Positions 1-36,810 of a stretch of 36,810 bases of DNA are shown here, in pieces. The stretch comes from a virus. Position 1 is the first letter of the stretch. Each line of letters opens with the position of its first letter. Position numbers and translations under genes: made by a program. The DNA is taken from positions 1 through 36,810 of IMG/VR virus record IMGVR_UViG_3300020129_000208; one strand, written 5' to 3'. A model generated the notes under the pieces. It saw only the letters and a list, made by a program, of their open reading frames with translations, did no database searches and was not told the DNA's origin.

Positions 1-72
1 ACTGCACAAGAGCGCAAGAGGCGCTACAAATCCATAGACGGGAAAGGGACATCAAAGAATGGTTCGTCCTAA
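1..72 (+). CDS. 3' end of an upstream plus-strand gene (partial)
   Basis: The first reading frame is open from base 1 to a TAA at 70-72 and would encode the last 23 residues of a protein, rich in Lys, Arg and Gln (begins TAQERKRRYK). Its end overlaps the start of the nuclease gene at 59 by 14 nt, the kind of overlap seen elsewhere in this phage. The start lies outside the window and no function can be assigned. A second frame is also open here, so this call is tentative. Confidence 0.35.
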   Translation, partial: TAQERKRRYKSIDGKGTSKNGSS

Positions 73-1231
73 AAGACTGAGCGCCTCGGCTCTACATGTG
101 GCCAGCCTGTGCTTAAAAAGATACGTTGCGATGAACGTGAACTACGGCTCCGGAGTCAGTAACAACAGTGCTGCGAAGACTGGCACGACTGTGCACTATG
201 CACTGGAGAAGTTCGTACAGGCTGTGCACATCAAGAAAGAGCATGACTGGGACGAAGACTGGCTGATTCACTACCTCAAAGAAGGTTACCAGACTACCTT
301 CCAGAACACTGACTTCCTGACGCCTGAATATCTGGACGCACTCAGCATGACCCAGAATTGGTTCAACACCGCCGACTTCACCGATCGAGAAGTACTCTCA
401 GTCGAAGAGAAAAACTACTACGAGTTAGAGCTCTCCGATGGCACCAGTCTCCCCTTTGCCTACATCTTTGATCGGTGCGACCGAATCATCTCTACCGGCC
501 AGTACTGTGTGGTGGACTATAAGACCAACCAGGCGAACGTCGGAACCGATGAACTCCGCAAAAAGATCCAGGCTCGGTTCTATGCGCTGATCTGTCAGAT
601 CCTGCATCCGGACGCCAAGAGTATCAGGGTGGAGTTTCACATGTTGCGCCACGGCATCACGACCGTGGTCTTTACTCCACAGGACAATCTCGACACCTGG
701 AACTGGCTGCTCAGCGAAGTAGATAGAATCCTGGCCGCGCCACTTGACCCACCGCCCACTCTGAACAAAGAGTGTGGGTTCTGTATGGTGAAGGCAACCT
801 GTCCGGCACTGGTCAACAATATCAACAACGGCGGTGTATTCAGTCTTAGTGTCGAAGAGTTGGTTGACCGGAAAGCACTGCTGGACCTGCAATCCAAAGC
901 TGCCCGAGATGCCAGTATCGAGATCGAGAACATTCTGGGACCGATACTCACTGCCGACGACGCACCCGAGAGCATAGATGGCTATGAGTTCACCGCTAGA
1001 CTCACCGTCCAACAGGTGCGTAATGTGGATGATGAACTTTTCATCGAACTCATCGAACAGTCCGGAGATCCTGAACTGATTCGGGATTACATACCTCGAG
1101 GAAAGATCACCATGGGTTTAGTAGATAAACTATTAAGAGACAAGAACGTAGATCCTGGCATCAAGAAGATCGTCAAGCAACTGATCACCTACGTCGGCCG
1201 CGACCCGAGTGTGACCCTAGAACGGAAGTAG
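59..1231 (+). CDS. Cas4/RecB-like PD-(D/E)XK nuclease with Cys cluster
   Basis: Protein of 390 aa of the PD-(D/E)XK exonuclease superfamily (PDDEXK_1, the RecB/AddB/Cas4 group), which degrades or processes DNA ends during recombination and replication. Seen in order: an SASAL...C18 opening, the helix motif GTTVHYALE (H46, E50), the active-site strands FDRCD (D138) and VVDYKT (D153, K155), a RFYAL motif, and a C-terminal C239-x2-C242-x5-C248 cluster. With C18 these four cysteines match the 4Fe-4S cluster of AddB/Cas4-type nucleases. The ATG at 59 has AAAGGGA about 10 nt upstream. The next gene begins 2 nt after the stop. There is no cas1/cas2 or CRISPR nearby, so this is most likely a phage recombination/replication nuclease and not a CRISPR protein. 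Confidence 0.85.
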   Translation: MVRPKRLSASALHVASLCLKRYVAMNVNYGSGVSNNSAAKTGTTVHYALEKFVQAVHIKKEHDWDEDWLIHYLKEGYQTTFQNTDFLTPEYLDALSMTQNWFNTADFTDREVLSVEEKNYYELELSDGTSLPFAYIFDRCDRIISTGQYCVVDYKTNQANVGTDELRKKIQARFYALICQILHPDAKSIRVEFHMLRHGITTVVFTPQDNLDTWNWLLSEVDRILAAPLDPPPTLNKECGFCMVKATCPALVNNINNGGVFSLSVEELVDRKALLDLQSKAARDASIEIENILGPILTADDAPESIDGYEFTARLTVQQVRNVDDELFIELIEQSGDPELIRDYIPRGKITMGLVDKLLRDKNVDPGIKKIVKQLITYVGRDPSVTLERK

Positions 1232-1233
1232 CA

Positions 1234-1677
1234 ATGGGCAGAGCCTCCCGTAAAAAGAAAGAATTGCGCGAGGCGGTCAAAGCAGGCGCAACGATTATCA
1301 CTCCGCAAATGTTGGAAGACCTACTAGCTACCATGCGCAGGCCCGACTGGGTAGATGTCGCAAAACCCCATCGCCTACTCAAGCTCACCGATGAGAACAT
1401 TGCATTCCTGCTCCCCGAGTCAGAGGGCGGCCAGGAAGTTGCCTACGACAGCTTCAAGAAACTTCACTCCCCCGGGGATTCCACCGAGGGAGACTCGTTT
1501 ATTTACGGCCCCGACTCTTCCGGGGTATCCTGGTCAGCCTGGGGTGCGTACTACAACGCAGACACAGATACCACTACCACCTACCTCGCACCCACGGTGG
1601 CGCGTAAGCGGGTCAAAGTGCGCACACCGTACGGCATCACCACTCGAGAGGTTGTCACCGATGGAAACCCAAACTGA
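1234..1677 (+). CDS. Hypothetical protein, basic N-terminus
   Basis: 147 aa, family not recognised. The N-terminus is strongly basic (MGRASRKKKELRE) and the body is rich in Thr, Tyr and Asp, with a stretch of aromatic residues (VSWSAWGAYY) near residues 97-106. It starts 2 nt after the nuclease stop and overlaps the next small gene by 17 nt, so it is co-transcribed with both. No signal peptide or membrane segment is seen. The basic start would fit nucleic acid or ribosome binding, but that is only a guess. Confidence 0.6.
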   Translation: MGRASRKKKELREAVKAGATIITPQMLEDLLATMRRPDWVDVAKPHRLLKLTDENIAFLLPESEGGQEVAYDSFKKLHSPGDSTEGDSFIYGPDSSGVSWSAWGAYYNADTDTTTTYLAPTVARKRVKVRTPYGITTREVVTDGNPN

Positions 1678-1858
1678 CGTACCCAAAGAACCTACTTGCG
1701 AAGAATGCGACAAGGCCGACTATCCGGCTATCTACCATCTGCACTACACAGTGTGTGCACTGTGCTACACCAGGGCACAAGAGCATCAGTTCCAAAAGCA
1801 GATGCAGGCTTCCAAGAGCACACCCAGCGGGCGGATGAGTAACCTGCGCACCTTCTAG
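1661..1858 (+). CDS. Small zinc-ribbon-like protein (two CxxC knuckles)
   Basis: 65 aa. The ATG at 1661 lies inside the end of the previous gene and is preceded by a GAGAGG ribosome binding site. The protein has CEEC near residues 13-16 and CALC near residues 31-34, i.e. two CxxC pairs 14 residues apart, which predicts one bound zinc ion in a treble-clef or ribbon fold; the C-terminal half is polar and basic. Such small zinc proteins are common in phage early regions, with mostly unknown roles. It is the last plus-strand gene, and its stop overlaps the stop of the oncoming minus-strand gene by 4 bp. Confidence 0.65.
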   Translation: METQTDVPKEPTCEECDKADYPAIYHLHYTVCALCYTRAQEHQFQKQMQASKSTPSGRMSNLRTF

Positions 1859-2031
1859 TCCGTCTCACCTGATGACCGTGGAACGGCTGCGGCTCCTTCC
1901 ATGTGCGCGACACGTTCTGCCAACATCTCGATGCGGTGCCCCATGTGCAGAATAGCTCTTGCCGTGATGACCCAACCGATGAGCACCAGTGACACCGACC
2001 CGGCCCAGGCTACGATGTCTGGAGTACTCAT
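1855..2031 (-). CDS. Small single-pass membrane protein, last gene of late operon
   Basis: 58 aa: MSTPDIVAWAGSVSLV and onward. Residues about 5-27 form one hydrophobic membrane segment, followed by an amphipathic, charged helix (about 28-46) and a polar tail. The ATG at 2031 is preceded by AGGGGAA with good spacing and lies 9 nt after the stop of the haem peroxidase gene, so it is translationally linked to it. One membrane span plus a charged cytoplasmic or external helix fits a holin, an Rz-like or another envelope protein, and its position at the end of the late operon fits lysis, but there is no family match I can name. An alternative is a partner or membrane anchor of the peroxidase. Confidence 0.6.
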   Translation of the reverse strand: MSTPDIVAWAGSVSLVLIGWVITARAILHMGHRIEMLAERVAHMEGAAAVPRSSGETD

Positions 2032-2040
2032 CGGTTTCCC

Positions 2041-3402
2041 CTATCGTTTAGCTACTCCAGCAAACACAAAGATATCAGAAATCGTCGCCTTGTGATCTGG
2101 ACCAAGCAGTACCTGCTCGGCAGAAGCACTTGCTCTGCCGGGAAGACGTTCATTGATGAGAGCGCTAATAAATCCAGCTTTCACGATTGCACTACCGACT
2201 GCTCCTAGCTTTGTTCCACCAGTTTGGGCTTGCGCTTCCGCAAGAATATAATACCAGAGCGGAGTATTGCCAGGGGTGAACCCAAAGCCTGCATCGACTG
2301 GCACCACAGGCACACCTAGTGCCCGGGCAACCGTTTCACCCGAAGGCAGATCGTAGAACATGCCTCGCTGAAGATTGCGGAAAGCGAGCACGTTGGAACC
2401 GGTTGCTTCCGCTCCTGGAATTGGCAGCGAGAACAAACCAGAGCTGATCAGTGTGTCGATCTTGCGGGAGACATTGGTCGGATTGCCGTCAGTGTCAACG
2501 TTGGGCAAGTCCGGAAAGAACTCAGACCAGTCAATCACTAGCTTGGCTGGAAGTGGACTCCCTCCTCGCAGATCCGGCCCGGTGGGCGTGAACACCTGCA
2601 CCTTGCCGCTTGTCTCGTTAAGCACATATGCCTTACGAACAATGGAGTGCCCGAACCGATACGCAGCCACCGAGAATTCCACCGGTGTACCATGCGCCTG
2701 CAGTGTCTTGACTACCAGACGCACTAATGTCGGAGTAGCGACCGGGCCAACAATGTGCGGCAGGAAGTCCGCCAAGATGGCCTGCTTGTAGAATGTCACC
2801 AGTGTCTTGCGAGCATCAGTAAAGCTCAGTCCTGCGTTGATAAGTCGATTGTGTGCCAGCATGAATGCCAACTGAATCTGGTTAATGATTCGGTTCTCGT
2901 CGTTGCGAGCTTCGTTGATGATCGCAGTTCCTGCGACAGTGCGCGGCACGTCCAGTACACCGAAGGCATTGGTGACCAGGAGGAATCGTCCTCGGGCATC
3001 ATAGAACTGCGGACTTCCCACTGGTCCGCCGCCATAGACAGAATCCAGATCGAAGGCAAACGTTCGGCCGTTCGGCACCTGTGTCGGATCTTCAGTATCA
3101 GTCGGAACCGGACTGGCATCCAAGGTCAGGTCATGATCCAGAAACTGTCCGGTGTAGGTGAATCCGCTGGGAATGCCAGGGTTATCGCCTTCGGGCGCGT
3201 TCGGGTCCAGCATAGAGGAGGCCAAGTCCGCCAGTTGCTGCAGTGTCACTCGAGGCGGCGCTGACAGAGGCAGCAGCCGGAAGAAGTTCCCCGGCACCGG
3301 TTGTGTCGGTGCACTCGCAATTGCCGGAGTAGCACTCGCGCCAGTCAGGAGAGCGGCCGATAATCCTGCCGCCAGGAAAGCCTTGCGCACACGATTTGTC
3401 AT
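2041..3402 (-). CDS. Secreted animal-type haem peroxidase
   Basis: 453 aa, full-length member of the peroxidase-cyclooxygenase (An_peroxidase) superfamily, which oxidises halides or organic substrates with H2O2. A Sec-type signal peptide fills residues 1-29 (RVRK, then a hydrophobic core, then AIA as cleavage site). Visible core: GQFLDHDLT with Q86, D89 and distal H90, and D91 as calcium ligand; R166-N-D-E169 with the distal Arg and second haem-ester Glu, 18 residues before HNRL as in myeloperoxidase; YRFGH with proximal H252; NLQRG with N343; and PLWYYILAEA near the end. The Met that forms the sulfonium link in myeloperoxidase is Asn here (N170). It starts 10 nt after the GDPD-like tail gene and is followed by a small membrane protein, so it is a late gene. 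The family is clear; the role in a phage is unknown (envelope modification, peroxide removal, killing of competitors, or a virion part are all possible). Confidence 0.92.
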   Translation of the reverse strand: MTNRVRKAFLAAGLSAALLTGASATPAIASAPTQPVPGNFFRLLPLSAPPRVTLQQLADLASSMLDPNAPEGDNPGIPSGFTYTGQFLDHDLTLDASPVPTDTEDPTQVPNGRTFAFDLDSVYGGGPVGSPQFYDARGRFLLVTNAFGVLDVPRTVAGTAIINEARNDENRIINQIQLAFMLAHNRLINAGLSFTDARKTLVTFYKQAILADFLPHIVGPVATPTLVRLVVKTLQAHGTPVEFSVAAYRFGHSIVRKAYVLNETSGKVQVFTPTGPDLRGGSPLPAKLVIDWSEFFPDLPNVDTDGNPTNVSRKIDTLISSGLFSLPIPGAEATGSNVLAFRNLQRGMFYDLPSGETVARALGVPVVPVDAGFGFTPGNTPLWYYILAEAQAQTGGTKLGAVGSAIVKAGFISALINERLPGRASASAEQVLLGPDHKATISDIFVFAGVAKR

Positions 3403-3412
3403 TCTGACCGCC

Positions 3413-6262
3413 TTAGTATAGGAAGAACGTACAGGGAACCACGATCCCAGACTGATAGATGCCTTGCACCGAAAGTGGAATCAGTCCGAGAGAAGTGTAT
3501 ACTTCGAATCTACCAATTCCATTACTACTACCAAAGTAGTCAACAATCCCCACTGACTCATTGACATTAACCTTGTAATCTCCGTGGGTAGAGAATACAT
3601 CTGTGATGTACAGGTTGTCCTGTATCGGATAGAAGACTCCTAGTACTGAGCCAAAAGAATCGTGAAGTTGAACTAGATCTGCTGGGTGAGCATCCAGCAG
3701 GAACTGTACGAAGAATCCATCTCCGATGCTTGCGCTGTCGATCGGCAGCGGGTCAGTTAAATAGATTGAACTAGAGAACGAATCTTTGAGATCGATCCAG
3801 TCGTTGATCTGCGCGTTGCCAGCATCGACCATGGGCACAACGACTGTGACACCAGAGACCATATAGCCAATCAGAGTGCCGGTAGCGCCACCAGCTACCG
3901 AGGATGCCGCCTTGCTGTCCGCAGTTGTCTTGGCCGCCGTGTTCGGAAGAATGTGCGCCCAGACCGGCTGCGCGTAGGAAAGCACACTGTCCCATGCAGC
4001 CTGTGTGGCTGAGTAGTCCATACCGAGAATATCGAAGTGGGAATGAGTATTTGGAATGTTCGCAGTCTGGTCGCCCTCATAGTAGTACCCCCACACTTTG
4101 TAACCAGATGTTCGCATCACATCAGTATTATTACTGCCGGAAAAGTAGGTCTTCATGATAAACCAGTTAGGTCCACCATAAGACGCCAGTAGTGCCGTGA
4201 GTCCTGCGAGATCCTGCCCACCCTTGTTGTCCACCACGATGACCCGGTTGCCACCGTAAAGAGCCAGTAGCTCGGTCAACTGCATCATCGGCTGACTGCC
4301 GGTGAGTGTGCGCAGTTGACTCAAAGTTGCCCAGGTGTTGGACGGAATATCGATGTCTGTACCAAAGACTCTTCCAGTGGTCTGGTCATGGCTGCCGACC
4401 CAGACGTTATCTACCGTCTTCCAGATCGAAACCTCAAGCGCGAGGTTGGGATTCCAAGCGGCTGCATGCTTGTAGGCATACAGAGTTTCCTCTGGATAGG
4501 AAACCGACCCGCCTCGATGCGCAATGTAGTTGGGAGTATTGGTCAACCAGAATTCAACCGGAGTCGGACCACGATCGGTCAGTGCTACCGAGTCACTAAT
4601 ATCAGCGGTGAGATTGCGGCCCTGAACCAGTGTCATCGAGTCGTGAACTGGAAGATCATCGTTAAGATTCGCGGTGCCAGCAGGAGAAATCAGCGCAACT
4701 GCACGGTCAGTTAGTGCCTCGTTCTCGCTGGCACTGGCTGACCAGTTAATCGGCACAGTAACGGCGTGCAGAACAAACCCAAACCCATGACTTGCCGAAG
4801 AAGCTGGCCCAACAAAGGTGTAGGTCTGCGAGCCCAGCCCCTGACCGATGCTCACTGCCGAGGTGGAGATGCCCATGACATCACGCGGAACAGTGGTATC
4901 TCCTGCCGCACCACCGGCAGAAAGATAATCGTACTGGTTATATGTCAACCCAGTACCAGTCATGGAAACAAAGGTGCCATCATTGGGCGCGGCCAGAGTC
5001 GCCCCATAGAAGGCGAACAGCAAACCATTGGAGACTGCATCCGGAACCGTGAACACAGATCCTGTCTGCAGATGCGATCCCCAGGCAGGCGAGATCACAC
5101 TGAGCGGATCTGCATTGTCTACGTTAGTGACTCGATAGATTCTGCCAATGACACGGCCGCTATGAGGTGTGGCAGCCGAGGTGAAGGTATAGCTAGTTGC
5201 GGTTTCTGCGGCCGCACTGGGAATCACCTTGTAGGCGATCATGTTCAGCCGCGAGTTGGTACCGTTGGACACTGGAGTAATAACAGTCCAGCCTGCAGGT
5301 GGTACATATTCGACGTTTAGTGTAGCCAGTTGGCAGCGAATCACTGCCAGCAGTAGATCAGTATCCTGCACGCCTCCAGGCTTTGCGAGTGTCACGACTG
5401 CGTTGTCACCAGTGGTGACTGCTGCACCAGATCCAGCAATCTGGGTAACCCCAGAACGTATGCTGACACTGATCGAGTCAGACAGATTCTCCGGATTATC
5501 AACCGTGAAACTGCTGCTGCCAGGAGGCACATAAGCGTTTAAGACAACTGCCTGACTGGTGAGCTGGTTGGCGTAAGGCCCGACATAGTTCCAGTTAATG
5601 GTTCCAGGCGACTGTCCGCCATTGATCGGAGCAGTCCAGATACCTGCCACCGTCAGTGATACAGTGTTGACTCCAGGCGTATAGGCGGTAGTGCCTTCAG
5701 TGGCTTCGTAGTACTGCTGTGTCCAGGTAGAGTTCAATGTGTTACTGATACTCGAGAACGCGGTGTTCACCACAGAGGTTGCCTCTGTGTGTGCCACAAA
5801 TAAAATAGAGCCAGCCACTGGCGCGGTAGCGGTAAACGGCAGCGAACAAAAGGGCTGGGTAGAAGAAGACACACCGTACTTGTCTGCGATCGCCGTGACC
5901 GGAGTAGTGGGATCTACTCCACGCGCAACCAGAACATGCACATGGTAGCGCTGACCAGTCGGTGCTCCTGGCTGCACGGCATAGTTGGTAGCAGTTTCTG
6001 CCGAAGCAGATGGAATCGGCTTACCGTAGAAGTAGGTGACTCGCGCAGTAGCAGCAGTGCCGTTCGTACCGTTCGGGTAACCCTGCCCTATGCGAGTCCA
6101 GCCAGCCGGAAGCGTCCAGTCAGAGGTCTGCTGAGTCTGGGCGTTGATGACCATGACAAGGTAATCACCGTCCACAATGCCTGCAGGCTTGGGCACGTTG
6201 AAAGTATTGATGGTGGTGAAGCCAAGAACTGTTGCCCCGATGATCGGGTAAGTAACCGCCAC
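3413..6262 (-). CDS. Tail appendage protein with glycerophosphodiesterase-like domain
   Basis: 949 aa. Residues about 1-250 and 260-515 are two copies of a beta-rich module (each with a D-x-DYLV/DTDLL opening, PPAGW/LPAGWT and a SA-AETAT-Y signature), typical of phage receptor-binding appendages. Residues about 578-810 resemble glycerophosphodiester phosphodiesterase: AHRGG with H582 and R583, PEET (E591/E592), LEVSIWKT (E610) and SHDQTTGR (H625). This fold cleaves glycerol-phosphate diesters such as teichoic-acid or lipid head groups. The usual Glu-x-Asp metal pair is E610-x-S612, so activity may be altered. Short LTDRA and xxSVxxxD repeats flank the domain. The start is GTG with GAGG about 7 nt upstream. 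It is probably virion-bound and acts on the host envelope during attachment. Confidence 0.75.
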   Translation of the reverse strand: MAVTYPIIGATVLGFTTINTFNVPKPAGIVDGDYLVMVINAQTQQTSDWTLPAGWTRIGQGYPNGTNGTAATARVTYFYGKPIPSASAETATNYAVQPGAPTGQRYHVHVLVARGVDPTTPVTAIADKYGVSSSTQPFCSLPFTATAPVAGSILFVAHTEATSVVNTAFSSISNTLNSTWTQQYYEATEGTTAYTPGVNTVSLTVAGIWTAPINGGQSPGTINWNYVGPYANQLTSQAVVLNAYVPPGSSSFTVDNPENLSDSISVSIRSGVTQIAGSGAAVTTGDNAVVTLAKPGGVQDTDLLLAVIRCQLATLNVEYVPPAGWTVITPVSNGTNSRLNMIAYKVIPSAAAETATSYTFTSAATPHSGRVIGRIYRVTNVDNADPLSVISPAWGSHLQTGSVFTVPDAVSNGLLFAFYGATLAAPNDGTFVSMTGTGLTYNQYDYLSAGGAAGDTTVPRDVMGISTSAVSIGQGLGSQTYTFVGPASSASHGFGFVLHAVTVPINWSASASENEALTDRAVALISPAGTANLNDDLPVHDSMTLVQGRNLTADISDSVALTDRGPTPVEFWLTNTPNYIAHRGGSVSYPEETLYAYKHAAAWNPNLALEVSIWKTVDNVWVGSHDQTTGRVFGTDIDIPSNTWATLSQLRTLTGSQPMMQLTELLALYGGNRVIVVDNKGGQDLAGLTALLASYGGPNWFIMKTYFSGSNNTDVMRTSGYKVWGYYYEGDQTANIPNTHSHFDILGMDYSATQAAWDSVLSYAQPVWAHILPNTAAKTTADSKAASSVAGGATGTLIGYMVSGVTVVVPMVDAGNAQINDWIDLKDSFSSSIYLTDPLPIDSASIGDGFFVQFLLDAHPADLVQLHDSFGSVLGVFYPIQDNLYITDVFSTHGDYKVNVNESVGIVDYFGSSNGIGRFEVYTSLGLIPLSVQGIYQSGIVVPCTFFLY

Positions 6263-6294
6263 CGGGTTACCTCACTTTCTGCTCGGGGGCTGTT

Positions 6295-6858
6295 TTAGCT
6301 CCCAAGAAGAGTGTGGGTCCAGGTGCAGGTCAGAACATCGGTTGCCTGCTTGCTCGGAATACTGATCACGATTCTCGCAATGGTGTTCGCAGCAGTCGCA
6401 GTGGTTGCGTTGTCATTGGCGATGGTGTCAGTGTTCAGCACTGCCTCGGTAATCGCGGTAGCAGCAGAAGTAGCTTCTCCGGCAGCATAGGTCCGCTTCC
6501 AAGTCACCACGCCTGCGACTGCGGTCGGGAAGCCCGAATCGAAAGGCCGGTTCGAGTTGGACAGATACGTCACAATGGCAGCGCCCGCGCCGGTCTTGGA
6601 CGCAGCCGTTCCGCCCCCGGTACCCAGTCGCATGCCAGTGACTTGCGCTGGCAGGCCGGTGGACAGTGCGGCGCGACCTGCGTAGTACTGGTCCCCCACT
6701 GCGGTGATGAGGTTGTTGGTCTTGCCACCGGCTTTGAGGTTGCCGTCCTTGTCGCGCAGTTCCCAGGCAAAGACGCCTTTGATACCGGCCCCATCACCTC
6801 GGGAGCGTCCTGCAGCATGTGCAGTCATGTACTGATCCTTTTCTTTTGGGGTGGTCAT
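6295..6858 (-). CDS. Minor tail protein / fibre-type protein
   Basis: 187 aa from the ATG at 6858, which follows AGGACGAG and overlaps the upstream stop as TGATG; a TTG one codon earlier is the alternative. It has the layout of a widespread phage tail-fibre module: FAWELRDKDGN, then NLITAVGDQYYAGRA, then MRLGTGGGTAA, with a Thr/Ala-rich beta-strand C-terminal half ending in a TWTHTLLGS strand. Proteins of this kind are minor virion components. The exact place in the tail cannot be told from sequence. It lies between a fibre-base paralog and the GDPD-like appendage gene. Confidence 0.65.
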   Translation of the reverse strand: MTTPKEKDQYMTAHAAGRSRGDGAGIKGVFAWELRDKDGNLKAGGKTNNLITAVGDQYYAGRAALSTGLPAQVTGMRLGTGGGTAASKTGAGAAIVTYLSNSNRPFDSGFPTAVAGVVTWKRTYAAGEATSAATAITEAVLNTDTIANDNATTATAANTIARIVISIPSKQATDVLTCTWTHTLLGS

Positions 6859-7466
6859 CAACTCGTCCTAAAGATAACAGTGTTGTGCGGGGTATTCGCC
6901 GGAATGGGATCAGTCGGGCCTAGCACCAGAAAGTTACGTCCTGCGCTCTGTGCGGCGGCAGCGCTAGCGGCGGCATCGCTGGCGGCCTGCTCGGCGTCTA
7001 TCCGTGTTTGTTCGCTGACGACCACCTGAATGGCCGGTGTGGACGCGGGCGGGTTGTATTGCAGAGACAGGTTCACGGTGGTATTGGCGGGCAGCGAAAA
7101 CGCTACCTGTGGCGGGTTCGGAGATAATCCGAAGTCGAAAGTGGCGACCCACTGGAAGTTACTGGGATTGAGCTCTGCTTGATCTGTGGCAATCAGGGTT
7201 GCCCCCACTGCAGCCGGTGTCGTGCTGCCGTCCAGTGGTTTCGGCCCGTGCAGCACAGAGTTAATGACCTGCAGATCGCCTCCGCGCAAGTACAGCAAAC
7301 CTGACGAAGTGCGCACATAGGGCGGAGTCAGGGTCGGCTTGATATGAACCACACCGTTGATCAGGCCCAAGTCTGCTTGGCTGCCAATGTCGGGAGAATC
7401 AGGGTCACCGATATAGAAGTAACCGGTAACTGTTCCAGTCAGAATTGCTGCTTCGAGATCTGCCAC
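6858..7466 (-). CDS. Minor tail protein, short paralog of the 9,484 gene
   Basis: 202 aa, GTG start with AAAGGAG upstream. It is a clear paralog of the 233-aa protein encoded at 9484-10185: both begin MADLE..ILTGTVTGYFYIG, share VLHGPKPLDGSTTPAAVGAT and VVVSE, pass through an Ala-rich helix (about 158-174 here), and end with VLGPTDP-P..TP..TVI.RTS. The N-terminal part (about 1-150) is a beta-rich domain; the Ala-rich helix is likely a trimeric stalk. This copy lacks the collagen-like insert of its partner. Probably a fibre-base or adaptor that joins a receptor-binding protein to the tail tip. Confidence 0.7.
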   Translation of the reverse strand: MADLEAAILTGTVTGYFYIGDPDSPDIGSQADLGLINGVVHIKPTLTPPYVRTSSGLLYLRGGDLQVINSVLHGPKPLDGSTTPAAVGATLIATDQAELNPSNFQWVATFDFGLSPNPPQVAFSLPANTTVNLSLQYNPPASTPAIQVVVSEQTRIDAEQAASDAAASAAAAQSAGRNFLVLGPTDPIPANTPHNTVIFRTS

Positions 7467-7480
7467 GGCTACTCCTTTCC

Positions 7481-9487
7481 CTAGACCATTCCGACTGTTG
7501 TCTGCGACTGTAACACTGATGCGCCGTTCCAGACTCCGGTTAAAGCTGTAGCGGTACTCGCAGAAGCATTGGCTGTTCCAGTCCAGTTGTAAGTCATCGA
7601 TGGAGTACTTGGTGTATTACCGTCAAAGTAACTGCCGTCAGTATCAGCGTTTTCAAAGGTTTGCAGGTCCATCCAGCACTTCTGGCCGGTCGAATCAGTA
7701 ACGCCCGGCACTCCGGCAGTCATCGCGCCCCAGCACTGAGTGGCACTCGCAGGCGGAACGGCCTTTACTACCATTCGATACGTGACACCAGGAGCGATTG
7801 CCGGACTGATCACGGTGGAACTTCTGCCGATGTTGACGTTTCCCGCGTCATACCAGTAGAGCCAGCCATTGAACTTCATTCCGTCGGTATCGCTCTTGCA
7901 GGTGATAGCCCAAGTCACTGGAATTCCCGCCGTCACCGAATATTTGCCGACAGGTGGGCCAAAGAAGCACGACATCGCAGTATTGCTCGGACTGGTAGCG
8001 GTGCGGGTGGTCATCGCAGATCGAGTGCCCGCAATAGGTTGCGAAGTATCGCCAGCCACTGGATACAACGTGCCGTTATTAGTACCGAAGCAGCTATTGC
8101 CAACCTCGTAGCCAGGATTAGGGACAAGATTTGTCACGGTTACCGGTGTTGCAGTGCTGCCAGAAAGGTTTACCCCACCTGTCCAGGCGTATCGCATTTG
8201 CGGAGTGCTAGGCGTACTTCCGTCGAAATAGGTACCATCACTGATGCTGTCTTGAAGCAGTAACTGATCGGCCCAAACTCGTTGCCCCGCAACAGCATTG
8301 CCACTTGCCGTAGTGACTGTCACTACAAAATACGCGGTAGCTGAGTCCGACAGTGCTATTCCGGTTTCGGCTACTCGATAGACTTGTCCGGCCACCACAT
8401 TTAGCACTCGATCAGTCATGGTTCCTACAGTCAAAGTACCGCTGGAGTCATACCAATACCAGCGAGTAGAAATCTTGCTTCCAGCCACATCAGTCTTAAT
8501 CGACATCGCACCAGTAATCACCTGCCCAGGTGTCACCGAGAATTTATTACCAGCAACGGTACCGAGAATTTGCGCGATGGTAGGAGTGAGAGTTCCAGCA
8601 CGAGTAAACAAGGCAGAGCGAGTGCCTGTAATGGGTGCTGTCGTGTCTGTCGAGATGAGATAGGTACCGGTGCTACCTGTCAGAATCGAATTGGTGCCGT
8701 TTTCATATGCAGGATTTGTCGCCAGGTTATTGGCAACTGTCAGGGGCTTGAAAATCAACGGCATCTCGGCTGTGCCATTCCACTGGGTCCAGGTCGGTGG
8801 CGGAAAAGCACCCTCGAGACCAGTTGCTCGAGAATTGACATACATTGGACCGATATACATGACCTGCGGCACAGTGCTGCTAGCCACTTTGCCACAAGCT
8901 AATGAGTTGACTCCAGCAGCACTTACATTTGTTCTGGCTATGTGATTGCGATAAGGCGGTTCAGCAGGCACCTGCGAGCCGTCAATGAAGTACTGAACTT
9001 CAATGACCCCATCGTTTGTCGAAAGTCCCACGACGGTAAACAACTCAAAGGTGTACCAGTGCCCCAATGCTACTGGTTTGACTGACGTCCAGGTAACGCC
9101 TGCAGTCATGGTGTTGAACTGTAAATACCCAGTTGACAAAAGGTACAGCACACCACCGTTCGCGCCCGCGTTGTACTGCATCTGCATGATGTTCGTGTTA
9201 CCAGGATTAAATTGAAAGTCCACCGGGAAGTACACTGCGAACTTAGCAGTGACTGACGTCGATTCATCACCAATGAACTTGAGCGACATGTACATGAGAT
9301 CAGTACCAGTACCAGTTCTCACCGATCGGTAGCCGTTCTGCAAAACGTGCGCGTCGTCATACACCAGACTCATTGGATCGCCAGAACCATACCGGTTGGT
9401 GATCTGTGCTCCCGAGTTCACCGAGTTAGCCGTTGACATGGAAGTGCCAACAGGCTGGCCGCGAAAACTGTTGAGATATTTGGTCAT
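7481..9487 (-). CDS. Tail protein with lectin-like domain and two carbohydrate-binding-type repeats
   Basis: 668 aa. Residues about 1-235 look like a LamG/concanavalin-type jelly roll (DDAHVLQNGYRSVRTG, KFAVYFPVDF, GHWYTFELF, VQYFIDGSQVP, MYIGPMYVNS). Residues about 250-445 and 450-655 are two copies of a carbohydrate-binding-like beta-sandwich, each with NL..NP.YE.G, a RWYWYDSSG/GWLYWYDAG strand and DG.YFDG.TPSTP..Y.WTG near its end. These modules bind surface sugars, so it is a receptor-binding candidate. The ATG start overlaps the stop of the collagen-containing paralog by 4 nt (ATGA). It is flanked by the two fibre-base paralogs, suggesting the three genes form an attachment device. Confidence 0.75.
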   Translation of the reverse strand: MTKYLNSFRGQPVGTSMSTANSVNSGAQITNRYGSGDPMSLVYDDAHVLQNGYRSVRTGTGTDLMYMSLKFIGDESTSVTAKFAVYFPVDFQFNPGNTNIMQMQYNAGANGGVLYLLSTGYLQFNTMTAGVTWTSVKPVALGHWYTFELFTVVGLSTNDGVIEVQYFIDGSQVPAEPPYRNHIARTNVSAAGVNSLACGKVASSTVPQVMYIGPMYVNSRATGLEGAFPPPTWTQWNGTAEMPLIFKPLTVANNLATNPAYENGTNSILTGSTGTYLISTDTTAPITGTRSALFTRAGTLTPTIAQILGTVAGNKFSVTPGQVITGAMSIKTDVAGSKISTRWYWYDSSGTLTVGTMTDRVLNVVAGQVYRVAETGIALSDSATAYFVVTVTTASGNAVAGQRVWADQLLLQDSISDGTYFDGSTPSTPQMRYAWTGGVNLSGSTATPVTVTNLVPNPGYEVGNSCFGTNNGTLYPVAGDTSQPIAGTRSAMTTRTATSPSNTAMSCFFGPPVGKYSVTAGIPVTWAITCKSDTDGMKFNGWLYWYDAGNVNIGRSSTVISPAIAPGVTYRMVVKAVPPASATQCWGAMTAGVPGVTDSTGQKCWMDLQTFENADTDGSYFDGNTPSTPSMTYNWTGTANASASTATALTGVWNGASVLQSQTTVGMV

Positions 9488-10185
9488 GGCGAAGTCCGGA
9501 CAATCACTGTGCCAGATGGAGTACCACCGGGTACAGGATCAGTAGGACCGAGAACAAGCACACCAACACCTTGCGGCCCTGGTGGACCCGGCACGGTAGA
9601 ATTCTGCCCTGGTGGGCCTTGGGGTCCAGGAGGCCCTACTCGTCCAGGTGAATCAACCGCTGCCTGAGCGGCAGCAGCACTAGCGGCGGCGTCAGATGCT
9701 GATTGCGCGGCTGCGTTCTTGGAGGCTTCACTGACCACAACCTGAAGAGCAGGTGTCGAAGACGGTGCATTGTATTGAAGAGATAGATCAACATTCGCAC
9801 CCGCCGGGAGCGAGAAAGTCACCGGTGAAGGACTAGGATTCACTCCGACAAAGTTGAAAGTCGCCGTCCACTGGAAGTTATTAGGATTCAGTCCAACCTG
9901 ATCAGTGGCGATCAGAGTCGCGCCGACTGCTGCCGGTGTGGTGCTGCCGTCCAGGGGTTTAGGCCCGTGCAGCACTGAGTTGATCACCTGCAGAGTACCG
10001 CTGCGCAAAAAGAGCAACCCGTTCGCGGTTCTTGTGTAGGGCGGCGAAAGGGTGGGCGATACTGTGATCGTGCCGTTGATCAGTCCCAGATCAGCTTGAG
10101 TACCGGCGTCGGGAGAGTCTGGATCACCGATGTAGAAGTACCCAGTAACAGTCCCGGTAAGAATACCGGACTCAAGATCTGCCAC
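9484..10185 (-). CDS. Minor tail protein with collagen-like stretch (long paralog)
   Basis: 233 aa, GTG start with AGAGGA upstream. It is the paralog of the 202-aa protein at 6858-7466 over nearly its whole length. Residues about 155-177 form an Ala-rich helix; residues about 181-207 form Gly-x-Y triplets (GPPGPQGPPG and PGPPGPQG), a collagen-like triple helix that implies a trimer; the last 25 residues repeat the VLGPTDP.P.GTP end of the paralog. Collagen-like triplets are common in phage fibres as rigid rods. The collagen part sits exactly between the helix and the common C-terminus, as if inserted there or lost from the other copy. Confidence 0.75.
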   Translation of the reverse strand: MADLESGILTGTVTGYFYIGDPDSPDAGTQADLGLINGTITVSPTLSPPYTRTANGLLFLRSGTLQVINSVLHGPKPLDGSTTPAAVGATLIATDQVGLNPNNFQWTATFNFVGVNPSPSPVTFSLPAGANVDLSLQYNAPSSTPALQVVVSEASKNAAAQSASDAAASAAAAQAAVDSPGRVGPPGPQGPPGQNSTVPGPPGPQGVGVLVLGPTDPVPGGTPSGTVIVRTSP

Positions 10186-10204
10186 CTGGATTCCTCTACT
10201 TGGG

Positions 10205-10435
10205 TCAGTGATCTGGAATGAGCGGTGCTTGTCGAGGCGTTATTCGTTTCAGTGGAGTGACGTAGGGAGCAGGTGGAGGTGCTACATAAGACGGTGTGCC
10301 CGGGATACCGTCTGGCTGCGGGTAACTCGGAATGACAAGTGGCACAGACGGATCAGGCACATGCGGATTATTCGGATCGATCGGTGATCTTTGAAACTGA
10401 ACTTCATCTTCCACGATCGGGAGTGTACTGGCCAT
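10205..10435 (-). CDS. Small proline-rich protein
   Basis: 76 aa with very high Pro (about one residue in four) and runs such as PPPAPYVTP; no hydrophobic segment. It lies between two tail genes on the same strand, with 48 nt upstream and 19 nt downstream. The ATG at 10435 has only a weak ribosome binding site. The composition suggests a disordered linker-type protein associated with tail fibres, but no family is recognised. It could be a minor virion protein. Confidence 0.5.
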   Translation of the reverse strand: MASTLPIVEDEVQFQRSPIDPNNPHVPDPSVPLVIPSYPQPDGIPGTPSYVAPPPAPYVTPLKRITPRQAPLIPDH

Positions 10436-10483
10436 TTTACTGCACTGTCAAGAAGCTAGCAGAACCACTGATGCAGTTGAACA

Positions 10484-11203
10484 TCAGAAGGTAGGCTTAT
10501 CAAGGGAATAAGCAGCACTTCCAGAGTAATTCTGTTTGCTTGCTGGGACCGCACTCCACAAGGCTTGATTTGAAGGCGAAATACGAATGATGCCAGGAGC
10601 ACTAGCAGTAGGACCGGCGTAAGATCCATAAACAGGAATCCCACCAGGTGACGCAAAGTTTAGTACTGCTGTCGGTAGCACCCCGCCAAAGTTCAGAAAT
10701 CCAGCTGTAGGTACATTGTTGAAAGTGAGATTAAATCTCAAGTCCACCCACCGGTCAAAGGTGATCCGATAGTCGATTCCTAGCACGGTACTTGCCGCAC
10801 CGTTCATGGTTCCGGTCCAAGACGTGCTCTGCCACTTATCGGTGTCATTGGCAATCATGTATCCAGTACCAGTGGAATTATCTCGGTAAGACGAACCGTA
10901 GCCCTGCACTCCGTAGGCATACAGATTTGCCGCGTAATTCTGCACCACGTCAACAATCTGCCGATTGTTGTTCGGCCCGTCTACTTTCACCACCACGCCA
11001 GTATTAGCAGGAACGATCGTGCCAACGAAGACATCGACTGGATTAGTCTCGCCATTATAGAGCACCGAAACCACACCAGCATTAAGATTAGCCAGCGACT
11101 GCACCGTGCCATACTTGGGACCGGGGACAAGCTCGCCTACTCGTTGATTGATCCAAGCCATCACCGAGTCACGAAACTTCAGTGTGTCAGAGTGCGAAAC
11201 CAT
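10484..11203 (-). CDS. Minor tail protein
   Basis: 239 aa counted from the ATG at 11203, which overlaps the upstream stop (TGATG); a GTG one codon earlier is possible. The N-terminal half (DTLKFRDSVMAWINQRVGEL, then YGTVQSLANLNAGVVSVLYNG and VFVGTIVPANTGVVVKVDG) resembles the OB/beta-barrel domain common in actinophage tail-tip proteins. The C-terminal half is a beta-rich domain (RWVDLRFNLTFNN, GVLPTAVLNF, SGSAAYSLDKPTF) of the kind found in tail appendages. It follows the hub gene directly and probably attaches to the tail tip. Exact function is not known. Confidence 0.65.
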   Translation of the reverse strand: MVSHSDTLKFRDSVMAWINQRVGELVPGPKYGTVQSLANLNAGVVSVLYNGETNPVDVFVGTIVPANTGVVVKVDGPNNNRQIVDVVQNYAANLYAYGVQGYGSSYRDNSTGTGYMIANDTDKWQSTSWTGTMNGAASTVLGIDYRITFDRWVDLRFNLTFNNVPTAGFLNFGGVLPTAVLNFASPGGIPVYGSYAGPTASAPGIIRISPSNQALWSAVPASKQNYSGSAAYSLDKPTF

Positions 11204-13020
11204 CACACCACCAGCACTCGTTTGCCGACTGCCGACATTGGCCCGAGCCCAAGAGGGATCTCAAAACTGGAAAGCAGATACCGAGTTGAAGTGGTGCTGT
11301 TCGCCATCCGGTAGTCAGCCTGGGCCGGTGACACGTCCACAATGTCTCCAGCCTCCAGCCAGTCAATACACAGTGATCCCCAAGTCATGTTGAATTCTTC
11401 CAGCGCATAGATCGATAGAAAGCGATTCGCTAGATTCTGAGCCTGTGTGGTGGTGGTGATCGCTGGAGAATGATAGTAGTAAGTACGAATCCCGAGACGC
11501 GACTGATTGCTTGGTGAGTTCGGGTTGGTGTTGTTCGCTTGTGCAGACACTGGTATCACGGTCTTGTCGCTGGACTCTCCGCAGACGATCACCTGATTGA
11601 CCATCGAGCTGTCCGATGAAGTGAAATCAAAGTCCGTTAGAGTGGCCGTGGTATCAGCACCCGAGGAAAAGAAAAAGATCGGATAGGAAGTAGTCGGGTC
11701 CAGAAAAGGCCGCACAACCAGGTTGCCCACATTGTCAAAAAAGACTTCCAAATTGAAAGCCTCTGCCAACTTGGTGATCGCATCCCAGCGAGCAGTACCA
11801 CGCTCGAAACTCTGGATGGTACCCAGAATCTTTCTTGTCCCTGGAATGATGATCTTGTTGGACTTGATGCCACCGTTGATTGCAATCGTCTGAATCGTGG
11901 TCTCAACGTAATCAGTCTTGGGGAAATTGGTGGTAGCACCAAACTTAGCATTCAGGAGTTTCTTGGTGTAGTCCCGGCCCTGCACAACCACCTGCCGGGG
12001 GAATCGCTTTTCCTCGATGGAATCGATCATGAATTCCCCGACTTGAAGCTCCCAGCCGGTGACCGGAGCGGTGATAGTGGCTGGTCGAGGGTTCAGCCAG
12101 TTGAGACCTCGGAGCACGAAGTCCAAACCACCGGGTGTCGATGTGATCGAGTTCAGATCCCATTGCTGGATATGAAACCACTTACGGCCGATGTAGTAAT
12201 ACGAGAGCGAAGTAATTCTAGTGGTGACGCTGCCGTCAATGGTGGCCACCTTTACTCCGGCTGGAACGGTCGCGGGAAGGTAGCCAGCAGCCGTAAACGC
12301 CGACGGCGAAAGAGTGGAGAACACCGGCGAGTTCAGATCACTCTGCATGGTGGTATAGGATTTGGTCATGGCGGCCACCACGCCAGATGTCACGGCAGTC
12401 GTGGTGCTCATGATGTACGGGTAATGCGCCTGAGTGGCATTGGTGCCGAAAGTGAATATCGAGATAACACCTTTTGCGAATGCAGCATTTAAAATACTAT
12501 AGGTGCTCGGCGTCACTGAGTTACTCATGGCAATGACGATATCGATGCCAGTCAGATCTGCCAGTGTGACATTGGTGGTCTTGTACCGGATATTGTAAAA
12601 GCCAGCTTGCCGAAGAACGTTCACCAAGGTAGAAAAGTTTGTTCCGTTCTGGTCTTCGATGACCATAATGGCTGGTGGCGTGACTCCAACACTAGGGATT
12701 CTAATTCCACGATAGACCTTGATGATCTTATCGTACCAAAAACCGCTAGGATCAGTAGAGTAAGTCCCATCACGGTTATCGAATGTTACTTCCAGTGTTC
12801 GGCGTTCGGCCCGAGTGAAATCGACTGAGACATTCCCCTCGACCATATCACTATCGCCAGGAATTGAATCACCATCTACTGTCACAAACGGCGGGATTTT
12901 CAAGGCAGAAACCCAAGGGGTCACACCGTCAGCTTCGTATATTTCCACGCGCCGAGTAATGCTACGAACTGCTTGCGTATAAGCAACTTGGATATCGCGA
13001 GGAGGAGTTGCGGCAGGCAC
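11203..13020 (-). CDS. Tail hub/baseplate-like protein with inserted Rossmann-like domain
   Basis: 605 aa; GTG start overlapping the upstream TAG by 1 nt, with GAGG about 10 nt before it. Residues 45-107 (VSVDFTRAERRTLEVTFDNRD...YRGI) and 322-605 (GWELQVGEFMID, VVVQGRDYTKKLL, VFFDNVGNLVVRP) match the layout of siphovirus tail-hub proteins of the gp27/Gp37-like kind, which form the tube-closing ring below the Dit protein. Between them, residues about 115-312 form an extra alpha/beta domain (AIMVIEDQNGTNF, a GIDIVIAM strand, VISIFTFGTNA, KWFHIQQWDL, FVLRGLNWL) that looks like a class-I glutamine-amidotransferase/ThuA-type Rossmann fold. No clear Cys-His-Glu triad is seen in it, so a binding role is more likely than catalysis. 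Confidence 0.7.
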   Translation of the reverse strand: MPAATPPRDIQVAYTQAVRSITRRVEIYEADGVTPWVSALKIPPFVTVDGDSIPGDSDMVEGNVSVDFTRAERRTLEVTFDNRDGTYSTDPSGFWYDKIIKVYRGIRIPSVGVTPPAIMVIEDQNGTNFSTLVNVLRQAGFYNIRYKTTNVTLADLTGIDIVIAMSNSVTPSTYSILNAAFAKGVISIFTFGTNATQAHYPYIMSTTTAVTSGVVAAMTKSYTTMQSDLNSPVFSTLSPSAFTAAGYLPATVPAGVKVATIDGSVTTRITSLSYYYIGRKWFHIQQWDLNSITSTPGGLDFVLRGLNWLNPRPATITAPVTGWELQVGEFMIDSIEEKRFPRQVVVQGRDYTKKLLNAKFGATTNFPKTDYVETTIQTIAINGGIKSNKIIIPGTRKILGTIQSFERGTARWDAITKLAEAFNLEVFFDNVGNLVVRPFLDPTTSYPIFFFSSGADTTATLTDFDFTSSDSSMVNQVIVCGESSDKTVIPVSAQANNTNPNSPSNQSRLGIRTYYYHSPAITTTTQAQNLANRFLSIYALEEFNMTWGSLCIDWLEAGDIVDVSPAQADYRMANSTTSTRYLLSSFEIPLGLGPMSAVGKRVLVV

Positions 13021-16000
13021 TAGATGATCACCTCATCAAGAGGGATGGTAACGTCATACATCTCCAATGAACCGACACCGGCCATATGAGAAATCTGAAT
13101 GTTCCCAATGGTCATGTAGTAGTAATTCCCGAAAGGATCACGCAGCATAATTCTCTTGTTCTGCCGCCGCATGGCTCGCAAAGTATCCAGCCGCTGCTTC
13201 GCCGTCAGACTATAGGAAGGCCGAATGGTCGCGGTGACGCTGCCGGTGAGCCCCAGGTGAGTGCCGACATCTTTGGCTCGTCCTCGGCCGACAATCACAA
13301 AGCTGTTTTCCTCGAACTCGTCGGTAAAAGAATCTTCAGTGACATTGACGTAGAAGTTGTTTGCGTTATTGGTCGGGTCAATGAACCACCAGCCGCCAGA
13401 GGTGGCGATGACTGCCGGGTTAGGGTTGCCCAAAGAAGATCCCAGTAGCACACCAGAACGATCGGCATCCTGGGACACCATGTACTCGTAGTACACACCT
13501 GTGATCGCAGACCAGTCCTGGTAGTCAATGATTGCCGGATTAGTGGTCACAAACAGCTGTACCCAGTTATCAGTGCCCAGCACCCGCCGCCAGACCGTCC
13601 AGGTAAAGAAGTAACTGTCTGGAGTGGTAGACCCCCAGTTAACATCGATATACCCAAGCTGGTCGTAGCCGGAAGCATCGACTGTGTAGACTGGTGTAGC
13701 GGGTGGGACATAACTGGCAGTAAAGACTTCACTAGCGGTGACAGCCTGACCAAGTGTGGTCAAGACATCGATCTTCAAAAAGTAAGTATGAGTGTTTTCC
13801 AGAACGTTCTGAGCAGGCGTCAAACTCTGAGCGTTCGTAGGATTCTTACTCGAGTAGACAACCTTGTTGGTGGCCTGATCGATCACTGTGACCACACCGA
13901 CTCGTTGCGGCGCAGTACCGCCAAGGGTCCAGGAGATGGTCGGCCGACCAGTAGTCACAGTGCCGTTTGCAGGTGGCGCAGTGATGGTCAATACGGGGGG
14001 ATCAAGAAACGTGACAGTCTGGATTTTGCTGTAAGGTCCTGGGTTATCGTCAGTGTCCCAGGAACGAACAACCCAGCCGAGAGCAATGCCTTTTAAATTG
14101 GTAGCGATTACAGTCTGACAAGAACTCGTTGTCGAAGCAACCTTACCGGAGTCATAAACAGTTGAACCGTCAGATATCTTGGTGACGACAATCTCATATG
14201 CTGTCTGAGTATCTCCTGGCGAGGGATCTTGGAACTGCCAGGTAAAGACCTGTCCATTGGTGTCATAGTTGATCAGAGCACCATTGGCAGGAGTCGCGGG
14301 CAGTGAGGTGGGCGGGTGCGAAATGCTGAAAGTGGAAGTATCAAGGTAGGTGGTGGAACGCAGGCCGAAGTCGTCAGAAAGCAGACCACGGACGTACACA
14401 GTTCCAGGGGTGATTCTGGTACTGATGTATACGCTGCCAGATGAGTTGCTACCGATCGGGAAGGTGATGGTAGCGCCATCAGTAGTAGTGAGATTGGTGG
14501 TGAACCCCGAATCAGATGCAGTCTGTATCTGCATGTGAATGTTTCGAGGGTAGTTACTCATATTGGTCAGCGTCCCAGCCAACCAAGAAACTGTCGGGTA
14601 TGAAGACCCGACTGTCCCAATCGGTGCAGTGACCTTCTTGCTACCAGCAGGATAGCTACCGCTCGCTACTCCGGTGCCCTGCAGTACTGGTAGCGTTGGG
14701 TTGGTAGTAAAGCTAGCCCCAGTGCTCCAGGGCGAAACCAGACCAAAGATGGACCACTGCCGAGCACGGAAATAGTAAGTCCCTGCACTGAAAACAAAGC
14801 TAGTATTAGGGTTCCGGTAGGGACTCGGGTTGCTACCAGCCGAGGTGATGTAGTTGGAATCGGGCTGCATGTAGCTCGAGATGACGTTCGTAAACCCAGC
14901 ATCGGTGGCGTACTGAAATTCCAGCTTGGATGCGCCGCCGCCGTAGGCGCTCTGTGTGGCAGAGAACGTCGGCCAGTAATCGGTGAGGACAGTGGCGACC
15001 GGAGCGGTCGGCGCGGGTATCGGCGGAATGGTGACCGTGAAGGACGTTGCCGCACTCCACGGGGACAGCGGGCCGTCAAACGTGATGCTGCGGGCGCGTA
15101 TGTAATATGTACCGTCCGCAGTTAAAGCTTGCCCCGGTGGCAAAGTATACGTCTGCGCACCCGAATACCCGGCAATGACTGGGTTGTTCACTGTGCGCAA
15201 ATTTGGCGAGTCAAACGTACTTACTGTATCGATCTGCCACTGTGGAATCTGGAAATCTGTGCTAGATGTCCTAGCCAGAGTGGCACCAAGTACCGGCCCA
15301 GGCGTGGTGACACCAGTGCCTGCAGTAGGTATAATACTGGTGGGCGCAGTGTCCGGTAGATACACTGCAACCGAGGTGGTGTCCACTCCGTTGACGACCG
15401 GAAAGCTTCCACCCGGCGAAGCACCCACGAAGCTGCCGGTGAGATTCTCGTTGATGGTCTGGAGTAAGGGGAAGTGACTGGTGCCCGAAATCCGGTAACC
15501 GATGACCGAGAAGTTTGTGTCATCCCAGTCGATGTCTGCGCCTCGACCGTACACAGTCAGCGAACGCGAGTTGTTAAACCCTGATCCATAGGGTGAAGTG
15601 GCGATACCGAAAACGATCGGAGTAGTTCCAACACTCGCACCGACATACGCCCAAACACTGTACTGGGTCGGGTCATTGGTACGGATAAACCGAACCTGAT
15701 TGACAGTGCTGGAGATCGTTCCGACGCCTTTGGTCCAGTTATAGCCGTCTAGAGATCTATAGATACCGCCAGAAACCATGGCGATAAAAACGTTCTGCAG
15801 TAGCGTCTGATCCCAGCCGTAGGCCATACTCCAGATCGTTGTCGGAACTGCTGTTGGCTTCTTGACCCAATTCGACAGTGTGTTCGGCGCAGGTTGCGTA
15901 CAGTACATCATATCGCCGTTGGAACAGTTGATGAACCAAGTCGAGGTTTCCGGCCGATAAACTGCATCAGTCGTGACGTTCGCCATGTTGGTAGCATCGG

Positions 16001-16373
16001 TGCCGATGCGGTGGACCACCCAGCTAATACCGTCTGCCGAGGTTAGAAATCCTCCCCACATGGTAGAAATCCAGTAGCCACCGACATAGAACAGCCTTAC
16101 GGCATTACCGAATTGAACCTGGATGGTCTTAACGTCAACTGTCGAGATAGGAGCCTTTGTCCAGGCAGCCCCATCGGAGGAGTAGTAGATGTACTCCGGA
16201 TTGGTAACCGACTGGGCAACGAATTTGTCATAACCCCAGACAATGTTGAACGCGCCGACTGTAGACGGTAAGCCAGTAACCTTGGTGAGGCTCGTGGTGG
16301 ATGCCAGAGAGACGCCAGTGTGCACAGTGCCATCAGATGCACTGATCAATAACTTCTGGGATACTGGCGTCAT
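13020..16373 (-). CDS. Large tail-tip protein: beta-propeller, Fn3-like repeats, Dit-like end
   Basis: 1117 aa; the ATG overlaps the tape-measure stop by 4 nt. Residues about 1-335 contain several Asp-box/BNR-type turns (YYSSDGAAW, LTSADGISW, YRSLDGYNW), pointing to a beta-propeller. Residues about 360-960 hold five or six fibronectin-III-like domains (W.TD..., ..YYIRARS..., ..Y.V... patterns; Thr/Pro/Ser-rich linkers). Residues about 1010-1117 (TATIRPSYSLTAKQRLDTL, RIMLRDPFGNYYYMTIGNI, YDVTIPLDEV) look like the barrel of distal tail (Dit) proteins. Its place directly after the tape measure is that of Dit. Propeller and Fn3 parts probably bind surface polysaccharide. Likely a fusion of Dit with host-binding modules. 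Confidence 0.7.
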   Translation of the reverse strand: MTPVSQKLLISASDGTVHTGVSLASTTSLTKVTGLPSTVGAFNIVWGYDKFVAQSVTNPEYIYYSSDGAAWTKAPISTVDVKTIQVQFGNAVRLFYVGGYWISTMWGGFLTSADGISWVVHRIGTDATNMANVTTDAVYRPETSTWFINCSNGDMMYCTQPAPNTLSNWVKKPTAVPTTIWSMAYGWDQTLLQNVFIAMVSGGIYRSLDGYNWTKGVGTISSTVNQVRFIRTNDPTQYSVWAYVGASVGTTPIVFGIATSPYGSGFNNSRSLTVYGRGADIDWDDTNFSVIGYRISGTSHFPLLQTINENLTGSFVGASPGGSFPVVNGVDTTSVAVYLPDTAPTSIIPTAGTGVTTPGPVLGATLARTSSTDFQIPQWQIDTVSTFDSPNLRTVNNPVIAGYSGAQTYTLPPGQALTADGTYYIRARSITFDGPLSPWSAATSFTVTIPPIPAPTAPVATVLTDYWPTFSATQSAYGGGASKLEFQYATDAGFTNVISSYMQPDSNYITSAGSNPSPYRNPNTSFVFSAGTYYFRARQWSIFGLVSPWSTGASFTTNPTLPVLQGTGVASGSYPAGSKKVTAPIGTVGSSYPTVSWLAGTLTNMSNYPRNIHMQIQTASDSGFTTNLTTTDGATITFPIGSNSSGSVYISTRITPGTVYVRGLLSDDFGLRSTTYLDTSTFSISHPPTSLPATPANGALINYDTNGQVFTWQFQDPSPGDTQTAYEIVVTKISDGSTVYDSGKVASTTSSCQTVIATNLKGIALGWVVRSWDTDDNPGPYSKIQTVTFLDPPVLTITAPPANGTVTTGRPTISWTLGGTAPQRVGVVTVIDQATNKVVYSSKNPTNAQSLTPAQNVLENTHTYFLKIDVLTTLGQAVTASEVFTASYVPPATPVYTVDASGYDQLGYIDVNWGSTTPDSYFFTWTVWRRVLGTDNWVQLFVTTNPAIIDYQDWSAITGVYYEYMVSQDADRSGVLLGSSLGNPNPAVIATSGGWWFIDPTNNANNFYVNVTEDSFTDEFEENSFVIVGRGRAKDVGTHLGLTGSVTATIRPSYSLTAKQRLDTLRAMRRQNKRIMLRDPFGNYYYMTIGNIQISHMAGVGSLEMYDVTIPLDEVII

Positions 16374-19300
16374 CGAACACCCATCTTAGCCATACGAGAA
16401 ACGCTATTGACCAACTCACTCGCGTCGTTCCCAGAGGTGATATTCGGGAAGCTCAAGTCTCCGTTGATGTTGATCGTAGTCGTGTTGGTTACTGGACCGG
16501 CACTCAATACACCCGCATTGCGGGCATAGCTGGTTGCAGTGTTACGAGCTCCTCCGGCATAGATCGAATCGATCGCGGACTTGTTCTTGCGATACATGTC
16601 CGCCGGAATGATGAACTCACCTTTGGAAACCGGCAGTAGATTACTGTCGCTAGTGCCGGTGCCTCGGCCGCCGACCAGGCCACCGTTGCGGTAAGCATGA
16701 CCCTGCCAGCCGTTGAGCAGACTGCCATAAGCTGCGATAGTGTAGCGAGCGGAGGCCAAGATGTTCGACAGAGGATCCCAGATGTCTTTGTCGTAGCCCG
16801 GCAAAGCATAGCGCTTAAAGGTGGGATCAATGACCTGCATCAGGCCCTTGGAAGGCACGCCGTTGATGGCATTGACGTCAGTTAGGTTGATCGCCCGAGG
16901 ATTGCCGCCAGATTCTGTTTGCATTTGGTGCAAACCAGCAGCCAGGTTGGGTTGTGTGGCCTGGGCGATCATTGTCAGTGCAGTCCAGAACAGCGGCGAC
17001 CAACGCTGGACACCTGTTCCAGGGGGCACATTAAGCTGGGGATTAAGCTTATTATTGAGAGCGTTTCCAGCTCTCAGAACATTATCGTCTCTCTTGGCAG
17101 CATTATCATAACCCATACCAATATCTACACCCATTGCCTTGTACGCCTTATTCGGATCAAAGGCGAACATGCTCGGTGGCATCGCGTAGATCGGCGTTCC
17201 GTACTTGGTGTGACTGCTGATTTTACCGCCCGCCGCATAGCCGGGAAGGAGCTTGGCAACATCGAGGCCACCGTAATTCATCTGATTCAAGATGCGTTCG
17301 TTCTTACCAATGTTTACCGAAGATGCACGAACAACATACTCTCCATCGGAAAGACGACGGAGAACCTTGTCGTCCCGAGGACCACCCGGTCCTCGAACTC
17401 GGCCGCCTTCTGCTTGACCTGGGATCGGGAAGGGCACGATACTACCAAGTCCAGAAGAACCACCCTTCTTGCCGGTAAACAGATCAGTGATGGCATCCCA
17501 AACAGCTTTAGCCAGGTGACCCATACCCTCGATAATGCCCTTGATGATATTCTCGCCCCAGGTTACTGCATCACCAATCCAGCTGGAGATGTGAGACCAG
17601 ATCGTCTTTCCCATATTACCGAACCAGGTCCACAGTGTAGTGGCAGCATTAGTAATGGCATTCGCAAACCAGCCCCAAATGTTCTTACCTGAGTTACCAA
17701 CCACTGCAGCGAGATTCTTGATCGCATTCCAAATCCAAGTACCGATATTGGAGAACCAAGTCCAAAGGTTAACAGCAGTGTTTTTGACTGCGTTGCCGAT
17801 CCAGTTCCAGATATTTACGCCGATGTTTCCGATTGTCCGGGAAAGATTCTTGACCTTATCCCAGATCCAGCTACCTATGCTCGAGAACCAGGAACCCAGT
17901 TTACTGGCAGCAGTGGTGACTGCATTGCCGAGCCAGTTCCAGATACTGGTACCGATGTTAGCGATTGTCCGGGAAAGATTCTTGACCTTGCTCCAGATCC
18001 AGCTACCAATACTCGCAAACCAGGTGCCCAGTTTATTGGCCGCAGTGGTGACTGCATTGCCCAGCCAATTCCAGAGATTAGTACCGATGTTGGCAACGAA
18101 TCGGGCAACATTCTTGACCTTACTCCAGATCCAGCTACCGATATGACTGAACCAGGTAGCTAGTTTCACGGCAGCAGTCGTGACTGCGTTGCCGATCCAG
18201 TTCCAGATACTAGTGCCGATGTTTCCTATCGTTACAGCAAGGCTCTTGACTTTATCCCAGATCCAGGTACCGATATGGCTGAACCAGGTAGCCAGTGTAG
18301 TAGCTGCAGTGGTGACTGCGTTGCCGATCCAGTTCCAGATGTTGGTGCCGATGGTACCGAAGAACGCAGCAAGAGACTTGATCTTATCCCAGATCCAGGT
18401 TCCAATATTACCAAACCAGGTAAGCATCGTGGTCCAGACAAACTTAATACCATCCCAGATGGTGTTAAGAATCCACTTACCCAGTTCACCCAGCAGGCTA
18501 GCGGCAGCCTTAATACCCGCCCAGAGGCCATCGATGATGGCCTTACCGATTTCTGCAAAGACACCAGAAGGCGAATGAATATCCAAGTACCACTTTACTG
18601 CATCAACAAGTTTCTTCCAGAGACTGCCGAGCCACTTGATAAAAGCATTCCAACGGTCTTTGATACCTTTCCAAACTCCACTAACGATATCGTGACCAAG
18701 AGCAGCCATGGTGCCGGTAATGGCCTTAAAAGCTCCCTTGATACCTCCCCAGATAATCTTGGCGAATCCCGACAGCATGTCCCAGAGACCTTTGCCGAGC
18801 TTATCAAGTATTTTCATTATACCGATAGCAATGTTATCGATACCATCACCGATCTCTTTCCAGCCGTCGTGCCAATGGCCAGTAAGAATATCAAGAAGCC
18901 CGGCAATGAACTGAAATATACCGTGTATGCCCTGAGCAAATCCTTCAAGAATCCCGATCGCATCACCGATCAGTTTACCTATTGTCTCGAATGTCGGCCC
19001 AAGTTCTCCGGCAACAAATCCAACGACTGCGATGATCGCAACTCCGACAGCTTCCAAGAGCCCCAGGAAGATATTCCAGGCATCCTTGAGCAGCGGCATG
19101 ACCTGCTTAATGAAAGGCTGGAATGAATCAGACAGTGACTGCCAGCCGGACTTGATTCCGCTGATTGCATCTTCAAAACCCTGCTTCAAGGTTGGGAATA
19201 CTCCATTCCAAACCTTGACCACCGTGTCCCAGGCAGGCGTCAGCCAGGCGAGAACAGGCTGAAGTTTATCTTGGAACGTCTTCTTGAAATCAACTCCATC

Positions 19301-22300
19301 AAAGATGTGCCCGAAGTTAGAAAATACTCCCTGAATTCCTGTCCAGACCTGCCCGACAGGCCCGGCAATGTTGTTCTTCCACCAAGTCGTGAACTCGATC
19401 CACTTATCCTTGAGCGGCTTGAACATATCACCGCCGAAGCCTTTCTTAAGATCAGCAGTAATGCCATCGGTAATTTTCTTGGTGAAGTCGTCAATTGCCT
19501 TCGTTTGATCACCGGTACCGCCTTCACGACCGACAGTGCCAGAACCGGTGCCGCCAGGATCAGGCCAGTTAGCACCTGCACCTGCATTGAAGTTCTCCAT
19601 CGAAGCAGTGAGTGCTTTGGTCGAAGCAGTAGCGGCCTTGTTGGCAGTGTTGATCTTGTCGGCAGCGGAAGCCACATCGTTCAACGCAGAAGTAATATCC
19701 GAGATTGCATTACCAAGTTCATCGTAAGTACTCTTCATATCCTGGAGCGTTTTGTTCTGCGCGTCCAGTGAATTCTGTGCAGCGTCTCGAGCCGCAGTGG
19801 CGCGGTCCACCACCTTTTGCTGGCTGTTCACTGCATCCGTTGCAGCCTTGATCTTGGGAGTCAGAGCATCCATTGCGGCTTTTTGCTTGTTGATTCCCTT
19901 CACTGCATCGTCGTAGGAAATCTCTTTCTGACCGTTCGCCAGCTTGTCCAACTGCCGAGTCAGCGGATCAAAGGTGATCGAGTTCAGCAAGTCAAGACGT
20001 GTACCCTCGTCGTTGATAGTTTTGAGCTGGTCTGCCATCTTCGAATAGGCGTCACCGTTGGTTGCCAGACCAGCCTGCTGCTTTTGTAAAGCTTCGATCT
20101 GTTGATTCAGTGGGCCAAGAATCTCACTACCCGCGCCCTTTTGTCTTAGCTCAGTGCGGCGGGCTGTGAGATCCTCGATGGTGCCCTGCAGGTTTGCAAC
20201 CTGAGTATTGATGTCATCGATGGAGCCGTGAGCCTTTGTCCAGTCAGCCATCTGCAGCTGGAGTTTCTTAGCAGCCATGCTATTGGCGAACATCTTGTCG
20301 GACATCTCGCCCATGCCCTTGAGCGGAGCCGTAGCATAAGCACTGGCAGCATCTTTTGCCGTGTTGTATTGGTCCTGCAAGTTAGAAAGATTAGTTTGGT
20401 TCTGCTGCAGGATCTTATTCTGCTTATCCAGTGTTGCGTTTAGCCCATCCAGTGCAGTCTGTAAGCCTGCTACCTTAGCAGTCTGGATCGTGATTGCAGC
20501 GCTAAGCTGATTTTGCATAGCGGTGAGCCGAGCAACATCGCCCACAGATTTATCAAAGGCAGGCAGTGCGCTGGGCTTGGCTTGGGCGACACTAGCTCGA
20601 GCATCGGCAAAAGGCTTGGGCTGAATACTGTTGGCTACAGCTTTGAAATTCTTCAGATCAGCCGCAGCCTTGTTGAATATATCCCCGACTGCCCCCATCT
20701 TTGAATACTCTTTACCAATGACTGCCATGCCCCAAGTCACACTCTCGACCAGTGAAGGCGAGTGATGAGCAAAAGGGTTCATGTACTGCAGTAACTGATA
20801 CACCGCCAGAGCAGCTTTTTCGACAATGGTGACAACTGCTATCAAGGCTCTCTGGATGCCCTCGGGAAGTTTGTTAAACACACTGATAACAAACTTCACC
20901 ATCGCGGCCCAGATACTGGCAATACCCTGAGCTATCTGCCCAAAAGCAGTTTCAGAATTCTGGGCAGCTTTGACAACGTTGTCCCAAATCGTAGCGAACT
21001 GCTTATGAAAGATTGCCACCACGGCAGCCACCGCTAGTAACACCAGACCAGGAATACCGAGAAAGAAGTCCAGGATTCCAGCGCCCAGTGTTCGCAACAC
21101 TGTGACTAGACCAGCCATGCCCCCAGTGAAAACTTTGATAATGGAAGCCCAGAGGAAGGTGAAGGCTGTTGCGATTCCATCGACCAGTGCCAATAAAGCT
21201 TCACGTAGCAGGTTGAACGGGGCAAGCAGAATAGCTGCCACACCTTTGGCAGCCGTTCCCAAGAGTCCAAACAGCTTGATCAAGCCCATCATCGGCTCGA
21301 TCACAAACGAAAGCAGAATCCTAAACGAAGAAATAAGTCTCAGTAACGGCCCGAGCACAACGATCGCTAACAGCAAACTGGTAATAAACTGCTGTAATCT
21401 CGGATCAAGATCAGCAAACTTCTTCATCAAATCAGCTATAATCTGCCCGAAGTGAATAATCATGGGCAGCATGGGCTGAACCACATCGATCATGGCATTC
21501 TGGAGAATCGTCCAGATCTGTTTGATCTTCTGTGGATTCGAGTCCAGAACCATCTGAAGTTCTTTTTGAGACTGCTTGTAGTTATCAGTCGCAGAGGCAG
21601 TCGCTCGAAGTGCTGTCTGATATCTACCATGTTTCTTGATGATGTCTTCCATCACGACATCAAACTTATTAATCTGGTAGACCGAACCAATAGTAGCTGC
21701 AACAGTTGTTTTCTGGGCAGAGCTCAACTGATCGAAAGCTTTGGCAAGAGTCATAAGTCTCTGGGTGCCAGTTTCAGACTGCCAATTCAAGTCATGAATG
21801 TTGATACCCATCTTGCCTAGTAGCGCTATGCCTTGTTTGGTGGGGTTCAACAGCCGCGTAAAAATCGTCTTGAGGCTATTACCCGCCGTGGCAGCGCTAC
21901 CGGTCGCAGGGACCAAGCTAGCGGTCAATGCGGCCAATTCCCGAATACCCACCCCGGCTTGTCGAGCGGGACCGGCCGCGTTTTTAAAGACTGTCAATAG
22001 ATCACTGAAGTTAGCGGCAGAGGTGTTCTCCACCATGTTCATGACATCGAGTGCTTTGCTCATCTCACCGCTGGTCAGGCTGTACTGAGCCATAGTTGAG
22101 ATGAGCGCAGTCGTTGCATCCTTGGCATCCATTTCTGCCAAGACCATCGTGCGTAGAGTTAGCTCAGTATCTTTGGCGACCGCTATGCCAGACGCACCAG
22201 CCTGCGCCCAGTCGGCGCCGATGTTTGCCACTTCCGCCTGAGCGACGCCATACTTATCTGACAGAGCGGTGAAACTCTTGGCGAGCGCGGCAATCTCCGA

Positions 22301-22756
22301 CTCGGCCATCGTTAGATCTTTAGTCATGCCTCGGAAGTCAACACCGACGCCAACTTTTTTCGAGAACACAGCAGTGTTGTCACCATACACTTTGGCAACG
22401 CGAGTTACTGCAGTTTCAGTGTCAAGTGCCCACTTCGTTGCTGCTACACCGGCAATACCAAGAGGCATCGAGAAGTTATAAGTTAACTGGCGGCCGAGCC
22501 ATTGGGTCTTGCTGGCCATCTGCGGGTCGAACATGTTGCGCATGGTGGTACCAAAACTTTTGGCAGCTTTGGTAGCAGGTTCGAGTCCGCGAGTGACAAA
22601 GTTGTTTGCGCTGGCCGTTGCGCCCGCAAAGGCAGCGCCCGAGCCTGATGTACGAGCAGCGGCACCAGCACGCGCCATGGCTGCATTGACTGCGTTTAGC
22701 TGAGCGATAGCTTGCTGAGCCTGGACCTGGATACGGATCGTCATCAGAGAATCCAA
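16370..22756 (-). CDS. Tape measure protein with lytic transglycosylase domain
   Basis: 2128 aa, sets tail length and helps DNA entry. A TTG start at 22756 is supported by GGAGAAG 7 nt before it; an ATG at 22744 is far from that site. In order: helical N-terminus with TP901-type tape-measure features (about 75-420), hydrophobic segments (about 450-525, 570-582, 1236-1249), coiled coil with Gln/Asn/Leu (about 690-1010), seven 44-residue repeats rich in Trp (about 1412-1720; WxxI/WxxV steps), then an SLT lysozyme-like domain at about 1925-2040 with TESGG (catalytic E1948) and GLMQVI. At 0.15 nm per residue the tail would be about 320 nm. The transglycosylase should open peptidoglycan at infection. 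The stop overlaps the next gene by 4 nt. Confidence 0.93.
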   Translation of the reverse strand: MDSLMTIRIQVQAQQAIAQLNAVNAAMARAGAAARTSGSGAAFAGATASANNFVTRGLEPATKAAKSFGTTMRNMFDPQMASKTQWLGRQLTYNFSMPLGIAGVAATKWALDTETAVTRVAKVYGDNTAVFSKKVGVGVDFRGMTKDLTMAESEIAALAKSFTALSDKYGVAQAEVANIGADWAQAGASGIAVAKDTELTLRTMVLAEMDAKDATTALISTMAQYSLTSGEMSKALDVMNMVENTSAANFSDLLTVFKNAAGPARQAGVGIRELAALTASLVPATGSAATAGNSLKTIFTRLLNPTKQGIALLGKMGINIHDLNWQSETGTQRLMTLAKAFDQLSSAQKTTVAATIGSVYQINKFDVVMEDIIKKHGRYQTALRATASATDNYKQSQKELQMVLDSNPQKIKQIWTILQNAMIDVVQPMLPMIIHFGQIIADLMKKFADLDPRLQQFITSLLLAIVVLGPLLRLISSFRILLSFVIEPMMGLIKLFGLLGTAAKGVAAILLAPFNLLREALLALVDGIATAFTFLWASIIKVFTGGMAGLVTVLRTLGAGILDFFLGIPGLVLLAVAAVVAIFHKQFATIWDNVVKAAQNSETAFGQIAQGIASIWAAMVKFVISVFNKLPEGIQRALIAVVTIVEKAALAVYQLLQYMNPFAHHSPSLVESVTWGMAVIGKEYSKMGAVGDIFNKAAADLKNFKAVANSIQPKPFADARASVAQAKPSALPAFDKSVGDVARLTAMQNQLSAAITIQTAKVAGLQTALDGLNATLDKQNKILQQNQTNLSNLQDQYNTAKDAASAYATAPLKGMGEMSDKMFANSMAAKKLQLQMADWTKAHGSIDDINTQVANLQGTIEDLTARRTELRQKGAGSEILGPLNQQIEALQKQQAGLATNGDAYSKMADQLKTINDEGTRLDLLNSITFDPLTRQLDKLANGQKEISYDDAVKGINKQKAAMDALTPKIKAATDAVNSQQKVVDRATAARDAAQNSLDAQNKTLQDMKSTYDELGNAISDITSALNDVASAADKINTANKAATASTKALTASMENFNAGAGANWPDPGGTGSGTVGREGGTGDQTKAIDDFTKKITDGITADLKKGFGGDMFKPLKDKWIEFTTWWKNNIAGPVGQVWTGIQGVFSNFGHIFDGVDFKKTFQDKLQPVLAWLTPAWDTVVKVWNGVFPTLKQGFEDAISGIKSGWQSLSDSFQPFIKQVMPLLKDAWNIFLGLLEAVGVAIIAVVGFVAGELGPTFETIGKLIGDAIGILEGFAQGIHGIFQFIAGLLDILTGHWHDGWKEIGDGIDNIAIGIMKILDKLGKGLWDMLSGFAKIIWGGIKGAFKAITGTMAALGHDIVSGVWKGIKDRWNAFIKWLGSLWKKLVDAVKWYLDIHSPSGVFAEIGKAIIDGLWAGIKAAASLLGELGKWILNTIWDGIKFVWTTMLTWFGNIGTWIWDKIKSLAAFFGTIGTNIWNWIGNAVTTAATTLATWFSHIGTWIWDKVKSLAVTIGNIGTSIWNWIGNAVTTAAVKLATWFSHIGSWIWSKVKNVARFVANIGTNLWNWLGNAVTTAANKLGTWFASIGSWIWSKVKNLSRTIANIGTSIWNWLGNAVTTAASKLGSWFSSIGSWIWDKVKNLSRTIGNIGVNIWNWIGNAVKNTAVNLWTWFSNIGTWIWNAIKNLAAVVGNSGKNIWGWFANAITNAATTLWTWFGNMGKTIWSHISSWIGDAVTWGENIIKGIIEGMGHLAKAVWDAITDLFTGKKGGSSGLGSIVPFPIPGQAEGGRVRGPGGPRDDKVLRRLSDGEYVVRASSVNIGKNERILNQMNYGGLDVAKLLPGYAAGGKISSHTKYGTPIYAMPPSMFAFDPNKAYKAMGVDIGMGYDNAAKRDDNVLRAGNALNNKLNPQLNVPPGTGVQRWSPLFWTALTMIAQATQPNLAAGLHQMQTESGGNPRAINLTDVNAINGVPSKGLMQVIDPTFKRYALPGYDKDIWDPLSNILASARYTIAAYGSLLNGWQGHAYRNGGLVGGRGTGTSDSNLLPVSKGEFIIPADMYRKNKSAIDSIYAGGARNTATSYARNAGVLSAGPVTNTTTININGDLSFPNITSGNDASELVNSVSRMAKMGVR
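17597..18520 (-). repeat. Seven 132-bp tandem repeats inside the tape measure gene
   Basis: The CCAGATCCAG-type motif recurs with a fixed step of 132 bp (starts near 17597, 17729, 17861, 17993, 18125, 18257 and 18389). Each unit encodes 44 residues of the form IWxWIGNAVTTAA...LxTWFSxIGxWIWxKVKxL. 44 is four hendecads (11 residues), matching the 11-residue WxxH tape-measure repeat known from other phages. The middle units are most alike; the outer ones have diverged. The number of units probably changes by recombination and would alter tail length by about 6.6 nm each. Confidence 0.9.
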
Positions 22757-22822
22757 GACGACACTTCTCCAGACTTTTTAGTCTTTTGGATCTCCAGGTA
22801 TCCGAGGTGAGATAACACTAAT

Positions 22823-22855
22823 AGCACCCCGCCTGATGTGTCAAGACGGGGCGCT
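22823..22855 (-). terminator. Hairpin after the chaperone frameshift product
   Basis: AGCACCCCG at 22823-22831 pairs with CGGGGCGCT at 22847-22855 (9 bp with one G-U pair in RNA, 15-nt loop). It lies right after the stop of the frameshift product, before the tape measure gene. There is no clear T-run after it on the minus strand, so it may be a partial terminator or an RNA 3'-end stabiliser. Confidence 0.4.
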
Positions 22856-22856
22856 G

Positions 22857-23719
22857 TTACCTCTTTTTGTTCTTCGCTTCTCGTTCGCGCTTTTCCTCGC
22901 GCGCTTTCTCAGCTTTATCGTTTTCTGCAATGATATACATCATGGCGTCAACCCACTCAGGATGCTGATCCGAGAGCGCACCCGGCCAAGGAAGATGATT
23001 CCATCTCATCTTCTGGGTTAAGTGGTACGAGAGGATCAGAGGGTGTGGATGACCCTCGATCGATTCACCCTTGACGTAGGCATCAACCTGAGCGTCGAAG
23101 ATTACTTTTTTTCGGCTTCCAGTTCCTTCTGCTTGCGCAGTTCGGTCAGTTCAGCGATCTGCTCATCGATTTGCTCGATGGTGACCTCGGAGTCCATCCA
23201 AGGGTTCGCCTTACGAATCGCCTTCTCGAGACTGTCCACAAGTTCAGGATTGGCCTGTTTCAAAAACTGAAACAGGCTTGAGCTCGGGCCGTTCTTGGAA
23301 AACGGCTGCGGTACACCACCGCGAGTCACATACCAACCGGTGACCGAAATTTGAATCAGAACATCGGTATCTCCGGACATGTCGGTCTTGATTCGAGCAT
23401 TGCCCGATTTCCGATCGAGAGTGAGCTCTTTGTTTGTCTGGGCCGAGTACTGCGCTCGCATTCCGTGGTTCATCGGCAGATACCGGATAAACTGGACGCC
23501 ATCGGGGAAATACCAAGTTAACTCCTGGGGCGGTCCAGTCCAGTAATCAACAATCGCAGGAGTATTAGGATCGATCGCTGGAGAAACCTTTGGAGCATCA
23601 TCATCAGGTAGACCCTTGCCTCCACTACCAAGAAGATCAGGCGCACGCAAAGCAGCTCGTTGCTCCTCGCGAATCTTCTCGTTTGGGTCTGCGTCCACTG
23701 TCTCATAGTGGGTAGTCAT
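22857..23719 (-). CDS. Tail assembly chaperone, -1 frameshift product (gpG-T type)
   Basis: A -1 slip on A AAA AAG (23111-23105) at the end of the short chaperone lets ribosomes go past its TAA and read a second frame to TAA at 22857-22859, giving 287 aa. The added 82 or so residues (VIFDAQVDAYVKGE, HPHPLILSYHLTQKMRWNHL, PWPGALSDQHPEWVDAMMY, then a charged EKAREEKRERE tail) have the HxxxxxxxxLTxKxRWxxLPWP look of actinophage chaperone extensions. The length is consistent: 863 nt plus one base read twice equals 288 codons. Both products are needed in set ratio to load tube protein onto the tape measure, as for lambda gpG and gpGT. The extension frame has no start with a ribosome binding site of its own. 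Confidence 0.85.
23102..23719 (-). CDS. Tail assembly chaperone, short product (gpG-like)
   Basis: 205 aa. ATG at 23719 with AGAAAGG about 8 nt upstream. It begins MTTHYETVDADPNEKIREEQ, has a central beta-rich part (TWYFPDGVQFIRYL, DTDVLIQISVTGWYV) and a C-terminal charged helix (QIDEQIAELTELRKQKELEAEKK). Its place just before the tape measure gene and its programmed shift at the last codons identify it as the tail assembly chaperone, which coats the tape measure while the tail tube grows and is absent from the virion. The 0-frame stop TAA follows the slippery heptamer immediately, so termination and slippage compete at the same spot. Confidence 0.85.
   Translation of the reverse strand: MTTHYETVDADPNEKIREEQRAALRAPDLLGSGGKGLPDDDAPKVSPAIDPNTPAIVDYWTGPPQELTWYFPDGVQFIRYLPMNHGMRAQYSAQTNKELTLDRKSGNARIKTDMSGDTDVLIQISVTGWYVTRGGVPQPFSKNGPSSSLFQFLKQANPELVDSLEKAIRKANPWMDSEVTIEQIDEQIAELTELRKQKELEAEKK
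23105..23111 (-). promoter_or_regulatory. -1 frameshift site A AAA AAG
   Basis: On the minus strand, codons GAA AAA AAG are followed by TAA. The heptamer A AAA AAG is the strong slippery site known from E. coli dnaX. The zero-frame stop directly behind it would make ribosomes pause. A downstream stem-loop is not obvious in the next 30 nt. Confidence 0.85.
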
Positions 23720-23760
23720 CCGTTTGACCTTTCTGGGTCGGAAGAGAATTCAGAAATCCG

Positions 23761-23802
23761 CAGAAGGCTCCAGTCCCGGGGGGAAGAAACTGGAGCCTTC
23801 TG
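23761..23802 (-). terminator. Perfect 14-bp stem-loop before the chaperone gene
   Basis: CAGAAGGCTCCAGT (23761-23774) and ACTGGAGCCTTCTG (23789-23802) are exact inverted repeats with a 14-nt loop. It lies between the acidic protein gene and the chaperone gene. After the stem the minus strand reads CGGATTTCTGAATTCTC, which is moderately T-rich but without a true T-run. Likely a partial terminator or a 3'-end stabiliser, since the genes behind it must still be transcribed. Confidence 0.55.
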
Positions 23803-23854
23803 GTTGGATTGGTACGCAGGAGAGGCTACCACATACCAACCAGTTCAGGAGACG

Positions 23855-24115
23855 CTACTGACCCTTGGGTCCGTCGTCATCCTCATCTTCATCTTCCTCG
23901 TCGTCTTCCTCTTCTTCATCGTCTTCATCGTCGTCATCATCTTCGTCTTCGTCGTTCTCAGCGACAGTCGGAACATCTCCATCCGGTAGAGCTGGATCGA
24001 CAGGGCGAACTGGAATTGGATTATCAACCACCCCAGGATCGACCGTACGAGGGTAACCAGCCTCGTCATCTTCTTCCACCGATACTGGTTCAGGTTGAGG
24101 CTTCTTGGCGGCCAT
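23855..24115 (-). CDS. Small protein with extreme acidic C-terminal tail
   Basis: 86 aa; ATG at 24115 with AGGAG about 8 nt upstream. Residues 1-53 are Pro/Val-rich and mildly acidic; residues about 54-83 are almost entirely Asp and Glu (about 26 of 30). No family is recognised. Such acid-only tails occur in DNA mimics and in chaperones or assembly factors that mask basic surfaces. Between endolysin and tail chaperone, a role in tail assembly or a DNA-mimic role against host defence are both possible; nothing in the sequence decides. The antisense Ser-run frame here is a by-product of the acidic codons. Confidence 0.7.
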   Translation of the reverse strand: MAAKKPQPEPVSVEEDDEAGYPRTVDPGVVDNPIPVRPVDPALPDGDVPTVAENDEDEDDDDDEDDEEEEDDEEDEDEDDDGPKGQ

Positions 24116-24152
24116 GTCGTGTACTCCTAGCTATCAGTCGAGTGCGGACAAT

Positions 24153-25055
24153 CTACCGATACATTCTACTGATCATCGTCATCAACGACGAGAGGGTATC
24201 CCGAGCTTTCTGACCAGCTTGCTGCTTCTCGGGATTACCACCATCAGCATTGCTGGGCATGACCTCGTTCCACATGGTATCTACCAGCCACGGACCCTTG
24301 TTGGCGATCGCGTTCTGAGCAGCCTGCATGATGCGCCCAGTGTTCGGGTTGCCTTCGTCGTTGGCAAAGTACTGATTGAGCTGGCCCTTGATCGCGTTGG
24401 TAATCCAGTCCTTGTCTGCTTGATTGAGAGGCAAGTCATCATCTCCTGTATCCGGTGGGGGAGTACTACCAGACATGTACTTCTTTACGTTTCCCCGCAG
24501 ATCACCCTGCCAGGACATGTCAATCTTGCGATTGGTCCACTCTCGGTGCATGATTGCCCGATTGTGAGAATAACCCCACTGCATAAATTCTGCAGCGTTG
24601 ATAGCAAAAGTCACATCAAGCAACTTCTGCGGCCAAGGAGTAGCATCCCCTGGATGCTGACATTCAGTACCAGAGTAGGTTTGATTACCGGACATATCCC
24701 CTGAAGCACTGGCATTACCAGGCGGCGGCTGGTCGGCGCGTGTTTTTGCTAGGACAGAACTATTACCAGTACCAAAGTGGTTCATCGGACGAGTGCCGAG
24801 CAGGTAAGCAACTCCGTTCATATCGGTAAACCAGTTGACAACTGATCCATTGGCAAGAGAAGAAACCAAGCTATCTATGTAGCTCTGAGAAGGATTCAAG
24901 GCACAAACATAGTGATGATTGCCGTGACCTTCCGGTCGTCCAGCACTCCAACTACTGCCATTGCTGCGTCCGTAGCAGCCAGAATACTCTACTACCTTGA
25001 ATCCCCACCCACGCATCCTGCCGACGATGCTACGGAAATCATCCTCAACACTCAT
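24153..25055 (-). CDS. Endolysin, N-acetylmuramoyl-L-alanine amidase
   Basis: 300 aa from the ATG at 25055, which has AGGAG 10 nt upstream; a TTG 21 nt earlier is less likely. Residues about 15-190 are an Amidase_2-type domain: HHYVC (H47/H48), a GNQTYSGTECQHPGD loop (H134), and SHNRAIMHREWTNRKIDMSW with H164 and H170, the usual zinc and catalytic region. This cuts the bond between the glycan and the stem peptide. After a Pro/Asp linker (about 195-207) the C-terminal part (about 210-300) is helical and holds a Gly/Asn loop; it may bind the wall, but no known binding motif is seen. The gene lies within the tail module and overlaps the preceding 57-aa gene by 11 nt. No holin is recognised next to it. 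Confidence 0.85.
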   Translation of the reverse strand: MSVEDDFRSIVGRMRGWGFKVVEYSGCYGRSNGSSWSAGRPEGHGNHHYVCALNPSQSYIDSLVSSLANGSVVNWFTDMNGVAYLLGTRPMNHFGTGNSSVLAKTRADQPPPGNASASGDMSGNQTYSGTECQHPGDATPWPQKLLDVTFAINAAEFMQWGYSHNRAIMHREWTNRKIDMSWQGDLRGNVKKYMSGSTPPPDTGDDDLPLNQADKDWITNAIKGQLNQYFANDEGNPNTGRIMQAAQNAIANKGPWLVDTMWNEVMPSNADGGNPEKQQAGQKARDTLSSLMTMISRMYR

Positions 25056-25218
25056 CGTCGGCTGTCTCCTCGCCAAGTCGATGCAGACTTTCGTCGTCCC
25101 AGCGAATGTAGTTCAGTTGCACGCCATCTTGACGTTCCAGGTGTCGCAGGATGGCTTTTTTGATCGTGTCGGTTTCCCGCAGCTTCTCTACTAACTCCCG
25201 TATTTCTCTGTCTACCAT
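25045..25218 (-). CDS. Small charged protein overlapping the endolysin start
   Basis: 57 aa: starts MVDREIRELVEKLRETDTIK and is strongly helical and charged (many Asp, Glu, Arg, Lys), ending in Cys. ATG at 25218 with GAGAGG about 9 nt upstream; its stop lies inside the endolysin N-terminus (overlap 11 nt), so the two genes are translationally coupled. No membrane segment, so it is not a holin. It could regulate or chaperone the endolysin, but no family is recognised. Confidence 0.6.
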   Translation of the reverse strand: MVDREIRELVEKLRETDTIKKAILRHLERQDGVQLNYIRWDDESLHRLGEETADDEC

Positions 25219-25248
25219 CTACAGCTGCCTCTCTCTTGTCGTGCTTAC

Positions 25249-25839
25249 TTACCGAACAAGAGCCTGGTCTTTGTTGGTGATCTCACCCTCGTTGACGGTG
25301 ATCTCCGCGATGTTTCCAGCCACCACGTCGATCGCCAGGCTTCCGATAAAGTCACCAGTGCCGTCTGAGTTGACATCATTCGTCACTGTGACTGCGGCAG
25401 TGCCGACAGGCCCGACTGCAGCAGCAACAGCACTGGCAGATCCTGGGGCACCAGCTTGCGGCTGGACGACGATGATCGACTCATCTGAACTGCGCCAGAG
25501 AACATCACCGGAGATGTCTACCGGGTTGCCGTACTTGTCTTCTCCCGTGATTGACAAGTTGACCTGCTGATCTGCAGTGAGTTGCACAGTGATCTCGCTT
25601 CCTGGGCCTGAAGTCCCTTTTGGACCTGGTTCGGGTTGGTTTGTCTTCTGTGAGACGATACCGATTCGCCAATGAATAGGCGCGACCGGTGAGCTAACAG
25701 TAAGCGTTTTGGTGCGCGATGTGTAGCCACCAGAGGGAAGTTGCCCAGATACCTCTTTGACGGTCTCGGTGTAGACACGGTATCCGTGGTGAGGTTCTGG
25801 CAATTGATCGATAGATACCATCGGAAGAGAAACTACCAT
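25249..25839 (-). CDS. Ig-like domain structural protein
   Basis: 196 aa from the ATG at 25839; the frame stays open to a GTG at 25917, adding 26 residues. I chose 25839 because the extra part covers two hairpins and is rich in Cys and Pro, unlike the rest. No clear ribosome binding site is visible at any choice. Residues about 75-165 form a bacterial Ig-like (BIG2-type) domain (VNLSITGEDKYGNPVDISG, VLWRSSDESIIVV, GTAAVTVTND). Ig domains often decorate phage heads or tail tubes and bind surface sugars. It lies directly downstream of the major tail protein, a usual place for tube-decorating proteins. Confidence 0.65.
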   Translation of the reverse strand: MVVSLPMVSIDQLPEPHHGYRVYTETVKEVSGQLPSGGYTSRTKTLTVSSPVAPIHWRIGIVSQKTNQPEPGPKGTSGPGSEITVQLTADQQVNLSITGEDKYGNPVDISGDVLWRSSDESIIVVQPQAGAPGSASAVAAAVGPVGTAAVTVTNDVNSDGTGDFIGSLAIDVVAGNIAEITVNEGEITNKDQALVR

Positions 25840-25881
25840 ACTCGTGCGGGCCAGAGCTTGACTCACCGGCCCGCACGAGTA
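25839..25881 (-). terminator. Perfect 14-bp stem-loop at the start of the Ig-like gene
   Basis: TACTCGTGCGGGCC (25839-25852) and GGCCCGCACGAGTA (25868-25881) are exact inverted repeats with a 15-nt loop. The last paired base is the A of the ATG at 25839. No T-run follows. It may end most transcripts of the tube gene or hide the start codon of the next gene. Confidence 0.55.
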
Positions 25882-25895
25882 CGTACCGCTCCCGG

Positions 25896-25943
25896 GACAG
25901 GGGATGGGGGCGTGCACACCCTTAACCCATCCCCCGGCCTGTC
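25896..25943 (-). terminator. Hairpin after the major tail protein gene
   Basis: GACAGG and GGATGGG (25896-25908) pair with CCCATCC (25926-25932) and CCTGTC (25938-25943), with a 5-nt bulge and a 17-nt loop. It begins about 20 nt after the tube gene stop. GC-rich hairpins without T-runs can end transcription in high-GC bacteria, or protect the tube mRNA. Confidence 0.45.
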
Positions 25944-25963
25944 ACCATAGCCGGATGCTCCTC

Positions 25964-26971
25964 CTAAGCGATGGTGTCGTCAGCCGAGACGACGACCACC
26001 GTCATGATCGGAGCAGCAGGATCGGGGCGCAGAGCCTCGCCTTCCATGGTGGACTCGAGAATGTCATCACCCGAAACTGTTAGGTTGTAAGGCTTCCAGG
26101 CGAACTTCGGAATGTTGATCGTGACAGACCCGACGATCGCACCTGAAACAAATTCGTAAGTGTTACAGGTGAGAACCAGCGGGTTCTTGGTCGCTAGACC
26201 CGAAGGCAGAGTTGCCGTGGTGCTACCCAAGACCGCCTGGCGCCAGAGTGAATGATCAACTTCCCGAATGCCGAACGAGGCAGTGACTTCCCGGCGCTTG
26301 GGGGTGAGGTCGTTCAGGAAGAACGAACCCAGCCGGAAGTCCGTGTCTTCGAAGTTGTTGTTGATATCGAAGGAGAACGACTTCGCAGGCAGCGCCACAC
26401 CGTTGTAGAGGGCAGTGATGTTCGAGCCCACCAGCAGCGGACTGGAATCGTACTGGCTCCCGGTGATGGTACTGGGTGTGGTGCCCGACTTTCGACCCTT
26501 GGCAATGACGCCAGCGGTACCCATCAAGTACCCCGATGCATCTGCCTCCATGTGGAAGGTGTTGACCACTGCGTCCGTGTACTCGAAGGTATCGAACACA
26601 TTGCCAACCTGCTCTTCGATCGACAGGAATGGCAACTGCGCGGCATCCGAAGGCGTGAAGGTGTTCGTGGTGACACCGGTCGCAGTGTTCTGGGTGGGCG
26701 GGCCAAGTGCCGCTTGCAGCCAGGTCGAGAGGCTCTCCAGCCGGACGTAGAACTCGTAGTCGCCCGAGTTGTTGATAGTACCCAGGTAGGCATCGACAAC
26801 ATCTCGACCCCCACCGATTTCCGGATCTGGAATCAGCAGTTCACGGTTGGTGCCCAGCGCGCCTGTCCGGAGCTTGACAGCAACACCCATGGTGGAGATG
26901 TCAGGTTCATACGTTCCAGGAACCGTCTGGGTACGCAGCAGTACGTGACCTGCCTGGGAAGAGAAACCCAT
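25964..26971 (-). CDS. Major tail protein (tail tube)
   Basis: 335 aa; ATG at 26971 with GAGGGG about 10 nt upstream. Long beta-rich protein with the features of phage tube proteins: MGFSSQAGHVLLRTQTVPGTYEP at the start (compare 'E...GT'), a repeated DFRLGSFFLNDLTPKRREVTASFGI strand pattern, FEYTDAVVNTFHMEADASGYL, and LVLTCNTYEF..GAIVGSVTINIPK near the end. Tail tube proteins form stacked hexamer rings and are among the most abundant virion proteins. Its place after the tail terminator and before the chaperone fits. A C-terminal flexible part (PDPAAPIMTVVVVSADDTIA) may face outward. Confidence 0.8.
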   Translation of the reverse strand: MGFSSQAGHVLLRTQTVPGTYEPDISTMGVAVKLRTGALGTNRELLIPDPEIGGGRDVVDAYLGTINNSGDYEFYVRLESLSTWLQAALGPPTQNTATGVTTNTFTPSDAAQLPFLSIEEQVGNVFDTFEYTDAVVNTFHMEADASGYLMGTAGVIAKGRKSGTTPSTITGSQYDSSPLLVGSNITALYNGVALPAKSFSFDINNNFEDTDFRLGSFFLNDLTPKRREVTASFGIREVDHSLWRQAVLGSTTATLPSGLATKNPLVLTCNTYEFVSGAIVGSVTINIPKFAWKPYNLTVSGDDILESTMEGEALRPDPAAPIMTVVVVSADDTIA

Positions 26972-26972
26972 A

Positions 26973-27386
26973 TTAGTTCACCCCTCCCTGATTTTCTGTG
27001 TGGTCACCCTGAACAACTTCAGAAGATGGAACGTCTGCCTGACCGGTGGTCGGAACGGCCGGTGCACCCTCGGTAGACTCACCTGGGTTCTCCGGCAACT
27101 TCGGAGCAACCACAGTCCCGTTGATCGCCGCCTGAGTGGCGTCGATCTGATCCTGTAGCTCTTTGTTTTCACGCGCAGATGCTTGCTTCTCAGCTTCGAA
27201 GCTGCGCTTCTCTTCGGAAAGTTGTTGCGCGATGCGCAATTCTTCCCGCTTGAGTTGCAGGAACGTCTGATCGTTCTCACGATCTTTTGCGGCCTGCATC
27301 CTTTCACGTTCAGCGGCAGCAAGTTGATCGCGTTGCGCCTGAACGGCATCGATCTGTGCTTGCACCTCTTCGTCACTACGGGACAT
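26973..27386 (-). CDS. Coiled-coil protein between tail terminator and tube genes
   Basis: 137 aa from the ATG at 27386 (GGAG 10 nt upstream; 11-nt overlap with the previous gene). Residues about 5-90 form a long heptad-type coiled coil rich in Gln, Glu, Ala, Arg and Lys (EEVQAQIDAVQAQRDQLAAA and so on); residues 95-137 are a Pro/Thr/Gly-rich disordered tail. No family is recognised. Possible roles are a tail assembly factor or a minor virion protein; its stop is 1 nt before the tube gene start. Upstream extension of the frame to 27503 is ruled out because it runs through the tail terminator gene. Confidence 0.7.
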   Translation of the reverse strand: MSRSDEEVQAQIDAVQAQRDQLAAAERERMQAAKDRENDQTFLQLKREELRIAQQLSEEKRSFEAEKQASARENKELQDQIDATQAAINGTVVAPKLPENPGESTEGAPAVPTTGQADVPSSEVVQGDHTENQGGVN

Positions 27387-27867
27387 GTTTTTCAGTCTCC
27401 ATCCAGAACTCGAGTGTTCCAAGGTAGTACCAGTCTCCTGCAAGCTGGCCCTGCAGGTAGTTCCGATTGCGAACACCCCTGCGCTGAGCTCTGCGACTGA
27501 CACCTGAGAGACTCGAGGCGGTAGTCGTTGATAATGCTAAGCCCAACGCCTGGTTGTTGTAAAGGATGTCCTCTATCAGACTGATCAGCATGGAGTGATC
27601 TCGAGAACCTTGTTGCTGATCTGCATCCTTGATCATTCCCTGAATACCAATGATCCATCTTTCCAAAGTCGGCCCGAAACTATTTCCAATCTCGTAGGAA
27701 GTGGTTATGTCTTCTACCTTTATTGGATAAACCCCGATGCACTGCACGTTGTCCATCGCAGTCAAGGGCCTCTGGTGAACCGGTATATCTGGATCTATGT
27801 TCACCAGAGCTTCGGCAATCGTATTCACCACATTAGTGGGAAACTCTTCGAGAATCGAGTGGATCAT
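27376..27867 (-). CDS. Tail terminator protein
   Basis: 163 aa; ATG at 27867 overlapping the previous stop by 4 nt. Layout alpha-beta-beta-alpha-beta typical of gpU/Neck-type proteins: helix MIHSILEEFPTNVVNTIAEAL, strand VQCIGVYPIKVEDITTSYE, TLERWIIGIQGMIKDADQQQG, helix HSMLISLIEDILYNNQALG, end strand GDWYYLGTLEFWMETE. It caps the tail when the set length is reached and joins it to the head neck. Place between the gp10-like neck protein and the tube gene supports this. Confidence 0.7.
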   Translation of the reverse strand: MIHSILEEFPTNVVNTIAEALVNIDPDIPVHQRPLTAMDNVQCIGVYPIKVEDITTSYEIGNSFGPTLERWIIGIQGMIKDADQQQGSRDHSMLISLIEDILYNNQALGLALSTTTASSLSGVSRRAQRRGVRNRNYLQGQLAGDWYYLGTLEFWMETEKHVP

Positions 27868-28376
27868 ACGGTGTACCCACCCATACGATCTTTAACCCAA
27901 TTCTCCAACCGAGTAGTGATCAGACCCAAATCGGTCTCATTTACTGCCAGGGCTGGCCGGGCAGGAGTGGATGCTTTAGGGCCACCTTGCTGCGAGGTGG
28001 TGAATTTGTCTGCTGTTAACCGATCGTGCGGAGCAGTCCCCGGATAGGTGTAATCAGCTCCTGCGCGCCCGATCCCGATCGCCGGGTGACCCTCTTGTAG
28101 CCAGCGAAGAAACGCACCCGTCCGGACGTTGATCGGATGCATATCGCCGTACCCGAGAGAACGCCGGATCACCTGAGTGGGATAGGCGAGAGGTGCCCAG
28201 GGACCAGAAGCGTCATCGCCTTCTTGCTTGAATCTTGAATCAATCCGGTCGATAACCGTTTCATGAGCATCAGTTGCCAGAAACACAGCCAGCGAAGTGG
28301 GTGATACGGCAGCCGATGCCATGGCAATTGCTGCATCAACACTTGATTTTTCTACAACAAACGAGATGCTAACCAC
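27864..28376 (-). CDS. Head-tail joining protein (gp10/virion-morphogenesis-like)
   Basis: 170 aa from the GTG at 28376, which has GAGGA 6 nt upstream and overlaps the preceding stop by 8 nt; the frame extends to 28559 but that part lies over the connector gene. The core IDSRFKQEGDDASGPWAPLAYPTQVIRRSLGY...VRTGAFLRWL has the F..EG....W.PL...T..R......L..TG.L pattern of HK97 gp10-like and Mu gpG-like virion morphogenesis proteins, which help connect head and tail. The C-terminal end is basic with a NWVKDRMGGYTV finish. Confidence 0.7.
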   Translation of the reverse strand: MVSISFVVEKSSVDAAIAMASAAVSPTSLAVFLATDAHETVIDRIDSRFKQEGDDASGPWAPLAYPTQVIRRSLGYGDMHPINVRTGAFLRWLQEGHPAIGIGRAGADYTYPGTAPHDRLTADKFTTSQQGGPKASTPARPALAVNETDLGLITTRLENWVKDRMGGYTV

Positions 28377-28866
28377 CCGGCATCCTCGGCCATAAGCCCC
28401 AACGAGTCGGCTTGGCGGTGAATCCGTTCGGTGAAGCAACCTTGTAAAAATCGTCCACTCGAGAAGTAGGGTCGGTGTTGCTGGCCAGAATCTGAACAAA
28501 GTACATATCAGCAGCTGGGTTGATCGTTGCACCAGGCAGAACACCCTGCCCGGAAACAATCTGATTTAGAGCTGCGAGAGCCATGTTGATCATCTGACGA
28601 GCAGCCGCATGAAGGTTGTCAGCTTCACGGGTTAATGTCACTGCGATGATGATTCTGCCAGATGCGATCTGGGCATTGCACTGCTGAAGAAACAGTTTGG
28701 TGCGGCGGTTCTCGGGGATATCCACCACTTCGATGGGGGTGATGTAGGTGTCACCCAGAATGATGTCTATCTCATCGGCGGCAGAGTCAATGTACTTCTG
28801 AGTATCGACCACAGTGTTGACAGGTAGACCCTCAAGAAGTAGATCAGCCTCTACACAATATGCCAC
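28369..28866 (-). CDS. Head-tail adaptor (gp6-like connector)
   Basis: 165 aa, GTG start. Mostly helical: a first helix with ADLLLEGLPVNTVVDTQKYI, a DSAADEIDIILGDTY helix typical of gp6/gp15-type connector proteins (helix with an 'a...id..lg..Y' pattern, followed by 'P......P'), ENRRTKLFLQQCNAQIASGRI, and AAARQMINMALAALNQIV. It forms the ring below the portal. It is the first gene after the strong hairpin that follows the capsid gene. Confidence 0.65.
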   Translation of the reverse strand: MAYCVEADLLLEGLPVNTVVDTQKYIDSAADEIDIILGDTYITPIEVVDIPENRRTKLFLQQCNAQIASGRIIIAVTLTREADNLHAAARQMINMALAALNQIVSGQGVLPGATINPAADMYFVQILASNTDPTSRVDDFYKVASPNGFTAKPTRWGLWPRMPGG

Positions 28867-28889
28867 TATGTCTCACTTCTTTTACCTGG

Positions 28890-28932
28890 AGAACGGCCCC
28901 CTAAAGGCTGCATACCTTTAGGGGGCCGTTCT
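28890..28932 (-). terminator. Strong 18-bp perfect hairpin after the major capsid gene
   Basis: AGAACGGCCCCCTAAAGG (28890-28907) and CCTTTAGGGGGCCGTTCT (28915-28932) are exact inverted repeats with a 7-nt loop. It lies between the capsid gene stop (28950) and the connector start (28866). There is no T-run on either strand. It is likely a transcription attenuator or mRNA-stabilising stem that raises capsid over neck-protein levels. Confidence 0.75.
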
Positions 28933-28949
28933 GCTCGATCCCCGACAGA

Positions 28950-30125
28950 TCAGGAAAGGACATCCATACTGTAGGTGTACTTCATGTACGGGAACACCGG
29001 GAACGCCTTGATGCCAGATCCACGGACGGTCATCCAGGGATCGACCGTCTCCTGTTCCCACTCGTAGAAGCCGGACTGCCAGTTGCCTTCCGCGTGCGGC
29101 GAGGTGAGCATCTTTCCGAAGCCCATCTCCGTGTCATCGATCTGACTCAGACCGATCGTGTACGGCTGATTCGGATCAGGATTCGGGTCCGGCAGCAGCA
29201 GGATCGACTTCTCAGTGGTGAATCGGTTGTTCGTGATCGTCGTACTGCCGATCGGCCGGGTCTGGTACACCGAGTCGTACACAGTGAACTTGACCCCGGT
29301 GGATGCCTCCAGCACACGCAGTGCAGCATCCATCGTGTAGCCGGGCAGAATGTAGTTCATGTCCAGCGGCGCGCTGGGAGAACCGCCGACCACCGGCAGC
29401 CCGACCGCTGCCCAGAACCGGTTCGAGTGCCAGATGTTGTTGACGACCTTCTGGCTGGTGATCGCCCGGTTCAATGTGATGTGATATCGAGCCAGTGCAG
29501 CCGCCTGCACCGCCTTGATGTCACCGATCGGATCGAAGGTCGTGCCGGAATCCCAGAGTCCCGACGCAGGAACGATGGCATCCTGATCGGCAGGCCGACC
29601 CCAGTCGATGGTGAACTGGATCTTGGTGTCGTTGTACGCGAGCTTGCCGGTGTCCAGGCTCGTCATGATGAGCCATTCGAGCCGATTGTCCAAACTCCGC
29701 TTGCGAGTTGCATCATCTCGAGCCAGCCTGCGCTGGAATGTCTGCACGGCCGTTTCTGCCGAGTTCAGCGTCAGACCGATGTTCTGTGTACTGGCCGCCA
29801 GGGTGAGATCACTCCGGTACCGAGTCACATCGGATGCAGTGTACTTGTTCTTGAACGACCAGTCGATCACGTTCGCGCGACCGATGCCGTTCAGGAACTG
29901 ATCGAACTGCATGAGTTTGGCTTCCGCGTCTTCTGCGCGGGCCGGAGCCAGTACATCCTGGAGACCAGAAGTGATGTACTCGAAGACAACCTCATCGGTC
30001 GGCACACTCAGAAACGGCACCAGACTTAGACCGATATGATCAAGAGGTGGCGGTACGTCACGGATGATGCCGAGCGAAACTTCCTTGCGGATCAGACGAT
30101 CCTGGCCAATTGCAGCAGTAGCCAT
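28950..30125 (-). CDS. Major capsid protein (lambda gpE-like)
   Basis: 391 aa; ATG at 30125 with a strong AAGGAGG site, the best in the window, which fits the most abundant virion protein. Matches the Phage_cap_E pattern: an N-terminal IIRDVPPPLDHIGLSLVPF, FEYITSGLQDVLAPARAEDA, the sequence TFQRRLARDDATRKRSLDN, then FTIDWGRPADQDAIVPASG LWDS with DPIGDIKAVQAAALARY after it, and a C-terminal WMTVRGSGIKAFPVFPYMKYTY. The gpE family has the HK97 fold. It is paired with a gpD-like decoration gene 18 nt upstream, as in lambda. The order protease, decoration, capsid is the lambda order. Confidence 0.9.
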   Translation of the reverse strand: MATAAIGQDRLIRKEVSLGIIRDVPPPLDHIGLSLVPFLSVPTDEVVFEYITSGLQDVLAPARAEDAEAKLMQFDQFLNGIGRANVIDWSFKNKYTASDVTRYRSDLTLAASTQNIGLTLNSAETAVQTFQRRLARDDATRKRSLDNRLEWLIMTSLDTGKLAYNDTKIQFTIDWGRPADQDAIVPASGLWDSGTTFDPIGDIKAVQAAALARYHITLNRAITSQKVVNNIWHSNRFWAAVGLPVVGGSPSAPLDMNYILPGYTMDAALRVLEASTGVKFTVYDSVYQTRPIGSTTITNNRFTTEKSILLLPDPNPDPNQPYTIGLSQIDDTEMGFGKMLTSPHAEGNWQSGFYEWEQETVDPWMTVRGSGIKAFPVFPYMKYTYSMDVLS

Positions 30126-30143
30126 GTTTGCCGTACCTCCTTA

Positions 30144-30596
30144 TCAGTCGAAGATGAGATTGCCGAGACGAGGCAGTCCGACCATCGCGGTGATGGTTGC
30201 TGCTTGGATCACGATGGGTGCGCCACCCGCGTTGTACTCGATGCACTTGGTGGAATCAACGACACCACCGTACAGAACACCGACTTCCTGATCGCCGTCC
30301 ATGAGTTGATACGGCAGGAAGGTGAGCACCACGCCGACGATGTTGGCTGCAGTCTGGCGACCGTCAGCCACACCAGCCTGATAGACACCGACCTTGCCTG
30401 AGTTCGGTCCAGAGGTTGCTACGGCCACCACGGTTCCAGGCTGCAGAACTTTCTGCACGAAACCGTCGATCGTCACTGGCGGATGCGTTGCCGAGTCAAT
30501 GGTGAAACTGTCAACGAGCATCCCCCGAGTCGAACGAAGAAATTCGTTCCGACCGAAAGGCGTAGTGGTACCTCCGCCCGGGTTCCAAAAGGGCAT
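30144..30596 (-). CDS. Head decoration protein (lambda gpD-like)
   Basis: 150 aa; ATG at 30596 with AAGGCAG upstream. The sequence VLQPGTVVAVATSGPNSGKV, GVADGRQTAANIVGVVLTF and DGDQEVGVLYGGVV is characteristic of the HDPD/gpD family, small trimeric proteins that clamp the expanded capsid at threefold sites and stabilise it against DNA pressure. The length is near that of lambda gpD (110 aa) with an N-terminal extension. It lies between the protease-scaffold gene and the capsid gene, as in lambda. Confidence 0.85.
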   Translation of the reverse strand: MPFWNPGGGTTTPFGRNEFLRSTRGMLVDSFTIDSATHPPVTIDGFVQKVLQPGTVVAVATSGPNSGKVGVYQAGVADGRQTAANIVGVVLTFLPYQLMDGDQEVGVLYGGVVDSTKCIEYNAGGAPIVIQAATITAMVGLPRLGNLIFD

Positions 30597-30638
30597 CTCT
30601 TACTGCCTTTCGTTCGATGAGAAGGATGGTACCTGAGA

Positions 30639-31502
30639 TCACTCCCAGGGAAGATTCAGTTCTGTCGCAAGAGCACTGCCCTTTCGCCAGGCATTGCTGT
30701 TCTTGACAATCACTTCGTTCTTGGTGATGCGCAACTGAGCAACAACTTCCTTGTGGACGTTGTACTCTTTCACCTTGGCTTCTTGCGCTTGCGACTGAGT
30801 GGGGCTGGTCTGTCGGGCGAACAGAGGCAATGGGGGCTTGGCCTCTTCGAGGGCAATCCATTCATCGAACTGTGCGCGACCCAAGCTTGCAGCGTATTTC
30901 AGTGTGGCGTCGAGTGATGGTGCCATGATGATTCCGGACTTGGCAAGAGCGGTGACACGATCTTTCTTTTCTTTGTTGAAGGCGGCGACATTGCTGGCCT
31001 GATACTGATTGATCAGCGCAGCCCCTGCCTCGGGAGAAATCTTTCGACCACCGATGGTGAAGTGGTTACCTTCCCACTTGGCGAAGATAGGTCCTTGCGC
31101 ACGTTCGGTCACCGGCACAGGCTCTTTCTCTTCTTCGTCTTCTTCTTCCTGTTCTTCGGCGTCTGGATCGACCACTCCGATCGGGCCGACTGCGCTCTCA
31201 GTGACCGGTGGCATGCCCTCGCTGTCGTCGCTGTCTTCGTCGTTCCCTGCCAGGGGTGCGAACACCGGAACTTCCACCGACCCAGGGGCTCCTACCGGAG
31301 CCTGGGTCGGTGGCGGATTGGCAGGATCAAGTGTGCCGCCATCGTTTTCTCCGCTGCCATCGTCCGGTTGCACCGGCGCAGGATCGAGCGGCGGGCCAGG
31401 CACCAGGGGCGGCGCGGGAGGAGCGGGCGGGCCGGGGCGCTCCGGTGCGTCTTCGTAGTCGTCATCGGGAGAGGAGAATTGGGCGGTATTTTTCGATGCC
31501 AT
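30639..31502 (-). CDS. Nested scaffold protein, internal start
   Basis: Within the protease gene an in-frame ATG (Met216) at 31500-31502 is preceded by AAGGAG with a 9-nt gap, one of the best ribosome binding sites in the window. It would yield a 287-aa protein starting MASKNTAQFSSPDDDYED that lacks the protease domain. This is the same layout as lambda gene C with nested Nu3. The start codon directly follows the protease domain boundary. No separate scaffold gene is seen elsewhere, so the nested product is the best candidate. Confidence 0.7.
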   Translation of the reverse strand: MASKNTAQFSSPDDDYEDAPERPGPPAPPAPPLVPGPPLDPAPVQPDDGSGENDGGTLDPANPPPTQAPVGAPGSVEVPVFAPLAGNDEDSDDSEGMPPVTESAVGPIGVVDPDAEEQEEEDEEEKEPVPVTERAQGPIFAKWEGNHFTIGGRKISPEAGAALINQYQASNVAAFNKEKKDRVTALAKSGIIMAPSLDATLKYAASLGRAQFDEWIALEEAKPPLPLFARQTSPTQSQAQEAKVKEYNVHKEVVAQLRITKNEVIVKNSNAWRKGSALATELNLPWE

Positions 31503-32147
31503 GTGCTTGTGCTCCTTCGGTCCCCGCTCGATTGCGAAGTCAGGATTCGATTTTGAAAAGGCGCCGTTCAGGCCCTCGACTGCTGGAACATCTACGTACG
31601 CGAACCCCATGAAAGTCGGGGTGTAGGAAGCCTCCGAGTTGGTGACGAAGGTTCCAATCTCTGCCGAACGATTCCTCCACAAACCGCTATCGATCTTTGC
31701 CTGAGCTTCAGGATCGAGAATGTCGTAATCAGCCAGAAGATAATCATACTTCTGACCGTCAACCGGCGAGGCCATCTTGACGTTGGTCAGGCTCGAGACA
31801 TAGCCGATCACACTGTCCAACGGGTCAGACAGAAAAGAGCCATGGCCCTTGCGCACCGGGACATCTGCGAAAATTTCCTGATCTTTCAGGAAATTGAAGT
31901 GCTGCACCATCTGAGCGGTGTGCATACCAGTCCACTCAGTCTGTTCCCCCCAAGAATCCCGAAAAGTTCCAGAGCGAAAAACCGGCACACCTTCGAACCG
32001 CAGCGAGGTAACTGTGCTACCGTCAGCCTTTTTGTACTCGCGGCGGTACTGTTTTTGTGGCTTGGCAAACTGACCATTTGACAAAAATTGCCTGGTCGTT
32101 GCCGGAACCAATTCGCCCTTGGGAGGGGACACAAGAAGTGTGCTCAT
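30639..32147 (-). CDS. Prohead protease fused to scaffold
   Basis: 502 aa. Residues about 45-200 look like a capsid maturation protease of the Mu-I/ClpP-like type: VPVRKGHGSF with H102, GYVSSLTNVKM, YDYLLADYDILDPEAQ, and NRSAEIGTF with S161 as the likely nucleophile. Residues about 215-370 are a long Pro/Gly and Asp/Glu-rich linker (PPAPPAPPLVPGPP, then runs of Asp and Glu), and residues about 385-502 form a charged helical part, the probable scaffold core. A nested start at 31502 encodes the scaffold alone. Scaffold is cleaved by the protease during maturation. The C-terminal half is the only scaffold candidate in the window. Confidence 0.8.
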   Translation of the reverse strand: MSTLLVSPPKGELVPATTRQFLSNGQFAKPQKQYRREYKKADGSTVTSLRFEGVPVFRSGTFRDSWGEQTEWTGMHTAQMVQHFNFLKDQEIFADVPVRKGHGSFLSDPLDSVIGYVSSLTNVKMASPVDGQKYDYLLADYDILDPEAQAKIDSGLWRNRSAEIGTFVTNSEASYTPTFMGFAYVDVPAVEGLNGAFSKSNPDFAIERGPKEHKHMASKNTAQFSSPDDDYEDAPERPGPPAPPAPPLVPGPPLDPAPVQPDDGSGENDGGTLDPANPPPTQAPVGAPGSVEVPVFAPLAGNDEDSDDSEGMPPVTESAVGPIGVVDPDAEEQEEEDEEEKEPVPVTERAQGPIFAKWEGNHFTIGGRKISPEAGAALINQYQASNVAAFNKEKKDRVTALAKSGIIMAPSLDATLKYAASLGRAQFDEWIALEEAKPPLPLFARQTSPTQSQAQEAKVKEYNVHKEVVAQLRITKNEVIVKNSNAWRKGSALATELNLPWE

Positions 32148-32195
32148 TTGAGTACCGGACCTTACTTGGTTACAGGGCTTGTTGTCCAGTGGGGA

Positions 32196-32462
32196 CTATG
32201 CGACTTTTTCTTCAACAAGCACAGCTTGGTTAGGCTGAGTGATCTTGACATTGTGCCAACGCAAGCAATCTCGGCACTGAAGTTTTACTGTGCCGGTTGC
32301 GTAGATGTTTCCGAAGATCCGATGGCCCTTATAAACCTTGATGTGCACATACAGAGAACCTCTGGCATCTATCCCGTAGGTAGCCAGCAGGGGCTTGAAC
32401 GTGCACAGTTCACAGTGGAGACTCTTCTCGTTCTTCTCGCTCTTATCAACAGTCTCACTCAC
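32196..32462 (-). CDS. Com-like zinc-ribbon protein
   Basis: 88 aa, GTG start overlapping the portal stop by 8 nt. Two CxxC pairs at C17/C20 (HCELC) and C63/C66 (LQCRDC, within GTVKLQCRDCLRWHNV) predict one zinc site; the form G-x-V-x-x-x-C-x-x-C-x-x-W resembles the Mu Com-type small zinc fingers, which bind RNA and regulate translation. It lies between the portal and protease genes, where similar small zinc-finger genes occur in Mu-like head modules. A role in translation control is possible but unproven; it may equally be an assembly factor. Confidence 0.6.
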   Translation of the reverse strand: MSETVDKSEKNEKSLHCELCTFKPLLATYGIDARGSLYVHIKVYKGHRIFGNIYATGTVKLQCRDCLRWHNVKITQPNQAVLVEEKVA

Positions 32463-34194
32463 TGTCGTAGACCAGAGCTTTCAGTTTCGCCTGGATCATC
32501 CCGAGAGAATCTTCCAGCGTCAGATCATCCCAGGGCAGGTACCCGACAAACTCGTGCATCTCGGTGATGATGTCCTGCGCGGCCATCTCAGGTGAGAACA
32601 CACCGGCACCACGCAGGGCAGACGCGAGCGTGTTCTTGAACCCGAAATCAAGATCTTTCCAGAGGCCAGTACTCTTGTATTTGATCACCTGCGGAATGAC
32701 TCGATCCATCATTGCAACGATCACACCGTCGCGGTCTTTGCCCGCCTTGCTGGTGGTTTTGCCCTTGGCGGGCACCGACGTACTAGCGGTGGTGGAGTTG
32801 GCTGCGCCGCCGTCCGTGGTGTTTGCGCCGGTCCCAGCGGCTCCGTCAGCGCTTGCAGCGGAGGAGCCCGACGGTTGTGGCGGCGGGGCTAAAGTTTGTT
32901 TTACTTCTTTGAGACTCATGCCGATCTGTTCGCCCAGCGCCTCGAGATCGGGCTTGACGGTACCCTGGTTAAGCATCGCGGTGATCATGTGCTGATACAT
33001 CAGAGCGTTGGTGTCGCCCAATTTCTTGAAGACAATCTTGGGTCGGTCACCCTTGGCGGAGAAATTATAGCTCATGATCGGATCAAGAATATACCGGTTA
33101 ATGTACTCAGCCCGGTCTGAGTTCATCATGTTCATCATCCACAGGTACACCTGCATGTGCCCCTGGCCGAGGTTGTAACTCCCCACATCGGCCACCCGGA
33201 ACAGAAGTGTCGGTGTGAACAGAGCCAGAGATATCTCTTCATCCAGGCGCAACATGTAGCGCTCGAAGTCGGCGCCGCGCATCTGGCTTTCTAGGAAGTT
33301 GATATCGTAGTCGTAGATGAACTTGCCACTCGTTCCGTCCTGGCGGCCGTCGTTCGAGAGAACAACCACCCCTCGAGAACGAAGATTCTCGAGTACCTCG
33401 AGCATGTACTCGTTGCCTGCTTTTTTTCCACCACCAGGCGCAGCCTCATCAAAGGGCGCGCGACCGACTGCAGTGGGTTCTCCGAACCGTTCGTAGTAGC
33501 GGTTCGCGTAGATGTGCAGCAACATGCTGAAATACCAAGGCGTAAAGGCAGCCTCCAGTAAGCGGCGTCCGTTGTAGTTGCCATTCTCCATGAGAAGAAC
33601 ATACCAGAGCGAATTCTCGACGGGGATCGGGCCGGGCTGGCCGAGTTGCTGGATGCCGTCGAAAGTTTGAAACTTCGGCGGGATGCGTCCAGGTGGCGCA
33701 TACCCTTCCTCCTCCTTCCAGTTAACAAGACAGTTGTCTGGAATCAGATCCTTGATCTTGTGCAGAACGATGCTCTTGTTATCGACATCGTTTTCCCACT
33801 CTAGCACACAGGGTGAGTAGCCTGCCCAGTTCGCCTGAGCCATTCCACGGTTTAGCTGGGTCCAGATATCTTCCAGTTGCCGGGTGCACTCATCCACCAC
33901 CTTCTTGTTCGAGTGCACGATCTTCCAAGGCGACTGATGCTGCATGAAGCTTAAAACACTCAGTGCTGTATTGACGCTCGGGTGAGACCTCATGTTCCGG
34001 AAGTCATCCAGGGTCAGCAGACTCAAATCGAACTGGGTGACAGATGCACCGGGCATCTTAGCGATGAAGTTTCGATAGGGTTCCCCGCTCCACTGCCCGT
34101 AAGCAGGCCCGGTCTTCGGAGGTGCTTCTTTCGCAAACATAGAAGCATGGATCGGCTTACCGTTGGGACCGAGCAATTTACTAGGTGCACTCAT
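32455..34194 (-). CDS. Portal protein (Mu gp29/DUF935-like)
   Basis: 579 aa; ATG at 34194 with AGAGGG upstream. The region about 205-260 (WYVLLMENGNYNGRRLLEAA, FTPWYFSMLLHIYANRYYERF, GEPTAVGRAPFDEA) is the signature of DUF935/Mu gp29 portals; HPSVNTALSVLSFMQHQSPW and FADYLLR-type helices are also of this kind. The C-terminal part (about 450-500) is an Ala/Ser/Thr/Gly linker, then a helical tail (about 505-579). The portal is the twelve-subunit channel for DNA entry and exit. Its gene lies 21 nt after the large terminase gene. Confidence 0.85.
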   Translation of the reverse strand: MSAPSKLLGPNGKPIHASMFAKEAPPKTGPAYGQWSGEPYRNFIAKMPGASVTQFDLSLLTLDDFRNMRSHPSVNTALSVLSFMQHQSPWKIVHSNKKVVDECTRQLEDIWTQLNRGMAQANWAGYSPCVLEWENDVDNKSIVLHKIKDLIPDNCLVNWKEEEGYAPPGRIPPKFQTFDGIQQLGQPGPIPVENSLWYVLLMENGNYNGRRLLEAAFTPWYFSMLLHIYANRYYERFGEPTAVGRAPFDEAAPGGGKKAGNEYMLEVLENLRSRGVVVLSNDGRQDGTSGKFIYDYDINFLESQMRGADFERYMLRLDEEISLALFTPTLLFRVADVGSYNLGQGHMQVYLWMMNMMNSDRAEYINRYILDPIMSYNFSAKGDRPKIVFKKLGDTNALMYQHMITAMLNQGTVKPDLEALGEQIGMSLKEVKQTLAPPPQPSGSSAASADGAAGTGANTTDGGAANSTTASTSVPAKGKTTSKAGKDRDGVIVAMMDRVIPQVIKYKSTGLWKDLDFGFKNTLASALRGAGVFSPEMAAQDIITEMHEFVGYLPWDDLTLEDSLGMIQAKLKALVYDSE

Positions 34195-34215
34195 GGGTAG
34201 GAAAGCCCTCTCAGG

Positions 34216-36207
34216 TTATCGACGCCGACGACCTGGGATCTGAATCTCGTAAGGATTGCCACCGGTGAACAACGGGCTAAGAATTGGCACGAAGTCAGGA
34301 GTACGGTGAACTTTGTCATTACGAGGCGGAAACAGAACAGCAGGCTCGAACGCAGATGTTTCACGGGGTGCAGTTGTTTGATTAATTTCTGATCCAGACT
34401 GATCATCGACAGCAAGCAGCGACGATACACCCTTGTGATACGTTCTGTCACCCATCAGTGTTGTACAGACTCCAGCGACTGCATCAGCTAAATCTTTACT
34501 GCCACCAGTCGGATGGTCGATCTTTTTGCCGGTATCCTGCAACTGCAGAATCTCCCGGTTGAGCACATGTTCCAGTTCGGTGTCACCGATCCGCACATAC
34601 GTGAAATACGGCGGCCAGGAGATGCGCTTTTCGTAGATCGCATCGCGCAAGTCTTCATACGGCAGGGTGTTCCGATCGATGGATAGATAATTAGCATCAA
34701 AATGTTTCCGCCGCAGTTGTTGCAGTGTGTCAGTCGAATTAAACCCGTCCATGGTGACTTGCCGCAGCCGAAAACCCAGTTCATCCCGAATTCGATACAC
34801 AATGTTGCGTACATCTGAGAGCATGATCTCCCCGTGGGAAGGGCCTTTCATGCGCAGCAGCATGTCGATCACAATGTAAGGCTTGCGTTCTTGGTTGTCT
34901 TGATCGGTGAGCATATGATCGACATGACCCATTGCCATTCCCAGCGCATCACCTTCGCCAGAGACAGCCAGGTCGATGTGCATTACTCGTTTGCGAGGAT
35001 CTCCATTTGCTCGGAACCAAGGCTCAAACTCAGGGTGCCTCGGGTTAGAGTTGACTGGAGATGGAGATAGCTCTCCGTCGGGTGTTCGGTGTTGCTCCTG
35101 CCAAGAGATGCTAGCCAGTTCGACTCGATCTGCAAGGCTGATAAAAGCGTCAACGACTTCAGGCGGTATTCCAGCGAGATCTCGGAGGGCCTTTTGTGGA
35201 TTTCGCTCAAAGTCAATTCGATAGGCTTCGGGAACCTCGATGAGTCCATCGGTGGTTCCCATAATTGCGACGACTGCGCTGGGTCGGATTTCTTTGCGCT
35301 TGGGGTCGTACCAGAAGCTGTCACGTTTCCCCTTGTCTGGACCAGTCTTTTGCAGGTAGCGCTCCCAACCGAGAGACTCCCAGATGGTCATTCTTGCTAC
35401 GTGTGCGTTCGGGTCTTTCTCGTATTCGGCCAACTTGCGTGCTGCGAAGCCATTCTGCTTTTTCATCTGACCGATGCAGATTAATAATCCTCGGTGCCCT
35501 CGAGTCACCGGATCGATAAACCGAGACGCGATCCGAGCATGGATTGCGTCGTAGCCAACGTCTGCGTAGTCTTTGTCTTTGGTGATCTGGTGGGAGTCCA
35601 TCTCATCGAGAATCCCGCCCAGAATGTTGTAACCTTCGAAGCTAGTTTCCCGCGAGTCACCAGGAAGAATCCACACGTCTTTGGTAGAGAACCTGATCTG
35701 TCGCTTCATGCTCGGGTCACGCGGGTAGAATTTTCTAAACCAGGGTGAGTGGTCGATACGAGCAAAGATGTCACCGAACACAACTTCACGGGCTTGCTGC
35801 TCACTGGTGCTCATCTGCATGAAGGCAATTCTTGACCCAGGAAGAAGATCAAAGTATTCCTGCGGGTCTTTCAAGCACAGCACCCAATGCGCCATGTAGG
35901 GCAGGCAGATACTGGCGAAAGTGGTCTTGCCGATACCGATCGCACCTGTAAACAGTGCCCGTTCATACTTGGCAATCCGATGCGTTCCTACGATGTCACC
36001 GAAGATCTCCCGCAGGGCTTTTTTCAGCCCAGGCCGCACTTTGTGAAAGATGTTCAGATACCCGGGACCAAGAAACTCCATGATGCTGGCAGGCTTCTGA
36101 TCGAAGTGGGGGTTTTCTGAGAGCCAGATCGTGTTTTCTTTCAGTGCCTGAAAGGCGCGCAGAAACTCGGTCGGTGATTGGTAAGTAGTTGTACTGGGTG
36201 CTGTCAT
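34216..36207 (-). CDS. Terminase large subunit
   Basis: 663 aa. ATPase: Walker A GAIGIGKTT (88-96, K94), Walker B ILDEMD (D201-E202), and FMQMSTSEQQAR nearby. RNase-H-like nuclease: HIDLAVSGEGD (D412), VTMDGFNST (D487) and SKDLADAVAG (D572, D575) supply the acidic metal-binding residues. It cuts the DNA concatemer and pumps it into the prohead through the portal. The start lies 4 nt after the stop of the putative small subunit. The N-terminal 80 residues and C-terminal tail (about 600-663, ending in GRRRR) are less conserved. Confidence 0.93.
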   Translation of the reverse strand: MTAPSTTTYQSPTEFLRAFQALKENTIWLSENPHFDQKPASIMEFLGPGYLNIFHKVRPGLKKALREIFGDIVGTHRIAKYERALFTGAIGIGKTTFASICLPYMAHWVLCLKDPQEYFDLLPGSRIAFMQMSTSEQQAREVVFGDIFARIDHSPWFRKFYPRDPSMKRQIRFSTKDVWILPGDSRETSFEGYNILGGILDEMDSHQITKDKDYADVGYDAIHARIASRFIDPVTRGHRGLLICIGQMKKQNGFAARKLAEYEKDPNAHVARMTIWESLGWERYLQKTGPDKGKRDSFWYDPKRKEIRPSAVVAIMGTTDGLIEVPEAYRIDFERNPQKALRDLAGIPPEVVDAFISLADRVELASISWQEQHRTPDGELSPSPVNSNPRHPEFEPWFRANGDPRKRVMHIDLAVSGEGDALGMAMGHVDHMLTDQDNQERKPYIVIDMLLRMKGPSHGEIMLSDVRNIVYRIRDELGFRLRQVTMDGFNSTDTLQQLRRKHFDANYLSIDRNTLPYEDLRDAIYEKRISWPPYFTYVRIGDTELEHVLNREILQLQDTGKKIDHPTGGSKDLADAVAGVCTTLMGDRTYHKGVSSLLAVDDQSGSEINQTTAPRETSAFEPAVLFPPRNDKVHRTPDFVPILSPLFTGGNPYEIQIPGRRRR

Positions 36208-36211
36208 GGGG

Positions 36212-36808
36212 TTAGAAAGGATCCTGTACTGGACCGATGCTCTTGGTTGAACTGAAACTCGCCAGCACCTGCAGCACCACCTTGGGATCGCCAGAGGCTT
36301 TCGCGGACATGTACTTCACCATCATATCGTCGGTGATCTCGCGCAGCGGTATCCCTTCGTCGGTCAGTTCTTTTAGCGACTGCGCCATGGAGAGCTGGTC
36401 GGCGCTGGAGGCGCTGCCATCGATCGTGACACTGCCAGCACCGCCGGAGTTCAATTGCAGCGCCACAGTCGGGCCTGCCCGCAGAGACGGGTCCATCAGC
36501 TTGGCTAGAGTCACCCCTTGGGAGAACACCTGATTGGCCAGACTCGTGACATCTCGAGAGTATTCTCCCCTTTCTTCTTCGCGCTTGATCGCAGTTTCTA
36601 GCCGTTGGGCGTTGCGCTGCACCAGCATGCGTGTTCCAGCCATCACATCTTTGGGGTCGGCAGAACCAAACAACTGTGCAAAAGCGCTCAGGTCTCTCGG
36701 CATCTTGGTTACTTTACTCAATCCTGCTCGGGCCAGAAACTCAGTATCGAAATTATCCCCGAACTCTTCGATTATGTCCAGGTCCAAGCATTTGTCTGCG
36801 AGAATCAC
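36212..36808 (-). CDS. Probable terminase small subunit, 5' end outside window (partial)
   Basis: 198 residues visible. The frame is open up to the window edge and the first GTG at 36808 is likely internal, so the real start is probably beyond. The visible part is helical and charged (LVQRNAQRLETAIKREEERG, NQVFSQGVTLAKLMDP), then a Gly/Ser-rich stretch (SGGAGSVTIDGSASS) and a second helical block (LREITDDMMVKYMSAKASGD). It lies directly before the large terminase gene, where the DNA-recognising small subunit is normally found. No helix-turn-helix is visible in the part shown, so the call rests mainly on position. Confidence 0.5.
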   Translation of the reverse strand: MILADKCLDLDIIEEFGDNFDTEFLARAGLSKVTKMPRDLSAFAQLFGSADPKDVMAGTRMLVQRNAQRLETAIKREEERGEYSRDVTSLANQVFSQGVTLAKLMDPSLRAGPTVALQLNSGGAGSVTIDGSASSADQLSMAQSLKELTDEGIPLREITDDMMVKYMSAKASGDPKVVLQVLASFSSTKSIGPVQDPF

Positions 36809-36810
36809 AC

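What the first reader, a model, noticed from the sequence alone, without database searches (positions are those of the whole stretch)
2041..3402. Complete secreted animal-type haem peroxidase in a phage late operon
All superfamily landmarks are present with the same spacing as in myeloperoxidase: Q86, D89, H90, D91, R166, E169 (18 residues from the Arg to HNRL), H252, N343, plus a Sec signal peptide. The gene starts 10 nt after a tail gene on the same strand, so it should be made late with virion proteins. I know of no characterised phage enzyme of this type. D89 and E169 allow covalent haem ester bonds; the Met that gives the sulfonium link is Asn. Possible roles: oxidising the host envelope before lysis, making hypohalous acid or phenoxyl radicals against rivals, removing H2O2, or attachment to the virion.
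Basis: partly seen in the sequence, partly recalled or inferred. Interest (0 to 1): 0.93.

Follow-up and report, generated by a model that had tools for sequence, protein, structure and literature searches.

The report
Phage-encoded secreted haem peroxidase
A virus of actinobacteria carries, at the end of its late gene block, a complete exported enzyme of the family that includes the white-blood-cell enzyme myeloperoxidase, and about twenty other uncultured viral contigs carry close relatives, which suggests that phages repeatedly use peroxide-driven oxidation outside the host cell.

Summary
ORF 2041-3402(-) encodes a 453-aa peroxidase-cyclooxygenase-superfamily haem peroxidase with all catalytic residues and an export signal, 10 nt after a tail gene. 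Codon usage matches the phage (z=0.3) and both flanks are syntenic with Gordonia phage Hotorobo, so it is no assembly join. Sequenced phages lack it: 0 of 50,697 records. IMG/VR holds 37 related loci. A tree puts the window in a strongly supported clade of 24 rows, 22 from viral contigs, beside actinobacterial chromosomal enzymes. Eight relatives lie in records with a phage portal gene, always on the portal's strand. Catalytic residues are conserved, dN/dS is 0.18-0.37, and 21 of 22 tested clade copies have a Sec or Tat signal against 12 of 89 cellular copies. A separate lineage fuses a full peroxidase domain to Ig domains in T4-like contigs. Best reading: a late, exported enzyme oxidising small substrates with H2O2 outside the cytoplasmic membrane. 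Whether it makes toxic oxidants or removes H2O2 is open; signal peptides argue against virion packaging.

The parts
2041..3402 (-). Exported haem peroxidase, 453 aa
3313..3402 (-). Signal peptide, about residues 1-30 (MTNRVRKAFLAAGLSAALLTGASATPAIAS); Sec or degenerate Tat
   Evidence: sequence; hydropathy; low-confidence N-terminus in the model; signals in relatives
3130..3150 (-). Distal motif GQFLDHD, residues 85-91 (Gln86, ester Asp89, catalytic His90, calcium Asp91)
   Evidence: motif definition PMC4420034
2893..2907 (-). Motif RNDEN, residues 166-170 (Arg166, ester Glu169; Asn170 at the sulfonium Met position)
2644..2685 (-). Proximal motif PVEFSVAAYRFGHS, residues 240-253 (haem ligand His252)
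2365..2376 (-). Asn343 to Arg346, proximal Asn and Arg
3408..3414 (-). Shine-Dalgarno-like AAGGCGG overlapping the stop of the tail gene
3413..6262 (-). Upstream late gene: 949-aa tail-module protein with a glycerophosphodiester phosphodiesterase domain
1855..2031 (-). 58-aa ORF with one hydrophobic stretch, 9 nt after the peroxidase; possible small membrane protein or holin (inferred)
   Evidence: no family match
59..1231 (+). Convergent Cas4/RecB-type exonuclease, syntenic with Gordonia phage Hotorobo gp40
24153..25076 (-). Endolysin-like gene between tail tube and chaperone genes: the lysis function is elsewhere in the operon
   Evidence: phrog_880, E=2.7e-18

Best explanation
The gene makes an active haem b peroxidase of the peroxidase-cyclooxygenase superfamily. 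It is made late together with virion proteins, exported across the host's cytoplasmic membrane by its signal peptide, and uses H2O2 to oxidise small substrates (iodide, thiocyanate, bromide or phenols) in the cell-wall space and, after lysis, outside. The most likely benefit is oxidative damage to the host envelope or to neighbouring competitors around lysis. Shown by computation: family, complete active site, purifying selection among relatives, late-operon position, recurrent export signals. Inferred: haem loading, catalysis, substrate and benefit.
For: Complete conserved active site; fold; dN/dS 0.18-0.37 between phage copies; 10 nt behind a tail gene with its own ribosome site; portal on the same strand in all eight portal-bearing records, next to varied head and tail genes; export signals in 21 of 22 tested clade copies, by Sec in some and Tat in others, so export itself seems selected. 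DdPoxA, a secreted relative, oxidises iodide and thiocyanate fast and keeps fruiting bodies free of bacteria; iodide and thiocyanate occur in soil (PMC5787809).
Against: No activity data. No source of H2O2 in the envelope is shown. Haem loading of a Sec-exported copy is unexplained. A peroxidase can as well protect. The 14 control genomes and home-made signal rule are limited tests.
Confidence: 0.5

Rival explanations
1. The same exported enzyme, but its purpose is to remove H2O2 or other peroxides at the envelope, protecting the infected cell or the released virions from oxidative stress.
For: Any peroxidase consumes H2O2. Precedent of purpose: a Liberibacter prophage encodes a secreted peroxidase that scavenges ROS (PMC12628843, PMC11747508). 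The chloride-oxidising sulfonium Met of myeloperoxidase is absent.
Against: Catalases or peroxiredoxins do this without a co-substrate problem; late timing leaves little time to benefit the host cell; this superfamily mostly oxidises halides or thiocyanate (PMC4420034).
Confidence: 0.27
2. A fitness gene for the bacterial host (lysogenic conversion), carried by a temperate phage and useful to the lysogen.
For: Bacterial chromosomes carry the family; chromosomal copies L048 and L049 lie inside the clade.
Against: The gene lies inside the late operon without a separate promoter candidate above chance; recurrent late-module location in several phage types; no integrase seen in the window, though half the genome may be missing.
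Confidence: 0.12
3. A virion-attached enzyme that acts on entry.
For: Neighbouring genes are virion genes; in L045-L047 a peroxidase domain is fused to Ig domains beside baseplate-like genes.
Against: Virions are assembled in the cytoplasm, whereas this protein and its clade carry export signals.
Confidence: 0.07
4. An assembly join to host DNA, or a decaying gene.
For: The peroxidase junction has no independent contig: L137, 99.95% identical over 9,751 bp, covers only 24991-34741.
Against: Codon usage matches; both flanks syntenic with Hotorobo; ribosome site overlaps the upstream stop; related phages carry it; catalytic residues intact.
Confidence: 0.02

Closest known systems
Bacterial 'heme peroxidase family protein' copies, probably the short peroxicins (family 5 of the peroxidase-cyclooxygenase superfamily, PMC4420034)
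   Same: Up to 41% identity on plasmids, same active site; role unknown in both
   Different: Cellular copies mostly lack an export signal (12 of 89 have one) and are not in phage operons
DdPoxA of Dictyostelium (PDB 6erc, PMC5787809)
   Same: Same fold and catalytic residues, secreted
   Different: DdPoxA lacks the ester Asp and has disulfides; the window protein has Asp89 and no cysteine; 17% structural-alignment identity
Myeloperoxidase and lactoperoxidase
   Same: Fold; Gln-Asp-His-Asp, Arg-Glu, His-Asn active site
   Different: No sulfonium Met (Asn170), shorter inter-motif segments, no disulfides, about 15% identity
Liberibacter prophage peroxidase SC2_gp095 (PMC12628843, PMC11747508)
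   Same: Peroxidase encoded by a phage and secreted
   Different: Non-classical secretion, prophage effector acting on plant ROS; no phage record gave a meaningful match to the window protein; not compared directly
Orpheovirus haem peroxidase (BFVD A0A2I2L5A1)
   Same: Viral protein with the same fold
   Different: Giant virus of eukaryotes, 13% identity, no link to phages

Membership tests
Peroxidase-cyclooxygenase superfamily | Distal motif G-Q-X-X-D-H-D with catalytic His, ester Asp and calcium Asp | tested here: met
   GQFLDHD, residues 85-91; invariant
Peroxidase-cyclooxygenase superfamily | Distal R-X-X-E with catalytic Arg and ester Glu | tested here: met
   R166 N D E169; invariant
Peroxidase-cyclooxygenase superfamily | Proximal His hydrogen-bonded to Asn | tested here: met
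   H252 invariant, N343 in the window; Asp in three distant copies. Hydrogen bond itself not tested
Peroxidase-cyclooxygenase superfamily | Mainly helical superfamily fold | tested here: met
   Foldseek E 3.9e-13 to 8s6c, probability 1.00, TM 0.60
Peroxidase-cyclooxygenase superfamily | Haem binding and peroxidase activity | not testable with these tools
   needs expressed protein
Family 5 short bacterial peroxicins | Groups with family 5 reference sequences in a tree | not tested
   PeroxiBase references not at hand; short single-domain length and bacterial kin fit
Myeloperoxidase (family 1) | Met forming a sulfonium link to haem | tested here: not met
   Asn170, invariant in the clade
Phage virion protein | Present in the particle; made in the cytoplasm without a cleaved export signal | tested here: inconclusive
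   Export signals argue against it; no proteomics

The most novel reading that the evidence does not exclude
Diverse actinobacterial phages, and independently some T4-like phages, carry myeloperoxidase-type enzymes as exported or tail-linked oxidative weapons that oxidise or halogenate the envelopes of host or rivals around lysis: a viral counterpart of the neutrophil peroxidase system.
Probability: 0.3. Interest if true: 0.92.

Novelty: new variant of a known kind. Interest (0 to 1): 0.74.

Why it matters
[quoted passage not shown] A phage clade in which the gene is tied to late expression and export gives a testable setting: infection with and without the gene. If the enzyme makes oxidants, phages would have a chemical weapon or lysis aid not described before; if it removes H2O2, it would show a redox contest at the envelope during infection.

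Tried and rejected
A single-protein scan of viral contigs found no relatives because its peptide patterns were too specific; the alignment-based scan found 37. Near relatives of the adjacent 949-aa tail gene in IMG/VR: none. PhageMin_Tail in related records: none, uninformative. Assembly join rejected by codon usage, synteny and phage relatives. The idea that the peroxidase replaces the lysis genes (it sits in the slot where Hotorobo has its holin and lysin A genes) was weakened when an endolysin-like gene was found at 24153-25076. Exclusive viral monophyly cannot be claimed: MAG copies L048 (beside a penicillin-binding protein gene) and L049 (beside Lhr) fall inside the clade, although holding the viral rows together is not rejected (AU p=0.45). 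For L016, L018, L019, L020, L022, L029, L030, L032, L033, L038-L040, L042 and L044 no hallmark gene was confirmed here, so their viral status rests on IMG/VR. Literature searches found no phage enzyme of this family; subscription papers are not covered.

Full report
What is there. The window is a 36,810-base IMG/VR virus record. Its minus strand holds a late block that follows Gordonia phage Hotorobo (Montyvirus) gene by gene: small and large terminase, portal, protease, scaffold, major capsid, connectors, tail tube, assembly chaperone, tape measure and minor tail proteins. At the other end, on the plus strand, lies a convergent Cas4/RecB-type exonuclease that Hotorobo also has. The portal is closest to phages of Gordonia and Tsukamurella, so the host is very probably an actinobacterium. 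The peroxidase ORF (2041-3402) starts 10 nt after the 949-aa GDPD-domain gene, with an AAGGCGG site overlapping that gene's stop. A 58-aa ORF with one hydrophobic stretch follows after 9 nt. In Hotorobo the interval between tail genes and exonuclease holds holin and lysin A genes. In the window an endolysin-like gene sits instead between the tail tube and chaperone genes.

Is it a real peroxidase. PF03098 matches above its gathering score; no NCBIfam or PHROG family does. Bacterial plasmid copies annotated as heme peroxidase match at up to 41% identity, 17 of them over at least 80% of the protein. The superfamily signatures of Zamocky et al. (PMC4420034) are met. A profile of the family finds 8s6c, DdPoxA, lactoperoxidase, eosinophil peroxidase and myeloperoxidase in the PDB, and the structure model finds the same set first. 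The model is of moderate quality (pLDDT 73.9; TM 0.60 to the best match), enough to fix the fold but not the pocket geometry. Among predicted viral structures only a giant-virus haem peroxidase and an alpha-dioxygenase match.

Is it resident in the phage. Synonymous codon usage matches the other window genes (z=0.3; others -3.3 to 4.9). A second contig with another IMG/VR sample number, L137, is 99.95% identical over 9,751 bp but ends before the peroxidase, so the junction has no independent copy here. The argument rests on codon usage, synteny and related phages.

How common. Tblastn finds no relative in 50,697 phage records with the window protein or with two of its phage relatives. An alignment-guided scan of IMG/VR gives 37 loci. 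Portal family phrog_113, which rings in none of 14 control genomes, is present in the records of L012, L013, L015, L021, L024, L028, L031 and L034, always on the strand of the peroxidase once locus orientation is considered; L024 and L028 are near-copies, so the independent count is seven. Large terminase matches are found in L011 to L015 and, weakly, L017 and L035. The gene sits beside different head or tail genes: after the portal region in L013, between two head-module genes in L012 and L015, just before the major capsid gene in L024, just after a neck gene in L021. It has been inserted or moved several times but stays in the late module.

Ancestry. In a 76-row maximum-likelihood tree the window pairs with L011 (99/95) inside a 24-row clade (100/99) of 22 viral rows and two actinobacterial MAG copies; the sister group is actinobacterial chromosomes. 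Of 396 Actinomycetota genomes 33 have a homologue, and apart from L048's own genome all score far lower. L048 and L049 lie beside ordinary chromosomal genes. The best reading is origin from an actinobacterial peroxidase, spread among phages, and occasional exchange with hosts. Pairs of phage copies show dN/dS 0.18-0.37, so the protein is kept for its function.

Export. By a simple rule (positive start, hydrophobic core, small residues at the cleavage site, any in-frame start allowed), 21 of 22 clade copies from viral contigs have a signal, 11 of them with a twin-arginine motif, against 12 of 89 cellular copies. The start of the one exception, L011, is unresolved. The rule is home-made and the copies are related, so this is a strong trend, not a formal test. 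Export makes packaging into virions unlikely.

Mechanism. Shown by computation: family, complete active site, conservation, late position, export signal. Inferred from the superfamily: haem b is bound with His252 below and His90, Gln86 and Arg166 above; Asp89 and Glu169 can form ester bonds with haem autocatalytically; compound I then oxidises iodide, thiocyanate or phenols, as in DdPoxA (PMC5787809). Asn170 in place of Met rules out the sulfonium link that raises the redox potential of myeloperoxidase, so chloride oxidation is not expected. I favour oxidation of host envelope or neighbours around lysis; H2O2 removal is the main rival, with the Liberibacter prophage peroxidase as precedent for purpose (PMC12628843, PMC11747508).

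Separate lineage. L045-L047 encode 1363-1409 aa proteins with a full-length canonical peroxidase domain (PF03098 6e-116; best PDB match 8s6c, 5.5e-75) plus an Ig domain, between genes with a baseplate-like match and a T4-type clamp loader. This is an independent acquisition and, unlike the window protein, could be tail-linked.

Verdict. A real, intact, phage-borne exported haem peroxidase, one member of a recurrent phage-enriched clade absent from sequenced phages. The enzyme kind is known; its viral, late, exported use appears undescribed in the papers searched. Function remains to be tested.

Noticed in passing
L045:7236-11327, L046:1902-5993, L047:7236-11465: Giant 1363-1409 aa proteins with a canonical animal-type peroxidase domain fused to Ig domains in T4-like viral contigs (clamp loader, baseplate-like neighbours).
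   Followed up: partly
window 1855-2031 (-): Unlisted 58-aa ORF with one N-terminal hydrophobic stretch directly after the peroxidase; possible small membrane protein or holin.
   Followed up: partly
window 24153-25076 (-): Endolysin-like gene (phrog_880) placed between tail tube and tail assembly chaperone genes, an unusual place; in Hotorobo the lysis genes follow the tail genes.
   Followed up: no
window 3413-6262 (-): Tail-module protein with a glycerophosphodiester phosphodiesterase domain, a possible envelope-degrading tail enzyme; similar domains occur in Microbacterium and Streptomyces phages.
   Followed up: partly
window 24991-34741: L137, a contig with another IMG/VR sample number, is 99.95% identical, so this phage species probably recurs in another metagenome.
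   Followed up: yes
L051:1948-3383: Closest cellular copy by identity (51%) in a Mycolicibacterium MAG is split between two frames (frameshift or pseudogene) near a KatG-type peroxidase gene.
   Followed up: partly
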